Positions 1 to 64,000 of a stretch of DNA of 64,000 bases are shown piece after piece; the first letter of the stretch is position 1; each line of letters begins with the position of its first letter. The stretch spans positions 2,232,001-2,296,000 of the forward strand of contig NZ_CP086068.1 of NCBI RefSeq assembly GCF_020783335.1, written 5' to 3'. The position numbers and the translations under genes were made by a program. The stretch is from Mucilaginibacter daejeonensis. Lineage in GTDB: Bacteria > Bacteroidota > Bacteroidia > Sphingobacteriales > Sphingobacteriaceae. The notes below the pieces were generated by a model that saw nothing but the letters and a program-made list of their open reading frames with translations, did not search any database and was not told the origin of the DNA.

Positions 1-74
1 TTACCGGTGATCTTACCTTGGGCGAACACGATGTTGGTAATAAATATCAGTATCAGTAGAAGTGACGGTCTCAT
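1..74 (-). CDS. N-terminus of an exported protein, probably TonB-dependent receptor (partial, runs off left edge)
   Basis: On the minus strand an ATG at 74-72 opens a frame that stays open to the window edge (24 codons). The residues form a classical signal peptide: MRP, a hydrophobic run of Leu/Ile/Phe, then VFAQ as a likely signal peptidase I site, followed by GKITG. A GKI-x-G start just after the cleavage site is the usual opening of the CarboxypepD_reg-like domain at the front of Bacteroidota TonB-dependent receptors. The family assignment is therefore an inference from 24 residues; the exported nature is directly visible. It is divergent from the response regulator at 229, which suggests that the two-component system controls it. 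Confidence 0.6.
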   Translation of the reverse strand, partial: MRPSLLLILIFITNIVFAQGKITG

Positions 75-206
75 CAGGAGCAAATCTCCTCACGGAATCT
101 GTATAAAATCTGGATGTGTTCGTTGATGCAACATGATCTGATCGGATAAAGATCATCAGCATCAAAATGATGGACGTCAATGCTAAATTTCTACAAGATC
201 GATCAC

Positions 207-214
207 TATTTTTG
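207..214 (+). promoter_or_regulatory. Putative -7 element of the two-component operon
   Basis: TATTTTTG matches the Bacteroidota -7 consensus TAnnTTTG and lies 14 bases before the response-regulator ATG, implying a leader of only about 8 bases. No convincing -33 TTTG is seen. Confidence 0.4.
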
Positions 215-228
215 AACAAAAAACTGTC

Positions 229-906
229 ATGAAGATACTGGTCATTGAAGATGAGGCAGCCTTGCGCGAAAGTATCGAAGCATACCTAAAAGAGGAGGGC
301 AGCATCTGTGAGACCGCCAGTGATCACACCACAGCCATGGCCAAGGTGGAGCTTTATCGTTATGATTGCATACTGCTCGACATTGGCTTGCCTAATGGCA
401 GCGGGCTGGATATACTAAGACACCTAAAGAGCCGGCAATACGCCGACGGGGTGCTGATCATTTCAGCTAAAGACTCATTGGACGACCGCCTGACCGGCCT
501 TGACCTTGGAGCCGATGACTATCTAACAAAACCCTTCCATTTGTCAGAACTTAGGGCAAGGGTCACCGCTATTGTAAGGCGCAAGGCGTTCAATGGAAGC
601 AGCTTTTTAAATATAGGTAGTTTGAATATTGACCTCAGCGCCAAGGAAGTAAAAATTAAAGGCCGCGTGATTAAGCTTACGCCAAAGGAGTATGCTTTGC
701 TGCTGTACTTCATCGCTAACAAAAGCAAGGTAGTGTCTAAAAATGCTATTGCCGAACACCTTTGGGGCGATAGCGTGGACATTGCGGATAATTTTGACTT
801 CATTTACTCCCACGTTAAAAACCTGCGTAAAAAGATAGTTGAAGCGGGTGGTAATGACCCTATCCAAGCCGCCTATGGAATGGGTTACAAGTTCACCGAG
901 GCATGA
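229..906 (+). CDS. OmpR/PhoB-family DNA-binding response regulator
   Basis: A 225-residue two-domain response regulator. The receiver domain covers about residues 1-120: the acidic pair at IEDE, the phosphoacceptor Asp about residue 51 in LLDIGLPNGSG, the Thr/Ser switch in IISAKD and the conserved Lys in LTKPF are all present. The winged-helix effector domain covers about 128-223 (LTPKEYALLLYF, then VSKNAIAEHLWG and the recognition helix around FIYSHVKNLRKKI), typical of OmpR/PhoB. Its TGA overlaps the ATG of the following histidine kinase by four bases, so the pair is translationally coupled. The probable target is the divergent exported-protein gene at the left edge, but the signal is unknown. 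Confidence 0.93.
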   Translation: MKILVIEDEAALRESIEAYLKEEGSICETASDHTTAMAKVELYRYDCILLDIGLPNGSGLDILRHLKSRQYADGVLIISAKDSLDDRLTGLDLGADDYLTKPFHLSELRARVTAIVRRKAFNGSSFLNIGSLNIDLSAKEVKIKGRVIKLTPKEYALLLYFIANKSKVVSKNAIAEHLWGDSVDIADNFDFIYSHVKNLRKKIVEAGGNDPIQAAYGMGYKFTEA

Positions 907-2174
907 GGCTTCTAACCAAATATGATAGGTTGAACATTACGGTGACCACCTTGATCATGGTCATCGCAGCCGTGGTGTACTATATCACCATTAGCCGTAT
1001 ATTGACCCATCAGGTCGATAAGGCACTTGTAGTGGAGGAGAACGAAGTGCATGATTTTGTTGCGCTTAACGGTCGCTTGCCACAAATTTTCAAGACCAAT
1101 CATCAGGAGATCCAATTCATTGAGACCCGGCACCCGCTCGAACGGCGTTTTAAAGACACTGTCTACCGTGATCTGAAAGATGGCGACCTCGAGCCCGGAC
1201 GGGCATTGTATACCCAAGTAAATATTGGCGACAAGATGTACCAGGTATTAGTGGTGCAATCAAAGGTAGAGACCGAGGACCTGATCAAAGTGGTCTTGCT
1301 GATCACACTGGGGCTGATCATCGCCTTGTTGACCGCACTATTTCTGGTAAATCGTGTGATTCTGTCGCGCATCTGGCGGCCGTTCTACCAGATCCTGCAT
1401 CAGCTCAAGAAGTTTAGTCTGGCTGATAACAGAAGCATTAGTCCGGTCAACTCCAACATCGATGAATTCAGAGAACTTAACGACGTTGTTTCCTTGATGG
1501 CCGATCATGTAAAGGATGATTACCAAACCTTAAAGGCTTTTACGGAAAATGCATCGCACGAATTGATGACGCCCATAGCAGTGATCAACTCTAAATTGGA
1601 TAGCTATTTGCAAACCGGTGACCTTAATGATGATCAAAGCAAGCTGTTGAGTGATATTTATAAAGCGGTGCGCAAGCTGACCCGCCTCAACAGGTCTATG
1701 TTGTTGCTGGCCAAGATCGAGAATCAATTGATCACCGATACTCAGATCGTAGATATTAAAGAGTTGGTGAGGGAGACCTTGGAGCACTTGGAGGAGCTTA
1801 CGGCCTCGTTGGATCTGGAAGTAAAGGTAAATTTGGAAGACACAAATGTGAATGCCAGCTTGCTTTTAATGGAAGTGCTCATTGGCAATTTGATCAGTAA
1901 TGCAATACGGCATAACCGAATAGGGGGCGTTTTGCAGATAGACCTTGAGCCGCATCGCCTTCAGGTCATCAATAGTGGTGTCTATGTCGCTCTTGATGTT
2001 AAGCGCGTGTTCGATCGTTTCCAAAGGTCATCTACATCAGAAGGGACCGGCCTGGGGCTGACCCTGTGCAAGCAGATCTGTGATAACTATAACATGCAGC
2101 TTGAATACCGATACTCGAATGAGTTGCATCAGTTCACTGTTGATCTAAAAGCTGGCGCTAAAGGTCAACCCTAG
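903..2174 (+). CDS. Membrane-bound sensor histidine kinase
   Basis: A 423-residue orthodox sensor kinase. TM1 is at about residues 12-32 and TM2 at about 130-150, flanking a periplasmic sensor loop of about 100 residues. A HAMP-like linker follows TM2, then the HisKA domain with the phosphoacceptor His about residue 219 in ASHELMTP. The HATPase domain has an N-box (NLISNAIRHN) and a clear G2 box (GTGLGL). The G1 region reads VINSG, a relaxed form common in Bacteroidota kinases. It is the cognate partner of the upstream regulator (ATGA overlap). Its last 30 bases overlap the 3' end of the convergent PAP2 gene. Confidence 0.93.
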   Translation: MRLLTKYDRLNITVTTLIMVIAAVVYYITISRILTHQVDKALVVEENEVHDFVALNGRLPQIFKTNHQEIQFIETRHPLERRFKDTVYRDLKDGDLEPGRALYTQVNIGDKMYQVLVVQSKVETEDLIKVVLLITLGLIIALLTALFLVNRVILSRIWRPFYQILHQLKKFSLADNRSISPVNSNIDEFRELNDVVSLMADHVKDDYQTLKAFTENASHELMTPIAVINSKLDSYLQTGDLNDDQSKLLSDIYKAVRKLTRLNRSMLLLAKIENQLITDTQIVDIKELVRETLEHLEELTASLDLEVKVNLEDTNVNASLLLMEVLIGNLISNAIRHNRIGGVLQIDLEPHRLQVINSGVYVALDVKRVFDRFQRSSTSEGTGLGLTLCKQICDNYNMQLEYRYSNELHQFTVDLKAGAKGQP

Positions 2175-2981
2175 TGCGCCGTTCTGATAGGATGGAAGTA
2201 GCAGGGTCGAACTCATATTCTCTTTATGCTTTTCGTCTGTCTTAGTCGCTGATGTTTTATTCTTAAAAATCGCGTTCCGAAGATAGGGGTAGAGCAGATA
2301 AGCGCCCTTAGTGGCCAGGATACCAAATCCTGCCCCGGCGATCACATCGCTCAACCAGTGATCTTCGTGATAGATCCTAAAGACGCCCGTCGTGGTCGCA
2401 AAGGCATAACCTACCACGGAATAATAAGGCGACACCCCACCCAACTCCTGCGCCATGAACTCCGCTCCTGCGAACGCGTTCGCTGTATGGCCAGATGGGA
2501 AAGAAAGACGATCGCTGCCATCGGGACGTAATCGGCGTGTGGAATGCTTCAATGCATAAAGTGAAAAGCTCATCATACCTTGTGCCATCACATAAATGAG
2601 CGTGCGGTCAATAAAGGTGTTCTTACCATGAACACCGGCCAAGTTCAATCCATATACCAATACCGGCGGGGCGTATTGAAAATAATCTTCATAATGCCGT
2701 TTGAATACAAAGTTGTGTTCTTGTGCCTCCTTATAAACATAACGGTCAAGTCGGCGCATGGGCTTGATATAGAACGAGGCTACTCCATATCCAACCAGTG
2801 CCGCTGGCGGCACCAATGAAAGCGCCTTGCTACGAAGGTGCTGTACGGTATCGGGGGCTGTAAAAAGGTCCTTTTTAAGCGTGTCAACAATGTTTTTACG
2901 GGCGGTATCATTACCAGCGACCTGTGCAAAAGCGTTAAAGGAACAGCCTAACGAAAGAAGAACAACAATGATATTTTTCAA
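2145..2981 (-). CDS. PAP2-superfamily lipid phosphatase, exported or membrane-associated
   Basis: A 278-residue phosphatidic-acid-phosphatase type 2 protein. The N-terminus is a signal peptide (MKNIIVVLLSLG...AFAQ). The three PAP2 motifs are complete: KHSTRRLRP (K-x6-RP), PSGH in SFPSGHTANA, and R-x5-H-x3-D in FRIYHEDHWLSDV. Such enzymes hydrolyse lipid phosphates or undecaprenyl pyrophosphate on the outer face of the inner membrane; which lipid is used here cannot be told from sequence. It is convergent with the histidine kinase and overlaps its end by 30 bases. Confidence 0.9.
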   Translation of the reverse strand: MKNIIVVLLSLGCSFNAFAQVAGNDTARKNIVDTLKKDLFTAPDTVQHLRSKALSLVPPAALVGYGVASFYIKPMRRLDRYVYKEAQEHNFVFKRHYEDYFQYAPPVLVYGLNLAGVHGKNTFIDRTLIYVMAQGMMSFSLYALKHSTRRLRPDGSDRLSFPSGHTANAFAGAEFMAQELGGVSPYYSVVGYAFATTTGVFRIYHEDHWLSDVIAGAGFGILATKGAYLLYPYLRNAIFKNKTSATKTDEKHKENMSSTLLLPSYQNGALGLTFSASF

Positions 2982-3132
2982 GATCCAAGCAGCTGTTGGT
3001 AGAGTTCAGCGCTACATAGATACAGTCAGATCTTGGAGAAGTTCTGGAGACGATACAGGTTTTTGATCGATATGCGTCATATCCACTATTTATCAAAGGT
3101 GTTCGGATCATTTATATATTTTGACAGGCTCA

Positions 3133-4005
3133 CTAAGTTACAGTGAAACCGGCCTCCGCGGTCTCGTTGATTTTAGCGATGCTATTGTCAAGTTCGTCCG
3201 ACGACCGCTTGATCATGGCTATCAATGAAGCCATCGTTTCCGGATCATCTACTGACGACTCCATCAATGGAATAAGGCCGGTGATATTACACAGCGGTCG
3301 CCGGATCTCGTGAGAGTTAAGCCAGGCTACTTGTTTAAGTTGCTCGTTCTGCCTTTCCAGTAATTGGCTATAGGTCTTTTGCCGGTCTATGTCCTGGATC
3401 GCACCCAGCATACGGATCGGTTCGTGAGCTGCGTTACGGATGAGGTACCCACGATCGGAAACATATTTATAGGTCCCATCGCTGCATCGATAACGATATT
3501 CCACGCTCCAGCGCTGCTGATCCCCATTCAGCAAAGCATCGAACATGGCGATCACGTCTTTCTGATCTTCCGGATGGATCTTTTGCATATTCCAAAAGGC
3601 GGCTTTCACCACCAACAGGTCTTGGTAACCGAATAGTTCCTTATAGCCATGCAGCCACTTGAGCTCGTCTTTCAGGATGTCATAATCCCAGATGACATCA
3701 TTGGTTGCTTTATTAACAAGTTCAAAATCTATTACGGAACTTCTAAGCGATCTTTCTTGCTCGCTCAATTGTTTATTCAATACCTGTTCTTTTAGTAGTA
3801 AGCGGCTATACCTTGCATTTACGATCAACACGATGCTGATAATACTCACCAATAGGAAAACCAAGTTTTTGATGTCGAATAAGTATTGCAGGTCTGCTGT
3901 GGGGTCAAGCGCTTTTAGACGATTGATGAGCCAAGATCCAGAAACCAACCAGATGGTGCCTGCGATCAGGTAAACTATGATCAGCAGTAAATTGAACTTT
4001 CTCAT
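3133..4005 (-). CDS. Membrane PAS-domain protein with HisKA-like helix but no ATPase domain
   Basis: A 290-residue protein with two N-terminal TM helices (about residues 5-27 and 45-65), a short coiled stretch, and a PAS/PAC fold (about 85-215) ending in the typical PAC segment GAIQDIDRQKTY. A dimerisation/phosphoacceptor helix begins at His232 in NSHEIRRP. The protein stops about 58 residues after that His, so no N, G1 or G2 boxes exist: this is not a complete histidine kinase. The H-box has RRP where kinases usually have RTP or RNP. A soluble-plus-GAF relative with the same ending lies at 36318-37472. It may be a kinase substrate, a dimerising signal adaptor or a phosphotransfer protein; function unproven. 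Confidence 0.8.
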   Translation of the reverse strand: MRKFNLLLIIVYLIAGTIWLVSGSWLINRLKALDPTADLQYLFDIKNLVFLLVSIISIVLIVNARYSRLLLKEQVLNKQLSEQERSLRSSVIDFELVNKATNDVIWDYDILKDELKWLHGYKELFGYQDLLVVKAAFWNMQKIHPEDQKDVIAMFDALLNGDQQRWSVEYRYRCSDGTYKYVSDRGYLIRNAAHEPIRMLGAIQDIDRQKTYSQLLERQNEQLKQVAWLNSHEIRRPLCNITGLIPLMESSVDDPETMASLIAMIKRSSDELDNSIAKINETAEAGFTVT

Positions 4006-4235
4006 GATAAGTATAATAGGAACAGCGAAACCCTAATTTATAAACATCATAGCAATTTAGGAAGAGATGTGTGATCAGTAATACAATCTTTAGTTCACTG
4101 TACGACCAATTTATAATCCAAAAATTTCTACTTTACCAGCTATTATATGCTTAACGGTAATTGACCATTTATCTATGGACAAGACGAAGTGAAAGCAATA
4201 TTTACCTATTCCATTTAACAAATGAACCTATCGTT

Positions 4236-4703
4236 ATGAAGACCAATATCTGCCTGTCCGAAAAAGTTGTTCTCTTTTATGCTATCCTAACACCGATCAT
4301 CGCATTCGCTTCTATTTATAATCTTGTCGATGGTGTCATTCTCGGTCATGCAGCCACTTATCGCGTGGGAGTGTTCAGTTTATTTGGTTTCGTAGTTATG
4401 CCTCTCATAGTGCTGATCACCTATTTCAAAAATATCTGTACCATTACAACTGACGCCATCACCATCAACAAAGTAAATTATCCCTTCGCCAATTTCAAGT
4501 TCGCCTTGACAGAAAGGGAACGCGACTTGAAAGACAGGCCGCTCACTAGCTTATTCAAAAAGAACTATCCATTTCTTGTAATTACCGACTTACGAACCAA
4601 CACTGTTGTACAGGACGTCGAGCTCAATGTGTTCAATAAAAGCTTGAAACGTATAAAAGAATTACTGCCTTTGAAAGATCACAGCTCAAATAGTGCCGAA
4701 TGA
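4236..4703 (+). CDS. Hypothetical two-TM protein with PH-like cytosolic part
   Basis: A 155-residue protein if started at the ATG at 4236 (MKTNICLSEK); the open frame reaches back to 4161, but the added residues are polar and unlike a membrane protein N-terminus. Two hydrophobic segments (about residues 12-36 and 45-67) are followed by a soluble domain of short alternating strands and a terminal helix (KSLKRIKELL), the pattern of a bacterial PH-like membrane protein. No catalytic motif is visible. It sits alone between the PAS protein and the ECF sigma factor, and I do not recognise a specific family. Confidence 0.55.
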   Translation: MKTNICLSEKVVLFYAILTPIIAFASIYNLVDGVILGHAATYRVGVFSLFGFVVMPLIVLITYFKNICTITTDAITINKVNYPFANFKFALTERERDLKDRPLTSLFKKNYPFLVITDLRTNTVVQDVELNVFNKSLKRIKELLPLKDHSSNSAE

Positions 4704-4804
4704 TATATTTTTGCGTAATGTATTTAAACTTTTGCTAAATTTAGTGCCTTGCAACTACTTGTGTGAAGCTTCTTTTGAGCGCTGGCTTTTGTTAAAGAAG
4801 AATA

Positions 4805-5431
4805 ATGATGACGGTCTATGGTCCGCTTTGGTGGACTTTTCTAAATTCCTTTTTCTCCGGCCCTACATGGCTTCGGGCGGAGGCTTTTGATCTTAACGAG
4901 CAGGCTTTAGTAGCGGCTTTTAAAGCAGGAGATGAGGATGCATTCGAAGACGTATTCAACCAAAATTTTAGAAAACTATATGCTTTTGCCTTTAAAATGC
5001 TTAAAAACAAAGAGCAGGCGGAAGAAATAGTCAATGATGCATTCCTGATAGTTTGGGCCAACCGTGATAAACTCAATATCGAGTTGCCCATTTTGCCTTA
5101 TCTATATACTGTTACAAAACGACTGGCTATAAATTCACTCAGGCAAGTCGCGAATTCTCAACGCGCCGTCGAAGAGCTGTGGAAAGTTCTGGAAAATTTC
5201 AGTAACGCGACGGAAGAGATGGTCTTATTGAACGATTTGCAACGTTATACAGACGAAAGTGTCTCTATATTGCCTCCACAACAGCAACAGGTGTTCAAAA
5301 TGAGCAGATTTGAAGGTTTGAGCTATGATGAAATAGCTCAACAGCTTAATATTTCTAAAAATACTGTCCGAAATCACCTAGCTGCGGCATTAAAGACGCT
5401 AAGAAGTAGATTAAACCAGCCAAATATCTGA
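4805..5431 (+). CDS. ECF-type RNA polymerase sigma-70 factor (FecI-like)
   Basis: A 208-residue ECF sigma factor. Region 2 covers about residues 28-95 (AFKAGDEDAFEDVF...KMLKNKEQAEEIVNDAFLIVWANRDK), and region 4 about 150-205 (LPPQQQQVFKMSRFEGLSYDEIAQQLNISKNTVRNHL), which carries the helix-turn-helix that reads the -35 element. The start at 4805 or 4808 has an AAAGAAG ribosome-binding-like stretch upstream; no later in-frame ATG precedes region 2. It lies directly before a FecR-type anti-sigma gene and an STN-domain SusC receptor, so it is expected to activate that SusCD locus when the receptor meets its ligand, by the classical cell-surface signalling route. Confidence 0.92.
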   Translation: MMTVYGPLWWTFLNSFFSGPTWLRAEAFDLNEQALVAAFKAGDEDAFEDVFNQNFRKLYAFAFKMLKNKEQAEEIVNDAFLIVWANRDKLNIELPILPYLYTVTKRLAINSLRQVANSQRAVEELWKVLENFSNATEEMVLLNDLQRYTDESVSILPPQQQQVFKMSRFEGLSYDEIAQQLNISKNTVRNHLAAALKTLRSRLNQPNI

Positions 5432-5552
5432 TCAGGTGTTGCGGGATCCTTCGGAAATCAAAAATTTCAAAATAAAAATCACAACGGAATAGTACATCTT
5501 CGTTTTTCAGGTGTAATGTAATTGTTAAGCCCTAATTAAGCTTATATATTGC

Positions 5553-6725
5553 ATGAGTAACCAACGAATATCTTATCTGCTGCGTCGGTACGCTGATAAT
5601 TCCATCAGTAAAGAAGAATACTTAGAGCTGATCAGCTTTTTCAAACTGAAAGGGAACGACGACGAGATTGATACCGCGTTGGATGATATCTGGAACTCCC
5701 TGTCTCCAGACGATGTAGAGCATCATGAAATGCGCGACCTATATAAGCGCCTGATAGCCAACCCTCGTTTTCAAAGTAAAAATAAGGTCAGGAAGATGTA
5801 CACCTGGTTGCCATACGCTGCTGCGGCGATCCTGGTTGTAGCTTTGTCTGTTACCCTGTACCTCCGTTATAACGTTTCAAATAAACAAAGCATCGCATTA
5901 CGGTATAAAAATGACGTATCGCCCGGCTCGAACAAGGCAACACTTACCTTGGCAGATGGTAAGATCATTGATCTGGCAGGTATAAAAAGTGGCGAGTTGA
6001 ACGTGCAGCCAGGGATGCACATATTTAAAACTCGCAACGGACAGTTGATCTATAAATTCGATAACAAAGGCAACAGTGTTGACGATACTGTCAGCTTTAA
6101 CACCATAACCACACCAAAAGGCGGGCAATACCAAATAAACTTGCCTGATGGAAGCCAGGTTTGGCTCAATGCTGCCTCGTCTTTGAAATTCCCGATCAGG
6201 TTCGGCAGGCGCGACCGCAAAGTAACGCTTACCGGGGAAGGTTACTTCGAAGTTGCCCACAATGCTAAAAAACCATTTACCGTAATGACCGCTGATCAGC
6301 AGGTAATGGTGTTGGGCACGCGCTTCAACATCAATAGTTACCGTGATAACGCAGGTATCTTGACCACCTTGCTCGAGGGCTCCGTAAGGGTAACAGAGGC
6401 TGGGTTTGGCCAAATGATAAAACCCGGCGAACAGGCCGAATCTTCTGCCACTGGTATAAATGTAAGTAGGGTGGAAGCCGAGGATGCTATTGCCTGGAAG
6501 AACGGCTTATTCGTTTACAACGATCAGGATCTGGAAAGTATCATGAAGCAGGTTGCACGCTGGTATAATGTGCAGGTAGTTTTTGAGGACGCAAATGTGA
6601 AGAAACAGCTATACAGCGGGTCGCTGTCACGCTTCAAAGATCTATCGCAATTGCTTGAAGTTTTAGAAGCAACCGGATCAGTTCACTTTAAGATAGAAGG
6701 GAGGGTGGTCACTGCTATGAATTGA
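5553..6725 (+). CDS. FecR-family anti-sigma factor
   Basis: A 390-residue inner-membrane anti-sigma factor. Residues 1-75 are the cytoplasmic sigma-binding part, one TM helix lies at about 85-104 (WLPYAAAAILVVALSVTLYL), and the periplasmic FecR domain is marked by TPKGGQYQINLPDGSQVWLNAASSL and the following GYFEVAH and VLGTRFNI segments. The C-terminal DUF4974-like part (ARWYNVQVVFEDANVKKQLYSGSL) resembles an STN fold. It follows the sigma gene by about 120 bases and precedes the STN-type SusC, so it probably holds the sigma factor until the receptor signals. Confidence 0.93.
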   Translation: MSNQRISYLLRRYADNSISKEEYLELISFFKLKGNDDEIDTALDDIWNSLSPDDVEHHEMRDLYKRLIANPRFQSKNKVRKMYTWLPYAAAAILVVALSVTLYLRYNVSNKQSIALRYKNDVSPGSNKATLTLADGKIIDLAGIKSGELNVQPGMHIFKTRNGQLIYKFDNKGNSVDDTVSFNTITTPKGGQYQINLPDGSQVWLNAASSLKFPIRFGRRDRKVTLTGEGYFEVAHNAKKPFTVMTADQQVMVLGTRFNINSYRDNAGILTTLLEGSVRVTEAGFGQMIKPGEQAESSATGINVSRVEAEDAIAWKNGLFVYNDQDLESIMKQVARWYNVQVVFEDANVKKQLYSGSLSRFKDLSQLLEVLEATGSVHFKIEGRVVTAMN

Positions 6726-6852
6726 TCTTTACCTCCAACACGCTTCACTGTAAAAAACGACCGGGAATGCTACCAACATCCCCGGCCTGATATATCAGTG
6801 TTCAGCATCGACTTATTCACACAATCCACTGAATCACTAACAAACAAATGTA

Positions 6853-9800
6853 ATGAATTTTCAGGATCTCATCAGATCTGGGCATTTCCTATGCCTAAAC
6901 AAATCACTCATTCGAATCATGAAACTTTCCGTTCTTTTCATGACCGCTTTTTTGATCCAGGTAAGCGCTGCGGGGTTAGCCCAAAACGTTACTTTCAAAA
7001 AGCATAACGCATCGCTCAAGCAATTGTTCACCGAAATAAGAAAACAAACGGGTTACAATGTGCTTTGGCAAGATAGCAAGGTAAATGAGCAGCTAAAGTT
7101 CGAGGCCGACTTTAAAAACGAGCCGTTACGCAACGTGTTAGATAAGACCCTTACACAGCGATCACTTACTTACACCATCGTGAACAGAACGGTGGTGATC
7201 AGACCGCAGGAGAAAGGGCTACTCGAAAAAATGGTAAGCCTGTTCAGCAATATTGATGCTAATGGTAAGGTACTTGATGTGGAAACAGGGCTGCCTCTCG
7301 CCAATGTTACCGTCACCCTGAAAGGTACTGATCGCCGTGTGTTCACTAATGACAAAGGTACTTTCCTGTTCAGGGGGATAAAGGATAACGATGTGCTGGA
7401 ATTTTCATATGTCGGATATGCGACATATGAAAAGACGGCATCTGAGACCATGGTCGTCCAGCTATCGCTTAAACCGCAAAGCCTTGAGGATGTGATAGTG
7501 TCTACCGGTTATCAGCAGTTACCCAAGAACGCCATCACTGGCTCTACCACCGTAGTGGGCCGGAAGGATATAGAGAACACACCAACCTTAAATCTATTGG
7601 AGCGTTTGGCCGGCAAGGTTCCCGGTGTGCGATTTGATCTGCGTAACAATGTGATACAGATGCGCAGCACCAACAGCCTGACGTCTGATAACGTTACGCC
7701 ACCACTCATCGTCATAGATGGGTTTCCAGCCGCTAATCAAAATTTGGTGACCGTAAGCACTTCCATCATAGATGGCAACCCTAATAATGGTAATAATTAC
7801 CGGACGTCGGTAAAACCTAATACTTCTGTTAATTCGGTATTAAACACGATCAACCCTAATGATATTGAGAGTATCACCTTTTTGAAAGATGCTGCCGCAG
7901 CATCGATCTGGGGCGCTTCAGCTGCTAATGGTGTGATCGTTATCACCACTAAAAGAGGTCAGCGTTCAGCACCGACCATTACCTATAATGCCACTTTAAG
8001 TACATCAGCGGCTGCCAATTTTTCAAGCGCAAAAGCCATGACCAGTGGTCAGTACATCGATCTGGAGCAGGAGATGTTCGACAAAAATTTCTTTACCGAT
8101 CCCAACTCTAACAGAAGGGCTGGCCCCGTAAGTGAAGCGCAGGAATGGATGTTCCGCGTAAAAAGGGGCACGGCCACCGTAGCCCAGCGTGATGCGGCTT
8201 TAAGTGAACTGGCTACCCGTTCTAACCGTGATCAATTGCGCCAGTACCTATTGCAGCACGCCTCCAGCCAGCAACATAATCTTTCCATTTCAGGTGGTGG
8301 TGTGAATAGCAGTTATTATTTATCAGCTAATTACTCGAAAGATGTACCCGTGTATCGTAGTAATTACGGTGAGACCTATTCGTTGACCTCGAATTTGAAC
8401 AATGATTTTCTGAACCGACACATCTTGGTAGCTACGAATATTAACTATGTGAATTCTAAAAGCCAGGTTAACGCTGCTGTTGCGCAGGCTTTGAGCACAG
8501 GTGCTAAAGGATTTGCACCATACGAATTACTGGTTGATGCTAACGGTGGTCAGGTAAGTAAACCGATCAACTTTAATCAGCGTACAGCAGATAGCTTACA
8601 GCGCTTAGGTTACCAGCCGTTCGGCTATAACGCCATAGATGAGTTAAATTATAATAATACCATTTTGAACAAAAATGCGCTGCGTTTGGGTACATCCATA
8701 AAGGGATTGATCAACTCATGGTTGTCGGTTAGTTTGCAGGGCCAGTATCAAAAGCAGTTGACCAACCAATACAATCTGCAAAACCAGAACAGCTACGACA
8801 CCCGCTATCTCATCAACAATGGCACCACTACAAATGGCACTACTCTGATCTATGGTGTGCCGAACGGCGGTGTGTACAAAACCGCTAACGGAACTTATGA
8901 CGATTACAGCGTTCGTGGTCAGGTCAACGTTAATAAGAACTTTGTTGATCATCACATCGATCTCCTCGCTGGTTCCGAGATACGGCAATACAAGTATAAC
9001 GGTGGTCAGCAAACCCGTTATGGCTATAACGAAGATCTGTCAACTTCGGCGGTGGTTAACCCTACGGTTTCTTATGCTACGTTGTTCGGCGGCACCTCAA
9101 CGCTGGGTTATAGTGATGGTACCGTCTTTAAGAATACTAAACGTTATCTGTCTTACTTTGGCTTAGCTACATATTCATTCCGGAACAAGTATTATGCAAG
9201 TGGAAGTGTGCGTTTTGATGACTATACTAATCAGGGACTCGAACGTCGTGAAAGGGCGATACCGTTATACTCTGCGGGTTTGCGATGGAATGCCAAACGC
9301 GAAGATCTCCTGAAAGACGTTAGCTGGCTTAGCAGCCTTAACTTACGTGCCACATTGGGTACAGGAGGATCCATACCTGCCTCGGGTGCAGCTTATGCGA
9401 TCGTCAATCTTGGGTCCAATGATCCATACACAGGGCAACCCACAGCCAGCATTGGTGCGCCCGCTAATCGCAGATTGACCTGGGAGACCACCCGTACCAT
9501 AAACGAAGGTATTGATGTTGGCTTTTTCAACGAGAGGTTGTCCATATCGGCAGATGTTTATCAAAAACAGAATTACAATCTGCTCATCACCCTTCCTTAT
9601 AATGCTACTTATGGTTATACCACCTTGCAATATAACGCCGGCAACGCTAAGGGCAGGGGCGTGGAATTCGGTATCAATGGTGTACCCATAGCCACCAAGT
9701 ACTGGAACTGGCAGTCTTCGTTCAATTTCTCGTACGCTACCAACACCATTACCGATCAGCGGCTTAAAAGCACCTCCAGCCAGGGGGGCGCTCCGTTGGT

Positions 9801-10473
9801 GACCGAGGGTTATCCTACCGATAACATTTTTGTTTATCGCTGGGCAGGTCTGGATAACAAAGGTCAGTCGCGTATATACGCTGCAGATGGTACTATTTTA
9901 AACGTGAACGGATCACGAAGCGTTACCAATGCAGATCTGGCTTATGGTGGCCGTACCACTCCGCCTTACTTTGGTGGCTGGACCAATACCATCCGCTATC
10001 AGAACCTGAGTTTGATCGTAAGGGCCACCTACAGCCTGGGTTATAAATTCTTAATGACCGACATCACTACCAGCAACTTCCCGACCGGCACCAATGCATC
10101 AGGCTTAATAAGTAACAGTGCCCGTTTGGCCAACCGTTGGCGTAAACCCGGCGATGAAGCTGTCACCGATATTCCTGGTCTGGGAAACAACAACTTCAAC
10201 AACATTAGTTGGTTCGCTGGTTCAGACCTTAACTTGAAAGATGCCGGTAACGTCCGTTTGCAACAGGTATCACTCAATTATAATCTACCGCAGGCGATAT
10301 TGGGTAAAGCGCCGTTCTTAAAGGCGGTCAATGTCGGGTTCTCGGTCACTAATTTAGGCTTGATCTGGCGTGCTAATAAAGAAGGTTTAGACCCTGATTA
10401 CCAAGTGACCGGACAATATACCAATCTGCCGCCAAGCGCTACCTACTTGTTCAACCTCAATGTTTCACTCTAG
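6853..10473 (+). CDS. SusC/RagA-family TonB-linked outer-membrane protein with STN signalling domain
   Basis: A 1206-residue TonB-dependent transducer. After the signal sequence (second possible start at 6919, MKLSVLFMTAFLIQVSA) comes a secretin/TonB N-terminal (STN) domain (about residues 50-115, ASLKQLFTEIRKQTGYNVLW), then a CarboxypepD_reg-like domain (about 137-205), a plug domain (GRKDIENTPTLNLLERLAGKVPG ... LKDAAAASIWGASAANGVIVITTK) and a C-terminal 22-strand barrel. STN domains pass ligand status to FecR proteins, matching the sigma/anti-sigma pair upstream. It should import a ligand captured by the SusD protein encoded 14 bases downstream. The protease at the end of the locus suggests peptides or glycopeptides as substrate, an inference only. 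Confidence 0.95.
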   Translation: MNFQDLIRSGHFLCLNKSLIRIMKLSVLFMTAFLIQVSAAGLAQNVTFKKHNASLKQLFTEIRKQTGYNVLWQDSKVNEQLKFEADFKNEPLRNVLDKTLTQRSLTYTIVNRTVVIRPQEKGLLEKMVSLFSNIDANGKVLDVETGLPLANVTVTLKGTDRRVFTNDKGTFLFRGIKDNDVLEFSYVGYATYEKTASETMVVQLSLKPQSLEDVIVSTGYQQLPKNAITGSTTVVGRKDIENTPTLNLLERLAGKVPGVRFDLRNNVIQMRSTNSLTSDNVTPPLIVIDGFPAANQNLVTVSTSIIDGNPNNGNNYRTSVKPNTSVNSVLNTINPNDIESITFLKDAAAASIWGASAANGVIVITTKRGQRSAPTITYNATLSTSAAANFSSAKAMTSGQYIDLEQEMFDKNFFTDPNSNRRAGPVSEAQEWMFRVKRGTATVAQRDAALSELATRSNRDQLRQYLLQHASSQQHNLSISGGGVNSSYYLSANYSKDVPVYRSNYGETYSLTSNLNNDFLNRHILVATNINYVNSKSQVNAAVAQALSTGAKGFAPYELLVDANGGQVSKPINFNQRTADSLQRLGYQPFGYNAIDELNYNNTILNKNALRLGTSIKGLINSWLSVSLQGQYQKQLTNQYNLQNQNSYDTRYLINNGTTTNGTTLIYGVPNGGVYKTANGTYDDYSVRGQVNVNKNFVDHHIDLLAGSEIRQYKYNGGQQTRYGYNEDLSTSAVVNPTVSYATLFGGTSTLGYSDGTVFKNTKRYLSYFGLATYSFRNKYYASGSVRFDDYTNQGLERRERAIPLYSAGLRWNAKREDLLKDVSWLSSLNLRATLGTGGSIPASGAAYAIVNLGSNDPYTGQPTASIGAPANRRLTWETTRTINEGIDVGFFNERLSISADVYQKQNYNLLITLPYNATYGYTTLQYNAGNAKGRGVEFGINGVPIATKYWNWQSSFNFSYATNTITDQRLKSTSSQGGAPLVTEGYPTDNIFVYRWAGLDNKGQSRIYAADGTILNVNGSRSVTNADLAYGGRTTPPYFGGWTNTIRYQNLSLIVRATYSLGYKFLMTDITTSNFPTGTNASGLISNSARLANRWRKPGDEAVTDIPGLGNNNFNNISWFAGSDLNLKDAGNVRLQQVSLNYNLPQAILGKAPFLKAVNVGFSVTNLGLIWRANKEGLDPDYQVTGQYTNLPPSATYLFNLNVSL

Positions 10474-10487
10474 AGCCCTCATTCATC

Positions 10488-11855
10488 ATGAATAATTTTA
10501 GAATACTAATCTTAAGCTGCCTGGTGTTTTGTGCCAGCGCCTGCCGCAAATATGTAGAGATACCACCTGAGCAGGTAAGAGCTTTAAAATATACCACTGA
10601 CTATCAGGCACTGCTTAATTATGGCCAAACCATAGAGCCTGGTTACTCATATCCTATTTACATGGCCGATGACTTTGGCGTAGAAGATGAGACATGGTAC
10701 ACCCGTCTTACTTTAAGCGCACAAGTGAACAGTTACATTTGGGCTGAAAAAATATATACTTCAGCTGAGGATGATACCGACTGGGCATCATTTTACAAAC
10801 AGATCAACATTTTCAATACTGTTGCTACCGGTGTAGAAGGTAGCGAGGGTGGTACCGACGTACAGAAGAAGACCATCCAGGCATCTGCATTGGTGCACCG
10901 GGCATATGCCTATTTCACACTTGTGAACATGTACGGTAAACAATATGATGGCGCCACAGCTGCAACAGATCCGGGTGTGCCACTGCTGCTCTCTCCAAGC
11001 CTTTTCGCTTCGTTGGACAGGGCTCCTGTAAAACAGGTATATGATCAGGTGAAGACCGACCTGCTTAATGCTATGCCTTACTTGCCCGATGTGGCCACGT
11101 ACAACGTAAATCCGTCAAAGCTGGCTGTTTATGCATTGATGGCGCGGGTGTGCCTCAATACCCGTGAGTTCACTGAGGCCGAACGCTACGCCAACCTTGC
11201 GCTTTCTTTAAAAAATGGCTTGCTGGATCTTAATAATTATTTGGCTGCGACCCCTGTTCTGCCGCTTAAATTGGCCAACCCAGAAGAGATGTTCTTTAAA
11301 CGTGCCGGGCTATTCATCTCGAACATACCGCTAAACCCGTCGGCTGTAAACTTATATGATCCTAAGGACCTTCGTTATGTGGTCTTTACCAAAGACGGCT
11401 CGGCCATACTAGGAACCAACTTTACCGTTGGGCGCGGCTTATTTCGCCAACGGTTGAACACTGAAGGTATATATATTGGCCCAAGTGTACCGGAGATGCT
11501 GCTGATCAAAGCTGAATGCCAGGCCCGTGCCGGTAATATCGCTAACGCCATGGATGCCGTTAATACGCTACGTAAAAAGAGGTTCAAGCCTGCCGAGTAT
11601 TATGATCTTACAGCGAGCACCGCTAATGCCGCTTTGCATGTGGTGATCGATGAGCGTGGGCGCGAGTTCATGGGCCGCGGTTACCGCTGGTTCGATCAGC
11701 GCCGTTTGGTCAAAGACGCCGGTTTCATTAACACAGTGACGCGCAGGTTCAAAGGCGTTACCTACACGCTGGAGCCTACCAGCAACCGATATATATTCCC
11801 TATACCGGATAAATACATATTACAAAATCCAGAGCTAACACAGAATCCCAGATAA
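10488..11855 (+). CDS. SusD/RagB-family nutrient-binding lipoprotein
   Basis: A 455-residue surface lipoprotein partner of the preceding SusC. The signal peptide ends in a lipobox (CASAC at about residues 15-19) followed by RKYVEIPP. The TPR-rich SusD core is seen in SALVHRAYAYFTLVNMYGKQYD and LAVYALMARVCLNTREFTEAERYANLAL. The C-terminal signature is ERGREFMGRGYRWFDQRRL, ending in FPIPDKYILQNPELTQNPR, as is common in this family. At 455 residues it is slightly shorter than many SusD proteins. Gap to SusC is 14 bases, to the protease gene 9 bases, so the three are one operon. Confidence 0.94.
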   Translation: MNNFRILILSCLVFCASACRKYVEIPPEQVRALKYTTDYQALLNYGQTIEPGYSYPIYMADDFGVEDETWYTRLTLSAQVNSYIWAEKIYTSAEDDTDWASFYKQINIFNTVATGVEGSEGGTDVQKKTIQASALVHRAYAYFTLVNMYGKQYDGATAATDPGVPLLLSPSLFASLDRAPVKQVYDQVKTDLLNAMPYLPDVATYNVNPSKLAVYALMARVCLNTREFTEAERYANLALSLKNGLLDLNNYLAATPVLPLKLANPEEMFFKRAGLFISNIPLNPSAVNLYDPKDLRYVVFTKDGSAILGTNFTVGRGLFRQRLNTEGIYIGPSVPEMLLIKAECQARAGNIANAMDAVNTLRKKRFKPAEYYDLTASTANAALHVVIDERGREFMGRGYRWFDQRRLVKDAGFINTVTRRFKGVTYTLEPTSNRYIFPIPDKYILQNPELTQNPR

Positions 11856-11864
11856 ACAACTACT

Positions 11865-14405
11865 ATGAATTTGAGTAAAAACACCACTCTGTTTTTTACC
11901 GCATCAGGTATCGCGCTGACTATATCGGCGTGCTCGCTGCTGCAAAAGAAAAAGAAAGTGGTAGCTGCTCCGGCGCGCCCTATATCGGCCGAGCAAAGAC
12001 GTGCCGACAGCTTGAAAAAAGCGACGGCGCTGAAGCCTTATAATACCATTGTCACGACCGGAACAAAAACCTCACATGGCTTTTTCACGGTCCACAAAAA
12101 GGACAGCCGATGGTATTTTGAGATACCCAATAATATTTTGTATCGCGACATCCTTGCCGTTAGCCGGATATCAAAGGCATCTACGGACATGCGTCACGGT
12201 TCGTCCGGCTATGCGGGCGACCAGATCGGCGAGAGTGTGTATGATTTTGAGAAAGGTCCTGATAGTAAGCTGTTCATCCGTAGGCGGTCATTCAAAGAGA
12301 TGTCGAAAGACAGCACTTCGGCCATGTTCGCCGGATTGGTTAAAAACAACCTGACCACCATTGTGGCGTCGTTCCCGATCACATCGGTTAAGCCTGATTC
12401 GTCGGCAGTAGTGGTAGATGTGACCGACTTTTTGAACGCCGACAACGATGTTATCTATTTTCAACGGAAAGAGTTCAAGGACAATGCTGGCATGGGTGGA
12501 CAGCAAATGGACAAAAGTTATGTAGACCATATCAACACTTATCCTACTAATGTGGAGATCAATGCAGTAAAGACATACTCTGCAGGACAGAACCCTACCA
12601 ATTCAAGCTATACCGTAGAGTTGAATTGCTCATTAGTGTTACTCCCTTCTAACCCAATGAAGCCGCGTTTGCAGGATGAACGCATCGGTTATTTTACTAC
12701 CTCTTTCCGTGATTTTGACACCAAACCACAAGGTGTTTCAAACACCACATACATCACCCGCTGGCGCCTTGAGCCTAAACCAGAGGATGTGGAACGATAC
12801 AAACGTGGTGAACTGGTAGAGCCTAAAAAACCGATCGTTTACTACATCGACCCGGCAACTCCAAAAAAATGGGTGCCGTACTTGATGCAAGGTGTCAATG
12901 ATTGGCAAAAAGCCTTTGAAGCAGCAGGCTTTAAAAATGCGATCATGGCAAAAGAAGCTCCTACCAAACAGCAGGACAGTACTTGGAGCATAGATGATGC
13001 CAATCACGCTGCCATCATTTACCGTCCGTCAATTGTGGCTAACGCAATGGGACCGAGTGTGGCCGATCCTCGTAGCGGCGAGATCATCGAGAGCCATATC
13101 TTCTGGTATCATAACGTTATGTCGATCTTACAACAATGGTACATGGTACAAGCTGGCGCTGTTGACAAGCGCGCCCGTAAGGCAGACTTTGACGATGAAT
13201 TAATGGGAACACTTATCCGTTTTGTATCGTCGCATGAGGTAGGCCACACACTTGGTCTTCGACACAATTTTGGTTCAAGTTCAACAGTTCCGGTCGAAAA
13301 GCTACGCGATAAAGCTTGGGTTGAAGCCAACGGTCACACTCCTTCGATCATGGACTACGCGCGCTTCAACTACGTTGCACAACCTGAAGATAACATTGGC
13401 AAATACGGTTTATTCCCACGCATCGGCGATTACGACAAATGGGCCATCAAATGGGGATATACCTGGCGTCCGGAATACGCATCAGCTCAAGATGAGCATA
13501 AAGCCATGGTAAAAGTAGTGACGGATTCTATTCGCAATAATCACCGCTTATGGTTCGGTGGCGAGACCGAATATTTTGACCCACGGTCGCAAAATGAAGA
13601 CCTTGGCGATAACGCGATGCTGGCCGGTTCTTATGGTATTAAGAACCTAAAACGCATCGTTCCACAATTGCACAGCTGGCTAAGCAAACCTTACGAAGGG
13701 CAAGAGGAGCTCCTGAAGGGTTACGAAGGGGTTTGGGGACAACTTTCGTTGTACGTAGGCCATGTGATCAAAAATGTTGGCGGAACCTATCACACCGTGC
13801 GTGTGAATTTTGAAAACAAGCCTGTTTACACGCCTGTGCCATATACTCGCCAAAAGCAGGCCATATCATTTTTAAATAAGCAGGTTTTCGATACGCCTAA
13901 ATGGCTTGATCTACCTGACCTGCAAAATGATTTTTCGATCAGTTTTCCAATCGAGTTAAGCAAGTTGCAAGAGAGCACTATTAACGGTGTGATCACCAGA
14001 ATGCGATTAAGCCATATGTACACCGATGAGGTGGTGAATAAGTATAAGACCTACACCGTAGATCAATTGCTATCAGATCTGAATCATGGGATACTCAATG
14101 AAGTATATGCGGGCAAAAACGTTGATGTGTACCGCCGCAATCTTCAAAAAATGTATCTATACCGTCTATTGCAGCAAGCCTATCTGCCTAATGAGATGAA
14201 TACCATTTTTGCGATGAATACATACCATTTCACAGTAAGTGATCTAAATGGCATTATGCGTAACAATCTCAACCATCTGCAGGCATTATTCAATAAAGCA
14301 ACAAAAAATAAAGGGTTGAATGCTGTTACCCGTACCCATCTGCAACAGATGAATAGTATGATAACCCAAAAAGTCAACCTTGAGCGCTCGGGTTTGAATA
14401 AATAG
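11865..14405 (+). CDS. Lipoprotein zinc metalloprotease, metzincin-like (DUF5117/DUF5118 type)
   Basis: An 846-residue exported protease. The signal peptide ends in a lipobox (ISACS), so it is probably membrane-anchored. The zinc site HEVGHTLGLRH (about residue 457, HExxHxxGxxH) is complete, and a Met-turn candidate SIMDYARF follows about 40 residues later, both features of metzincins. The regions before (about 90-330) and after match the layout of large Bacteroidota zinc proteases with DUF5118, DUF5117 and a catalytic domain. Being the last gene in the SusCD operon, it likely acts on protein or peptide substrates taken up or captured by the pair. No immunity or propeptide motif is evident. 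Confidence 0.9.
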   Translation: MNLSKNTTLFFTASGIALTISACSLLQKKKKVVAAPARPISAEQRRADSLKKATALKPYNTIVTTGTKTSHGFFTVHKKDSRWYFEIPNNILYRDILAVSRISKASTDMRHGSSGYAGDQIGESVYDFEKGPDSKLFIRRRSFKEMSKDSTSAMFAGLVKNNLTTIVASFPITSVKPDSSAVVVDVTDFLNADNDVIYFQRKEFKDNAGMGGQQMDKSYVDHINTYPTNVEINAVKTYSAGQNPTNSSYTVELNCSLVLLPSNPMKPRLQDERIGYFTTSFRDFDTKPQGVSNTTYITRWRLEPKPEDVERYKRGELVEPKKPIVYYIDPATPKKWVPYLMQGVNDWQKAFEAAGFKNAIMAKEAPTKQQDSTWSIDDANHAAIIYRPSIVANAMGPSVADPRSGEIIESHIFWYHNVMSILQQWYMVQAGAVDKRARKADFDDELMGTLIRFVSSHEVGHTLGLRHNFGSSSTVPVEKLRDKAWVEANGHTPSIMDYARFNYVAQPEDNIGKYGLFPRIGDYDKWAIKWGYTWRPEYASAQDEHKAMVKVVTDSIRNNHRLWFGGETEYFDPRSQNEDLGDNAMLAGSYGIKNLKRIVPQLHSWLSKPYEGQEELLKGYEGVWGQLSLYVGHVIKNVGGTYHTVRVNFENKPVYTPVPYTRQKQAISFLNKQVFDTPKWLDLPDLQNDFSISFPIELSKLQESTINGVITRMRLSHMYTDEVVNKYKTYTVDQLLSDLNHGILNEVYAGKNVDVYRRNLQKMYLYRLLQQAYLPNEMNTIFAMNTYHFTVSDLNGIMRNNLNHLQALFNKATKNKGLNAVTRTHLQQMNSMITQKVNLERSGLNK

Positions 14406-14432
14406 TTTAGTTAGTTAATTAGTTATGAGTGC

Positions 14433-14476
14433 AGCCCGTGCTCCTTGGATATCCAAGGGTGCGGGCTTTGTTTTTT
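14433..14476 (+). terminator. Rho-independent terminator of the SusCD-protease operon
   Basis: A long hairpin with outer arms AGCCCG/CGGGCT (14433-14438 and 14462-14467) and a perfect inner palindrome CCTTGGATATCCAAGG, followed by TTGTTTTTT. It lies 28 bases after the protease stop. Confidence 0.85.
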
Positions 14477-15025
14477 GCAGCGGTGTATATAAATTGTAAA
14501 TACGAGAGAGCTCCACTTGAATTAGTTTTTTGTATCTGTACCGTTAATGTATTATGCAAATGTTACTATTGCTTTTTTTGAATGAATTAAAGACTAATTA
14601 AGCAATCAGAATGACGTTGATTATTCTACCGAACCCGGCCGAAAATAGAATAAAAAGCGCCTTCAAGATTTACCAGAAGTACTTCGGGGTTTATATTTAT
14701 TTGAGTTATACCATCGATATACGAACGTCTTATCGTATAAGTCTGATCGTTGACTTGCTAACGGGGACAACTGCTCAGTGTAGCTGCAAAACTTTTGTGT
14801 AATTCATTTAATCGGTACTGTTGGTTTATCGCATAAAATGATTTAGCTATATTTGCAAATACGATTCAATTTTTCAGATTTTATAAAATTTCAGTTCGAT
14901 AACAAATCATTAAAGAATTGATCACTCGGTATGAGGTTTTGATCAAGCCTTATAAAGTAAACCTGTAACATTGCTAAACACTCCATCGTTTTTATTTTAG
15001 CTCCTGCTTAAAATGCTCTTTGCGG
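14477..15025. other. Intergenic region before the mannan locus
   Basis: No gene is supported here; a 63-codon open frame at 14611-14802 has no family resemblance and no supporting signal. The stretch is AT-rich and contains a good -7 element (TATATTTG at 14848-14855) for the LacI regulator gene, implying a leader of about 165 bases. Confidence 0.6.
14848..14855 (+). promoter_or_regulatory. Putative promoter -7 element of the LacI regulator gene
   Basis: TATATTTG is a perfect Bacteroidota -7 element (TAnnTTTG), with a TTGG about 23 bases upstream as a possible -33 box. The gene starts about 170 bases further on. Confidence 0.45.
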
Positions 15026-16042
15026 ATGAAAAAGAAAATTTCGATCAATGATATTGCGAAAGAACTCGGGGTGTCTATCACCACGGTATCTTTTATATTA
15101 AACGGCAGGGCACAGGAGAAGCGCATTAGCGAAAAACTGGTAAAAAGGGTGTTAGATTTTGTGCAGGAAGTGAACTATAAGCCAAGTTCGCTGGCTAGGA
15201 GTCTACGTACCGGCAAGACCAACATTATTGGTTTAATGGTTGAAGATATTTCCGACCCCTTCTTTTCGGCGATAGCACGTGCGATTGAGGCCATCGCATA
15301 TCAAAGTGGCTATAAGATAATCTATTGCAGCACCGAAAACGCAACGGAAAAAACGCGAGAGCTGATCGGAATGTACAGTGAAAGGCATGTTGATGGTTAC
15401 ATCATTGTACCCCCTGAGGGCATAGAACAGGATATTAAGCTATTATTGGAAAGCGGTAAGCCTGTCGTTTTGATCGACCGTTATTTGCCAGCGATCGAAA
15501 CAGATCATGTGGTTGTTGACAATGAAAAAAGTGCATATGATGCTACCTGTCATTTGATCGATAACGGTTACAAAGACATCGCATTTGTGACGATAGATTC
15601 TTTACAGCCTCAAATGCAGGATCGTTTGTCTGGCTATGAAAAGGCGATGGCGGCAAACGGGTTACCCCAATTAGTCAAAGAGATCGCTTATAAGACCAGT
15701 GAGCAGGCAATGCAGCAGATCTCTGTATTCCTTGACCGCAAAAGGGGAGTCGACGCCATATTCTTTGCTACCAACTACTTATGTGTAAGCGGACTAAAGG
15801 CCATGTCGGCTAAAAACCTCCACATACCTCAAAATATAGGTGTTGTAAGCTTTGACGATTACGAACTGTTCGAATTGTATTCTCCATCTATCAGCACAGT
15901 GTCTCAACCCACAGACAAGATCGCTGAACATGCCATCAATCTGCTCTTATCCCGGTTGAAGAAAACGGTCAGCGATAAAGTTTCCAAAAAGATCGTCGTG
16001 CCTACTTCGTTAATAATCCGAAATTCTTCGGTTAAAAAGTAA
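15026..16042 (+). CDS. LacI-family transcriptional regulator of the alpha-mannan locus
   Basis: A 338-residue LacI/GalR regulator from the ATG at 15026; a TTG two codons earlier (15020) is a less likely start. The N-terminal helix-turn-helix (INDIAKELGVSITTVSFILNG) and hinge helix (YKPSSLARSLRTGKT) bind palindromic operators with a central CpG. Residues from about 62 on form the periplasmic-binding-protein-like effector domain (NIIGLMVEDISDPFFSAIARAIE, VVSFDDYELFELYSPSISTVSQP). It heads the ROK/GH125/GH76/MFS/SusCDE/GH76/GH31 block, whose two promoter regions carry matching palindromes (16106-16119, 21201-21214). The effector is probably a mannose-derived sugar, which is inference. LacI control differs from the hybrid two-component or SusR control usual for Bacteroides mannan loci. 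Confidence 0.94.
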   Translation: MKKKISINDIAKELGVSITTVSFILNGRAQEKRISEKLVKRVLDFVQEVNYKPSSLARSLRTGKTNIIGLMVEDISDPFFSAIARAIEAIAYQSGYKIIYCSTENATEKTRELIGMYSERHVDGYIIVPPEGIEQDIKLLLESGKPVVLIDRYLPAIETDHVVVDNEKSAYDATCHLIDNGYKDIAFVTIDSLQPQMQDRLSGYEKAMAANGLPQLVKEIAYKTSEQAMQQISVFLDRKRGVDAIFFATNYLCVSGLKAMSAKNLHIPQNIGVVSFDDYELFELYSPSISTVSQPTDKIAEHAINLLLSRLKKTVSDKVSKKIVVPTSLIIRNSSVKK

Positions 16043-16105
16043 AACCCTGGTTATCAGTAACTTGTGGCAATTTTATAAAATTACAGAGATGTGATTATGA
16101 ATTTG

Positions 16106-16119
16106 CTAAAACGTTTTAC
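16106..16119. promoter_or_regulatory. Putative LacI-family operator upstream of the ROK kinase gene
   Basis: CTAAAAC|GTTTTAC has a perfect 12-bp palindrome core (TAAAACGTTTTA, 16107-16118) centred on CpG, the classic LacI operator form. It lies 42 bases before the ROK gene and 63 bases after the LacI gene. It fits the 14-bp consensus CTAAAnC|GnTTTAG with one mismatch, as does the site before susC (21201-21214), and both are preceded by TTTG. Confidence 0.65.
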
Positions 16120-16161
16120 ATATTTGCTACCGTTATCCTATAAACCTATAACAACCATTTA

Positions 16162-17061
16162 ATGAGATCAAGCCTATCTAATTACAAAATCATTGGAGTT
16201 GATATCGGTGGCTCACATATTACTGCAGCGCAGGTTGTGCCCGATGATCATACTATCATGGCCGATACTAAGGTCAGGCTTAAAGTAGACGCTCATGCAG
16301 ATGCCGATACCGTGATAGGCAAGTGGGCCGAAGCGCTATGTGATCTGTGTGATTCCGAAAACAGGGATGCTATTAAGATCGGTATCGCTATGCCAGGACC
16401 GTTCAATTATAATGAGGGCATATCCTTGATCAAAGGCATGAACAAGTACGAATCATTGTATGGAATGAACGTCCGCAAGCTACTATCAGAAGCGCTTGGA
16501 ATAGAACCTGATAATATCGTTTTCAGAAATGATGCGGAGGCCTTTTTACATGGCGAAGTAACGTTCGGTAAGGTGCCGTTCACTTCAAAGGCTATAGGCA
16601 TAACTTTAGGAACAGGTCTTGGCTCTGCTGTGAGCATCAACGGCATAACTAATGATGTTTTCAGGGCCATAAATAAAATGCATGACGGCATCGCCGAAGA
16701 TTACATATCCACCCGATGGTTTCAAAAACGTTGTTTGGAATTATCGAGCGAGGCGTTAACTAATGTCGAAGCACTGTTGAACCATCAAGATACAGCCTTG
16801 AAAGATCAAATATTTAATGAATTCGGTACTAATCTGGGTTTCTTTTTAAATGCCTTTGCCGTTGACGAACAAGCTGATGTGATTATTATTGGCGGCAACA
16901 TAGCGAAGAGCATGGATACGTTCATGCCTCACGTCTTAAATCAATTTGTGAACAAAGACCTAGAGGTGAGGCAAAGTGTATTGTGGGAAGATGCTGCGTT
17001 AATAGGGGCTGCGTGCAGCTGGCCAACCAAAACTCCATCCCACATCTTCGCGACAAACTAA
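16162..17061 (+). CDS. ROK-family sugar kinase
   Basis: A 299-residue ROK protein. The phosphate-binding motif GVDIGGSHITAA (about residues 12-24), the catalytic Asp in VFRNDAEAFLHGE (about 121-134) and the second phosphate loop ITLGTGLGSAV are all present, so kinase activity is plausible. The ROK ExGH and CxCGxxGCxE zinc motifs are absent; the corresponding region reads MHDGIAEDYISTRWF, an alternative subgroup form. There is no DNA-binding domain, so it is an enzyme rather than a ROK repressor. In this locus it most likely phosphorylates mannose (or glucose) released from mannan after MFS import; the exact sugar is an inference. Confidence 0.88.
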   Translation: MRSSLSNYKIIGVDIGGSHITAAQVVPDDHTIMADTKVRLKVDAHADADTVIGKWAEALCDLCDSENRDAIKIGIAMPGPFNYNEGISLIKGMNKYESLYGMNVRKLLSEALGIEPDNIVFRNDAEAFLHGEVTFGKVPFTSKAIGITLGTGLGSAVSINGITNDVFRAINKMHDGIAEDYISTRWFQKRCLELSSEALTNVEALLNHQDTALKDQIFNEFGTNLGFFLNAFAVDEQADVIIIGGNIAKSMDTFMPHVLNQFVNKDLEVRQSVLWEDAALIGAACSWPTKTPSHIFATN

Positions 17062-17140
17062 CAGCCTGTCAGATCGGATCGGTCAATAACATGCTAATTC
17101 TTTAAAACACTGGCGTAAACTTGAAACAAATCATACTCCT

Positions 17141-18562
17141 TTGAAAAGACGTAACTTCCTTAAACAAACAACTATTATAGGTACAGCAAGTGTTTTAAGT
17201 AGTGGTTTTGCTTATGCACTTCCTGCGGATCTTAAAGTGGTTCGAACACTTCCCGCCAAACGAAGATTCACTAGTTCAGCGGTTGAGAGCGCGATCGCCG
17301 AGTTCAGTAAAAATGTTAAAAATAAAGAGCTGGCATGGTTATTTAACAACTGCTTTCCAAATACCTTGGATACAACAGTTACCTACACTATCAATGCCGG
17401 AAAACCCGATACCTATGTTATCACCGGTGATATAGATGCGATGTGGCTGCGGGATAGCACAGCACAGGTATGGCCATATCTGCCCTTCATGAAACAGGAT
17501 GCAAAGCTTAAAGACCTCATTGCTGGGGTCATCAATCATCAGGTAAAGTGCATATTGAAAGACCCTTATGCCAACGCGTTCTACAACGATGAGAACAAAG
17601 TAGGAGAGTGGGCACATGATCTTACCAAAATGCAGCCTGGAATTCATGAGCGGAAATGGGAGATCGATTCGTTATGCTACCCTATACGCTTAGCTTACCA
17701 CTACTGGAAACAAACGGATGACGTGAAGCCCTTTGATGATAAATGGCAGCAGGCCGTCAAAAACATCCTGAAAACCTTCAAAGAACAGCAGCGTAAAGCG
17801 AATGATGGTCCGTATTCGTTTCAACGGAAAACTGCCTGGGCTACCGATGGGGTACCCATGGAAGGCTTCGGCTATCCGGTGAAGCCTGTTGGATTGATCT
17901 GCTCGGCCTTCAGGCCCAGTGATGACGCAACGGTCTATTCGTTCTTGATACCTTCAAACTTCTTCGCGGTGACCAGCTTAAAGCAAGCATCAGAAATGAT
18001 GACCGTTATTGCTAAAGATAACGATACGGCTAACGAACTCACTGCATTGGCCACAGAGGTAGAACAGGCATTAAAGCAACATGCCGTAGTCACACATCAA
18101 AAATACGGGCAGGTGTATGCTTATGAAGTAAATGGTTTTGGCAGTTATAATTTAATGGACGATGCCAATATACCAAGCCTTTTAGCGATGCCTTACCTAG
18201 GTGCAATGGATGTAAATGATTCGATCTACCAAAACACCCGTAAGTTATTACTATCTGACGATAACCCATTCTTTTTCAAGGGTACAGCAGCGGAGGGGAT
18301 TGGTGGTCCGCATATTGGTAAAGATATGGTTTGGCCACTTAGTATCATAGCGAGAGGTTTGACAAGCACTAATGATGATGAGATAAGGAACTGCATACAG
18401 ACGCTTCAGCGAACACATGGAGGTACAGGATTCATGCACGAATCCTTCCATAAAAACGATCCTTCAAAATTTACCCGGAGCTGGTTCGCCTGGACAAATA
18501 CCATATTTGGCGAATTTTTATGGAAGACTTACAAAACCAAGCCTCACTTATTGAACGCATAG
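17141..18562 (+). CDS. GH125 exo-alpha-1,6-mannosidase
   Basis: A 473-residue glycoside hydrolase family 125 enzyme, which releases mannose from the non-reducing end of alpha-1,6-mannan. The start is a TTG: it places the twin-arginine-like signal KRRNFLKQTT at the extreme N-terminus, followed by a hydrophobic run ending FAYALP. Family hallmarks are DIDAMWLRDSTAQVWPY (about residues 95-111), the block KMQPGIHERKWEIDSL, and GGPHIGKDMVWPLS near the C-terminus, followed by MHESFHKNDPSKFTRSWFAW. It is therefore exported, probably by Tat, to the periplasm. The gene follows the ROK kinase by about 80 bases and precedes a GH76 gene by 30 bases. Confidence 0.93.
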   Translation: MKRRNFLKQTTIIGTASVLSSGFAYALPADLKVVRTLPAKRRFTSSAVESAIAEFSKNVKNKELAWLFNNCFPNTLDTTVTYTINAGKPDTYVITGDIDAMWLRDSTAQVWPYLPFMKQDAKLKDLIAGVINHQVKCILKDPYANAFYNDENKVGEWAHDLTKMQPGIHERKWEIDSLCYPIRLAYHYWKQTDDVKPFDDKWQQAVKNILKTFKEQQRKANDGPYSFQRKTAWATDGVPMEGFGYPVKPVGLICSAFRPSDDATVYSFLIPSNFFAVTSLKQASEMMTVIAKDNDTANELTALATEVEQALKQHAVVTHQKYGQVYAYEVNGFGSYNLMDDANIPSLLAMPYLGAMDVNDSIYQNTRKLLLSDDNPFFFKGTAAEGIGGPHIGKDMVWPLSIIARGLTSTNDDEIRNCIQTLQRTHGGTGFMHESFHKNDPSKFTRSWFAWTNTIFGEFLWKTYKTKPHLLNA

Positions 18563-18592
18563 CTAGATAACAACCAATATCATAAATCGAGC

Positions 18593-19675
18593 ATGAGAAA
18601 CTTTATTAAGGTATTTTTAACACTTGCTGTAGCTGCAGGCTTCGGCGAAGTTAAGGCGCAACGATCTGCTTACCGTAGTCATGTAAAAGATCTGTATAAT
18701 GCCATTAATGCAAATTTGAAAGACCCCAGGTCAGATCTTTATTTCGAGACCACCGATCCGGCTAAGAACGAGCATCCGCACTCGTACCTATGGCCGCTTT
18801 GTGCTTATATACAAGGTGCCAATGAAATGGAGGTGTTAGAGCCTCAAAAAAAATATATGTTGCCTGTTGAAAAGGCGATAGCACAATATTATCGAGCGAC
18901 ACCGCCATATCCGGCTTATCAGGACTATGTGGTGAAAGAAAAAACTACAACTTTGTATTATGATGATAATCAGTGGATTGCCATCGCTTACATGGATGCC
19001 TACAAACGCAAACATGACAAAAAGTACTTAGACACATCTAAAATGATCTATCGCTTTATGATCGGTGGCTTAGATACCGTAGGCGGTGGTGGCATATACT
19101 GGCGCGAAAAGGATAATACCACAAAAAATACCTGCTCGAATGGCCCTGGTGTTTTGGTGGCATTGCAACTATATAAAGCGACAAAGAACAAGGAGTATCT
19201 AAAAACAGCTCTTGATATTTATAACTGGACCAAAAAGCATTTGCAGGCGCCCGAAGGCGTATATTATGACAACGTAAAACTGCCATCGATGGAATTGGCC
19301 AAGGCTACTTACACATACAACACTGGCACCATGCTGCAATCGGCTGTTCTACTTTACAATATCACTAAAGATAAAAAGCATTTGATCGAGGCACAGCGCG
19401 TGGCCAAAGCGGGTAAGGCACATTTTTTTAAAAATGGCCGCTTACCTAACGAGTATTGGTTCAATGCAGTGATGCTACGCGGTTATGTTGAGCTTTATAA
19501 AGTTGACAAAAACAAAGAGTGGATCACTTTTTTTGAGCAGGATGCCAACGCGATATGGGAAAAGGAACGTGATGAACACAACTTAGTTGGAAATAAAAAG
19601 GAGAAGAGATTGATCGACCAGGGTGCAATGATCGAGATCTATGCAACACTTGAGCAGGTAAAGAACATCAAATAA
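18593..19675 (+). CDS. GH76 endo-alpha-1,6-mannanase, periplasmic type
   Basis: A 360-residue glycoside hydrolase family 76 protein. The signal peptide (MRNFIKVFLTLAVAAGFGEVKAQ) has an AxA-like signal peptidase I site and no lipobox Cys, so a periplasmic enzyme is predicted. The adjacent catalytic aspartates of GH76 are in YYDDNQWIAIAYMDAY (about residues 121-136), and the alpha/alpha-barrel repeats GPGVLVALQLYKATKNKEYL and YTYNTGTMLQSAVLLYNIT are clear. It should cut imported alpha-1,6-mannan oligosaccharides for GH125 to finish. A second, lipoprotein GH76 lies at 27384. Confidence 0.92.
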   Translation: MRNFIKVFLTLAVAAGFGEVKAQRSAYRSHVKDLYNAINANLKDPRSDLYFETTDPAKNEHPHSYLWPLCAYIQGANEMEVLEPQKKYMLPVEKAIAQYYRATPPYPAYQDYVVKEKTTTLYYDDNQWIAIAYMDAYKRKHDKKYLDTSKMIYRFMIGGLDTVGGGGIYWREKDNTTKNTCSNGPGVLVALQLYKATKNKEYLKTALDIYNWTKKHLQAPEGVYYDNVKLPSMELAKATYTYNTGTMLQSAVLLYNITKDKKHLIEAQRVAKAGKAHFFKNGRLPNEYWFNAVMLRGYVELYKVDKNKEWITFFEQDANAIWEKERDEHNLVGNKKEKRLIDQGAMIEIYATLEQVKNIK

Positions 19676-19788
19676 ACAAACACTGAAATTTGAATAGCAT
19701 TTGAGCAACTAAGTATTTATGCTTTGATGCTTTTACCAATCTGTTATTAACGACCTACCTGTTATACAAAACCTCTTATAAACCAATA

Positions 19789-21015
19789 ATGACCGTTAAA
19801 CCAACTTTTACCGATAAGAAGTTTCTTATCACTTTGATCTTTGTTACCTCTCTTTTTGCATTTTGGGGTATAGCGATATCGCTTGGTGATGTTTTGAACA
19901 GGCATTTTCAACAGGTACTGCATGTCTCCAAGGCGCAATCTGGCTTGGTTCAGTTCTCCATCTTCGGCGCATACTTCATCATGGGTGTTCCAGCAGGCCT
20001 ATTCATGAAGCGTTTTGGTTATAAGAACGGTGTTCTGCTCGGCTTAGCGCTTTTTGCTATAGGCTCATTTTTGTTCGTACCGGCAGCAAACGCGGAATCA
20101 TTTACATTTTTTCGTATCGCTTTATTTGTTTTGGGTTGTGGCCTTTCAACACTCGAAACGGTAGCGCACCCATTTGTGGCTTCATTAGGACATCAGGATA
20201 CCAGCGATCAACGGATCAATTTTGCCCAAAGCTTTAATGCGTTGGGTACTATAATCGGCCCACTCATTGGCTCACAGTTCATATTTAACGGAGCTGCCGA
20301 GCAGGCGAGTGTTGGTTTAGATAAGATCAAGTTACTGTACATCATCATTGGTGCTGTAATAGCTGTTACTGCATTCTTGTTCGCCATGGTCAAGGTGCCT
20401 GCGATCACCGATGTACATGGCGTGATCACAGAGGGTGTACATGCTGAAGTGGCGCCAAAACCATCTAAAAAGTTGTTCCAGCAAACCCACTTTGTTTGGG
20501 CCGTAATAGCACAGCTTTTCAATGTTGCGGCCCAAGCCGGTACCTGGGCTTTCTTTATCAACTACGGGCACGACAAGATGGGCCTAACCGATTCTGCTGC
20601 CAGTGGTTACATGATCATTTTCATGATCATGATGCTTGCTGGGCGCTTTATAGGCACTTACTTAATGCGCTTTATCGCTCCTAATAAGCTATTAGCTGCA
20701 TTTGCATTGGGCAATATTATAATGTGCCTCTTAGTAGCGCAGGGGTTAGGCTGGATCTCATTTGCCGCTTTATTCATGATCAACTTCTTTTTTAGTATCA
20801 TGTTTCCAACCATCTTTAGTTTAGGTATCAAGGGATTGGGGCAGCAAACACAGCAAGCCTCATCTTTTATATCAATGGCCGTAGTAGGTGGAGCTATTTT
20901 TCCTATCATTATGGGGAAGGTGGCTGATCATGATGTAGCCACAGCATATTATCTGCCTATCATTTGTTATACCATCATCTTACTTTTTGCCACAAAATTT
21001 TATAAGGTCAAATAG
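19789..21015 (+). CDS. MFS sugar transporter (FucP/GluP family)
   Basis: A 408-residue inner-membrane permease with about 12 hydrophobic helices. The N-terminal stretch TLIFVTSLFAFWGIAISLGDVLNRHFQ and the loop GLFMKRFGYKNGVLLGLALFAIG are typical of the FucP/GluP proton-coupled hexose transporters of Bacteroidota. It lies between the periplasmic mannosidases and the SusCD pair, so the likely cargo is mannose (or the glucose released by GH31). It has its own 113-base upstream gap without an obvious promoter motif. Confidence 0.9.
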   Translation: MTVKPTFTDKKFLITLIFVTSLFAFWGIAISLGDVLNRHFQQVLHVSKAQSGLVQFSIFGAYFIMGVPAGLFMKRFGYKNGVLLGLALFAIGSFLFVPAANAESFTFFRIALFVLGCGLSTLETVAHPFVASLGHQDTSDQRINFAQSFNALGTIIGPLIGSQFIFNGAAEQASVGLDKIKLLYIIIGAVIAVTAFLFAMVKVPAITDVHGVITEGVHAEVAPKPSKKLFQQTHFVWAVIAQLFNVAAQAGTWAFFINYGHDKMGLTDSAASGYMIIFMIMMLAGRFIGTYLMRFIAPNKLLAAFALGNIIMCLLVAQGLGWISFAALFMINFFFSIMFPTIFSLGIKGLGQQTQQASSFISMAVVGGAIFPIIMGKVADHDVATAYYLPIICYTIILLFATKFYKVK

Positions 21016-21196
21016 CCAAAGGTCTCTGTTGTCTGATCGCTCCAGCTCATGTGGGCAACCACTACGAAATGCAGTTCTTAGCTATGTTATCTATTTGGGT
21101 ATCTACCTGAACGCAGGAACTGCTAAGCATGCTAAACGAGCTTGATCCACAGTGCTTGGAGGCCAATATTTATTCTAAATAATTTACTTCAACTTT

Positions 21197-21226
21197 TTTG
21201 CTAAATCAATTTAGTTTATATCTTTG
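21197..21226 (+). promoter_or_regulatory. Predicted Bacteroidota promoter of the SusCDE-GH76 operon
   Basis: TTTG (21197-21200) and TATCTTTG (21219-21226) are a -33/-7 pair with an 18-base spacer. The LacI-like palindrome sits entirely in the spacer, so bound repressor would block polymerase. Confidence 0.65.
21201..21214. promoter_or_regulatory. Putative LacI-family operator in the susC promoter
   Basis: CTAAATC|AATTTAG is a 14-bp palindrome with perfect six-base arms. It agrees with the CTAAAnC|GnTTTAG consensus derived together with the 16106-16119 site, one mismatch each, and is located between the -33 and -7 boxes. Confidence 0.6.
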
Positions 21227-21434
21227 AAAAGAATTACTATTTGCCCAACTCTTAGTAATAACCAATTAAAACCAATTATATGAAAACTTTCTATCCATGC
21301 GCTGGCAAGCTATGGGCTTGTACGGTAAGCTTTCTCAGTGAGCCATATTTAACAAGTGCTCCTTTCACGTGAAGCTGATCATTCACGATCATCGCTTTTT
21401 CAACAAAAACACATAAACCCCAATAGAACGAATT

Positions 21435-24400
21435 ATGAGGATATTTACTTATCGATTAAAATTATCCGGATCGTTAACGCCCAGGCCACATCAACTAAGT
21501 TGCCTGATGGTATTGTTTCTTACCTTTTTTATGCTAAATGCATTTGCGCAAACTAATCGTGTTGAAGGTACGGTAGTTGACGAAAAAGGCGAGCCATTAC
21601 CTGGCGTGAACATACGGATCAAGAATACGCAGATCGGAGCTGCGACGGATGTTAACGGCCATTACGTGGTCAATGCACCTACATCTACAGGCACGTTAGT
21701 ATTTAGTTCCCTCGGTTATACGACCTTGGAGCGCGATTTTACAAAAGGAGCTAAGATAGACGTTAAACTCGCGACCAGCCAAAACGCACTTAATGATGTG
21801 GTAGTGGTAGGGTATGGTACGCAAAGGCGCGCATCGATCACCAGCGCTGTTGACCAGGTGACAGCTGTCGCTATACAGGGCAAGCCTGCCGTTAACGTAA
21901 CACAAGCCTTACAAGGTACTTCTCCCAGCTTGATCATTCAACAACGGAATAACGAACCGGGTGCAGGCATCAACATTAACATTCGCGGTGTAAGCACACT
22001 CGGTAACAATTCTCCGCTGGTAGTGATAGATGGAATAGTTGGTGGCGATATCAACCTTCTTAATCCCTCAGATATCGAAAGTGTATCTGTACTGAAGGAT
22101 GCCGGTTCAGCAGCTATATACGGTTCACGTTCATCTAACGGTGTGATCTTAGTCACTACTAAACAAGGTAAAAAGAATTCGCGTACTCAGGTGACCTATA
22201 ACGGTTTAGTTGGTGTGCAAACCCCTAAAGTGTTCTATAAACCTGTGCACGGGTATGAGAATGCTATTCTACGTAATCAGGCTAACGTTAACGCCAATCA
22301 ACCGGTGATCTACAGCGCTGAGCAGATACGTAATTTCCAGCAGCAAGGAGATACGGAGTTTTTTCTGGATGCTATTTTAAAGAACGCGCTTCAGCAAAAC
22401 CATAACTTAAGCCTAAGCGGCGGCACTGATAAGTCAAGTTACCTGGTTTCTGCAGGCTTTGTTGATCAGCGCAATAACCTGGTAGGGCCGGGTTTAGGTT
22501 TGCGTCGTTATAACTACAGGCTGAACATGACGAACGAGTATGGAAGGCTTAAATTGAACAGTATATTATCATACGCACATTCTGATATTAAAGATCATTC
22601 TTCCAGCACATCGACCCTTATTGTAGATGCCAGTAGGGTACCTTTGTATTATCAGTTGAAAGACGATCAAGGCCGGTATTTAACTAATAGCGTTTTGAGT
22701 GAGTTCAATCCGCTCGGCGTGTTAGAGAAAGGTGGCTACCGCAAATACAATAACGACAACATTTTTGGAAGCTTAAATGCTGAGCTTACAGTAACCAGCT
22801 TTTTAAAGTTGCGTGGTGTATTCGGCGGAACGTTGAACGCCAATCACCAATTTGCAAGGACCTTGCGTGTTGATTACTTTCCAAATGGAGTATCAGGCGC
22901 AGACCGGAACACTAATGATGAGAACTACAAAGATCTGTTGTTGAACACCCAGTTTTTGGCTGAGTTCAATAAGGTGTTCAATAAAAAGCATTTTGTGAAT
23001 GTGTTGGTTGGTGTATCTAACGAATCATTCAACAGTGAACAATCGACCATATACCGCAAATTCACCGACCCTGAGTTGGGCACACCGATCTCAGAAACGG
23101 TGATCGATCCCAATTCATCCAACAGTAATCAGCGTACTAACGAAACAAGCTTAAACTCTTTGTTAGGCCGCGCCAATTACTCTTACCAGGATAAATACTA
23201 TGGTGAGTTTAGCTTCAGAGTTGATGCCTCATCTAAGTTCAACAAGCAAAACCGTTCGGCATTCTTCCCGTCGTTCTCTGCAGGTTACCGTTTGAGCCAG
23301 GAAAGTTTCATGGAAAAATACCGTAACAACGTTGGTGATATCAAGCTACGTGGTTCATACGGTATTTTAGGTAACCAAAATGTTGGCAACTACCAATATC
23401 AAACTACGTACACCTCATTCCAAAACGCATACGGTTTTAATAACACCTCAGTAAGCGGCACTGGCTTTGCCTTTGCTAACCCTGACATACGTTGGGAGCG
23501 TGCAGCTACAATGAACTTAGGTGCCGATGCTACCTTCTTAAAGAATACGCTGACGGTATCATTAGATTACTTTAACAAACATACCAGGGATATTTTGATA
23601 CCTCCGGCGGTACCAGGTGTGTTCGGTTCTGGCTTACCCGACTATAATGCTGGCGAAGTTCAAAACCGTGGTTGGGAGATCAACATCAATTACCGTTTGA
23701 GTGGTCGCAACCTTCGTCACACGTTCAACTTCAATTTAGGCGATAATAAGAATAAAGTGTTGTATTATGAAGGTGGCACACGCTTATCTAAATACGACGA
23801 GATGCAGGTCATCTTACAAAACGGCTTGCCTTTCCAATCTTATGTGGGCTTAAAACGTGATGGCTATTTCCAAACGTTAGACCAGATCGCGGCGGGCCCT
23901 AAGCCAGCGGGATTGGCACTGTCTCCGGGCGATATCCGTTACGTGGACGTTAACAAGGATGGCGTGATCAACGATCGTGACAACTTTGTTTTGGGTAATC
24001 CGTTCCCACGTTACAATTTCGGGTTCACCTATAACGTAGCTTACAAGCAGTTGGACCTGAGCATATTTATTCAGGGGGTTGGCCGACGCAGCACATTCGT
24101 CCGTGGCGAATTGGTCGAGCCGTTCCACTTCAACTACGGCCAAACCATGTACCAGCATCAACTCGATTTTTGGACACCAACCAATCCTGATGCTGAGTAC
24201 CCTCGCCTGGCGGCTAACGGCAGTGCATCTAATGAGAATAACTTCCGTCGCGGATCTGATCTGTACATCTACAGTGCGGCATATGCCCGTTTAAAAAATG
24301 TGCAGTTAGGATACACCCTTCCTAAAAAGTTAGCTGGCAAGATCGGCATGCAAAGTTTGAGAGCGTATCTATCAGGTCAGAACCTATACACACTATCTAA

Positions 24401-24524
24401 GCTTAAATTTTTAGATCCTGAAGCCAGTGAATTCAATAATAGCCTAAGTGCAGGTGGTGCTAATAGTGGGCGTACGTACCCTACGCCAGTATATGTAGGT
24501 TTTGGTTTGGATGTAATATTTTAA
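21435..24524 (+). CDS. SusC-family TonB-linked outer-membrane transporter of the mannan locus
   Basis: A 1029-residue SusC homologue without an STN domain, so a pure importer. After a long signal sequence (hydrophobic core LMVLFLTFFMLNAFAQ) come a CarboxypepD_reg-like domain (about residues 43-105, VEGTVVDEKGEPLPGVNIR), the TonB-linked motif VVVVGYGTQ, a plug domain (NIRGVSTLGNNSPLVVIDG, LKDAGSAAIYGSRSSNGVI) and the beta-barrel. It is expected to move surface-generated mannan oligosaccharides into the periplasm under the SusD lid encoded 8 bases downstream. Transcribed from its own LacI-controlled promoter. Confidence 0.95.
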   Translation: MRIFTYRLKLSGSLTPRPHQLSCLMVLFLTFFMLNAFAQTNRVEGTVVDEKGEPLPGVNIRIKNTQIGAATDVNGHYVVNAPTSTGTLVFSSLGYTTLERDFTKGAKIDVKLATSQNALNDVVVVGYGTQRRASITSAVDQVTAVAIQGKPAVNVTQALQGTSPSLIIQQRNNEPGAGININIRGVSTLGNNSPLVVIDGIVGGDINLLNPSDIESVSVLKDAGSAAIYGSRSSNGVILVTTKQGKKNSRTQVTYNGLVGVQTPKVFYKPVHGYENAILRNQANVNANQPVIYSAEQIRNFQQQGDTEFFLDAILKNALQQNHNLSLSGGTDKSSYLVSAGFVDQRNNLVGPGLGLRRYNYRLNMTNEYGRLKLNSILSYAHSDIKDHSSSTSTLIVDASRVPLYYQLKDDQGRYLTNSVLSEFNPLGVLEKGGYRKYNNDNIFGSLNAELTVTSFLKLRGVFGGTLNANHQFARTLRVDYFPNGVSGADRNTNDENYKDLLLNTQFLAEFNKVFNKKHFVNVLVGVSNESFNSEQSTIYRKFTDPELGTPISETVIDPNSSNSNQRTNETSLNSLLGRANYSYQDKYYGEFSFRVDASSKFNKQNRSAFFPSFSAGYRLSQESFMEKYRNNVGDIKLRGSYGILGNQNVGNYQYQTTYTSFQNAYGFNNTSVSGTGFAFANPDIRWERAATMNLGADATFLKNTLTVSLDYFNKHTRDILIPPAVPGVFGSGLPDYNAGEVQNRGWEININYRLSGRNLRHTFNFNLGDNKNKVLYYEGGTRLSKYDEMQVILQNGLPFQSYVGLKRDGYFQTLDQIAAGPKPAGLALSPGDIRYVDVNKDGVINDRDNFVLGNPFPRYNFGFTYNVAYKQLDLSIFIQGVGRRSTFVRGELVEPFHFNYGQTMYQHQLDFWTPTNPDAEYPRLAANGSASNENNFRRGSDLYIYSAAYARLKNVQLGYTLPKKLAGKIGMQSLRAYLSGQNLYTLSKLKFLDPEASEFNNSLSAGGANSGRTYPTPVYVGFGLDVIF

Positions 24525-24532
24525 AAACAACA

Positions 24533-26161
24533 ATGATGAAAAATATAAAAGGTAAAGGTGTAACTCTGGCACTGCTCATACTCTTTTCGGCTTGCAAAAA
24601 GCTTGATCTGGCGCCAGTGGACCGTTTTACGGACCTAACATACTGGACAACATCAGAAAAAGCTAAAACAGTTTTGAACACAGCTTACTCGCAGATGTTC
24701 AACAACAATTATTTCTTTTTGAATGAGGCACTGTCAGACAATGCCTACAATAGCAGGGGAGACAATGAGGGCGTGGCTTCGATAGCAGCCGGTATACATG
24801 ACCCATCGCTGAGCCGTTTCAATAACGAGTGGGATAATCACTACTCAGGTATTAAAACATGTAATGTTTTTCTGGAGAATGTAGATAAGGTCACCAGTAT
24901 GGATGCCGGTTTGCGTGAGCGCATGAAAGGCGAGATCCGCTTCATTCGTGCATTTCAATACTTCCAGTTGTATACATGGTTTGGTGATGTTCCACTGTTC
25001 GATAAGGATATCACGCTTGACGAAGCTAAGACCATCGGTCGTACACCAAGGGCACAGGTAGTAGAGTTTGTGCTGAAAGAACTGGATGCGGCAGCAGCTA
25101 TATTACCTGTTAACACAGCTTATGCAAATGCTGATAAAGGGCGTATAACTAAGGGTGCAGCCCTGGCTCTGAAGGCGCGCGTATTGCTTTACGAAGGGCG
25201 TTGGCAAGATGTAGTAACTGCCTGCGAGCAGGTTATGTCGGGCACAAACGGCACATACAGTCTCTTCTCGTCTTACGAAGGATTGTTCTTACCGCAGAAC
25301 GAGTACAATAACGAAGTGATCCTGGATCTGGGTTATGTGCCATTGCTGCGTACGTATAGCAACTTTTTTGATTATGCTCCAATATCAGTAGGCGCACGTC
25401 TGAATAACTTTGCCCCAACTCAAGAATTAGTCGATAGTTATTTGATGACCAACGGTAAGACCATCAACGAAGCTGGTTCGGGTTATGATGAGAACAACCC
25501 TTACGTAAATCGTGATCCGCGTTTGACCGCAACAGTGGTTTACCACAATTATCAGTGGAAAAAACCTGATGGCACTACGCAAACCATTTATATAAAGCCA
25601 GGATCTGATCCCAATCAAACCACAAAGTTGGATGAGTATGCACCTGGTTCAGTAGCATCTGCTACAGGTTATTATCTGCGTAAATACTACGATCCAACAT
25701 CCGCGAGCAACTTTCAGTCGGGTCTGAATTTGATCCTGATACGTTACGCCGATATATTGCTGATGTATGCTGAGGCCAAAAATGAGTTAGGCCAGATGAC
25801 CAGCGACGTATGGGACAGAACCGTTAGAGCTTTGAGAGCTCGTGCAGGTTTTACAGATGCCGCAGCATTGACCTACAATGCTACAGGCGGTCAGGCTGGC
25901 TTACGCAGCATTATCCGCAATGAGCGCCGTACCGAGCTGGGTATGGAAGGTTTACGCATATTCGATATCAGAAGATGGCGTACAGCTGAGACCGTGCTGA
26001 ACGGTTGGGCACATGGCGCCAAATATGGACCGGCTGCAGTTGATAATGGATACATCAGGGCCAACCAGCGGGTATTTGATCCGGCAAAGCATTACCTGTG
26101 GCCTATACCAAGAGAGGAGAGGAATCTCAACCCTAACTTAACTCAAAATCCTGGATGGTAA
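24533..26161 (+). CDS. SusD/RagB-family glycan-binding lipoprotein of the mannan locus
   Basis: A 542-residue surface lipoprotein. The lipobox FSACKK (Cys about residue 21) is followed by LDLAPVDRFTD, a typical SusD opening. SusD_N-like and TPR segments are visible (RFIRAFQYFQLYTWFGDVPLFD, AALALKARVLLYEGRWQDV), with C-terminal SusD motifs LILIRYADILLMYAEAKNEL and ERRTELGMEGLRIFDIRRW and the ending NLNPNLTQNPGW. It acts as the hinged lid and binding protein of the SusC transporter immediately upstream. Confidence 0.95.
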   Translation: MMKNIKGKGVTLALLILFSACKKLDLAPVDRFTDLTYWTTSEKAKTVLNTAYSQMFNNNYFFLNEALSDNAYNSRGDNEGVASIAAGIHDPSLSRFNNEWDNHYSGIKTCNVFLENVDKVTSMDAGLRERMKGEIRFIRAFQYFQLYTWFGDVPLFDKDITLDEAKTIGRTPRAQVVEFVLKELDAAAAILPVNTAYANADKGRITKGAALALKARVLLYEGRWQDVVTACEQVMSGTNGTYSLFSSYEGLFLPQNEYNNEVILDLGYVPLLRTYSNFFDYAPISVGARLNNFAPTQELVDSYLMTNGKTINEAGSGYDENNPYVNRDPRLTATVVYHNYQWKKPDGTTQTIYIKPGSDPNQTTKLDEYAPGSVASATGYYLRKYYDPTSASNFQSGLNLILIRYADILLMYAEAKNELGQMTSDVWDRTVRALRARAGFTDAAALTYNATGGQAGLRSIIRNERRTELGMEGLRIFDIRRWRTAETVLNGWAHGAKYGPAAVDNGYIRANQRVFDPAKHYLWPIPREERNLNPNLTQNPGW

Positions 26162-26188
26162 TTCACTTAAACTTTAAAAAATAAGAAC

Positions 26189-27328
26189 ATGAAAAATATT
26201 ATATATAAACTGGGAATGCTGGCACTGGTGCTTACCGTATGCCTAAGTGTTGGTTGTAAAAAAGATAAAGAACTTGGCAACACCAACGTATCTGAGGTGA
26301 CAAATTTTTACGGCCCCACCAACAATAAATATATCAAGCTTGATCCTTTAGCCGGAACTCAAACCTTTGAATGGGAGCAAGCACGTGCCGAAGATGGCGG
26401 CCTTGTGCTTTACGAGGTTGTATTTGACAAAGAGACCGGTGATTTTTCACAACCTCTATTTTCCTTATCATCTGATGAAAAAGGAATGAAGAATAAGCTG
26501 ACCATCAGCGATGCCGACCTGAATAAGATAGCGAACATGGCTGGCATCAAATCATTAGCTACCGGTAAACTTAAATGGACGGTTTGGGCATCTAAAGGCA
26601 TAAATGTAAAAAAGTCTGCCACCTCCCGTTTAATTGAAGTGGAGCGTCCGGCTGGCTTTGCTGAAGTTCCTACCGAACTATATTTGACCGGTAGCGCTAC
26701 TGAAGCCGGTACCGATCTGTCAAGATCATTAAAATTCAAAAAGCTTACCGCAAGTTCATATGAGATCTACACCTCACTAAAAGCTGGTACTTATCACTTT
26801 GCAGCAGGCACCAATGCATCGGCCAAAACTTACACCAATAACGGAAGCACCTTAGTTGAAGGTGGCGATATTACCGTGACTGGCAGTACCAAGGTTTACC
26901 GCATATTAGTTGAGTTCGAAAAAACCAACACTACTTTCACCGAGATCACCTCATTGGGCTTATGGTTCTCGCCCGAAAATAAAGTATTGCATGTGCTGAA
27001 TTACGCAGGTAACGGTGTCTGGACCGCAACCAACGCCTTGATTGTGTTCCGTCAGGAGACCTGGGGAAGAGATGAGCGCTATAAGTTCCGTATGAGCGTT
27101 AAGGATGCTGCTGGTACCGCAAGCAACGAGTGGTTCGGCAGTGTTAACCGCGATAATAGCCGCCCTGATGCAAATACAGCTGCCTCTTACTTTAACCTAA
27201 CAAAGGTTGATGCTAATCAGTACGACAACTCATTTAAATTCAATTCGGGGGCCGATAACAAGAACGTAGACATTACGGTGAACTTTAATGCTACCACCAC
27301 TTATAACCATACGATAACTGTTAAATAA
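26189..27328 (+). CDS. SusE/SusF-like surface glycan-binding lipoprotein
   Basis: A 379-residue lipoprotein with a lipobox at SVGCKKDKE (Cys about 23). The N-terminal part has the SusE-domain pattern (YIKLDPLAGTQTFEWEQARAEDGGLVLYEVVFDKE), i.e. an Ig-like domain, followed by two beta-rich domains of the SusE/F type (ELYLTGSATEAGTDLSRSLK and WFSPENKVLHVLNYAGNGVW). SusE/F proteins are noncatalytic outer-leaflet polysaccharide binders. Its place directly after SusD and before the lipoprotein GH76 supports a role in holding mannan at the cell surface. Confidence 0.85.
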   Translation: MKNIIYKLGMLALVLTVCLSVGCKKDKELGNTNVSEVTNFYGPTNNKYIKLDPLAGTQTFEWEQARAEDGGLVLYEVVFDKETGDFSQPLFSLSSDEKGMKNKLTISDADLNKIANMAGIKSLATGKLKWTVWASKGINVKKSATSRLIEVERPAGFAEVPTELYLTGSATEAGTDLSRSLKFKKLTASSYEIYTSLKAGTYHFAAGTNASAKTYTNNGSTLVEGGDITVTGSTKVYRILVEFEKTNTTFTEITSLGLWFSPENKVLHVLNYAGNGVWTATNALIVFRQETWGRDERYKFRMSVKDAAGTASNEWFGSVNRDNSRPDANTAASYFNLTKVDANQYDNSFKFNSGADNKNVDITVNFNATTTYNHTITVK

Positions 27329-27383
27329 TTTAACCATCACTGCTGCAGGGTACGACCTGCGGCAGTGGTATTAAAACAGCATA

Positions 27384-28550
27384 ATGATGAGATCGAATCA
27401 TACAAGAACGTTCGCTATGTTGGGAGCTGTATCGCTCATGACGTTAGCAAGCTCCTGCCTTAAAGATAAAGCAGTGCCTCTGTACGACGATAAGCCCTTA
27501 GCGCCCGTGGTCTACAACTGGGCTGCAACGGCCGACTCGGTACAAGATCGTACCTATACCAGCTTTCTGGCAGCCAACGGCAAGTACTTTAAAGAGAACA
27601 ATGCAGATAAAACCACTTTTCATTACTGGCCAAACGCGCACGTGTTGGATGTTTTGGTAGATGCTTACGTCCGGACCAACAATGACGTATACAAACAACG
27701 CATGCTAAGTTTGCTGAACGGTATCAAAGAAAGCAATGGCTACAAGTTCCAGAATAATTTTTATGATGATATGGAATGGCTGGCATTGTCGGCATTGCGC
27801 AGCTACGAGGTCACTAATAACAGTGCATATCTTGACGCAGTGAATGTTTTGTGGACCGATATCAAGACCGGTCGTAACAGCATTGAAGGTGGTGGTATAG
27901 GTTGGACCAAAGACCGCAACTATTTCAAAAATACACCAGCTAACGCTCCTGCTATCATATTCGCAGCCCGTTTGTACAGAGTACAAAAAAATGCTGCCGA
28001 CCTTCAAATAGCCCGCGAGTTATACCAATGGCTTAAAGGTAAACTTGTCGACCCAGCCAACGGGATACTTTGGGATGGCGTTAACTACAATAACGACGGG
28101 GCCATTACAAAAAATAAATACACTTATAATCAAGGGGTATTTATCGGCGCAGGCTTGGAGCTTTACAAGACCACCAACGAAGTAGGTTTTTTAAATGACG
28201 CTATCCGTACCGCGAATGCGACCATTAAAGATCTGGAATTATCGCCTGGTGGTTTGTTAAAAGATGAGGGACAGGGCGACGGTGGCTTATTCAAAGGGAT
28301 CCTGATCAGGTATCTTACTTTACTTGTACAGGAACCTGCAGTGCCTAAAAGCGATAAGGATGCCATAATTAACTTCCTGAATTTTAACGCTACCACAATG
28401 TATACGCAAGGCATAAGCCGCCCGCAATTGCTTATCAATTCCAACTGGAAAAGCAAACCGGGAGCTACCGTAGATCTGACAACTCAAATTAGCGGTCTGA
28501 TGATGTTGGAAGCCGCTGCAACATTGAATAAACAAGGCCTAATCAAATAA
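27384..28550 (+). CDS. GH76 endo-alpha-1,6-mannanase, surface lipoprotein
   Basis: A 388-residue GH76 enzyme. The signal peptide ends in a lipobox (LASSC, Cys about 25), so it is lipid-anchored and, given its place after SusE, probably exposed on the surface. The paired catalytic aspartates are in NFYDDMEWLALSALRSYE, and the family repeats (APAIIFAARLYRVQKNAADL, YTYNQGVFIGAGLELYK) are intact. It should make the first cuts in the alpha-1,6-mannan backbone before SusCD import. It starts about 55 bases after the SusE stop and ends at a hairpin terminator. Confidence 0.93.
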   Translation: MMRSNHTRTFAMLGAVSLMTLASSCLKDKAVPLYDDKPLAPVVYNWAATADSVQDRTYTSFLAANGKYFKENNADKTTFHYWPNAHVLDVLVDAYVRTNNDVYKQRMLSLLNGIKESNGYKFQNNFYDDMEWLALSALRSYEVTNNSAYLDAVNVLWTDIKTGRNSIEGGGIGWTKDRNYFKNTPANAPAIIFAARLYRVQKNAADLQIARELYQWLKGKLVDPANGILWDGVNYNNDGAITKNKYTYNQGVFIGAGLELYKTTNEVGFLNDAIRTANATIKDLELSPGGLLKDEGQGDGGLFKGILIRYLTLLVQEPAVPKSDKDAIINFLNFNATTMYTQGISRPQLLINSNWKSKPGATVDLTTQISGLMMLEAAATLNKQGLIK

Positions 28551-28877
28551 TATCAAGCCGTAAAGTAAAAGCGTCCGACATAGATCGGCGCTTTTTGCTT
28601 TTGTATAGATATCACTGTATTATAGAAAGCGATGGCGTAGTGCTTTTGTGATACTATATTCATCAGTTATCATGCATATGGTAACTTGAGCTCGGTCTGG
28701 CACTTAGTCACACATTATCCTTATTTCAATATACGGTCGAGCATTGACGTAAATAAAATTCCGTAGGATAACTCCACTTTGAATGATCAACCGTCTTAGG
28801 GTGTAACGACCAAGGAAAGTATCCCAATAGTTCGACCTGCTTTCAGCAAAAGTTCAGTATCATTTCGTTTTTAAATT
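28551..28877. other. Intergenic region between GH76 and GH31
   Basis: Holds a terminator at 28567-28596. The remaining bases contain no gene; I see no clear TAnnTTTG promoter for GH31. Confidence 0.5.
28567..28596 (+). terminator. Hairpin terminator after the SusCDE-GH76 operon
   Basis: Arms AAAAGC (28567-28572) and GCTTTT (28590-28595), with an inner CCGA/TCGG stem, followed by a T-rich tail 17 bases after the GH76 stop. Confidence 0.7.
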
Positions 28878-31046
28878 ATGATCAGAATCAATAGACTTAT
28901 TTTTTTTGTTTTTTTACTGCTTTCATGTTCAACACTCGACGCGCAGATCGTCCCGATCAAAGCCTCGGGTATTGTCGCCAGATCGATCGCGGTGTTTACC
29001 CCAGCAGGATTCGATCGATCAGAGACACCTTCCTTGATCTTAAAGCATAAATTTCAGATCACAGCTCCGGTTCCTAAAGGCTGGAAACTAAGACCCCAAT
29101 TTAGTTTGAACGATGAAAAAGCGAGTGCTGTATTCGATTTAAAAGGGGAGATAAGCTTGTATGGAGGAGGTGAAGTTACCGGCCCGTTACTGAGGAATGG
29201 GCAAAGCATTGAGCTTTGGAATACCGACAATGGGGCATATGGCACCGATAACGGAAAGCGTCTCTACCAAACTCATCCATGGGTTTTAGGGGTGCGAAAA
29301 GACGGGACAGCTTTCGGGATCATCTTTGACAGTTCTTGGAAAGCCGTATTAATTACTAATTCTGACAAGATAGAGTATAGCAGTGAAGGAGCACTATTCA
29401 AAGTGTACGTCATCGATCGACGGTCTCCACAAGAAGTATTGAAAGGGCTTGCAGAGCTTACCGGAACTATGGAGATGCCTCCTCTTTGGGCATTAGGCTA
29501 TCATCAATGCCGTTTTTCTTACGGAAGCGAGGAAAAGGTCAGATCGATCGCCAGTACATTCCGCGAGAAAAAAATCCCTTGTGATGCTATTTGGATGGAC
29601 ATCGACTACATGGAAGGATTCCGGGTGTTCACATTCAATAAAAAGAACTTTCCTGATCCTAAAACCTTGAACGACGATCTGCATAAACAAGGTTTTAAAA
29701 CAGTGTACATGATCGACCCAGGCGTTAAGGTGGATAGTGGCTATTCGGTCTATCGGTCTGGCACCGCCAACGATGTTTGGGTAAAGCAACCCAACGGGAA
29801 AGAATATCACGGTAAAGTATGGCCGGGAGATTGTGCTTTTCCTGATTTCACAATGCCCCGTACCCGCAACTGGTGGTCAGGCCTTTACAAAAACTTCATG
29901 CAGACCGGTATCGATGGAATATGGAACGACATGAATGAGCCGGCTGTGAACGATAATGAACTGCCTGCTGACCATAGGCTAGGAACGATGCCCTATACTA
30001 CACCTCATCGGGGTGGCGGCGATCTTCCAGCTGGCCCACATCTGCTATATCATAATGCCTATGGCCGCTTAATGGTAGAGGCTTCAAGAGAGGGTATAAT
30101 AGCTGCTGATCCGGAAAAACGACCTTTCGTATTGACAAGGGCGAACTTATTAGGCGGGCAGCGTTTTGCTGCCACATGGACCGGCGACAATTTAGCCGAC
30201 CCGAGGTTCATGAAATTGTCGGTACCTATGTCTCTTACACTTGGCCTATCTGGTCAACCGTTCAGCGGACCAGATATCGGCGGATTCTTAGAAAATACCA
30301 GTGGTGAGCTATGGGCACAATGGATCGGCTTTGGCACCTTTCTTCCATTCGCTCGCGGACACGCCTGTGCCGGTACGAACGATAAAGAACCCTGGGCTTT
30401 TGGAAGTGCTATTGAAAGAACTTCGCGTATCGCCTTGGAACGTCGCTACCGGTTACTGCCATACCTTTATACCCTATTTTACAACTCGTACAAAACAGGC
30501 TTACCAGTTATGTCGCCGGTATTTTTTGATGATCCGGGAGATATGCGACTAAGAAGTGAGGATCAAGCCTTTCTATTAGGTAACAAATTGTTAGTGGTAC
30601 CAGCATATGCTAAGGATCCGGCTTTGCCAAAAGGAGTTTGGGAAAACCTGTCACTTGTTGAGGGGGATCGATCCGATGCATATCAGGCAAAGCTTTTTAT
30701 AAAAGGAGGGAGTATCATACCTGCAGGTAAAGTAGTTCAAAGCACCACAGAAGATCTTTTAGCTCCGTTGACACTATTTGTATGCCTTGATGCTAAAGGT
30801 AAAGCTAGCGGAGAGCTCTACTGGGATGCTGGTCAAAGCTGGGCATACAAAAAAGGCGATCACAGTTTACTTAAATTTGAAGCCATTAAAAAAGGTAAGA
30901 CCGTCAAAATTATCGTGTCTTCACGCACAGGTAATTACAAAATTGAAAAAGACCTAAAAGCATTACAAGCGGTAGTGATCGATAAACGCATGACATACAG
31001 GGGCTCCGGTGATCTAAAGAACGGCATAAGCGTAGTGACGAGATAG
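28878..31046 (+). CDS. GH31-family alpha-glycosidase
   Basis: A 722-residue exported glycoside hydrolase family 31 enzyme. The N-terminal hydrophobic segment ends LLLSCSTLDAQ, which may be a lipobox (LLSC) or a signal peptidase I site (LDA-Q). The catalytic nucleophile Asp is in GIWNDMNEPAV and the acid/base Asp in ATWTGDNLAD, both conserved. The barrel start is seen in PPLWALGYHQCRFSYGSEE. GH31 enzymes are usually alpha-glucosidases or alpha-xylosidases; within a mannan locus it may remove alpha-glucosyl decorations. It is separated from the preceding operon by a terminator, so it has independent transcription. Confidence 0.92.
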   Translation: MIRINRLIFFVFLLLSCSTLDAQIVPIKASGIVARSIAVFTPAGFDRSETPSLILKHKFQITAPVPKGWKLRPQFSLNDEKASAVFDLKGEISLYGGGEVTGPLLRNGQSIELWNTDNGAYGTDNGKRLYQTHPWVLGVRKDGTAFGIIFDSSWKAVLITNSDKIEYSSEGALFKVYVIDRRSPQEVLKGLAELTGTMEMPPLWALGYHQCRFSYGSEEKVRSIASTFREKKIPCDAIWMDIDYMEGFRVFTFNKKNFPDPKTLNDDLHKQGFKTVYMIDPGVKVDSGYSVYRSGTANDVWVKQPNGKEYHGKVWPGDCAFPDFTMPRTRNWWSGLYKNFMQTGIDGIWNDMNEPAVNDNELPADHRLGTMPYTTPHRGGGDLPAGPHLLYHNAYGRLMVEASREGIIAADPEKRPFVLTRANLLGGQRFAATWTGDNLADPRFMKLSVPMSLTLGLSGQPFSGPDIGGFLENTSGELWAQWIGFGTFLPFARGHACAGTNDKEPWAFGSAIERTSRIALERRYRLLPYLYTLFYNSYKTGLPVMSPVFFDDPGDMRLRSEDQAFLLGNKLLVVPAYAKDPALPKGVWENLSLVEGDRSDAYQAKLFIKGGSIIPAGKVVQSTTEDLLAPLTLFVCLDAKGKASGELYWDAGQSWAYKKGDHSLLKFEAIKKGKTVKIIVSSRTGNYKIEKDLKALQAVVIDKRMTYRGSGDLKNGISVVTR

Positions 31047-31362
31047 AAAACGCGAATCATTGAATATCAACATTCTCGGACAAACACTAGTCAGAGTCGT
31101 AAGCACACGAAAGGAGCTCCAAATGCAACGTAAGTAAAGCCTCTTGAATGCAATATTTAAGGGGCTTTACTGTGCTTGATAAGCGCCCGTTTGAAACTAG
31201 GACGAAATTATATGGATCGCTGTAGATGACTTCGATAAGAGGCGATCGTCATCAAAGTTGTAATGGCAGCCATGGTCATTAAACTCAGGCATCGGTTGCT
31301 TTGTAAGTGTTTTAAAACCTATTGGAATAGTAATTGTTCCTTATAATAAACACAATTAACTT
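31047..31362. other. Intergenic region after GH31
   Basis: Contains a hairpin (AGTAAAGCC at 31133-31141 with GGCTTTACT at 31163-31171) that may terminate GH31 transcription, although no T-run follows. No gene is seen. Confidence 0.5.
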
Positions 31363-31524
31363 ATGAGCACAAGAGGAACAAAGGTGGAAAGGAATTCGGT
31401 ATCGAATCAGCCACACGAGATCAAGTATGAGGCGCATAAAGAAGGTATCAGCCAACAGGCGGTATGGAATGCTAAAAGATCAGCTGGTAATCAACGCAGC
31501 GCTATAGAGAAAAAGATCAAATGA
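31363..31524 (+). CDS. Small DUF3606-like protein
   Basis: A 53-residue open frame with an ATG at 31363 and TGA at 31522-31524, not separated from any larger gene. The core EIKYEAHKEGISQQAVWNAK followed by SAGNQRSAIEKKI resembles the DUF3606 pattern (YW-x-K-x-x-G-[IV]-[ST]-x-x-x-[LV] then a V/I-xx-x-L/I helix), a family of small basic proteins of unknown function. A good terminator follows 24 bases later, which supports it as a real transcribed unit. Confidence 0.6.
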   Translation: MSTRGTKVERNSVSNQPHEIKYEAHKEGISQQAVWNAKRSAGNQRSAIEKKIK

Positions 31525-31548
31525 TCTTGTTATTATTTAAAGATCACT

Positions 31549-31571
31549 AAGCCCCGTTCACCGGGGCTTTT
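31549..31571 (+). terminator. Rho-independent terminator
   Basis: Perfect 8-bp stem AAGCCCCG (31549-31556) / CGGGGCTT (31562-31569), five-base loop and T-run, just after the small DUF3606-like gene. Confidence 0.85.
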
Positions 31572-31589
31572 GTGTCTAAAAACACCAGT

Positions 31590-31811
31590 ATGAGTAGCGC
31601 ATTTGTGAAGGAAAGTGAAACAGTGCAGTTAAAATATATCGCCCCAAATAGGGCGTCATTGCTGATCTTCCTTAAAAGGGAGAACGGCGGTCCTGTGCGT
31701 GAACTGCACACTCGATTTAGTAATAAATATCAGAATGAGGTCCACGAAATGAGCGATGGCCTTGGTTACATGCTCAATGACCAAGACCAATGGCAAGTGA
31801 TATTAGATTAG
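31590..31811 (+). CDS. Small hypothetical protein
   Basis: A 73-residue protein from the ATG at 31590; a GTG at 31572 lies inside the preceding terminator and is unlikely to be used. The sequence (SETVQLKYIAPNRASLLIFLKRENGGP ... NEVHEMSDGLGYMLNDQDQWQVILD) suggests a small beta-rich soluble domain. No signal peptide, TM segment or known motif. I do not recognise the family. Confidence 0.5.
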   Translation: MSSAFVKESETVQLKYIAPNRASLLIFLKRENGGPVRELHTRFSNKYQNEVHEMSDGLGYMLNDQDQWQVILD

Positions 31812-32403
31812 ACAGGTTCATAAATAATTTAATATAATTGGATAGGGAGCATTGTGCCCCAAAAGATCTTGAGGTCGTTCGTTGCAACATGGTTCAGCGC
31901 ATGCACTTATGTAGCAAGTAACAGGATTAATCGGACTTGACTATGACGCTTTGGAAATAGTTCCTATTAAGGCAGGGAAGAGGTATTGCCTGCCATAAGC
32001 GTTGGTCATTATAATAGCGATAGCCAATGCCAGAACTTTTAAACCGACATGAACTGACTTGATACATCTTTTAGTTTAAAGATTATTGTAATGAAGAAGC
32101 CAAAGCAGCCCTTGCCCAATATAAAGGGCAAATAGGTTTTTCTTACGTTGCGCCTTAAAATGTTGACTATAAGCGTTCTGATCAACATCAATAAGCAGCT
32201 CGAAGCTATTAGACAGCCACAGATCTGTCTTTGCTGACGGTTACGAGAGGTAGATGACTATCCAACAAGCTATGTAGGAATTTTTGAGTTCCAAAGAACA
32301 CATTTTGATGAAATTTTTGAAACCAAATATTGTTGCCTGTCAATGCGTTTTAGCACTTTGGGGAATGAAACATTTGATGTGCTCATAAAGTTGTATCATT
32401 AAG
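31812..32403. other. Gene-poor stretch with an interrupted short reading frame
   Basis: About 590 bases without a convincing gene. The only coding-like signal is a 49-codon frame from the ATG at 32091 to the TGA at 32235-32237, broken by a TAG at 32133-32135: MKKPKQPLPNIKGK, stop, then VFLTLRLKMLTISVLINI. It could be a decayed small gene or chance. Confidence 0.45.
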
Positions 32404-33069
32404 ATGAACACTAAACAACACTCGTTTTTGTATAGAAACGGCTTAACGCTTTTCTTTCTGGGGCTTTTTATAATAACGCTGATCGCGCAGATACTTACCG
32501 GGTGGAAAGAGCATGACCAGGAGATATTGGAAAAAGGCGGCAGCAAATTATCATTGAGTGCTTATTTGCATAGTGGGCACTTCATTTCGGCAACATTCGA
32601 GAACTTCCAAAGTGAGTTCTTGCAAATGGGAATGTATGTATTACTCACTGTAGGCTTACGCCAGATCGGTTCAGCCGAATCTAAAAGCCTGGACGAAGAA
32701 GAGGATGTGGACCGCGAGCCAATACCCGGTCCTAACGCGCCAGCGCCTGTTAATAAGGGTGGTATATGGCTTAAATTATATAATCATTCACTATCCATAT
32801 GCTTTTTCTTGTTATTCTTTGTCAGTTGGGGTTTGCATCTGTATGGTAGTTGGTTGGATCATAATGATCAGCAGATACTCATGCACCGCCCGCCTGATAG
32901 TGTGATCAAATTTTTAGGCGATCCCACCTTTTGGTTCGAGACATTCCAAAACTGGCAAAGTGAATTTATCTCTATCGTATCTATCGTATTCCTGACGATC
33001 TACCTACGTCAAAAGGGTTCACCTGAATCAAAACCTGTCGACGCACCTCATATGGAGACCGGCAAATGA
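32404..33069 (+). CDS. DUF6766-family membrane protein
   Basis: A 221-residue protein built as a tandem repeat: each half has a TM segment (LTLFFLGLFIITLIAQILTGW; LSICFFLLFFVSWGLHLYGSW), an acidic/polar loop, and the motif (E/T)FxNxQSEFxxxxxxVxLTxxLRQxGSxESK. This pattern is that of DUF6766, a membrane family of unknown function in soil and plant-associated bacteria. The stop overlaps the ATG of the next gene by four bases, so the two are coupled. Confidence 0.8.
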   Translation: MNTKQHSFLYRNGLTLFFLGLFIITLIAQILTGWKEHDQEILEKGGSKLSLSAYLHSGHFISATFENFQSEFLQMGMYVLLTVGLRQIGSAESKSLDEEEDVDREPIPGPNAPAPVNKGGIWLKLYNHSLSICFFLLFFVSWGLHLYGSWLDHNDQQILMHRPPDSVIKFLGDPTFWFETFQNWQSEFISIVSIVFLTIYLRQKGSPESKPVDAPHMETGK

Positions 33070-33926
33070 AGAATTTAAAGACCTTTTCACTGAAGTTGGC
33101 TATCATAACGGCATTCCTAATGCTTTTTGCAGATCTGTCTTATGCTCAGGATAGCACAAGGCGGTCGTATCATTTATTCAACCCGATACCCAGATCATTG
33201 GAACGCGAAGAGATGGAAACCGACCGGCCCAATGTGACCGAAACCCCGCACACGGTAGATGCAGGCCATATTCAATACGAGACCGACCTTCTCCGGCATC
33301 AGCGCCAGAACACTGGTGAAAGCCGCGAGCGTCGTTGGCTCTACAACCAAGGCGACCTCAAATTTGGATTGCTGAAAAATACCTCCTTACATGTGATGTT
33401 TCAAACGTTCAATAGTGAGCGCAGCATTGCAACCCAGAGCAAGGAAGTTGAACGTGGTTCAGGTTTTGGTGACATTACTCTGCGTATCAAACAAAGTTTA
33501 CTGGGTAATTACGAAGGCAACTTTAGCATCGCACTTATGCCATACCTTAAATTGCCCACTAACCGTTTTTCTGACAACCAAAGATATGAGTGGGGAGGCA
33601 TGGTGCCCATGCTTTTACAATTACCAAATGATTGGAAAATAGGCATGCAACTCGAGGGCGACTACCTGAAAGATGATAACGAGCAGGCACGCCATGGAGA
33701 GTTTTTGCAATCGTTGGTGATAAGCCATGTGCTCTTCAAAAAACTTGAGATATTTGGCGAGACCTTTTACACTTATAATTTTAAAGACCACCACCTAAGC
33801 AATTTTATAGACGCAGCCCTGGAATTTGAGATCACGCCCGACGTTAAAATAGATGCCGGCTTGAATTACGGTTTACAACGAACCGCTCAAAAAGAATACT
33901 TTTTGGGATTTGCATTTCGATATTAG
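33066..33926 (+). CDS. Outer-membrane beta-barrel protein, MetA-pathway-of-phenol-degradation-like
   Basis: A 286-residue exported protein. The signal peptide (LKLAIITAFLMLFADLSYAQ) is followed by EMETDRPNVTETPHTVDAGHIQYETDLLR, the usual opening of the phenol_MetA_deg-like/transporter family of outer-membrane barrels. Alternating strands end in GLQRTAQKEYFLGFAFRY with a C-terminal aromatic residue, as in barrel proteins. Annotated functions in this family (solvent or aromatic uptake) are weakly supported, so substrate is unknown. Translationally coupled to the DUF6766 gene. Confidence 0.75.
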   Translation: MKNLKTFSLKLAIITAFLMLFADLSYAQDSTRRSYHLFNPIPRSLEREEMETDRPNVTETPHTVDAGHIQYETDLLRHQRQNTGESRERRWLYNQGDLKFGLLKNTSLHVMFQTFNSERSIATQSKEVERGSGFGDITLRIKQSLLGNYEGNFSIALMPYLKLPTNRFSDNQRYEWGGMVPMLLQLPNDWKIGMQLEGDYLKDDNEQARHGEFLQSLVISHVLFKKLEIFGETFYTYNFKDHHLSNFIDAALEFEITPDVKIDAGLNYGLQRTAQKEYFLGFAFRY

Positions 33927-34110
33927 ACACATCGCAACGCGTACTAAGTAGATCATCACAGCAGTGATTTCAAACCTGCCCGGTTTAAATAACCGTATTA
34001 ATGTCAATGTTCTAGGGTAGTCCTCACTTGGATAAGATTACCCGTAGGTGCTCAATCAAGTGTTCAGAAACTTGGCTTTAATAAGAGCACTTGGGCGTCG
34101 TTAATAAGAA

Positions 34111-34138
34111 AACCCTTAAATATGCTGTTTAAGGGTTT
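34111..34138. terminator. Bidirectional terminator before the tRNA gene
   Basis: Perfect 10-bp stem AACCCTTAAA (34111-34120) / TTTAAGGGTT (34128-34137) with a 7-base loop and T or A runs on either side; serves the upstream plus-strand pair and/or the minus-strand tRNA. Confidence 0.7.
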
Positions 34139-34164
34139 TCGATGAATAAGTGATCAACTGTCGG

Positions 34165-34238
34165 TGATCCCATCAGGATTCGAACCTGAGACCTACTGCT
34201 TAGAAGGCAGTTGCTCTATCCAGCTGAGCTATGGGACC
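34165..34238 (-). tRNA. tRNA-Arg (anticodon TCT)
   Basis: Read on the minus strand the 74-base sequence folds as a complete cloverleaf: acceptor GGTCCCA/TGGGATC with discriminator A, D-arm GCTCAGCTGGATAGAGC, anticodon stem ACTGC/GCAGT enclosing CTTCTAA (anticodon TCT), and T-arm with GGTTCGAATCC. CCA is not encoded. Confidence 0.96.
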
Positions 34239-34332
34239 TGCTATATTTTGCGGTTGCAAATATGCAGTATTTCGATGGTAAGTACAAGCGCTGTAGAGCG
34301 AATATTTTGGCTCCGTGTTTAACGCGCTTCTT

Positions 34333-34340
34333 TATCTTTG
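34333..34340 (+). promoter_or_regulatory. Remnant promoter of the MOSC pseudogene
   Basis: TATCTTTG matches TAnnTTTG and lies 16 bases before the ATG at 34357, showing that this ATG, not the GTG at 34315, was the start. Confidence 0.5.
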
Positions 34341-34356
34341 TTTCTTAGTGCATTTT

Positions 34357-35182
34357 ATGAACATCACGGTCAGTCAAATTTATATTTATCCGGTCAAATC
34401 ATTAGGTGCTATCGCGTTGCAAGAGGCCGAATTAACCAGCCGTGGCTTAAAATACGACCGTCGCTGGATGCTGATCGATGAGGAGCATCGATTCCTTTCA
34501 CAACGTAAATATCCTCAAATGGCCTTATTCCATTTGAGCGTAACCGATATAGGCATTCTAGTGAAGCACTCACCGACGAACGATTCGATCATCATCCCTT
34601 TTGAACCCCTCGATGATGAACGGGTCGAAGTTCAGGTTTGGGATGACACGTGTATCGGCACTTACGTAAGTACCCTTCTGGATGATTGGTTCACTAACAG
34701 GCTTGATCTGAAGTGTAGGCTTATATATGTCCGATGGCAGTTTAAGGTCTGTAGATGAGCGCTACGCGGGCCAAGGACATATCACTTCGTTCGCTGATGG
34801 CTATCCTATGTTGCTTACAAGTGAAGCCTCACTTCATGACCTCAACTCAAGACTGGCTGAACCGATAGAGATGCTCCGGTTTCGACCTAATGTGGTCGTT
34901 ACATGAACCGAGCCTTATTTTGAGGACCGAATGCGCAACTTTGAGCTCTCAGGTATCAGGTTGAGCGGTGTAAAGCCTTGTGCCCGATGCGTGATGATCG
35001 GTGTCGACCCGAGAACGGCAGCTTCAGGGCCTGAGCCGTTGCGTACCCTTGCAAGGTACCGCCGTATCAAGAACAAGATACTCTTCGGACAAAATCTAAT
35101 ACACCACGGCAAAGGTGTGATCAGGGTAGGAGATACCATTAAAGTAAGTGAACTGTTACCGCCACTTGTATTTGATTTTTAA
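34357..35182 (+). pseudogene. MOSC-domain protein, disrupted by a frameshift and a nonsense codon
   Basis: The first frame (from ATG 34357) encodes the MOSC N-terminal beta-barrel domain (VSQIYIYPVKSLGAIALQEA, YDRRWMLIDEEHRFLSQR). Around 34721-34729, in a TATATA run, the frame is lost; the next frame resumes with YMSDGSLRSVDERYAGQGHITSFADGYPMLL and MLRFRPNVVVT. There a TGA at 34904-34906 replaces the expected Gly codon of the VVTGT-type motif, and the frame continues with GVKPCARCVMIGVD, including the Mo-cofactor-sulfur Cys of MOSC proteins. Two independent lesions argue for true decay over a sequencing error. The intact protein would be a YcbX-like molybdenum-cofactor-binding oxidoreductase partner. 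Confidence 0.88.
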
Positions 35183-35268
35183 TGCCAATCGCTAACATCC
35201 TACTTCGTTTATAATATATTTCTAAGGTTCACAAAAAAACAAGGAAGTTGTTAGATGGTTATAGGGGT

Positions 35269-35520
35269 ATGTCAAAAGCTTTTGAGATAGATATTCCAAT
35301 GAAGGACCGTCCTATGGCGGTCATGATCAAACAACGTGAAGAAGCCGAAACTGCTAACGTTTTCGATATTTACTATTGCGACGAACTTTGTGGTTGCATT
35401 TTCAAGAACGAAAACAATGTATGGATCTATGAGCCTCATGCCCATGCCGCACTGTTACTCGACGACGGACAGATACAACATTTAGGCAAAGGGATCGCTG
35501 ACCAGGCGTACAACAGCTAA
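35269..35520 (+). CDS. Small hypothetical protein
   Basis: An 83-residue protein from the ATG at 35269, preceded by an AGGGG ribosome-binding-like run; a TTG at 35248 is less likely. Sequence features: IPMKDRPMAVMIKQREEAETANVFDIYYCDELCGCIFKNENNVWIYEPHAH, two Cys residues in CDELCGC, and an acidic, soluble character. No known motif; similar short proteins are frequent as lineage-specific genes in Sphingobacteriaceae. Confidence 0.55.
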   Translation: MSKAFEIDIPMKDRPMAVMIKQREEAETANVFDIYYCDELCGCIFKNENNVWIYEPHAHAALLLDDGQIQHLGKGIADQAYNS

Positions 35521-35591
35521 GCTTGAATTATCAAGCTGATGTCATACTCATGGCTTAACGAACTGAACTGGGTTCGTTTGCGTATCTTTTA

Positions 35592-36212
35592 TTGATGAAG
35601 AACTTAAAAGCCATAATATTGACCATAACTTGCCTCATAGTTTGGCAAGCCAGCACCTTTGCGCAAAGCAAAAAGAACAGTACAGAAAAAGCCACCTTTG
35701 GAATGGGGTGCTTCTGGTGTACAGAAGCTATATTCCAACGACTAAAGGGTGTCACTAAGGTCGAGTCGGGTTACTCAGGAGGTAAGGTGATCAACCCAAG
35801 CTATGAGGACGTGAGCAGCGGATTAACCGGCCATGCCGAAGTGATCCAATTAACCTTTGACCCATCAGTGATCAGTTACAAGGATCTGCTAGAGGTGTTC
35901 TGGAAAATGCATGACCCCACCACATTGAATAAACAAGGGGCTGATGAAGGTACTCAGTATCGCTCGGTGATATTTTATCACACCGCGGAGCAAAAAGCGC
36001 TGGCGAGCGCTTACAAGGCCGAATTGAACAAACAAAAGGTTTATCCGAACCCGATAGTCACTGCCATTGAGCCATACAAGAACTTTTATGTGGCTGAAGA
36101 CTATCATCAGAATTATTATAAGCTAAATAGTAGCAAGCCCTATTGCCGGTTGGTGATCCAGCCAAAGGTGGATAAACTTGAAAAAGTATTTAAACAAAAA
36201 CTTAAGCCTTGA
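35592..36212 (+). CDS. msrA: Peptide-methionine (S)-S-oxide reductase, exported
   Basis: A 206-residue MsrA with an N-terminal signal peptide (LKAIILTITCLIVWQASTFAQ), so it repairs oxidised methionine in the periplasm rather than the cytoplasm. The active-site motif GCFWCTE (about residues 39-45, catalytic Cys in GCFW) and the family blocks GYSGGKVINPSYEDVSSGLTGHAEVIQL and YRSVIFYH are intact. No MsrB gene is adjacent. It follows the MOSC pseudogene region and is transcribed alone; a strong hairpin (36235-36264) follows. Confidence 0.95.
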   Translation: MMKNLKAIILTITCLIVWQASTFAQSKKNSTEKATFGMGCFWCTEAIFQRLKGVTKVESGYSGGKVINPSYEDVSSGLTGHAEVIQLTFDPSVISYKDLLEVFWKMHDPTTLNKQGADEGTQYRSVIFYHTAEQKALASAYKAELNKQKVYPNPIVTAIEPYKNFYVAEDYHQNYYKLNSSKPYCRLVIQPKVDKLEKVFKQKLKP

Positions 36213-36234
36213 TATAGGAAGGTTATAATGCGAA

Positions 36235-36264
36235 CGGCCGTGCTGAGATCAATATGCACGGCCG
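36235..36264 (+). terminator. Hairpin after msrA
   Basis: Perfect 9-bp GC-rich stem CGGCCGTGC (36235-36243) / GCACGGCCG (36256-36264). No T-run follows, so termination is possible but unproven. Confidence 0.5.
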
Positions 36265-36293
36265 CTCTTAGCACTATTGCGACGACCTATTTT

Positions 36294-36301
36294 TAGCTTT
36301 G
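36294..36301 (+). promoter_or_regulatory. Putative promoter of the GAF/PAS gene
   Basis: TAGCTTTG matches TAnnTTTG and lies 16 bases before the ATG at 36318, giving a leader of about 10 bases. Confidence 0.45.
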
Positions 36302-36317
36302 CATATTTACATACGAG

Positions 36318-37472
36318 ATGATACAGAATGAGACGGAACGGCTGGGCGCTGTTGATAGGTTCATGCAATTAGATGCCGGGATCAAAAAGGACCTGAAAGA
36401 TCTTGTAGAACTGGTTGCCAGGATATGCGATGTACCTATAGCCATCATCAGTATCATTGACGACAAGACCCAATGGTTTAAGGCGTCCGTAGGTGTGGGC
36501 AATATGAGCAGCAATGATAGGCATCTCTCCATGTGTCAGGAAACTATCAAGCAGGAGGATGTCTTGGAGGTGTATGATGCCACGCAGGACCTACGCTTTG
36601 CCCAACTCCCAGCGGTTGTTGGCCAACCTCAAGTACGTTTTTATGCTGGCGCGCCATTAGTCACTTATGATGGGCATCCAGTAGGGACTTTATGTGTGAT
36701 AGACACCAAGCCATTGCGATTGACCGAACTCCAACGAGATACTATCAAGATATTTACCAAGCAGATACAAAATTTGTTGGAACTCAATTGGAGTACACAA
36801 ACACTTCTGCAACAAAATACTAACAATAGCATACAAGAAAAGCTGATCGAAGAGACCGAGATCAAGCTGAAAGCAGTATTTGATAGCTCGAAGGATATAC
36901 ACATATTAGTGGGTCAGGATATGCAGGTGTTGGCGTACAATCGATCAGCACAAAATTACATACAGCAACTTTATGGCAGATCGATCTCTTTGGGTTCCCA
37001 TCTGCTCAACATTATCGACCCGGCGGTATTCAATAATGTGGCCGATCATGTAAAGAATGCCTACAATGGAATGTCATCAAGTGTTGAGTGGTTATCACAG
37101 GAGCCAGGCGCAGATCCATGTTGGCTGGAAGTGAGTTTTGAACCGGTGAATAACAACCACGGTCGTTACATTGGAGTAGCCATCAACGCTACCGATATCA
37201 CGGCACATAAAGTGAACGCCCAACAGATCAGCTTGCAGAACGAAGCATTACAACGGATAGCTACCATACAATCGCATGAGCTGCGCCGTCCGGTAGCATC
37301 TATAATGGGATTGATGGAGGTTATGAAACTTGACGAGAATTATGTGGCCAATAGCTATCATCCCATGATGGAAGCTACGATCAATGAATTGGACAGCAAG
37401 ATCAGGGGTATCGTCCGTGAATCAGAGCAGACCATCAGCAATACTGTAGAAAGGTCAACAAGGCTTAATTAA
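36318..37472 (+). CDS. GAF-PAS protein with HisKA-like helix but no ATPase domain
   Basis: A 384-residue cytosolic sensor. The GAF domain covers about residues 20-160 (LVARICDVPIAIISIIDDKTQWFKAS, FYAGAPLVTYDGHPVGTLCVID) and the PAS domain about 180-300 (LKAVFDSSKDIHILVGQDMQVLAYN, VAINATDITAHKV). Then His320 begins a phosphoacceptor-type helix (SHELRRPVASIMGLMEVM), and the protein ends 64 residues later without N, G1 or G2 boxes. The same RRP-bearing ending is in the PAS protein at 3133-4005. Probably a signalling adaptor or phosphotransfer protein; no kinase domain is encoded next door. Confidence 0.82.
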   Translation: MIQNETERLGAVDRFMQLDAGIKKDLKDLVELVARICDVPIAIISIIDDKTQWFKASVGVGNMSSNDRHLSMCQETIKQEDVLEVYDATQDLRFAQLPAVVGQPQVRFYAGAPLVTYDGHPVGTLCVIDTKPLRLTELQRDTIKIFTKQIQNLLELNWSTQTLLQQNTNNSIQEKLIEETEIKLKAVFDSSKDIHILVGQDMQVLAYNRSAQNYIQQLYGRSISLGSHLLNIIDPAVFNNVADHVKNAYNGMSSSVEWLSQEPGADPCWLEVSFEPVNNNHGRYIGVAINATDITAHKVNAQQISLQNEALQRIATIQSHELRRPVASIMGLMEVMKLDENYVANSYHPMMEATINELDSKIRGIVRESEQTISNTVERSTRLN

Positions 37473-37485
37473 CCCAGCGGTCTTG

Positions 37486-38304
37486 TCAGAAAGAGCCAGC
37501 TCTGCTGAATACCTTATCGAGGTCATCTACCTCAAACCGGTAATTCAAAAAACTCGGTACGTTCACACTTTCCACGATCTTCCATTCTTCTAACTCGTTA
37601 ATAAATTGAGGTGCCGGTAAGCGCGCATGCTCAGTTGCTTGTGTGTAAAAGATCTGCTTTTGTGGATGATGTGGCGCACAGGCATTGAAGATGTGGCCAA
37701 AGGCATCATGTGCTATAATGGCTATTACAACACCGATACAGTCTATCAGATGTATCAAATTCACGGGCGCCTTTCCATTAGGTATATTCGTCTTGCCAGC
37801 AAAAAATCTTCCCGGATGCCTCCCAGGACCGATAAGTCCGCCAAAACGAAGAATCGTTGTTTGAGTGATCGGCAAATTCTGAAGGATAATTTCAGCGAAT
37901 AGTAAAGCCTGGATAGATGGTGTTGCCGGGTCGATAGGGGTGTCCTCATTGACTGTGCTACAATTGTCTAGGTAAACACCTGTCGAGCTGATATAGATGA
38001 CCTTTGGTATCGCATGTGCTTTGACCAGGTCGCTCAAACGCTGCATTTTTTTTATATGATCGTTGGGGTCTCCGCTACGCAATTTAGGTGGAAAGGCCAC
38101 GACCAGCATATCACATTCAAAAAAGGAGTCATCTACGGTCGTGATCTCGCTTGATAGGTCGATCACATAAGGTTCGATGCCAGCGTCCCTGAGTTCGGCC
38201 AGGCGCTCGGTGGATGTAGTGGAACCCTTTACGTGGTGTCCGTCTTTTATAAGTGTTCGTGCCAGAGGCATGCCGAACCAGCCGCAACCTAATATACTGA
38301 TCAT
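37486..38304 (-). CDS. NAD(P)-binding epimerase/dehydratase-like protein
   Basis: A 272-residue Rossmann-fold protein. The N-terminal dinucleotide motif ISILGCGWFGMPLARTLIKDGHHVKGSTTS and the later YISSTGVYLD and FGGLIGPGRHPGRFFAGK segments are typical of the YeeZ/extended atypical SDR group of nucleoside-diphosphate-sugar epimerase relatives. The YxxxK catalytic pair is not evident, as in that atypical group, so enzymatic activity is uncertain. On the minus strand TAAATTTG (38316-38309) lies only 5 bases before its ATG, suggesting a leaderless or near-leaderless transcript. Confidence 0.8.
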   Translation of the reverse strand: MISILGCGWFGMPLARTLIKDGHHVKGSTTSTERLAELRDAGIEPYVIDLSSEITTVDDSFFECDMLVVAFPPKLRSGDPNDHIKKMQRLSDLVKAHAIPKVIYISSTGVYLDNCSTVNEDTPIDPATPSIQALLFAEIILQNLPITQTTILRFGGLIGPGRHPGRFFAGKTNIPNGKAPVNLIHLIDCIGVVIAIIAHDAFGHIFNACAPHHPQKQIFYTQATEHARLPAPQFINELEEWKIVESVNVPSFLNYRFEVDDLDKVFSRAGSF

Positions 38305-38372
38305 GTCGCAAATTTAGTCGTTTAGATCCATCATGTGCCCGATCAAGACATTCATGGCTCGAAATTAGATGA

Positions 38373-38945
38373 ATGTACAAAGTGAAGAAAATTTTATTTT
38401 TTGGCGACAGCCTCACTGCCGGCTACGGACTGCGTGATCCACGGACCACATCCTTACCCGCGCTCATACAGCAACGTATCGATATTGATAAGCTGCCTTA
38501 CCAGGTAATTAATGCCGGGCAAAGTGGCGATACCACTTCGGGTGGTTTGTTGCGGATCGATGGCTATCTTGATCAGGCGATAGACGTGTTAGTACTTGAA
38601 TTGGGAGCTAATGATATCTTACGCGGTATACCACCGCAAACCACATCGACCAACTTACAGGCTATCATCAATAAGGTCAGAAGCAGGCATCCAAACGTGA
38701 AGATGTTGCTGTTAGGAATGGAGCTTCCGGGATGGATACCTGGCGCTTTTGCTGGTGCGTTTCGCTCAGTGTTCGCGCAAGTGGCAATGAAGAATGATAT
38801 GGCTTTTGTACCTTTTATGCTTGAGGGGGTTGCCGGTATCAGGCATTTGAATCTGCCCGACGGTCTGCACCCCACGGCCGACGGGTATAAGATAATTGCT
38901 GATAGGGTCTGGCCAGTGCTGGCCACACTGCTTGGCCATCAATAA
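38373..38945 (+). CDS. SGNH-family arylesterase/lysophospholipase (TesA-like)
   Basis: A 190-residue SGNH hydrolase. Block I GDSLTAGYG contains the catalytic Ser, block II has Gly in NAGQSGDTTSGG, block III is GANDILRG with Asn, and block V DGLHPTADGY provides the catalytic Asp and His. Length fits TesA-type arylesterases. No signal peptide is visible, so the enzyme seems cytoplasmic. It is divergent from the epimerase-like gene. Confidence 0.92.
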   Translation: MYKVKKILFFGDSLTAGYGLRDPRTTSLPALIQQRIDIDKLPYQVINAGQSGDTTSGGLLRIDGYLDQAIDVLVLELGANDILRGIPPQTTSTNLQAIINKVRSRHPNVKMLLLGMELPGWIPGAFAGAFRSVFAQVAMKNDMAFVPFMLEGVAGIRHLNLPDGLHPTADGYKIIADRVWPVLATLLGHQ

Positions 38946-38983
38946 ACATTCAATTTAACACTTCATTATTTAGGGGATAATAA

Positions 38984-38991
38984 TAGCTTTG
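38984..38991 (+). promoter_or_regulatory. Putative promoter of the aldose-dehydrogenase gene
   Basis: TAGCTTTG fits TAnnTTTG and lies 30 bases before the ATG at 39022. Confidence 0.45.
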
Positions 38992-39021
38992 CTGCCATAG
39001 TATATCATCGTAACTATTCCT

Positions 39022-40065
39022 ATGTCAGAAACACCCCCGCAAGACTCGATCACGTTACCAAAAGTGATATTTGGTACCAGTGGGTTGGGTAATTTATATG
39101 TGGCCCTGCCGCACGAAGAGAAGCGTGCCATCGTTAAAGCTTACATCGAAAGCAGCCCTAAACCGGCAGTATTCGATTCGGCTGGCAAGTATGGCGCAGG
39201 TCAGGCGTTAGAATCATTAGGAAAGTGTCTTGAAGATCTGAACGTTGACCCCGCCGATGTACTGATCAGCAATAAACTGGCCTGGGTAAGGAGTGAACTT
39301 ATCACGCCCGAACCCACTTTCGAGCCGGGTGTCTGGAAAGACCTGAAGTTCGACGCCGTTCAAAAGATCAGCTACGAGGGCATTATGGAATGCTATGAAC
39401 AGGGTAACGAATTGCTCGGCAAATATCATTCGCAATATGTATCGGTGCATGACCCAGACGAATACTGGGCAGCAGCCACTGATAACACCGATCGCGAGAA
39501 ACGTTACCAGGATGTTCTGGATGCTTATCGCGCGTTGACCGAATTAAAGACGCAGGGCAAGGCTCAGGCGGTAGGCGTAGGAGCAAAAGATTGGCGCAGT
39601 ATTCAACGTATAGACCAGGACGTTAAACTCGACTGGGTGATGATCGCCAACAGCATGACCGTGCACAGCCATCCTGACGATCTGCTTGCTTTTATGCGTA
39701 AACTGCGCGACCAAGGCACGGTGGTCATCAACTCGGCGGTGTTCAATGGCGGATTTTTGACCGGCGGCGATTATTATAACTACCACCTGATCGATAAAGA
39801 AAGCGCCGACGGACAGGCACTTTACACTTGGCGTGAACGCTTTTACGACGTTTGCAAAACGCATAGTGTTGAGCCAGCAGCAGCATGTTTACAGTTCGGC
39901 TTAGCGGCACCGGGTGTTAAAAGCGTAGCGCTGAGCACTTCAAATCCAAAACGCATACCGCATAACATTGCGCTGGTAGATGCACACATACCCGAACAAT
40001 TTTGGCAAGATCTGCTCGACCAGCACTTAATAACCGAGCAAGGTTACGAGTTGGTGAAAAAGTGA
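39022..40065 (+). CDS. Aldo/keto reductase family protein, D-threo-aldose (L-fucose) 1-dehydrogenase-like
   Basis: A 347-residue aldo/keto reductase. The family landmarks are FGTSGLGNLYVALP (cofactor loop), FDSAGKYGAGQALESLGKCL (with the catalytic Asp; the tetrad Tyr in KYG), LISNKLAW (Lys) and the GAKDW / QFGLAAPGVKSVALSTSNPKRI NAD(P)-binding region. The pattern matches L-fucose/D-threo-aldose 1-dehydrogenases, which oxidise L-fucose to the lactone in the non-phosphorylative pathway. The next gene is an FAH-family hydrolase of the type that ends this pathway, supporting that call; the dehydratase and mutarotase are not in the window. Confidence 0.82.
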   Translation: MSETPPQDSITLPKVIFGTSGLGNLYVALPHEEKRAIVKAYIESSPKPAVFDSAGKYGAGQALESLGKCLEDLNVDPADVLISNKLAWVRSELITPEPTFEPGVWKDLKFDAVQKISYEGIMECYEQGNELLGKYHSQYVSVHDPDEYWAAATDNTDREKRYQDVLDAYRALTELKTQGKAQAVGVGAKDWRSIQRIDQDVKLDWVMIANSMTVHSHPDDLLAFMRKLRDQGTVVINSAVFNGGFLTGGDYYNYHLIDKESADGQALYTWRERFYDVCKTHSVEPAAACLQFGLAAPGVKSVALSTSNPKRIPHNIALVDAHIPEQFWQDLLDQHLITEQGYELVKK

Positions 40066-40127
40066 CCCATTTAGGTTACGTGTAACCGTTCATATGTTCG
40101 ATATTTAACAATACAATATATCCTCCA

Positions 40128-40982
40128 ATGAAATTGATAAGATTTGGCCAACCGGGTCAGGAGCGCCCAGGGGTTTTGATCAATGATAAACGTTATGATG
40201 TTTCAGGTTTCATTCCTGATTTCAATGAATCCTTTTTTGAGACCGACGGTCTGGAAAAGCTAAAAGCTGTTGTTGAAGAACATGGTACCAACCTGCCAGA
40301 AGTTGCTGAGGACGAGCGTGTAGGTTGCCCGGTGGCGCGTCCATCTAAATTGCTTTGCATAGGCTTGAACTATGCTGACCACGCCAAGGAGACCGGTGCG
40401 CCATTGCCACCGGAGCCGGTGATCTTCATGAAAAGTACTACCGCGGTGGTTGGTCCTTTCGACGATGTCATCATTCCTAAAAACTCGGTAAAAACTGACT
40501 GGGAAGTAGAATTAGCAGTAGTGATCGGCAAAAAGGCAAGCTATGTCGACGAAGCCGACGCCGCTGATCATATAGCAGGTTACATGCTGCACAATGATAT
40601 ATCTGAGCGTGAGTTTCAGTTGGAGCGCAATGGAACGTGGGATAAAGGCAAGGGGTGCGATACTTTTGCACCGCTTGGCCCGTTCATGGCCACTCCGGAT
40701 GAAGTAGCCGACCCTGATGCGCTTCGCCTGTGGTTAAATGTGAATGGCAAAAAGATGCAGGATGGCAACACCTCAAATTTCATCTTTAACGTGCCTTTTG
40801 TTATTTCGTACGTGAGCCAGTTCATGACCTTGTTACCGGGCGATATCATTTCTACCGGTACACCTGCAGGTGTAGGTTTGGGCTTTAACCCTCCTGTATA
40901 CTTAAAACCAGGCGATGTGATGGAATTAGGCATCGATGGGCTGGGCACTCAAAAGCAAACCACCGTAGCTTACGGCGCTTGA
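40128..40982 (+). CDS. FAH-family hydrolase, 2,4-diketo-3-deoxy-L-fuconate hydrolase-like
   Basis: A 284-residue fumarylacetoacetate-hydrolase family enzyme. The metal site motifs are seen in CIGLNYADHAKETGAPLPPEPVIFMKSTT, DWEVELAVVIGKKA and YMLHNDISEREFQLER, and the C-terminal block ISTGTPAGVGLGFNPPVYLKPGDVME is typical. In the L-fucose pathway such enzymes split 2,4-diketo-3-deoxyfuconate to pyruvate and lactate; the adjacent aldose dehydrogenase (62-base gap) supports this, although related FAH enzymes act on other diketo acids. A strong terminator follows. Confidence 0.85.
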   Translation: MKLIRFGQPGQERPGVLINDKRYDVSGFIPDFNESFFETDGLEKLKAVVEEHGTNLPEVAEDERVGCPVARPSKLLCIGLNYADHAKETGAPLPPEPVIFMKSTTAVVGPFDDVIIPKNSVKTDWEVELAVVIGKKASYVDEADAADHIAGYMLHNDISEREFQLERNGTWDKGKGCDTFAPLGPFMATPDEVADPDALRLWLNVNGKKMQDGNTSNFIFNVPFVISYVSQFMTLLPGDIISTGTPAGVGLGFNPPVYLKPGDVMELGIDGLGTQKQTTVAYGA

Positions 40983-41000
40983 TCAGCAATATTGAAATTG

Positions 41001-41040
41001 AAAAAGCCCTGCTCACTTACATAGCGAAGCAGGGCTTTTT
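41001..41040 (+). terminator. Rho-independent terminator
   Basis: Perfect 13-bp stem AAAAAGCCCTGCT (41001-41013) / AGCAGGGCTTTTT (41028-41040) with the T-run in the right arm. Confidence 0.9.
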
Positions 41041-41232
41041 ATTTGGCTATGACCATTGTTCGGAAATATCACTTATCGGTACAACTATATATACTAAGCT
41101 ACCGTATAACAGTTTATGGTATGATATAGATCTTTGTGTGTAAATAATGTATTTTAGCCATCATATTGCCGCATTTTAATATTTGCCAAGCAACCAAAGT
41201 TCACAACTGAAAGCCGACCTGTTAGTATATAT

Positions 41233-42117
41233 ATGACAAGTACCGATAAGCGCTTAAGCATCGTTTATGCATGCGATAATAATTTTGCCCCGTTACTGGC
41301 GGCATCCATCAGATCGCTTGAGCTCAATTCTCCTGGTTCACAAAAAGATATTTACATCATTGATGATGGCATCAGTGCATCGAGTCGTAAAAAACTGATT
41401 GATTCGGTAACTAGTAAAGAGATCGAGTTAAAGTTCGTGCTGGTGAAAGATGTGGTAGGCAAGATCAAGATCCCTTACTTCAACAATGCCGCGCTCCCGG
41501 TCACCACGTTCTTCAGGTTATTCGTTCATACTTTTATTCCTGAGGGTACTGAGCGGGTGCTATACCTTGATTCTGATATGATCGTGCTTGGCAATGTAAA
41601 AGAGCTATGGGAGATCGACCTTGGCAACAACATCATTGGTGCAGTACAGGATCCTGGTATCAAAACGCTCGGCTGTGAATGGGGTGGAGGGGTACGCAAC
41701 TGGAAGGAACTCGGTTACCAAAGTGAGGACAAATACCTGAATGCGGGTCTGTTATTGATCGACCTCAAAAAGTGGAACGAGTTCGATGTATGTAACAAAG
41801 CTTTAGATGCTGCGGTAAAACATCAGAAATATATCGTATACGGCGATCAGTACTGCTTAAATGCGGTATTGGCCAATCGCTGGCTACCATTGGACCCTGA
41901 ATGGAATCACTTAGTGGATAATGATAAACCAGGTGCCAAGCTGCTTCATTACATCGGCAACAAACCGATCTATACCAACTATACTTACAGCCAAAAATAT
42001 CGCGACATCTTTTTTGAGTACCTCAATGGTACGGCCTGGAAAAATCTCAAACCTGTAGGAGCATTTACCCGCAGGATGCGCATGATCAAACGTTTTATCA
42101 GAAAGATAACCGGTTAA
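41233..42117 (+). CDS. Family 8 glycosyltransferase (LgtC-like)
   Basis: A 294-residue GT8 enzyme. The opening LSIVYACDNNFAPLLAASIRSLELN, the metal-binding DxD in LYLDSDMIVLGNVKELWEIDL, and the acceptor region KYLNAGLLLIDLKKWNEF, GDQYCLNAVL and LLHYIGNKPI (with the His of the retaining GT8 family) are all present. Members transfer galactose or glucose from UDP-sugars onto lipopolysaccharide or related surface glycans. It heads a three-gene cluster with a GT2 enzyme (8-base gap) and a flippase. Confidence 0.93.
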   Translation: MTSTDKRLSIVYACDNNFAPLLAASIRSLELNSPGSQKDIYIIDDGISASSRKKLIDSVTSKEIELKFVLVKDVVGKIKIPYFNNAALPVTTFFRLFVHTFIPEGTERVLYLDSDMIVLGNVKELWEIDLGNNIIGAVQDPGIKTLGCEWGGGVRNWKELGYQSEDKYLNAGLLLIDLKKWNEFDVCNKALDAAVKHQKYIVYGDQYCLNAVLANRWLPLDPEWNHLVDNDKPGAKLLHYIGNKPIYTNYTYSQKYRDIFFEYLNGTAWKNLKPVGAFTRRMRMIKRFIRKITG

Positions 42118-42125
42118 ACAAGATC

Positions 42126-42911
42126 ATGGCTAAGCATCACTTTGACCGCGTAACACTGCTGATCACCCACTACAACCGTAGCAGGTCGTTAGAGCACTTA
42201 TTGAAACGCTGCATCGAGGAAGAGCTATCGTTTGAAGAGGTAGTTATTTCTGATGATGGCAGCAAGCCCGAGCATTTGGAATATGTGAAAGGGCTGAAAG
42301 AAACTTACAGTTTTCGATTGGTGACCACTCCGCAGAACAAAGGGCTGGGTAATAACATCAACAAAGGTCAGGATGCGGTCACTACGCCCTATACGCTTTA
42401 CGTACAAGAAGACTTTGAACCTACAGCCGACTTCGCGCCTAACTTTGTTAATGCGGTGAAGTTGATGGATACCGAGAGCTGGGATTTGATCCGGTTCTAC
42501 ACCTTTCCGTGGGCTCCATTTCCTTACCTGCGCAACTATAAGTATGGTTATGCGGAGATGCTTTATAAGCCTGACCTGTGGCATCTCAACCACCTGAAAT
42601 TTAGGTTGTACAGCGATCACCCTCATCTACGGCGCACCAACTTTTTCGACAAGTTCGGCCGTTACCTTGAAGGGCAGCGGGGCGATCCCACCGAATACAA
42701 CATGTGTATGCAGTTCATCCTGAAAGGGGGCAAGGCGCTGATGTTCCAGGGACCAGACCTTTTTCTGCACGAGGCTGGTGGTATCGAACCCAATACCATG
42801 GTGCGCAGCAAATGGAAGTTAAGCAACTCAGCGCTGATCAGGCTGATGCGTTTCATGTACCTGAAAGGCAAGGTGATCAACAGCACTATTAAATTAAATA
42901 AACTGAAATAA
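42126..42911 (+). CDS. Family 2 glycosyltransferase
   Basis: A 261-residue GT-A fold enzyme. The N-terminal VTLLITHYNRSRSLEHLLKRC and EVVISDDGSKPEHLEYVKGL give the nucleotide-binding strands and the first Asp pair; the second acidic motif reads YVQEDFEPT in place of the DxD. No TM segment, so it is a cytosolic or peripheral enzyme. Partner genes (GT8 and a polysaccharide flippase) place it in assembly of a short surface or lipid-linked glycan. Confidence 0.88.
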   Translation: MAKHHFDRVTLLITHYNRSRSLEHLLKRCIEEELSFEEVVISDDGSKPEHLEYVKGLKETYSFRLVTTPQNKGLGNNINKGQDAVTTPYTLYVQEDFEPTADFAPNFVNAVKLMDTESWDLIRFYTFPWAPFPYLRNYKYGYAEMLYKPDLWHLNHLKFRLYSDHPHLRRTNFFDKFGRYLEGQRGDPTEYNMCMQFILKGGKALMFQGPDLFLHEAGGIEPNTMVRSKWKLSNSALIRLMRFMYLKGKVINSTIKLNKLK

Positions 42912-42951
42912 GATAACCATCCCATAGGTGGTCGTCACGTAGCCCCGATCC

Positions 42952-44313
42952 ATGTTCGCCAAGCTGAAACCGATCCTGCAAAAGTTGAAGAACCCTCACA
43001 TCGTTAACCTGATAGGTAATGCGGTGATGTCTGTGTTGAATACTTTACAGGTGGCCGTGTTGCTCAACTATTTGCCCATGGATAAGATGGGTATATGGTT
43101 CTTTTTCCAGGCCACCATTGGTTTGATCGATACCTTTAGGGCTGGATTGATAACCACGGCATTTATCACGTCATACGCCGGAACAACTAAAGAACGTGCT
43201 GCTGAGGTGGCAGGTTCTGCGTGGTTCTTATCCACATTGATCACACTTGTATTTGTGCTGGTGAACGTCGTCTATCTGGTGATCCCATATCATGTACCTG
43301 ACATGGGCACCGACCTGTTCATCCGTTGGTTCGGTCTGGTGTTCATCATCACTTTACCGTCGTTCATTGCCAGCTGCGTAGCCCAGGCTGAGGCGCGTTT
43401 TGATAGGTTATTGTATATCAGGTCTGTCAGCACAGGGTTGTCGATCGCCATTGTGCTAACACTCATCCTTACCAATAACATTAGCCTCATGACGGTGGTA
43501 TACGGTGGCTTTGTGGCGGGTGGTGCTACCAGTTTAATGACCATTCTGCTTGGCTGGTCACGCATCGATACCTTTTTTAAGAAAAGCATTCCAACTGTAA
43601 ATGCGTTGTTCAATTTTGGAAAGTACAGTGTAGGGACAGCCTTAGGAAGCAGCATGTTCCGCAACTCTGATACGTACATCATTAAGTATATGCTGGGTGA
43701 CGCTGCCGTTGCGGTATACAACCTAGGCCTGCGCTTAATGGAACTGGTGGAGATACCTCTACGCAGTTTTGCTGCTACCATTATGCCTCCGTTATCTGCT
43801 GCTCATAATCAGAACAACAAATACCATGTGATATATCTGCTCAAAAAGTATTCAGGTTTGCTTACTTTCCTGCTGTTGCCAGTGGTAGTGGGCTCGCTAT
43901 GCTTTGCCGAGATTGCTATCTGGATAGTGGATAAAAAATACCTAAGTACCGAGGCTGCCAACGTATTGCGGGTATTCATGACCTTTGCCTTATTATACCC
44001 GGTAGAACGTTTTATGGCTTTGGCCCTGGATGCCACCAACCAGCCACAAGTGAACGCGGTGAAGCTTATATTCATGCTGGCTGCCAACGTGATCGGCGAC
44101 TTTCTAGGCGTATGGATATTTGGCAATGTGTACGGCGTAGCCTTTGCAACAATACTACCGGTGCTCACTGGTATGGTGATCAGCTACAACTGGCTGCAGC
44201 GGTATGAAAAGTTCACCCTGCGTGATGTATACAAGATCGGCTGGCTCGAGACCACCTGGCTTCTTAAAGACACCTGGGCCATGATACGGAAGAAGAAACA
44301 GAAGGTAGCATAG
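42952..44313 (+). CDS. Polysaccharide flippase (Wzx/MOP-superfamily membrane protein)
   Basis: A 453-residue membrane protein with about 12-14 hydrophobic helices. The pattern (NLIGNAVMSVLNTLQVAVLLNYLPM at the start, SVGTALGSSMFRNSDTYIIKYMLGDAAVAVYNLGLRLMEL in the middle) matches oligosaccharide flippases of the MOP/Wzx group. It moves lipid-linked glycans across the inner membrane. It ends the GT8-GT2-flippase cluster, whose product is a probable short O-unit or exopolysaccharide repeat; no polymerase gene is present in the window. Confidence 0.88.
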   Translation: MFAKLKPILQKLKNPHIVNLIGNAVMSVLNTLQVAVLLNYLPMDKMGIWFFFQATIGLIDTFRAGLITTAFITSYAGTTKERAAEVAGSAWFLSTLITLVFVLVNVVYLVIPYHVPDMGTDLFIRWFGLVFIITLPSFIASCVAQAEARFDRLLYIRSVSTGLSIAIVLTLILTNNISLMTVVYGGFVAGGATSLMTILLGWSRIDTFFKKSIPTVNALFNFGKYSVGTALGSSMFRNSDTYIIKYMLGDAAVAVYNLGLRLMELVEIPLRSFAATIMPPLSAAHNQNNKYHVIYLLKKYSGLLTFLLLPVVVGSLCFAEIAIWIVDKKYLSTEAANVLRVFMTFALLYPVERFMALALDATNQPQVNAVKLIFMLAANVIGDFLGVWIFGNVYGVAFATILPVLTGMVISYNWLQRYEKFTLRDVYKIGWLETTWLLKDTWAMIRKKKQKVA

Positions 44314-44420
44314 CCCGTTTTTTCCGTACTTTTTCTTTACGCGAAATCATGTCAGACAGGGTGAGATTGATCACCTAAAATAAATTCTACAAAATCTATA
44401 GACTTTATAAATTATTATTC

Positions 44421-44428
44421 TATATTTG
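44421..44428 (+). promoter_or_regulatory. Putative promoter of the SAM-riboswitch operon
   Basis: TATATTTG matches TAnnTTTG, about 27 bases before the first riboswitch helix. Confidence 0.55.
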
Positions 44429-44454
44429 TCTCAGTTCACGAACGTTCTTTGTTA

Positions 44455-44571
44455 TACTTATCCAGAAAGACCGAGGGAAGGGCCCGATGACGTCTTGGCA
44501 ACCTATACCGGCTATATGCTGGGTAAAAGGTGCTAATTCCTGCTCCTGATCATAAAGGAGAAAGATAAGCC
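44455..44571 (+). promoter_or_regulatory. SAM-I (S-box) riboswitch
   Basis: The aptamer is complete in sequence: closing helix CTTATC (44457-44462) with GATAAG (44564-44569), then CAGAAAGACCGAGGGA, GGCCCGATGA and GGCAACC of the kink-turn/pseudoknot core, GGTGCTAATTCC of the P3-P4 region, and GAAAGATAAG of the 3' strand. SAM binding lowers expression of the downstream gene in known S-box systems. It stands before a cysteine desulfurase rather than a methionine synthesis gene; no intrinsic terminator is evident, so control at translation initiation is likely. Confidence 0.92.
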
Positions 44572-44675
44572 AACAAGTAGACCCGTACTTGTGATATCAC
44601 GCTGCGCAACACCCGCATTCTTTTTGGTATAAGTTGATGAAGATGATCAAACAATTAACATCAATATCAAAAGCC

Positions 44676-45809
44676 ATGAGAATTTATCTTGACAACGCCG
44701 CGACCACTCCCTTAGATAAAGAAGTATTTGACGCCATGACCCCGTACCTGCTTGACCACTACGGCAACCCGTCGTCGCATCATGAGCAGGGTAGGCGCGC
44801 GCGTCATGCCATTGAGGAATGCCGAAACACCATTGCTGGTCTATTGAATGCATTGCCCGAAGAGATCATTTTTACCTCAGGAGGCACCGAGGCTGATAAT
44901 ACCGCTATACTTTCTGCCGTGCATGCGGCCGGTATCGGTCATGTGATCACCACCCGTTTTGAGCATCATGCGGTGTTGCATACCCTGCGCGACTTACAGA
45001 CCAAAGGCTTGATCAAAATAAGCTTTATTGATAATGATGCGCACGGGAACCTTGACCTGCAACACCTGGAACAACTATTGGCAAGTAACACCCGGAGTTT
45101 GGTATCAGTTATGCATGCCAATAACGAGATCGGCAACCTAAACGATATCGAATATATAGGCCAGCTATGCGAACGTTACGATGCTCTGTTCCATACAGAT
45201 ACCGTGCAAACGGTAGGGCACTACCGCCACGACCTGCAAAAACTTAAGGTCCATTTCCTGGCTGCTTCGGCTCACAAATTTCATGGGCCTAAAGGCGTAG
45301 GATTTCTATACTGCCGTAAAGGGACACCACTGATACAATTGATACATGGGGGAGGTCAGGAGAAGAAACTAAGAGCCGGCACCGAGAATATACATGGCAT
45401 AGTAGGGCTTACTACTGCCTTACAGATCGCCTATGCAGAGATAGATGAGCATCAGGCTTACATACAGCAGCTGAAAGATCACTTTATCAAAAGACTGCTT
45501 AATGAGGTACCCGAAGTCAGCTTTAATGGTAACTCTGCCCATGCTGATAAGAGCTTGTATACCGTATTAAATGTTGGACTGCCTGCATTGGAGTATAGTA
45601 GCCTGCTCCGATGTTTGGACGAGCAGGGCATCTCCGTATCAGGCGGTAGCGCTTGTTCTACCGGTTCTTCTTCACATGTGTTGCAGGCCATCAACACGTC
45701 GGCACATAAAGACAACGTGCGCTTCTCATTCAGTAAATTCAATACCATTGCCGAAATTGACAGTGTGATCACCATATTGTCGAACATTTATCAAACCTTA
45801 GCAGCATAA
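44676..45809 (+). CDS. Cysteine desulfurase (IscS/NifS-like class V aminotransferase)
   Basis: A PLP enzyme of 377 residues from the ATG at 44676 (MRIYLDNAATTPLD, the canonical opening of the family); the frame is open from 44634, where a 14-residue extension would be unusual. PLP Lys is in SAHKFHGPKGVGFLY, the substrate motif AGTEN is present, and the sulfur-carrying Cys is in GGSACSTGSSSH. It removes sulfur from cysteine for Fe-S clusters or thiolation, or for persulfide transfer. It is under the SAM-I riboswitch and 41 bases upstream of a peroxiredoxin gene, so its job may be tied to sulfur amino-acid status; no scaffold iscU gene is next to it. Confidence 0.88.
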   Translation: MRIYLDNAATTPLDKEVFDAMTPYLLDHYGNPSSHHEQGRRARHAIEECRNTIAGLLNALPEEIIFTSGGTEADNTAILSAVHAAGIGHVITTRFEHHAVLHTLRDLQTKGLIKISFIDNDAHGNLDLQHLEQLLASNTRSLVSVMHANNEIGNLNDIEYIGQLCERYDALFHTDTVQTVGHYRHDLQKLKVHFLAASAHKFHGPKGVGFLYCRKGTPLIQLIHGGGQEKKLRAGTENIHGIVGLTTALQIAYAEIDEHQAYIQQLKDHFIKRLLNEVPEVSFNGNSAHADKSLYTVLNVGLPALEYSSLLRCLDEQGISVSGGSACSTGSSSHVLQAINTSAHKDNVRFSFSKFNTIAEIDSVITILSNIYQTLAA

Positions 45810-45850
45810 CCAATATTAACCTATTACATCATTATTAAACAATAAAGACC

Positions 45851-46486
45851 ATGAGTTTAAGATTAGGCGATAAAGCCCCCAATTTTAAGGCACAGACCTC
45901 GCAAGGCGAGATAGATTTTTACGAATTTTTAGGCGACAGCTGGGGAGTATTGTTCTCGCACCCGGCCGATTATACACCGGTTTGTACCACGGAGCTTGGC
46001 CGCACAGCCGCTTTGAAAGATGAGTTCGAGAAACGTAACGTAAAAGTGGCTGCATTAAGCGTAGATTCGGTAGAATCGCATCATGGCTGGATCAGTGATA
46101 TCAACGAGACCCAAGATGTGGAAGTGAACTTTCCCATTATTGCCGATGAGAACCGTGAGATAGCCGAAGCGTATGATATGATACACCCTAACGCGTCACT
46201 GACCGCTACCGTGCGTTCATTATTCATTATCGCGCCCGACAAGACCATCAAACTGATCATTACCTACCCTGCATCTACTGGCCGTAATTTTCAGGAGATA
46301 CTGCGTGTGATCGATTCCCTGCAATTGACCGCCAACTATAGCGTGGCTACGCCAGCCGACTGGAAAGAAGGAGAGGACGTGGTGATCACTCCAGCCGTTA
46401 AGGACGAAGAGATCGAGAGCCGTTTCCCTAAAGGACATACTCGTGTTAAGCCTTACCTGCGTTTAACGCCGCAGCCGAACAAATAA
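45851..46486 (+). CDS. Peroxiredoxin, 1-Cys/Prx6 type
   Basis: A 211-residue peroxiredoxin. The peroxidatic Cys is in HPADYTPVCTTELG (Prx6-type TPVCTTE), preceded by SWGVLFSHPADYTPVC, with the C-terminal extension (GEDVVITPAVKDEEIESRFPKG) typical of the Prx6/1-Cys subfamily. No second catalytic Cys is visible, so recycling by an external thiol is expected. It reduces hydrogen and organic peroxides. It follows the cysteine desulfurase by 41 bases and ends before a very strong terminator, so the two form one operon under the SAM riboswitch. Confidence 0.93.
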   Translation: MSLRLGDKAPNFKAQTSQGEIDFYEFLGDSWGVLFSHPADYTPVCTTELGRTAALKDEFEKRNVKVAALSVDSVESHHGWISDINETQDVEVNFPIIADENREIAEAYDMIHPNASLTATVRSLFIIAPDKTIKLIITYPASTGRNFQEILRVIDSLQLTANYSVATPADWKEGEDVVITPAVKDEEIESRFPKGHTRVKPYLRLTPQPNK

Positions 46487-46503
46487 CACCATCGGTATTC
46501 ATA

Positions 46504-46538
46504 GCAAAAGGCCTCTTGTATGTCAAGAGGCCTTTTGC
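46504..46538 (+). terminator. Rho-independent terminator of the desulfurase/peroxiredoxin operon
   Basis: Perfect 15-bp stem (46504-46518 / 46524-46538) around a 5-base loop TATGT, with AAAAGG/CCTTTT ends and trailing TTTT. Confidence 0.9.
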
Positions 46539-46549
46539 AATTTTAGATC

Positions 46550-46882
46550 ATGGCGAAGAATTTTAATTTAAAAGCCGAAGACATCAAAGACCTTATTCCT
46601 CGCATGGGCGGATGCATGGCTACTGATAAGATCACCGTTGATGGCTTAAAGGTAAATTATATGTATCGCGAAACGCCGGACAACGAGATAGATAGTGGTT
46701 GGCGTTTCCTCTCCGGCACTGAGGATCAGGAATATCTCGATAACGCCGAGAACACGATGGTGTATGATGTCAATACGATAGCTAATTACGATCCGGCTAT
46801 CATTCCGTACCTCCATCTACCTTATCCGGTCGAACTGGAGCGAGCAGGTGCGGGCGACCACTTCGATATTGTCACGCAATGA
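46550..46882 (+). CDS. DUF2185 (Imm33-like) protein
   Basis: A 110-residue cytosolic protein. The pattern GGCMATDKITVDGLKVNYMYRE, SGWRFLSGTEDQEYLDN and YDVNTIANYDPAIIPYL is the DUF2185 domain, also called immunity protein Imm33. In polymorphic-toxin systems the family is an immunity candidate, but many copies are solitary; no toxin gene is adjacent here. It begins 12 bases after the terminator stem. Confidence 0.85.
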   Translation: MAKNFNLKAEDIKDLIPRMGGCMATDKITVDGLKVNYMYRETPDNEIDSGWRFLSGTEDQEYLDNAENTMVYDVNTIANYDPAIIPYLHLPYPVELERAGAGDHFDIVTQ

Positions 46883-46903
46883 ACCTGGAAGTCGAAAGCT
46901 ATA

Positions 46904-49900
46904 CTATTGATCAACTTTCAATTCGTCAACGAATATGTAGCTCTGGTTGCCTTTACTTTCATGCCATGCTGGTAATTGGCCATATTGCTTAGCAACAACT
47001 TTGATATAACGTGCGCGACCGTTGATAGAAGCTGTGAAGGTCTGTGTTTGCGAAGCAAGGCTCTCTATCCCAACTTTAGTGGCCACAGTAGCAACGGTTT
47101 TAAAATTCTTGCCATCGTCGGATAACTGATATTCCACCTGCTTAGGGAAAACTATCCAGGCACCGGTATCCTGAAGCGTACCCAGGCTGATGTGTTTGAT
47201 CGGCTTTACCTGCCCCATGTCTACAACCACTTCAAGATCTTTACCCTGAAAGCCCTGCCAATAGTTGCCCATACGCCAGTTTGCGGTGCCTTCTGCGCCA
47301 TCCACCAAAGCATCGTCACCCGATGCGGCATAATTAGGCAGGTATTTGCTCAGTTGCGTGATCTTTAAGTTGGAATTGAAGAGGGTAAAAGTTCCTGAGT
47401 TCACAAAGCTGGTCTTGCCCTCTTTGATCGCTATCGCTCTAACAGTGGTCGTACCGGTAAAGGTCAACGGTCTTAGATAAACATTAGATGATGCGTTGGG
47501 TATGCTGCCATCCAATGTGTAATAGATCTTTGCTTGCGGATCTGCACAGTTCATGGCTACATTGATCTGCTGTTTGAAGGTCCGACCAGTAGTAATAAAC
47601 GCCGGGTTGGGTACGATCAATTGTTCACTGATCTTTGATGTTGGCCGTTCCAGGTCCTGCACGAACAGCTGATTAGGCAAACGCCCGGTGAACACATCAA
47701 ATTCGCCGCCATCTGCAATGTCCTTGTAGTCGATAAATAGCTTATTATAAGGCTTTTTAGCCAGGTTCATACCCTGCAGGTAAGTGTTATTCAAGCCAAC
47801 GGAAGCTCCCGAATTGGTAACGACGAACTTCTTGCCGTTCTCGAGCGTTACAGTCGCTTTATCAAATTGCGGCAAGCCGATCATAAATTGTTGCTGACCC
47901 GGCGCTATATTGTAAAGGCCCAAAGCACTCATAACATACCATGCAGACATCTGCCCACAATCTTCATTTCCGGCCAATCCATCCGGTTTAGCACTGTATT
48001 GAGTTCTAAATATTTCGTTCAAACGCATCTGCGTTTTCTCGGGGTTGGCGGTAAAGTTGTACAGATAGGCCATGTGATGACTTGGCTCATTGCCATGCGC
48101 GTATTGACCGATCAGTCCGGTAATGTCGGCTTGTTCACGGCCACTCAGCTTATCGGTAGTGGTGAACAATTCATCCAACTTAGCCTCGAACTTTTCGCGG
48201 CCACCTAAGCTGTTCATCAGTCCTTCTACATCCTGCGGAACAAAGAAGCTATAGTGCCAGGCATTTCCTTCTGTGTAATTATTGTTGACCTCAGTAGGAT
48301 AGAACGGCGTATACCAACTACCGTTTACCCGCGCCTGCATGAACCCATTTTGCTCATTGAAAACGTTCTTCCAATACTGCGCCCGCTTACTATAAGTATC
48401 ATGGTCCTCATTGCGGCCCATCATTTTGGCCATTTGAGCAATGCAGTAATCATCATAGGCATATTCCAGGGTTTTTGATACTGACTCTGATTCGGTATCG
48501 CCGAGCACCAAGCCGTTCGTGCGATAGGCGGTAAGTCCAAATTGATCACGGTTGACTGAGGCTTTCATAGCTTCCAGCACTTTACCGGCATCAAAATCGC
48601 GTATGCCTTTGCTGTATGCATCAGCGATCACTGGTATGGCATGATTCCCGATCATGCACCAGGTCTCGTTAGAGGCCAATGGCCATACCGGAAGTGTGCT
48701 AGCCTGCTCATACATTGCTAGAAACGTTTTGATAAAGTCTAGCGTCCGCTTTTTGTCGATGAGTGTCAACAGCGGGTGTTCGGCCCTAAAGGTATCCCAA
48801 AGCGAGAACACCGTGTAGTAGTTGAATCCTTGAGCATTATGTACCTTGCCGTCAAGTCCACGGTATTGGCCGTCAATATCGCTGTATACGTTTGGAGCCA
48901 TCATGCAGTGGTACAGCGAAGTATAAAAAATGGTCTGCTTGTTCTTTGCATGGTCAACTGCGGGAGCGGCCCTAGGTCGGGACCGTTGTGCGTATGGGTA
49001 ACCACCATTGTTGGTGTTGACCGGCTGTTGGTTCGACTGTGGTCCGCCGCCTTCCACTATGATCTTATTCAGTTCAGTGTTCCAGGCTGCTTTAGCTTGC
49101 TTAACGGTCTGTTTGAAATCAAAGTCATTCAGATCAGCATCCAAATTTTTTAAAGCTCCATCAGCACTTACTGATGATATGCCTACCTTAACCAACACTT
49201 CATTAGGGTCATTGAATTGCACGTACATCTTGATATTCTTTCCCTCAAGCTTTTGCTTTCCAGGCTGGGCTATTTCGTCAGAGGCTATGCTATAGGTGCT
49301 GAAAGGTTTAGAGAATTTGGCGTAAAAATATACGTACTGGTCCTTTGCCCACGAGGAGGACCGTCGCATTCCGCGTATCTCATGGTCATTGACCACCTCT
49401 ATCCACGAGTCCAGCACCTTGTCTCGATGTTTCAGGTCGATCACAATATTCGCCTTATCCGTATAGGGGAACGTATATCGGTGTAGTCCAGCACGCAAGG
49501 TTGCTGTCAGTTCTGCCTTAATATGGTATTTGTCCAGGTAGGTCTTGTAATAGCCGGGCGATGCCTCTTCATTAGCCTTTTTGAATCCTGAGCGGTATTC
49601 CGAATTATTCAAACGTGGAACACCGGTGGTCGGCATAAAAAGTATATCACAGTAGTCTGGAACACCTGTGCCGCTCAGGTGGGTATGTGAAAAGCCGTAC
49701 ACCGTAGTATCGCTATAATGATAACCCGAGCAGCCGTCCCAACCTTCCAAGCGGGTATCAGGGCTTAACTGTACCATTCCAAATGGCAAGGTAGCGCCAG
49801 GAAAGGTATGTCCATGGCCACCCGTACCGATAAATGGATCCACCAACGGCGTGAGATTTTTCTTCTTTTGCGCGTTAGCGCTAATAAAAGAAGCTGATAA

Positions 49901-49951
49901 TAAAATAGATAAAGAGAAAGAACTGACCTTTTTGAACAGGTGGATAGACAT
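46904..49951 (-). CDS. GH92 alpha-mannosidase with C-terminal lectin-like domains
   Basis: A 1015-residue exported exo-alpha-mannosidase. The signal peptide (SSFSLSILLSASFISANAQ) is followed by the GH92 N-terminal beta domain (LTPLVDPFIGTGGHGHTFPGATLPFGMVQLSPDT, CSGYHYSDTTVYGFSHTHLSGTG) and the catalytic alpha/alpha domain (EGNAWHYSFFVPQDV, AGNEDCGQMSAWYVMSALGLY). The C-terminus has a chitobiase-like domain (YYTLDGSIPNASSNVY) and an F5/8-type C discoidin fold (LSDDGKNFKTV). GH92 enzymes cleave alpha-1,2-, 1,3- or 1,4-mannosidic bonds. It lies apart from the mannan locus but supplies the side-chain mannosidase that locus lacks. Confidence 0.95.
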   Translation of the reverse strand: MSIHLFKKVSSFSLSILLSASFISANAQKKKNLTPLVDPFIGTGGHGHTFPGATLPFGMVQLSPDTRLEGWDGCSGYHYSDTTVYGFSHTHLSGTGVPDYCDILFMPTTGVPRLNNSEYRSGFKKANEEASPGYYKTYLDKYHIKAELTATLRAGLHRYTFPYTDKANIVIDLKHRDKVLDSWIEVVNDHEIRGMRRSSSWAKDQYVYFYAKFSKPFSTYSIASDEIAQPGKQKLEGKNIKMYVQFNDPNEVLVKVGISSVSADGALKNLDADLNDFDFKQTVKQAKAAWNTELNKIIVEGGGPQSNQQPVNTNNGGYPYAQRSRPRAAPAVDHAKNKQTIFYTSLYHCMMAPNVYSDIDGQYRGLDGKVHNAQGFNYYTVFSLWDTFRAEHPLLTLIDKKRTLDFIKTFLAMYEQASTLPVWPLASNETWCMIGNHAIPVIADAYSKGIRDFDAGKVLEAMKASVNRDQFGLTAYRTNGLVLGDTESESVSKTLEYAYDDYCIAQMAKMMGRNEDHDTYSKRAQYWKNVFNEQNGFMQARVNGSWYTPFYPTEVNNNYTEGNAWHYSFFVPQDVEGLMNSLGGREKFEAKLDELFTTTDKLSGREQADITGLIGQYAHGNEPSHHMAYLYNFTANPEKTQMRLNEIFRTQYSAKPDGLAGNEDCGQMSAWYVMSALGLYNIAPGQQQFMIGLPQFDKATVTLENGKKFVVTNSGASVGLNNTYLQGMNLAKKPYNKLFIDYKDIADGGEFDVFTGRLPNQLFVQDLERPTSKISEQLIVPNPAFITTGRTFKQQINVAMNCADPQAKIYYTLDGSIPNASSNVYLRPLTFTGTTTVRAIAIKEGKTSFVNSGTFTLFNSNLKITQLSKYLPNYAASGDDALVDGAEGTANWRMGNYWQGFQGKDLEVVVDMGQVKPIKHISLGTLQDTGAWIVFPKQVEYQLSDDGKNFKTVATVATKVGIESLASQTQTFTASINGRARYIKVVAKQYGQLPAWHESKGNQSYIFVDELKVDQ

Positions 49952-50030
49952 ACCGGCGTTATACTTGGTTACAACGCCAAAATAGTCAGTTTAAAATTAC
50001 TTTACAATAGACGGTACGCTATACAACGCG

Positions 50031-50822
50031 TCAGTTTTCAAGACGAAAATGGTCAGCATCTTTCAAAAAAGGCATATAGCGGCGGGTCTTTTCTAATTCT
50101 TCAGGACTGATACTGAAGGTGTAGATATCCTCTTCATTAGGTTTGTAATAAATGACCTTACCGTTTGGGTCAATACACATAGAGTCGCCAGAGTGGTGTA
50201 CCTCATTACCATCATAACCAAAACGATTCACAGCGATCACGAACGATTGATTCTCGATAGCACGAGCCGGGATCAGCGTTCGCCAGTGCAGCGAGCGCTT
50301 TTCCGGCCAATTGGCCACCAATAGTAGAATATCATAAGGGTCATTGATATCGTTACGTAGCCACACCGGAAAACGAAGGTCATAACAGATGCCCAATAAG
50401 ATCTTCCAACCGTTCAATTCCACCACAAGCTTTTCGGTGCCCGCGGTGTAGGTCTTATCCTCATTTCCCATCGCGAATAGGTGTCGCTTATCGTAATATT
50501 GAGAAGTTCCGTCAGGACGCATCCAGATCATGCGGTTATAGAACTTGTCGTTCTCCTTGATAATGAGGCTTCCTGTTACCACGCACTCATGCTTGCGGGC
50601 TATCGTTTGCATCCATTGCATGGTCTTACCGTTCATGGGTTCAGCAAGCTTCTCAGCATCCATACTAAAGCCAGTATTGAACATCTCAGGCAACACGATA
50701 AGGTCGGTATTCGGTATAGATGACAGGCGTAAACCTATGTTTTGCAGGTTCTTATCAATGTTCTCCCAAAACAGGTAGCCTTGATAAGTAGTGATCTTTA
50801 AATTTTCCATAGGCATCGGCAT
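50031..50822 (-). CDS. Omega-amidase (nitrilase superfamily, YafV-like)
   Basis: A 263-residue carbon-nitrogen hydrolase. The catalytic triad is visible: Glu in LPEMFNTGFSM, Lys in YDKRHLF and Cys in LLGICYDLRFP. Two starts are possible: 50822 (MPMPMEN) or the more typical 50810 (MENLKITTYQ). Omega-amidases hydrolyse alpha-ketoglutaramate or alpha-ketosuccinamate made by glutamine transamination. It lies 43 bases downstream of the methionine aminotransferase on the same strand, a pairing known from glutamine transaminase K/omega-amidase couples in methionine salvage. Confidence 0.92.
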   Translation of the reverse strand: MPMPMENLKITTYQGYLFWENIDKNLQNIGLRLSSIPNTDLIVLPEMFNTGFSMDAEKLAEPMNGKTMQWMQTIARKHECVVTGSLIIKENDKFYNRMIWMRPDGTSQYYDKRHLFAMGNEDKTYTAGTEKLVVELNGWKILLGICYDLRFPVWLRNDINDPYDILLLVANWPEKRSLHWRTLIPARAIENQSFVIAVNRFGYDGNEVHHSGDSMCIDPNGKVIYYKPNEEDIYTFSISPEELEKTRRYMPFLKDADHFRLEN

Positions 50823-50865
50823 ATGAACGAGTTAAACGAAACAGGAAGTGCAAGTAACCAAAAAA

Positions 50866-52008
50866 TTATAATTTCATCAACCTCTCGATCGCTTTCTCAA
50901 GCGTTTCCTGCTTTTTGGCAAAACAGAAACGTAGGATATGATGGTCGGTCGCTTTATTGTAAAAGGCGGAGACCGGTATAGAAGCCACGCCATGCTCGCG
51001 GGTTATCTGGATAGCCAGGTCAGTGTCCTTCATATCACTGAATTTCCGATAAGAGACCGACTGAAAATAAGAACCGCTGCATGGAAGCAGCTCGAACTTG
51101 GTATTAGCCAGACCAGATCTGAAAAGATCTCGCTTTTGTTGGAAAAATTTCGATAAAGTCAGATAATGTTCCTCATTTTTTAGATAATTAGCGATGCCCA
51201 CCTGCACAGGGGTATTCACACTAAAAACGAGGTACTGATGTATCTTCCGGAACTCCTGCATCAACGCAGCCGGAGCCAGACAGTAGCCCACCTTCCAACC
51301 GGTGGTATGAAATAACTTACCAAAGGAGGCCGCGATAAAGCTGCGCTGCTGCAACTCCGGATATCGGGCCATGCTGTGGTGCACCTCGCCATCATATATC
51401 AGGTGTTCATAGACCTCATCGCTCAGGATCAGTATATCACGGTTCCTTACAATGGTGCTTAGCTCTTCTATATCCTCCTGATGTAAGATGGTAGCCGTAG
51501 GATTGTGGGGCGAGTTCAGAATGATCATCCGTGTTCGGTTGGTGATCAGCCGTTTCACCATTTCCCAATTGATGCGGTAGGTGGGTGGTTCCAGTTCCAA
51601 TGACTTAACAGTACCGCCCATTAGCTTGATAGCCGGTGCATAACAGTCATAAGCGGGTTCAAAAACGATCACCTCATCATTTGGATGTATAGCCGCACAA
51701 ATGGCCGTGAAGATGGCTTGAGTACCGCCGGCCGTGATAGTGATCTCGGTGTCAGGGTCGTAGGTAGCGCCATATAGATCTTGCACTTTTTGAGCCAGTT
51801 GTTCTCTTAGCGGCATCCAGCCCGCCATGGGGGCGTATTGGTTTTGACCGGCTTTCATGGCCTGGTTCACCAATTCTACTAATTCGGGGTCGCAATCATA
51901 ATCGGGGAAGCCTTGCGACAGATTTATAGCACCGACCTCGTTGGCCAATGCCGACATCGTTGTGAAGATCGTTGTTCCTGTTTGAGGCAGTTTAGAGGCA
52001 GACATCAT
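50866..52008 (-). CDS. Methionine/aromatic aminotransferase (YbdL-like, glutamine-transaminase-K group)
   Basis: A 380-residue fold-type I PLP aminotransferase. The family segments INLSQGFPDYDCDPELV, LNSPHNPTATILHQED, LSDEVYEHLIYDGEVH and the PLP-Lys block SFGKLFHTTGWKVGYCLAP are intact. YbdL-type enzymes prefer methionine, histidine and phenylalanine with keto-acid partners. The convergent evidence is its omega-amidase neighbour, suggesting 2-keto-4-methylthiobutyrate transamination using glutamine. It is divergent from the ABC transporter operon. Confidence 0.92.
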   Translation of the reverse strand: MMSASKLPQTGTTIFTTMSALANEVGAINLSQGFPDYDCDPELVELVNQAMKAGQNQYAPMAGWMPLREQLAQKVQDLYGATYDPDTEITITAGGTQAIFTAICAAIHPNDEVIVFEPAYDCYAPAIKLMGGTVKSLELEPPTYRINWEMVKRLITNRTRMIILNSPHNPTATILHQEDIEELSTIVRNRDILILSDEVYEHLIYDGEVHHSMARYPELQQRSFIAASFGKLFHTTGWKVGYCLAPAALMQEFRKIHQYLVFSVNTPVQVGIANYLKNEEHYLTLSKFFQQKRDLFRSGLANTKFELLPCSGSYFQSVSYRKFSDMKDTDLAIQITREHGVASIPVSAFYNKATDHHILRFCFAKKQETLEKAIERLMKL

Positions 52009-52098
52009 TAAGGGCTAAAATAGTTAATTAGAAGTAAAAAGCGGTTTTTTTCTAACAACATTCAAATACCGTGTGTCACAAATGTTTACTTTAGTAGG

Positions 52099-53070
52099 AT
52101 GAAGCGTTATCAATATCTACCTTTCATTTTGCTCCTATTCGCCGTTATCAGTTGTCATCAAAAACCTAAGAACGGCGCGCCGGTGGTAGGCTTTGTTGAT
52201 GCCTTTGAGGATGCGACCATTGCCCAGGCCAAGACCGGTTTTGAGGATGCGTTGGCCAAAAATGGGTATAGCCAACAAAAGGGAAATATCGAGATCGAAT
52301 ATCAGAACGCACAAGGGAGCATTCCTACACTGACGCAGATCGTCAATAAGTTCGTTTCCGAGCCGGTCGATCTTCTGGCTACCAGCACTACGCTGGCCTC
52401 GGTGACGGCTTCCCAAAAGACCAAGACCATTCCCATTTTCATGATGGTATCGCCCACGCCAGAGCGTGCCCACTTGGTCGATGCGAACGGTAAGGCTCCG
52501 GCCAATTTGTTCGGTACCGTGGAAGACCTGAACTATATAGATACCTCATTTTTGCTGATCCCCAAGCTGCTTCCTAAAAAGAACGAGCAGTTGGTAGTGG
52601 GTATGATCTACAACCAATCGGAGCCACAATCGGCTGATGCCATGCAGCGCATCAAGGAACTTGCTGGTAAGCTGAACATATCTTTGATCGCGTTACCGCT
52701 CAATTCATCAGCTGATGCGCAATTGGTCACTCGCTCGCTATTGGGCAAGAACATCGATGCGTTCTTTGCCAATCCTGATAATACCGTATTCTCCGCCTTC
52801 GAGACCATTTTGAAGGCTTGCGAAGAGAGACACGTTCCCATCTTCACTAGCGAGGCTGGTCTGGTACAGCGCGGGGCGGTGGCAGCCTTCGGTGCCGACA
52901 TTTATCAGTGGGGTTACCAATCGGGCCTCCAGGCAGCTCAGTATCTAAGAACGCACAAAGTGTTTGGACTCAAGCCAGAGATGGTCAAGGTGCGCAAGCG
53001 TGTTTATAACGCGGCAGTTGCCAAAAAGTACAACATCAACGTTCCTGCAGGTTTCGAGGCCGTCAAATAA
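52099..53070 (+). CDS. ABC transporter substrate-binding lipoprotein (TrpX-like, ABC_sub_bind)
   Basis: A 323-residue periplasmic-binding-protein-like lipoprotein. The lipobox is LFAVISC (Cys about 19), then HQKPKNGAPVVGFVDAFEDATIAQAKTGFEDAL, the ABC_sub_bind opening. Further blocks are LATSTTLASVTASQKTKTIPIFMMVSPTPE and AFGADIYQWGYQSGLQAAQYL. Members bind tryptophan, tyrosine or other small ligands; the ligand here is unknown. The permease begins 3 bases after its stop, and the ATPase follows, completing an importer operon. Confidence 0.92.
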   Translation: MKRYQYLPFILLLFAVISCHQKPKNGAPVVGFVDAFEDATIAQAKTGFEDALAKNGYSQQKGNIEIEYQNAQGSIPTLTQIVNKFVSEPVDLLATSTTLASVTASQKTKTIPIFMMVSPTPERAHLVDANGKAPANLFGTVEDLNYIDTSFLLIPKLLPKKNEQLVVGMIYNQSEPQSADAMQRIKELAGKLNISLIALPLNSSADAQLVTRSLLGKNIDAFFANPDNTVFSAFETILKACEERHVPIFTSEAGLVQRGAVAAFGADIYQWGYQSGLQAAQYLRTHKVFGLKPEMVKVRKRVYNAAVAKKYNINVPAGFEAVK

Positions 53071-53073
53071 GAT

Positions 53074-53949
53074 ATGGATCTGTATCTCGCAGCGTTATTA
53101 CAGGGTTTGTGCTTTTCAGGGATGGCGGTAGGCATTTACCTTTCCATGAAGATATTTAACATCCCCGATATAACTACCGATGGCAGCTATGCCTTGGGAG
53201 GGGTGATCACCGGTGTTTTGCTGATCCATGCGTTCCCATTGTATGTCACCGCCCTGATCGTGTTAATCGCCGGGGCCATAGCTGGGGCGTTTACGGCGTT
53301 CATCCATACCAAGATCAGGATCAACGCATTGTTGGCGGGTATCCTGGTGATGACGGCGCTTTATTCGGTCAACCTCACCATTGCCGGCCGGTCTAACCTT
53401 CCGCTGATCGGTACTTCTTCTGTTTTCGACTTGATACGTTTGACCAATGAGCCGACCATCAACTCATTGATCGTCATTGTCATCATTAGTGCGGTGGTCA
53501 TTATCACGGTCGGCCGATCATTAAAGACCGACTTTGGCCTGGCCATGCGTGCTACTGGTAACAGCGAGACCATGATCCGTGCCCTGGGTGTGAATACCGA
53601 CCGGATGAAGATCATTGGTTTGGCTATTGCCAATGCACTAACGGCTTTGAGTGGCTTCCTGATCACGCAGCAGCAGGGGTTTGCTGATGTGAATATGGGT
53701 ATCGGTATCGTGATCATCGGCTTAGGTTCGGTGATCATTGGCGAAACGCTTATCAACTGGTTACGGGTCACCTCCATTATGCTTAGCCTGGTGCTGATAT
53801 TGGCAGGCGCTATCATTTTCCAGATCGTATTGGCCGTTACGCTCGACCTCGGTGTAAACCCTAACCTGCTCAAAGCTGTTACCGCTATATTAGTATTATT
53901 GATCGTGGGCATACCACGCTTAGCATTTGACCGCCATGATCAGGTTTGA
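53074..53949 (+). CDS. ABC transporter permease (COG4120-type)
   Basis: A 291-residue inner-membrane permease with about eight to nine hydrophobic helices (AALLQGLCFSGMAVGIYLSMKIF, VLLIHAFPLYVTALIVLIAGAIAGAFTAF, IVIVIISAVVIITVG). The cytosolic coupling segment is in DFGLAMRATGNSETMIRALGVNTDRMK, typical of this branched-chain-permease-like family. It is the membrane subunit for the binding lipoprotein upstream; its end overlaps the ATPase gene start (53936) by 14 bases. Confidence 0.93.
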   Translation: MDLYLAALLQGLCFSGMAVGIYLSMKIFNIPDITTDGSYALGGVITGVLLIHAFPLYVTALIVLIAGAIAGAFTAFIHTKIRINALLAGILVMTALYSVNLTIAGRSNLPLIGTSSVFDLIRLTNEPTINSLIVIVIISAVVIITVGRSLKTDFGLAMRATGNSETMIRALGVNTDRMKIIGLAIANALTALSGFLITQQQGFADVNMGIGIVIIGLGSVIIGETLINWLRVTSIMLSLVLILAGAIIFQIVLAVTLDLGVNPNLLKAVTAILVLLIVGIPRLAFDRHDQV

Positions 53950-54685
53950 ACAAGTAAGTAAGACCTTTAATAAAGGTAAGGCCAACGAGGTGCAGGCCGT
54001 TAAGCCGCTTGATCTCACAGTGGACAATGGCGACCATTTGGTGATCGTGGGGTCGAATGGGTCAGGCAAAAGCACACTGCTTAACCTTACGGCTGGCAGC
54101 TTACTGCCTACAAGTGGTCGTATACACTTTGATGATACCGAGGTGACACGCATGCCTGACCATGAACGCAGCCGTTGGATCGCGCGCGTATTTCAAAACC
54201 CATTGAGCGGTACCGCACCCGACCTGAGTATATTAGATAATTTTAGGTTAGCTGCTTTGCGTACAAAAAGCAAAGGCTTACGCATAGGCACCAGCGATGC
54301 GTTCAAAAAGCAAGTACAGGACAAGGTCTCCATACTGAATATGGGATTGCAAGATAAATTGGGCCAGGCAATGGGGACACTGTCAGGTGGGCAACGCCAG
54401 GCATTGACCTTATTAATGAGCGTGATGGATGAGTGCAAGATCCTACTGCTTGATGAACCTACCGCCGCACTCGACCCGCGATCGGCCGCCTTGGTCATGT
54501 CAACCGCCGATAAACTAATTAAAGAGCTTAAACTGACCGCAATATTGATCACTCATAACCTAAAAGATGCACATCAATATGGCAACAGGCTCATTCAGAT
54601 GGATGATGGAGACATTATTCGCGACTTATCTACTGAAAGTAAATTAAATTTAACGCAAGTGGACCTATTTGCCTGGTTCAGTTAA
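53936..54685 (+). CDS. ABC transporter ATP-binding protein (COG1101-type)
   Basis: A 249-residue ATPase from the ATG at 53936; a TTG at 53927 is three codons upstream and less likely. Walker A is GSNGSGKSTLLN, the ABC signature is LSGGQRQALTL, Walker B is ILLLDEPTAALDPRSA, and the H-loop is in ILITHNLKDA. It energises uptake by the permease/lipoprotein pair. Stop is followed by a small hypothetical gene. Confidence 0.95.
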   Translation: MIRFEQVSKTFNKGKANEVQAVKPLDLTVDNGDHLVIVGSNGSGKSTLLNLTAGSLLPTSGRIHFDDTEVTRMPDHERSRWIARVFQNPLSGTAPDLSILDNFRLAALRTKSKGLRIGTSDAFKKQVQDKVSILNMGLQDKLGQAMGTLSGGQRQALTLLMSVMDECKILLLDEPTAALDPRSAALVMSTADKLIKELKLTAILITHNLKDAHQYGNRLIQMDDGDIIRDLSTESKLNLTQVDLFAWFS

Positions 54686-54730
54686 TTAACTGCTGGTATT
54701 GGCAAAGTAGTTGTATAGGTGGTGATACCT

Positions 54731-55027
54731 ATGAACAACAATAACAAATTTGCTCCTATAAAAGATGCTTACCAACTAGTGCAAGGCGCTAAGATCAAAG
54801 GCATTAAACACGAAGAAGTTTTTGAGTTAGGCCATTACGATGCCGATAAAAGAGGCTATACTATATATCCGTATGAGGACGGGATCAAGTTCGACGATTT
54901 CAGTGTGATAGTGAACGAGCGTGAGCTAAAGACCTATTACCTGATCGAAGAGATCAAAGTGACCGCCCCAATGCTGGAAAATCGCTCCATGGTATCAGGC
55001 ATGGACAGGTTGGGCATGGCCAGCTAA
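54731..55027 (+). CDS. Small hypothetical protein
   Basis: A 98-residue protein from the ATG at 54731 (a GTG at 54719 also exists). The sequence (KFAPIKDAYQLVQGAKIKGIKHEEVFELGHYDADKRGYTIYPYEDGIKFDDFSVIVNERELKTYYLIEEIKVT) is soluble, beta-rich and acidic with no known motif. It is not clearly part of the ABC operon (46-base gap after the ATPase). I do not recognise the family. Confidence 0.5.
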   Translation: MNNNNKFAPIKDAYQLVQGAKIKGIKHEEVFELGHYDADKRGYTIYPYEDGIKFDDFSVIVNERELKTYYLIEEIKVTAPMLENRSMVSGMDRLGMAS

Positions 55028-55113
55028 GTCATAAAATGCCCGAACTGTTAAGTAAGTACTTCAGCTTAACACAAAGTTTATTACCCATTACCACACGCTT
55101 AACCTTGGGCTAA

Positions 55114-55121
55114 TAGTTTTG
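55114..55121 (+). promoter_or_regulatory. Putative promoter of the choice-of-anchor I gene
   Basis: TAGTTTTG fits TAnnTTTG, 22 bases before the ATG at 55144. Confidence 0.4.
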
Positions 55122-55143
55122 ATGCTTCAACAAAAACACATTT

Positions 55144-56661
55144 ATGAAGCGTTACTTACTCTTATTAGCATTAGCCATAGGTTTGGCAAGTTGTAAAAAA
55201 GACAATGATCAGATCACTGAGCCGGAGTTCTTCGTTAATGAAGACCCGGCTACTTTTGCTGAGATAGGTTCGATCGACATTGGCGATGCCGGCGCGGCCG
55301 AGATATCAGCCTTTGACCCAACGACCAACCGCCTGTTCGTGGTGAACAACAGCTCGGTGAACAAGATCGACGTGCTGGACATGAGTGACCCTACTAAAAT
55401 GAAGGTCATTCATTCTATCCCGATGGCTACCTACGGCGGTTCGGTCAACAGCGTATCTGTTTCTGAAGGCAAGGTGGCAGCCGCTATCGAGTCAACCAAC
55501 AAACAAGCCAATGGTAAAGTAGCCGTGTTCAACACCAGCAATTACAATGAGCTAAAAGTGGTGACCGTAGGTGCACTGCCCGATATGGTGACCTTCTCGC
55601 CCGACGGCAAATTCATCATCACCGCTAACGAGGGCGAACCAAGCACCGATTACAGCAATGACCCTGTAGGCTCTGTATCGGTGATCTCAGTTGCCGATAA
55701 CTACAGCGTTTCTACCCTTGATCTTTCAGGTTTTGCAGGTCAGCGCGCCGCTTTGGCTTCCAAAGGGTTCAGGATCTTCGGCCCATCTAATGACTTTGCG
55801 AAGGACATCGAACCCGAATATGTGGCCGTTTCTGAAGACTCGAAGACCGCATGGGTGACCTTACAGGAAAACAATGGCATTGCTAAGGTAGACCTGGTGA
55901 ACAAAGCGATCACTGGCATATTCCCGTTAGGCTTTAAAGACTATAATACTGATGGCAACGAGATCGACCCAAGCGACAAGGACGATAAGGTAGGAACCTT
56001 TGCAAAATGGCCTGTAAAAGGCATTTATATGCCTGATGCGATCGCGGTTTTTACATCTGGTGGCGTGCCATACCTTTTTACTGCTAATGAAGGTGATGCT
56101 CGTGAGTATACTAACTTTGTGGAAGCTAAGCGCGTTAAGGATATCAAGCTTGATGCAACGGCATTCCCTAACGCGAAGGACCTTCAAAAAGATGCACAGT
56201 TAGGCCGCCTGAACATTACCACTACCTTAGGCGACACCGATGGTGATGGCGACCTTGACGTTATTTATTCATTTGGCGCCCGTTCATTCAGCGTTTGGAA
56301 TGGCAACGACGGCACACAGGTATTCGACAGCAAGAACGAACTGGATGTTAAGGCAGTTGCTGCCAATGTTTATGACGACAACCGCAGCGATGATAAATCG
56401 ATAGAGCCGGAAGGCCTGACCGTTGGCAAAGTAGGCAACAAAATGGTAGCTTTTGTAGGCATGGAGCGCATTGATGCCGTGGCCATGTATGATATTACCG
56501 TACCCACCAAGCCGGTATTTTTACAATTGGTAAAATGCGGTGATGCCCCTGAAGGTGTATTATTTGTACCTGCTGCCAAGAGCCCTACCAAAAAGAGCTT
56601 GTTGATCGTGAGCAGCGAAGATGACGGTATGGTGAAAGTATTCACCCCAAAAACGATCTGA
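55144..56661 (+). CDS. Choice-of-anchor I domain lipoprotein
   Basis: A 505-residue lipoprotein: the signal peptide MKRYLLLLALAIGLASC ends in a lipobox with CKKDNDQ following. The body is a beta-propeller-like protein of the choice-of-anchor I family (IDIGDAGAAEISAFDPTTNRLFVVN, FSPDGKFIITANEGEPSTDYSNDPVGSVSVI, GDTDGDGDLDVIYSFGARSFSVWNG). A DGDGDLD stretch may bind calcium. Relatives are annotated as phosphatase- or esterase-like, but no catalytic site is identified, so the role is unknown. A terminator lies 18 bases after the stop. Confidence 0.85.
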   Translation: MKRYLLLLALAIGLASCKKDNDQITEPEFFVNEDPATFAEIGSIDIGDAGAAEISAFDPTTNRLFVVNNSSVNKIDVLDMSDPTKMKVIHSIPMATYGGSVNSVSVSEGKVAAAIESTNKQANGKVAVFNTSNYNELKVVTVGALPDMVTFSPDGKFIITANEGEPSTDYSNDPVGSVSVISVADNYSVSTLDLSGFAGQRAALASKGFRIFGPSNDFAKDIEPEYVAVSEDSKTAWVTLQENNGIAKVDLVNKAITGIFPLGFKDYNTDGNEIDPSDKDDKVGTFAKWPVKGIYMPDAIAVFTSGGVPYLFTANEGDAREYTNFVEAKRVKDIKLDATAFPNAKDLQKDAQLGRLNITTTLGDTDGDGDLDVIYSFGARSFSVWNGNDGTQVFDSKNELDVKAVAANVYDDNRSDDKSIEPEGLTVGKVGNKMVAFVGMERIDAVAMYDITVPTKPVFLQLVKCGDAPEGVLFVPAAKSPTKKSLLIVSSEDDGMVKVFTPKTI

Positions 56662-56679
56662 TACCGATCCCCTTTAAAC

Positions 56680-56712
56680 AAAAAGGCGTCCTGCTATGCA
56701 GAACGCCTTTTT
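56680..56712. terminator. Bidirectional terminator between convergent genes
   Basis: Stem AAAAAGGCGT (56680-56689) / ACGCCTTTTT (56703-56712), with inner CTGC/GCAG pairing. It serves the lipoprotein gene and the convergent cytochrome c gene. Confidence 0.85.
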
Positions 56713-56731
56713 GTTGGAATGAGCCGAAAGA

Positions 56732-57166
56732 CTATTTTTCTTTACGGGCTTTGGTCACTTCGGCCACGACTACTGCGCTGGCCTTATTGCCAAAGTCGTT
56801 ACGTACATAGGTCAGCACATCGGCTATTTGTTTATCGTTCAAGTAATTGAAAGACGGCATCGTATTGTTGTACATCTCGCCTTCGATCTCCACACGTTCG
56901 CTAAAGCCGTTCAGCACGATCTTAGCCAGCTTATTCTTATCGCCCAGCACATAGCTGGTTTTGATCAGCGGTGGGTTCAAGTTCTGTACGCCACCACCAT
57001 CGGCCATGTGGCAGCTCAGGCAATACTTTGTGTACACTGCTTTGCCAGCAACGGCCGAACCGGCGCCTGAAGTTGCAGGTGCAACCTTTTTCTTGACGCC
57101 GTTTTGAGCTTGAACGGTGCCGATGGAACCTGCTGCCATTAGCAGGAATAAATAAACAGGCTTCAT
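56732..57166 (-). CDS. Exported cytochrome c
   Basis: A 144-residue class I c-type cytochrome. The signal peptide (VYLFLLMAAGSIGTVQAQ) is followed by a linker rich in Ala/Gly/Lys and the haem motif CLSCH; the distal Met is likely in NTMPSFNYL. It lies one base after the stop of the dehydrogenase gene on the same strand, so it is probably the electron acceptor of that enzyme in the periplasm. Confidence 0.93.
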   Translation of the reverse strand: MKPVYLFLLMAAGSIGTVQAQNGVKKKVAPATSGAGSAVAGKAVYTKYCLSCHMADGGGVQNLNPPLIKTSYVLGDKNKLAKIVLNGFSERVEIEGEMYNNTMPSFNYLNDKQIADVLTYVRNDFGNKASAVVVAEVTKARKEK

Positions 57167-57167
57167 T

Positions 57168-58457
57168 TTATTTTTTGTTGTAAATGATACGGTAAATAGT
57201 TCCTTTCAGGTCGTCGCTCACATATAACGAACCGTCAGGACCTTGTGCAAGTCCACAAGGCTTGTGGTCCACACGGCCGCTGGCGGTCTTTTCAGGTGAG
57301 CCGGCAAAGTTATCAGCAAATATCTCGTACTTGCCAAATGGCTTACCATCTTTGAACGGCTGGAACACCACAAAGAAACCTGCCTGTGGTTCAGGGGCAC
57401 GATTCCAAGAGCCGTGGAAAGCGATGAACGCACCATTCTTGTAACGGGCCGGGAACTGGTCGCCAGTATAGAACAATAATCCATTAGGAGCCAGGTGACC
57501 AGGGAACGCTGCGGCAGGGTCAATGATACCCGATGGGCCTTCCTTTTTGCCGTCGCCACCATACTCAGGTGCAAGCATTTTTTTGTGCAGATCCTGGTTG
57601 TAGTAAATGTACGGCCAGCCGGCATTGTCACCTTTCTTTAAAGCATACATACATTCGGCAGGGTAAATGGATGATTCCTGAACGGTATAGTATTTTGGGA
57701 ACAGGTCGTGCAGTTGGTCACGGCCATGCTGCATCACATACAGTTGGTCATTTTGCTGGTTCCAGTCAAGCCCAACTACGTTACGCAAACCGGTGGCATA
57801 ACGCACGCCATCTTTGTAGGTCTGGTTAGGCTTATCGGCCTTAAATTGCCATATACCACCTGCGGAGTCAAGGATAGGGCAGCCTTTGCGACCCATCGAA
57901 CCGGGGGTGCGGTCTTTCTCCTGGCAAGAGTTAGAGTAAGCGCCTACGTTGACATAAATGTTGCCGTTATTGTCGAGCACTACTGATTTAGATTCGTGCT
58001 GACGACGGTTGATCAATCCAGTGATTATCTTTTCGGGCGATGATGGGTCAACCACCTGGTGTTTTTGGTCCAGCTTGTAACGGAACACTTCCTCGTCTGA
58101 TGATGCGTAAAGGTAACCGTTCTTAATATACATACCGGTACCACCGTAATTGCCAAAGCTTTTTACGTCCTCTAGCTTACCGTCGTTATTGGCATCGTGC
58201 AGCCATACGATACCGCCGCCATCTTTAGGGCGGTTCAACTTAGCGTAAACGTCGCCTTCAGGGGTAACGGCTATATGCCTGGCGCGACCAACATTTTCAG
58301 CTGCCCGCAAAGCGCCGAAACCCTGCGGCAACTTCAGCCCGGCGTTATCAGCATCGGGAGTTACGTTAACAGTATCGTTATGGCCCGAATTGAACCATAA
58401 AAGGCCGGCAACTGCCAGCACAGGCAAGAATGAAGAGAGTACGATCTTTCGTTCCAT
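57168..58457 (-). CDS. PQQ-dependent sugar dehydrogenase-like (sorbosone/glucose dehydrogenase family) protein
   Basis: A 429-residue beta-propeller enzyme of the GDH/sorbosone-dehydrogenase family. After an N-terminal hydrophobic anchor or signal (VLSSFLPVLAVAGLLWF) come the propeller motifs LPQGFGALRAAENVGRARHIAVTPEGDVY, KPNQTYKDGVRYATGLRNVVGLDWN, HGRDQL, and YPAECMYALKKGDNAGWPY, ending DHKPCGLAQGPDGSLYVSDDLKGTIYRI. It oxidises an aldose or similar sugar in the periplasm with PQQ or a quinone; the substrate cannot be set. The coupled cytochrome c gene supports electron transfer. TACATTTG at 58485-58478 (minus strand) is a good -7 element about 20 bases before its ATG. Confidence 0.9.
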   Translation of the reverse strand: MERKIVLSSFLPVLAVAGLLWFNSGHNDTVNVTPDADNAGLKLPQGFGALRAAENVGRARHIAVTPEGDVYAKLNRPKDGGGIVWLHDANNDGKLEDVKSFGNYGGTGMYIKNGYLYASSDEEVFRYKLDQKHQVVDPSSPEKIITGLINRRQHESKSVVLDNNGNIYVNVGAYSNSCQEKDRTPGSMGRKGCPILDSAGGIWQFKADKPNQTYKDGVRYATGLRNVVGLDWNQQNDQLYVMQHGRDQLHDLFPKYYTVQESSIYPAECMYALKKGDNAGWPYIYYNQDLHKKMLAPEYGGDGKKEGPSGIIDPAAAFPGHLAPNGLLFYTGDQFPARYKNGAFIAFHGSWNRAPEPQAGFFVVFQPFKDGKPFGKYEIFADNFAGSPEKTASGRVDHKPCGLAQGPDGSLYVSDDLKGTIYRIIYNKK

Positions 58458-58477
58458 TGGTAAATTGGTTGTTCCCT

Positions 58478-58485
58478 CAAATGTA
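58478..58485 (-). promoter_or_regulatory. Putative promoter of the dehydrogenase/cytochrome c operon
   Basis: On the minus strand this reads TACATTTG, matching TAnnTTTG, 20 bases before the ATG at 58457. Confidence 0.5.
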
Positions 58486-58623
58486 GATCATTAGCCGCTT
58501 AATTGCTCTTCCGTTGCCTAATAATGTTGTTACAACGTGCATGTTTTTGTTCTGTGATGAATGATCACATGGCCGAATAAACCTTGCGACCCTGCGCATG
58601 TCATATCAACAAATAACAACGAT

Positions 58624-59382
58624 ATGAAAAAGTTCATTTTACCCATTATAATAGCTGCAGGTACTTTTATTGGTACCACTGCAAAGGCACAGATCAGCAT
58701 CAACTTCAGGATCGGTACTCCGGTAGTGACCCGCTGTTTGCCTCCGCCGCAGCCGGTCGCTGTATATGATGATTATTATTACCTGCCAGAGGTAGAGGCA
58801 TACTATTCAGTGCCCGAACATTGCTACTACTACATGGACGGCGGACGCCGCTGGGTAAGCGCCGCTTACCTGCCGGGCCGTTATCATGATTATGACTGGC
58901 GTTCGGCACGTCGCTACCAGGTAAGGGCAGTGAGGCCATTTGAGCAACACTCGGTGTACCGCAACCGTTTTGGCGGTAATTGGGGTGGCAACTGGAACGA
59001 TGACCGCACCTACGCATATCGGGACCGCTATAACGATCGCAGGGATAACAACAGAGGCTACGATCGCCGCCCATCGGACTCACCTTACGACAGCAACAAT
59101 ACATGGAGCCGAGACAACGGACGCTTTAACGATAACCGTGTATCCCCTTATGAAGGGCGCCGCGGTGGTTACGACAGGCAACAAGGCGGCAACTGGCAGG
59201 GTGGCCAACCACAACAGAACGGTGGCGGCAACCAATGGGGCGACCGTAACGGCGGTGGAAGATCGAACAGTAATTATCCTCAGGGCCGTGGCAATGACCA
59301 ACGCAACAACAACGACCAGTACCGAAATGGTCCGCGTGATGGCCGCATGCAAATGGCTAATGTTCAGCGTGTGTCTTTCTGA
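58624..59382 (+). CDS. Exported protein with Arg/Gly/Asn-rich low-complexity tail
   Basis: A 252-residue protein from the ATG at 58624 (MKKFILPIIIAAGTF...AKAQ), which is a clear signal peptide; the frame extends upstream to 58561 but without sense. Residues about 23-100 contain Tyr-rich and paired Cys segments (YDDYYYLPEVEAYYSVPEHCYYYMDGG). The C-terminal 140 residues are a disordered Asn/Arg/Gly/Asp repeat (RDRYNDRRDNNRGYDRR, GGNWQGGQPQQNGGGNQWGDRN). No enzyme motif. A surface or matrix-like nonglobular role is inferred only from composition. Confidence 0.75.
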   Translation: MKKFILPIIIAAGTFIGTTAKAQISINFRIGTPVVTRCLPPPQPVAVYDDYYYLPEVEAYYSVPEHCYYYMDGGRRWVSAAYLPGRYHDYDWRSARRYQVRAVRPFEQHSVYRNRFGGNWGGNWNDDRTYAYRDRYNDRRDNNRGYDRRPSDSPYDSNNTWSRDNGRFNDNRVSPYEGRRGGYDRQQGGNWQGGQPQQNGGGNQWGDRNGGGRSNSNYPQGRGNDQRNNNDQYRNGPRDGRMQMANVQRVSF

Positions 59383-59406
59383 GCATCATAACTCCATCAT
59401 ATATCA

Positions 59407-59438
59407 AAAAGGGCTGCCTTTGTCAGGGCAGCCCTTTT
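59407..59438. terminator. Bidirectional terminator
   Basis: Stem AAAAGGGCTGCC (59407-59418) / GGCAGCCCTTTT (59427-59438) with flanking T-run, between the exported protein gene and the convergent aldo/keto reductase. Confidence 0.88.
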
Positions 59439-59456
59439 ATTTTTCACCTTGCATGC

Positions 59457-60413
59457 TCAGTATGCGCTGGCTTCGTCAAGTTTAGCTACATCTTCCGCAG
59501 ACAGCTTTATCTCGACCGACCTTGCCAACTCCTTTAGCTGCTCAACACTCGTCGCGCTGGCGATAGGAGCGGTCACGGTTGGCCTTGCCATTACCCAAGC
59601 CAATGAAATGGCTGCCGGAGATGCATTGTGCTCTTTCGACGAATCATCCAGAGCCATAAGGATGCGCTGGCCACGATCGTTCAGATATTTCTTAATACCC
59701 TGACCGCGTTTACTTTTGTTGAGGTCGTTTTCGCTTCGGTATTTCCCGCTTAAAAAGCCGCTGGCCAAAGAATAGTAAGTGATCACGCCAAGGCCGTATT
59801 TTTTGCATAACGCTTCCAGCTCCTCTTCATAGCCTTCACGGTCATAGAGATTGTATTCCGGCTGTAAGCTTACATAGGAGGGAAGACCTGATCGTTCACC
59901 GGTCTCTAATGATTCTTTCAAACGCTCTGGCGAAAAATTCGAAGCGCCGATGTAACGCACCTTTCCATCTTTGATCAGCTGATTATACGCCTCCAGCATT
60001 TCCTGCACGGCGGTATCCTTATCATCGTAATGCGATTGATACAGGTCGATATGGTCGGTCTGTAATCTACGCAATGAATCTTCAACACCTTTCAAGATGT
60101 ATGCCTTTGACAGGTTCTTCTTGCTGTCATTAGCCGTCATCGAACTACCGACCTTGGTCGCAATGATGACATCGTTACGCTTGCCGGACTTTTTGAGCCA
60201 GTTGCCAATAATGGTCTCTGATTCGCCGCCCTGGTTGCCCGGTGCCCAGCGTGAGTAAACATCAGCAGTATCGATGCAGTTCAAGCCATGGTCAACAAAG
60301 GCATCGAGCAAGGTGAACGAGGTGCGCTCGTCAATGGTCCACCCGAACACGTTGCCACCAAATACCAGCGGCGCTATACTGAGGTCCGATCTACCTATCT
60401 TTCTGTTTTCCAT
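59457..60413 (-). CDS. Aldo/keto reductase (YghZ/YajO-like)
   Basis: A 318-residue aldo/keto reductase. Catalytic residues are in CIDTADVYSRWAPGNQGGESE (Asp and Tyr), IATKVGSSM (Lys) and LYQSHYDD (His). The cofactor loop ASGFLSGKYRSENDLNKSKRGQGIKKYL is the large-subfamily type, and the C-terminal segment IASATSVEQLKELARSVEIKL binds NADPH. Substrate unknown. The gene follows an 81-residue hypothetical gene by 2 bases on the same strand. Confidence 0.93.
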   Translation of the reverse strand: MENRKIGRSDLSIAPLVFGGNVFGWTIDERTSFTLLDAFVDHGLNCIDTADVYSRWAPGNQGGESETIIGNWLKKSGKRNDVIIATKVGSSMTANDSKKNLSKAYILKGVEDSLRRLQTDHIDLYQSHYDDKDTAVQEMLEAYNQLIKDGKVRYIGASNFSPERLKESLETGERSGLPSYVSLQPEYNLYDREGYEEELEALCKKYGLGVITYYSLASGFLSGKYRSENDLNKSKRGQGIKKYLNDRGQRILMALDDSSKEHNASPAAISLAWVMARPTVTAPIASATSVEQLKELARSVEIKLSAEDVAKLDEASAY

Positions 60414-60415
60414 CG

Positions 60416-60661
60416 TTATACCATTGGTGTGGTATTACCGGCCTGTTCGGCAAGTTCATCTACCCATCCAGCAAAATAAGGTTCGGTGCCGGCAACACGT
60501 TCCCATTTGCCTTGAGGGTTACGGCCGATCACTAAATGAATGGTCTCGTCAATGGCTTTAAATTCATATGCACTACTGTATCCCGCAAGGTCAAGGGCAG
60601 TGGCCACACCCTCCACAGGCGTGTCAGATCCGGTTAGTACGGCGTCAAATTGTTGTTCCAT
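60416..60661 (-). CDS. Small hypothetical protein, coupled to the aldo/keto reductase
   Basis: An 81-residue acidic soluble protein (FDAVLTGSDTPVEGVATALDLAGYSSAYEFKAIDETIHLVIGRNPQGKWERVAG) without a known motif. Its stop lies 2 bases upstream of the aldo/keto reductase ATG, so the two genes are cotranscribed. Similar short proteins are common in Sphingobacteriaceae; I do not recognise a defined family. Confidence 0.6.
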   Translation of the reverse strand: MEQQFDAVLTGSDTPVEGVATALDLAGYSSAYEFKAIDETIHLVIGRNPQGKWERVAGTEPYFAGWVDELAEQAGNTTPMV

Positions 60662-60866
60662 CTTCTTAAATATATATCGGTTGCACTAATGTTATAACTA
60701 ATGAATGTGTTTGAACGCTAATTGTTTGTTACACCATAAAGTTGATATCAAAGAGGTTTAGGTTTAACGTGATATGTCACTGTTATACAATATAGTGGTA
60801 CACTTTAAGTTATATTTTGAAACTATTAATTACAGGGCCTGTTATCCCAACATTATAAACTGATCG

Positions 60867-61802
60867 ATGCTATTCGAAAAAAAACACTCTTATTTCCAGG
60901 TAGCGCAAGGCGTTTGGGGAATGCGTATATTATTTGTAAATGTTTACATGATCGCCAACCGCCGGGGATTTCCTAAAGGTTGGGTATTGGTAGACGCTGG
61001 CATACAGGGCTCATCTCAACGGATCATTGACATGGCCGAAAGCTTGTTCGGCGTAGGCGCTAAACCATCGGCAATCATACTGACCCACGCACACTCTGAT
61101 CATACCGGCGCTTTGGAAGAGCTATTGAAGCACTGGGACGTTCCGGTATATGCACATGAACTTGAGGTCCCTTACCTCACCGGCATGTCATCATATCCAC
61201 CGCCAGATCCTACAGTAGGCGAAGGACTGATGTCGTTGATGTCGCTATTGTTCCGCCGTGATCCACTTGATATCAGTAATAACATTCGCATCATTGATAT
61301 CGAGAACGGTATACCTGAACTTCCAGAGTGGCGCGTGATCCATACACCTGGTCATTCACCGGGTCACATCTCGCTGTTCCTTCCACTAAATACAACGCTC
61401 ATCGCAGGGGATGCGTTCGTTACCACTAAGGCCGAGTCGGCCGTACATTTATTAGGGAACATCAAAAAGATATCGTCCCCACCCCGGTACTTCACCACCG
61501 ATTGGGTAGCTGCTGAAGCGTCCGTTAAAGTGCTATCTTACCTGGAGCCCCGTATAGCGGCTACCGGTCATGGACCGGTGATGCGAGGAAGGGAATTGCA
61601 ATTGGAACTACGCCGCTTAGCGGAGAATTTTGAGCAGATGGCCATACCAAAAGGCGGTCGTTATGTAGAAGAGGCGGCACTGGCCGACGAAAGCGGTACT
61701 TATTATGTGCCACCGTTCCGCACTACCAATAAATTTAAAGCGGTGGTAGGACTAATGGGTGCGATGGCTGCTTTTGCCGTCACCAAGGCATTTGTTAAGT
61801 AA
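60867..61802 (+). CDS. MBL-fold metallo-hydrolase
   Basis: A 311-residue metallo-beta-lactamase superfamily protein. The metal ligands are in THAHSDHTG (HxHxDH), HTPGHSPGH, AGDAFVTTK (Asp) and TGHGPVM (His). The C-terminus has a hydrophobic segment (VVGLMGAMAAFAVTKAFV) that could anchor the protein in the membrane. Function within the superfamily is open; glyoxalase II-, lactonase- or hydrolase-like roles are all possible. A 19-bp terminator stem follows. Confidence 0.9.
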   Translation: MLFEKKHSYFQVAQGVWGMRILFVNVYMIANRRGFPKGWVLVDAGIQGSSQRIIDMAESLFGVGAKPSAIILTHAHSDHTGALEELLKHWDVPVYAHELEVPYLTGMSSYPPPDPTVGEGLMSLMSLLFRRDPLDISNNIRIIDIENGIPELPEWRVIHTPGHSPGHISLFLPLNTTLIAGDAFVTTKAESAVHLLGNIKKISSPPRYFTTDWVAAEASVKVLSYLEPRIAATGHGPVMRGRELQLELRRLAENFEQMAIPKGGRYVEEAALADESGTYYVPPFRTTNKFKAVVGLMGAMAAFAVTKAFVK

Positions 61803-61820
61803 CCATTGATCGTTCAATAA

Positions 61821-61863
61821 AAACAAGAAGGGCTGCCTCATAAAGAGGCAGCCCTTCTTGTTT
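61821..61863. terminator. Very strong bidirectional terminator
   Basis: Perfect 19-bp stem (61821-61839 / 61845-61863) with a 5-base loop ATAAA; both ends have A/T-rich tails, serving the MBL-fold gene and the convergent GH15 gene. Confidence 0.92.
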
Positions 61864-61877
61864 AGCTGTGTTTTATT

Positions 61878-63656
61878 TTACAAGAATATAGGTCTGTCCA
61901 ATTTCATGGCTATGCGGTATGCCGCGTTCATCAAACCTACGTGGCTGTATGCCTGCGGGAAGTTACCCCATTGGCTGCCATCCTCATGAGCCACATCCTC
62001 GCTGAACAGCAATAGGTGATTACTGTATTTGATGATGTTCTCGAACTCGCGAATGGCATCGTCCACACGGCCAACACAGGCCAATGCTTCTACATACCAA
62101 AACGCACAGATCAGAAATGTGGTCTTTGGCTTACCAAAATCATCGGCGTGCAGGTAGCGGTAGAAGAGGCCGTGCTCGGTCCTTAACTCAGCTTCCAATG
62201 CTTTCAAGTGATCTTTGGCACGATCAGACGTCGGATCAAGATAGTTCATCATGATCAACTGTAGCGTACTGGCATCTAAATGTTTACTACCAGCAGCATT
62301 AGTATATACTTTACGTTCAGGGTCATAACAACTTTCGATGTGAGCAGCGGCACGTTCTTTCATGGCGATAGCACGGTTGATCAGCTCCTCGTTGTTGATC
62401 GTACGTGCCATCTTTTCGGCAGCCGATGCACCGGCCCATTGGAACAGGTTACTATAGCAATGAATGTTGGCCATATTACGGAATTCCCATATACCCGCGT
62501 CCTTTTCATCAATGGTACGCTCGATCTTGCTTAATAGATAGTCCACCCATTTGGCCGAATCCTTACGCTCGTCAATGATAAAACGATGATCGGTATACAA
62601 AGGCAGTACCGACACTAATACTTGTCCGTAAATATCGTTTTGAATGTGCTCTGATGCCTGGTTGCCGATCCGCACCGGCTGGTTGCCTTCATAACCTTCC
62701 AGGTCAACGGTATACTCTTCCAGGTCGTGCTCGCCGGCTATGCCGTACAGTGGCTGATAGCGAAAATTCTCAGAAAAAGAAATGTCGGTCACGTAATTAA
62801 AGTACTTCTCCATTTCCTCAAAATGCCCGATGTGATTGAGCGAGCTGATCACATAGAATGTGTCGCGCAGCCAGCAGTAACGGTAATCCCACGTACGCCC
62901 GCTACCCGGGTGCTCAGGCAGGCTGGTGGTACTGGCGGCAATGATCGCACCAGTATCTTCGTACTGGTGTATCTTCAAAGCCAGGGCCGAGCGGATCACA
63001 TAAGGCTGGTAGAAACCGGCAATGGATGAGTGCTTGATCCAACGGCGCCAGTATTGTACCGTCTCTCTCAAAAAGCGTTCAGCAGTGCTTATCAATGGAG
63101 CTTCCAACGGCTCGCCATAGGTAAGCACTAAATACTTACAGTCGTTAAGAATAAAGGCGTGATCATCAAATATGTAGCTGATCGGTATGTTGGTGGTCAG
63201 CCTGATGCGTTCCTCGCCACCCAGGTATTGAATGTGATTGCTTCCGCGGTTAACGGTCAATTCTTTTTTACCGTAATCGGTCACTGGACGGCATTTGACC
63301 CGCACTCGTGGCGAGCCTTCTAACACCTCGATCTTACGGATCAGCATGAGCGGCTTGTAATAACGCGCGTGTTCCTGAAAGCGCGGCGCAAAGTCGGTGA
63401 TGCGGTACTTGCCGCCCGCAGCGACCGTGATCTCGGTGATCAGTACGTTGGTATTCTCGAGGTAATATTGATTAGAAGTGTATTCCCCATCTGGAAGGAT
63501 CGAGAACTCGCCGCCTTTCTTTTTATCCAGCAATCCGCCGAAAACGAATGTGCTATCAAAACGTGGCCAGCAAAGCCAATCAACGTTCGTATTCTTATTA
63601 ATGTGTGCCAGGAAGGCGCAGTTTCCTATAATTCCGGTATTATACGTATGCTTCAT
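61878..63656 (-). CDS. GH15-family glucoamylase/trehalase-like enzyme
   Basis: A 592-residue glycoside hydrolase family 15 protein. The N-terminal DUF5911-like domain (GIIGNCAFLAHINKNTNVDWLCWPRFDS) and the alpha/alpha-toroid motifs (GSGRTWDYRYCWLRDTFYVISSLNHIG with the acid motif, YCIAD-like block GIWEFRNMANIHCYSNLFQWAGAS, and QWGNFPQAYSHVGLMNAAYRI) are typical of bacterial GH15 enzymes, many of which hydrolyse trehalose or alpha-glucans. No signal peptide, so it is cytoplasmic. The minus-strand promoter region lies right of 63656. Confidence 0.93.
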   Translation of the reverse strand: MKHTYNTGIIGNCAFLAHINKNTNVDWLCWPRFDSTFVFGGLLDKKKGGEFSILPDGEYTSNQYYLENTNVLITEITVAAGGKYRITDFAPRFQEHARYYKPLMLIRKIEVLEGSPRVRVKCRPVTDYGKKELTVNRGSNHIQYLGGEERIRLTTNIPISYIFDDHAFILNDCKYLVLTYGEPLEAPLISTAERFLRETVQYWRRWIKHSSIAGFYQPYVIRSALALKIHQYEDTGAIIAASTTSLPEHPGSGRTWDYRYCWLRDTFYVISSLNHIGHFEEMEKYFNYVTDISFSENFRYQPLYGIAGEHDLEEYTVDLEGYEGNQPVRIGNQASEHIQNDIYGQVLVSVLPLYTDHRFIIDERKDSAKWVDYLLSKIERTIDEKDAGIWEFRNMANIHCYSNLFQWAGASAAEKMARTINNEELINRAIAMKERAAAHIESCYDPERKVYTNAAGSKHLDASTLQLIMMNYLDPTSDRAKDHLKALEAELRTEHGLFYRYLHADDFGKPKTTFLICAFWYVEALACVGRVDDAIREFENIIKYSNHLLLFSEDVAHEDGSQWGNFPQAYSHVGLMNAAYRIAMKLDRPIFL

Positions 63657-64000
63657 CAGGTGATCAGTTGTTGGTCGGGGATGGTGCTATGAATTTCCCT
63701 TATGCAACAACAGACACCGCTTAATGTTGAAAGTATTTGGATATAATGAGGTGTGGTGTACGTAACCCTGACGATGGGATACACTATATGATATCATATA
63801 CTCGAATCCATACATTTGATGCTTTAGTTAAATACCACAAGTACAAAAGGTTAACTTAACAAGCTAAAAAAATTAAATTATTATTGGATGATCCAAAATT
63901 TATATATTTGAGTAAATAATTCGCTGCACAACTAATTTATTTTGCTGGATCACACCATTTTATAACTTCAGTTCGGCCTTATTATTAACTACCAATAAAC
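63657..64000. other. Right-edge intergenic region
   Basis: AT-rich, no gene seen. A good plus-strand -7 element (TATATTTG at 63903-63910) suggests that a plus-strand gene begins beyond the window edge. Confidence 0.5.
63903..63910 (+). promoter_or_regulatory. Putative promoter for a gene beyond the right edge
   Basis: TATATTTG matches TAnnTTTG and is followed by about 90 bases with no long open frame. A TTGG at 63884-63887 is a weak -33 candidate (15-base spacer). Confidence 0.4.

Follow-up and report, generated by a model that had tools for sequence, protein, structure and literature searches.

A predicted LacI-type repressor and its operator motif at an alpha-mannan locus of Mucilaginibacter daejeonensis

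The 64-kb stretch of Mucilaginibacter daejeonensis DNA analysed here (the window) contains a locus for the utilization of alpha-mannan, the yeast-type mannan, that begins with a gene for a LacI-type regulator, and the question is whether this neighbouring protein controls the locus and through which sites. The answer proposed below, to which we give a probability of roughly 85%, is that the LacI protein would act as a local repressor via two operators and would let go when mannose or a small mannoside is present. Computation directly yielded the sites, the extent to which they are conserved, their location relative to promoters, and their co-occurrence with this LacI group.

All ten genes of the locus lie on the plus strand. 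The first, lacI (15020..16042), encodes 340 amino acids when read from a TTG start, with an ATG at 15026, and is followed by genes for a ROK-family sugar kinase (16162..17061; Pfam ROK), presumably a mannose or hexose kinase, a GH125 alpha-mannosidase (17141..18562; Pfam Glyco_hydro_125, 2.6e-175), a GH76 protein of the endo-alpha-1,6-mannanase family (18593..19675; Pfam Glyco_hydro_76), and a FucP-type MFS sugar:H+ symporter (19789..21015; Pfam MFS_1, with TIGR00885 above its cut-off). The second part encodes a SusC-type TonB-dependent receptor (21435..24524; Pfam Plug, CarbopepD_reg_2 and barrel), SusD (24533..26161; Pfam SusD_RagB and SusD-like_3), a SusE-like surface protein (26189..27328; Pfam SusE), a second GH76 protein (27384..28550; Pfam Glyco_hydro_76), and a GH31 glycosidase (28878..31046; Pfam Glyco_hydro_31_2nd). 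The adjacent susC and susD genes, together with those for SusE, GH125, two GH76 and GH31 proteins, make this a SusCD polysaccharide utilization locus, and the presence of GH125 and GH76, whose family activities are as given in the available text of PMC9213526, assigns it to alpha-mannan. These ten are the listed open reading frames of at least 120 aa in 15020-31046, and judged from them this region holds no hybrid two-component gene and no sigma/anti-sigma gene. Genes for an ECF sigma factor and FecR at 4805-6725 precede a different SusCD pair.

Palindromic sites and predicted promoters

The two 14-bp palindromes that the earlier note had reported, CTAAAACGTTTTAC at 16106-16119 and CTAAATCAATTTAG at 21201-21214, agree in position and in every letter with the window sequence. 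The 14-bp core has CG at its centre in site 1 and CA in site 2. With one more conserved base in front, the sites become operator 1, GCTAAAACGTTTTAC (16105..16119, plus strand), which matches the refined pattern exactly and forms a footprint in six loci, and operator 2, GCTAAATCAATTTAG (21200..21214, plus strand).

With CTAAANCGNTTTAG and at most one mismatch, the 64-kb window yields three matches as compared with 0.20 expected from shuffles, of which 1 in 100 gave three. In the whole 4.81-Mb genome, the loose 14-mer is not enriched, being found at 5 places versus 10 for the backwards control, so the genome scan suggested previously is not informative with the loose motif alone. The motif signal is strong only once the conserved leading G is added to the pattern: the refined GCTAAAWCRWTTTAS has exactly two exact matches in the genome, sites 1 and 2, and the control has none. 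Weak matches to TTGCTAAAWCRWTTTAS with up to three mismatches numbered 75 and 74 in the whole genome, versus 64 and 84 for the control; their frequency is no higher than in the control, which gives no indication that the regulon extends widely through the M. daejeonensis genome. The sole one-mismatch match elsewhere (genome position 3240585) was set aside: it lies in the gap upstream of a Ppx/GppA gene, within an inverted repeat that resembles a terminator and has T-rich DNA after it.

The loose counts are what could be cited for the view that the palindromes are a chance product or a promoter-sequence coincidence in A+T-rich intergenic DNA, as could the third window match (22196-22209), which lies within susC. 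At the aligned place, the four orthologues deviate from the motif at three or more positions, and since the motif is not retained, this match is itself taken as chance. For sites 1 and 2 the chance reading has only the slightest probability; the footprint described below already largely refutes it.

Both operators were found by a sequence scan to lie within predicted -33/-7 promoter spacers of the sugar genes next to them. TTTG is the -33 box of Bacteroidota promoters. Their main promoters have TAnnTTTG as the -7 box, as described from a Flavobacterium (PMC9723704, available text). At susC, the candidate -33 box TTTG (21197..21200, plus strand) shares a G with the first base of operator 2, and the candidate -7 box TATCTTTG (21219..21226, plus strand) follows downstream, with a spacer of 18 bp that the operator fills; the placement of the second palindrome between a -33 TTTG and a -7 box, claimed earlier, is borne out. 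In the five readable loci, the window included, the -33 box is TTTG in four and CTTG in L039, and the spacer extends to 20 bp in L037.

At the ROK gene, the candidate -33 box is TATG (16096..16099, plus strand) and the candidate -7 box CATATTTG (16119..16126, plus strand) overlaps operator 1 by one base. Across six Mucilaginibacter loci, the -7 box reads CATATTTG or GATATTTG, the -33 box is TTTG in four and TATG in two (including the window), and the boxes are separated by 19 bp in all six. The earlier note had pointed to a TTTG before both palindromes; at site 2 it is the candidate -33 box, whereas the TTTG touching site 1 was considered for the same role and rejected because the 13 bp between it and the -7 box are too few. 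It is a part of the conserved flank.

With the -33/-7 spacer filled by the operator, a dimer bound there should keep RNA polymerase off the promoter. This argues against a reading that we hold to be quite improbable, namely that LacI binds the sites but as an activator or dual regulator. Dual regulators such as FruR/Cra do exist in the LacI family (PMC4052901, available text), but the nearest analogue that we found among studied systems, SuxR, acts as a repressor (PMC1790865, available text).

A third operator-like site, GCTAAATCATTTTAT, absent from the earlier note, lies upstream of lacI at 14833..14847 on the minus strand and has one mismatch; it is directly followed by a putative -7 box of a lacI promoter, TATATTTG (14848..14855, plus strand). 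In the region before lacI in orthologous loci, exact GCTAAATCAATTTAC is present in 2/5 (L133 and L134), a version with two mismatches occurs in L135, and no third site was found in L136 and L039. The third site is weaker than the other two and present in only part of the orthologues, and it is probably an autoregulatory site of lacI.

Conservation of the sites and their recurrence in other genera

A search of 149 Mucilaginibacter genomes, M. daejeonensis included, revealed LacI orthologues with 72-88% identity in five other genomes. Their loci are syntenic, with the order LacI-(ROK)-GH125-GH76-MFS-SusCDE-GH76, although L038 ends at a contig edge and L039 (LacI 72%) has no match to the ROK gene, so that site 1 stands there directly upstream of GH125. 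The comparison of upstream regions proposed in the earlier note came out in favour of the motif: counting the window, site 1 is kept in 6/6 syntenic loci and site 2 in 5/5 readable ones, while the flanks have diverged. In operator 1, 14/15 columns are invariant in six loci versus 25/103 gap-free columns outside it, and in operator 2, 13/15 are invariant in five loci versus 88/318 outside. Such conservation amid diverged flanks speaks against a chance origin of the palindromes.

When 399 genomes at the family level were searched with the ROK protein, further LacI-ROK pairs came to light. Six LacI-ROK loci that had taken no part in making the pattern served as a test set, picked among the best 80 of 570 relatives for ROK matches of 51% or more; L164 and L175 are from Pedobacter, and L167-L170 are from Sphingobacterium, the latter four not being mutually independent. 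These six loci contain 15 sites in 126,066 bases, as compared with a mean of 0.32 and a maximum of 4 for permuted motifs, and none of 300 permutations reached the observed number, which again counts against chance. In all six, a site is located between lacI and the ROK gene. The 77 loci that remain of the best 80 of 570 after removal of the three used for pattern-making contain 81 sites, versus a permuted mean of 3.21 and a maximum of 10 (0/100 permutations as high). Column-permuted motifs replaced the backwards pattern, whose 9 and 20 matches were rejected as an independent control because they can fall on the ATTTTGCTAAA flank that is conserved beside these very sites.

Within Mucilaginibacter, exact sites average 1.61 per genome in the 92 genomes that have a LacI match of about 1e-97 or better, a threshold chosen after the list had been inspected, and 0.42 in the other 57, while the backwards control gives 0.74 and 0.56, respectively. 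The Mann-Whitney p of 7.6e-8 for the sites (0.09 for the control pattern) overstates the evidence because loci within one genus are not independent. The same holds for the association of sites with alpha-mannosidase-type genes among the best 80 of 570 relatives (Fisher p 3.8e-5), where 34 loci have both, 11 have only the gene, 10 have only the site, and 25 have neither. We take the genera of these 80 loci to belong to Sphingobacteriales and Cytophagales.

The LacI group is not uniformly mannan-linked, since 25 of these 80 loci lack both a site and a mannosidase match and siteless loci are found among its relatives. Thus, related LacI genes near dnaA (L040) or near beta-lactamase and ABC genes (L043) are without a site at up to one mismatch in 19.5 kb, and no site was found in L174 from Chitinophagaceae, where a LacI gene lies with GH92 and GH125 and the ROK gene matches less well. 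In L050, a related LacI gene is accompanied by genes for GH2, GH31 and a ricin-type lectin and by related sites.

The predicted promoter context is narrower in distribution than the sites. A simple -33/-7 scan of the six test loci from Pedobacter and Sphingobacterium gave a well-spaced promoter at only 2/14 plus-strand sites, both in Pedobacter (site 12053 in L164 and site 12122 in L175), and for this reason we regard the assigned promoters as firm in Mucilaginibacter alone.

The LacI group and the proposed mechanism

The regulator encoded by lacI has an N-terminal helix-turn-helix and a periplasmic-binding-protein-like sugar domain, as expected of the LacI family (Pfam LacI 43.1 bits with a cut-off of 27, and Peripla_BP_3 99.7 bits), and is matched over its full length by profiles of the CcpA, RbsR, PurR and LacI structure chains. 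It is one of seven genes with a LacI-type helix-turn-helix in the M. daejeonensis genome. The other six regulators are at most 32% identical to it or could not be aligned, and no site with up to two mismatches was found within 1.5 kb of the helix-turn-helix in any of their genes.

These data bear on the alternative that a different regulator, be it another LacI protein or one of global catabolite control, binds the palindromes while the adjacent LacI controls something else. In its favour, ROK genes in eight genomes from a different genus (L142, L143, L148, L150 and L155-L158) have a related GCTAAAACGGTTTAA site, and nothing matching this LacI was found within roughly 1.5 kb. On the other hand, the sites co-occur with this LacI group across genera, the six other LacI proteins are distant and without an adjoining site, and the presence of only two exact sites in the genome argues against a global regulator; altogether, we regard this alternative as unlikely. 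The view of the earlier note that the neighbouring LacI is the natural regulator of the sites has gained from the retention of the sites in orthologues, from the recurrence of the LacI-site pairing in other genera and from the siteless state of the other LacI genes.

The recognition helix of this group is unusual. TT[VI]SF[IV]LNG[RK]A is present in every one of the 45 entries of the LacI set, which comprises 44 distinct proteins with 44-100% identity to the window LacI, whereas in the five alignable other LacI proteins of the genome the F is replaced by R (four) or K (one) and the loop is three residues shorter.

Paralogues with about 55% identity to this LacI in Mucilaginibacter adjoin a larger, alpha-mannosidase-type locus of about 30 kb with two SusCD pairs, and a related MFS gene is present in four of the five loci examined (G064, G004, G105, G026 and G088). 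All five carry GCTAAATCAATTTAG or GCTAAAACAATTTAG upstream of the first gene and of a later gene block, a count that is a description and not a test because the loci were selected for having sites. Pfam assignments for nine proteins of the G064 locus include GH38, two GH92 and several esterases, and with GH38, GH92 and esterases found, an assignment of the paralogue loci to starch was abandoned.

It seems somewhat more probable than the opposite that a LacI group with this modified helix and the A/T-rich GCTAAAWCRWTTTAS operator run an alpha-mannoside regulon over varied SusCD loci, replacing the hybrid two-component control of the Bacteroides type. This regulon would span Sphingobacteriales and some Cytophagales; in its regulators, F replaces the helix R of most LacI proteins, and the post-helix loop is longer by three residues. 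If so, the change in the recognition helix might be linked to a change in the operator, and the operator motif would serve as a testable predictor of mannan regulons in related genera.

For the M. daejeonensis locus itself, the inferred part of the picture, which takes in DNA binding, negative and not positive control, the limits of the operons, autoregulation and the inducer, is as follows. The LacI protein (15020-16042) would bind GCTAAAACGTTTTAC and GCTAAATCAATTTAG, with the weaker site upstream of lacI (14833-14847) as a probable third target, and its dimers on the spacer sites would block RNA polymerase. The promoter at site 1 would read the genes for the ROK kinase, GH125, GH76 and the MFS symporter, and that at site 2 those for SusC, SusD, SusE, GH76 and possibly GH31. 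Candidate inducers are mannose, a small alpha-mannoside or a mannose phosphate derived from imported mannan fragments; the inducer, when accommodated in the sugar-binding domain, would release the repressor and turn on the whole locus.

Comparison with known systems

The nearest parallel found is the sux system of Xanthomonas, in which the LacI-type SuxR is encoded with the MFS transporter SuxC, the TonB-dependent receptor SuxA and the amylosucrase SuxB, and for which negative, sugar-relieved control of the sux genes and of suxR itself has been shown (PMC1790865, available text). The two systems share a LacI-type regulator next to, and in the mannan locus probably in control of, genes for MFS sugar transport, for TonB-dependent uptake and for an enzyme; they differ in substrate (sucrose as opposed to alpha-mannan), in phylum (the mannan locus being from Bacteroidota), in the presence of SusCDE, and in the promoter boxes. 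A lacI gene also occurs together with susCD in the xylan locus of Gramella flava, as described in the available text of PMC5306329.

A survey of LacI regulators by pathway includes a LacI-family ManR for mannose and mannosides (PMC4052901, available text). It covered 344 genomes with a single Bacteroides group, and its available main text contains no words starting with "Sphingobacter", "Sus" or "TonB". The LacI-family sites described there are mostly even palindromes of 16-22 nt with a central CG; site 1 has the same centre, whereas site 2 has CA, and the 14-bp core is shorter. The LacI-family UxaR, UxuR, KdgR and UxmR of Bacteroides serve sugar-acid (uronate-type) pathways (available texts of PMC3878776 and PMC4052901), and UxaR, UxuR and KdgR form a taxon-specific branch (PMC4052901).

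Among the matches listed, no earlier report of a LacI mannan regulon, of this motif or of this LacI group was found in the open-access literature covered. The control logic is already known; the regulon, the motif and the LacI group would be new. The earlier note had spoken of a distinct regulatory design, and this stands relative to the hybrid two-component and GntR-controlled loci of Bacteroides only, since LacI control over a TonB-receptor locus has a precedent in SuxR, and a lacI gene accompanies susCD in Gramella flava.

In Bacteroides, control of the alpha-mannan loci has been attributed to hybrid two-component regulators, and that of mannoside genes to a ManR of the GntR type (PMC3878776, available text). 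In B. thetaiotaomicron, a member of the same phylum, these are the HTCS_Man-1, -2 and -3 loci and BT2103, which likewise concern alpha-mannan or mannosides, and the target predicted for HTCS_Man is a pair of 16-bp sites in direct repeat, set 5 bp apart (same source), in contrast to the 14-bp palindrome of the mannan locus described here. If the proposed repressor mechanism is true, alpha-mannan uptake in these bacteria would be triggered by an intracellular sugar via a soluble repressor, in place of the membrane sensor of hybrid two-component type that has been proposed in Bacteroides.

The LacI-type regulator and ROK-linked sites

The LacI-type regulator of the window (15026-16042) and the relatives sharing its recognition-helix pattern carry F in this helix where R is usual, and the loop that follows the helix is 3 residues longer in this group (44 distinct proteins). 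A conserved TTTTGCTAAAACGGTTTAA-type site is located before the ROK kinase gene in eight genomes of another genus (loci L142, L143, L148, L150, and L155-L158); no match to the window's LacI was found within about 1.5 kb.

The region before susC and an inserted gene

Downstream of the candidate susC promoter lies an open frame of 30 codons (21280-21372), which is possibly a leader peptide. Frames of 30-35 codons occupy the equivalent position in all four orthologues, with similar upstream letters in three of the four and differing ones in the Mucilaginibacter locus L039; the encoded peptides are poorly conserved.

In the orthologous locus L037, a GH97 gene (L037:12374-14320) is inserted between the GH125 and GH76 genes.

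The adjoining SusCD locus

A separate SusCD locus (4805-14405), encoding an ECF sigma factor, FecR, SusC, SusD, and a met-zincin-type protein, adjoins the LacI-linked alpha-mannan locus and, in contrast to the latter, is apparently controlled by the sigma factor.
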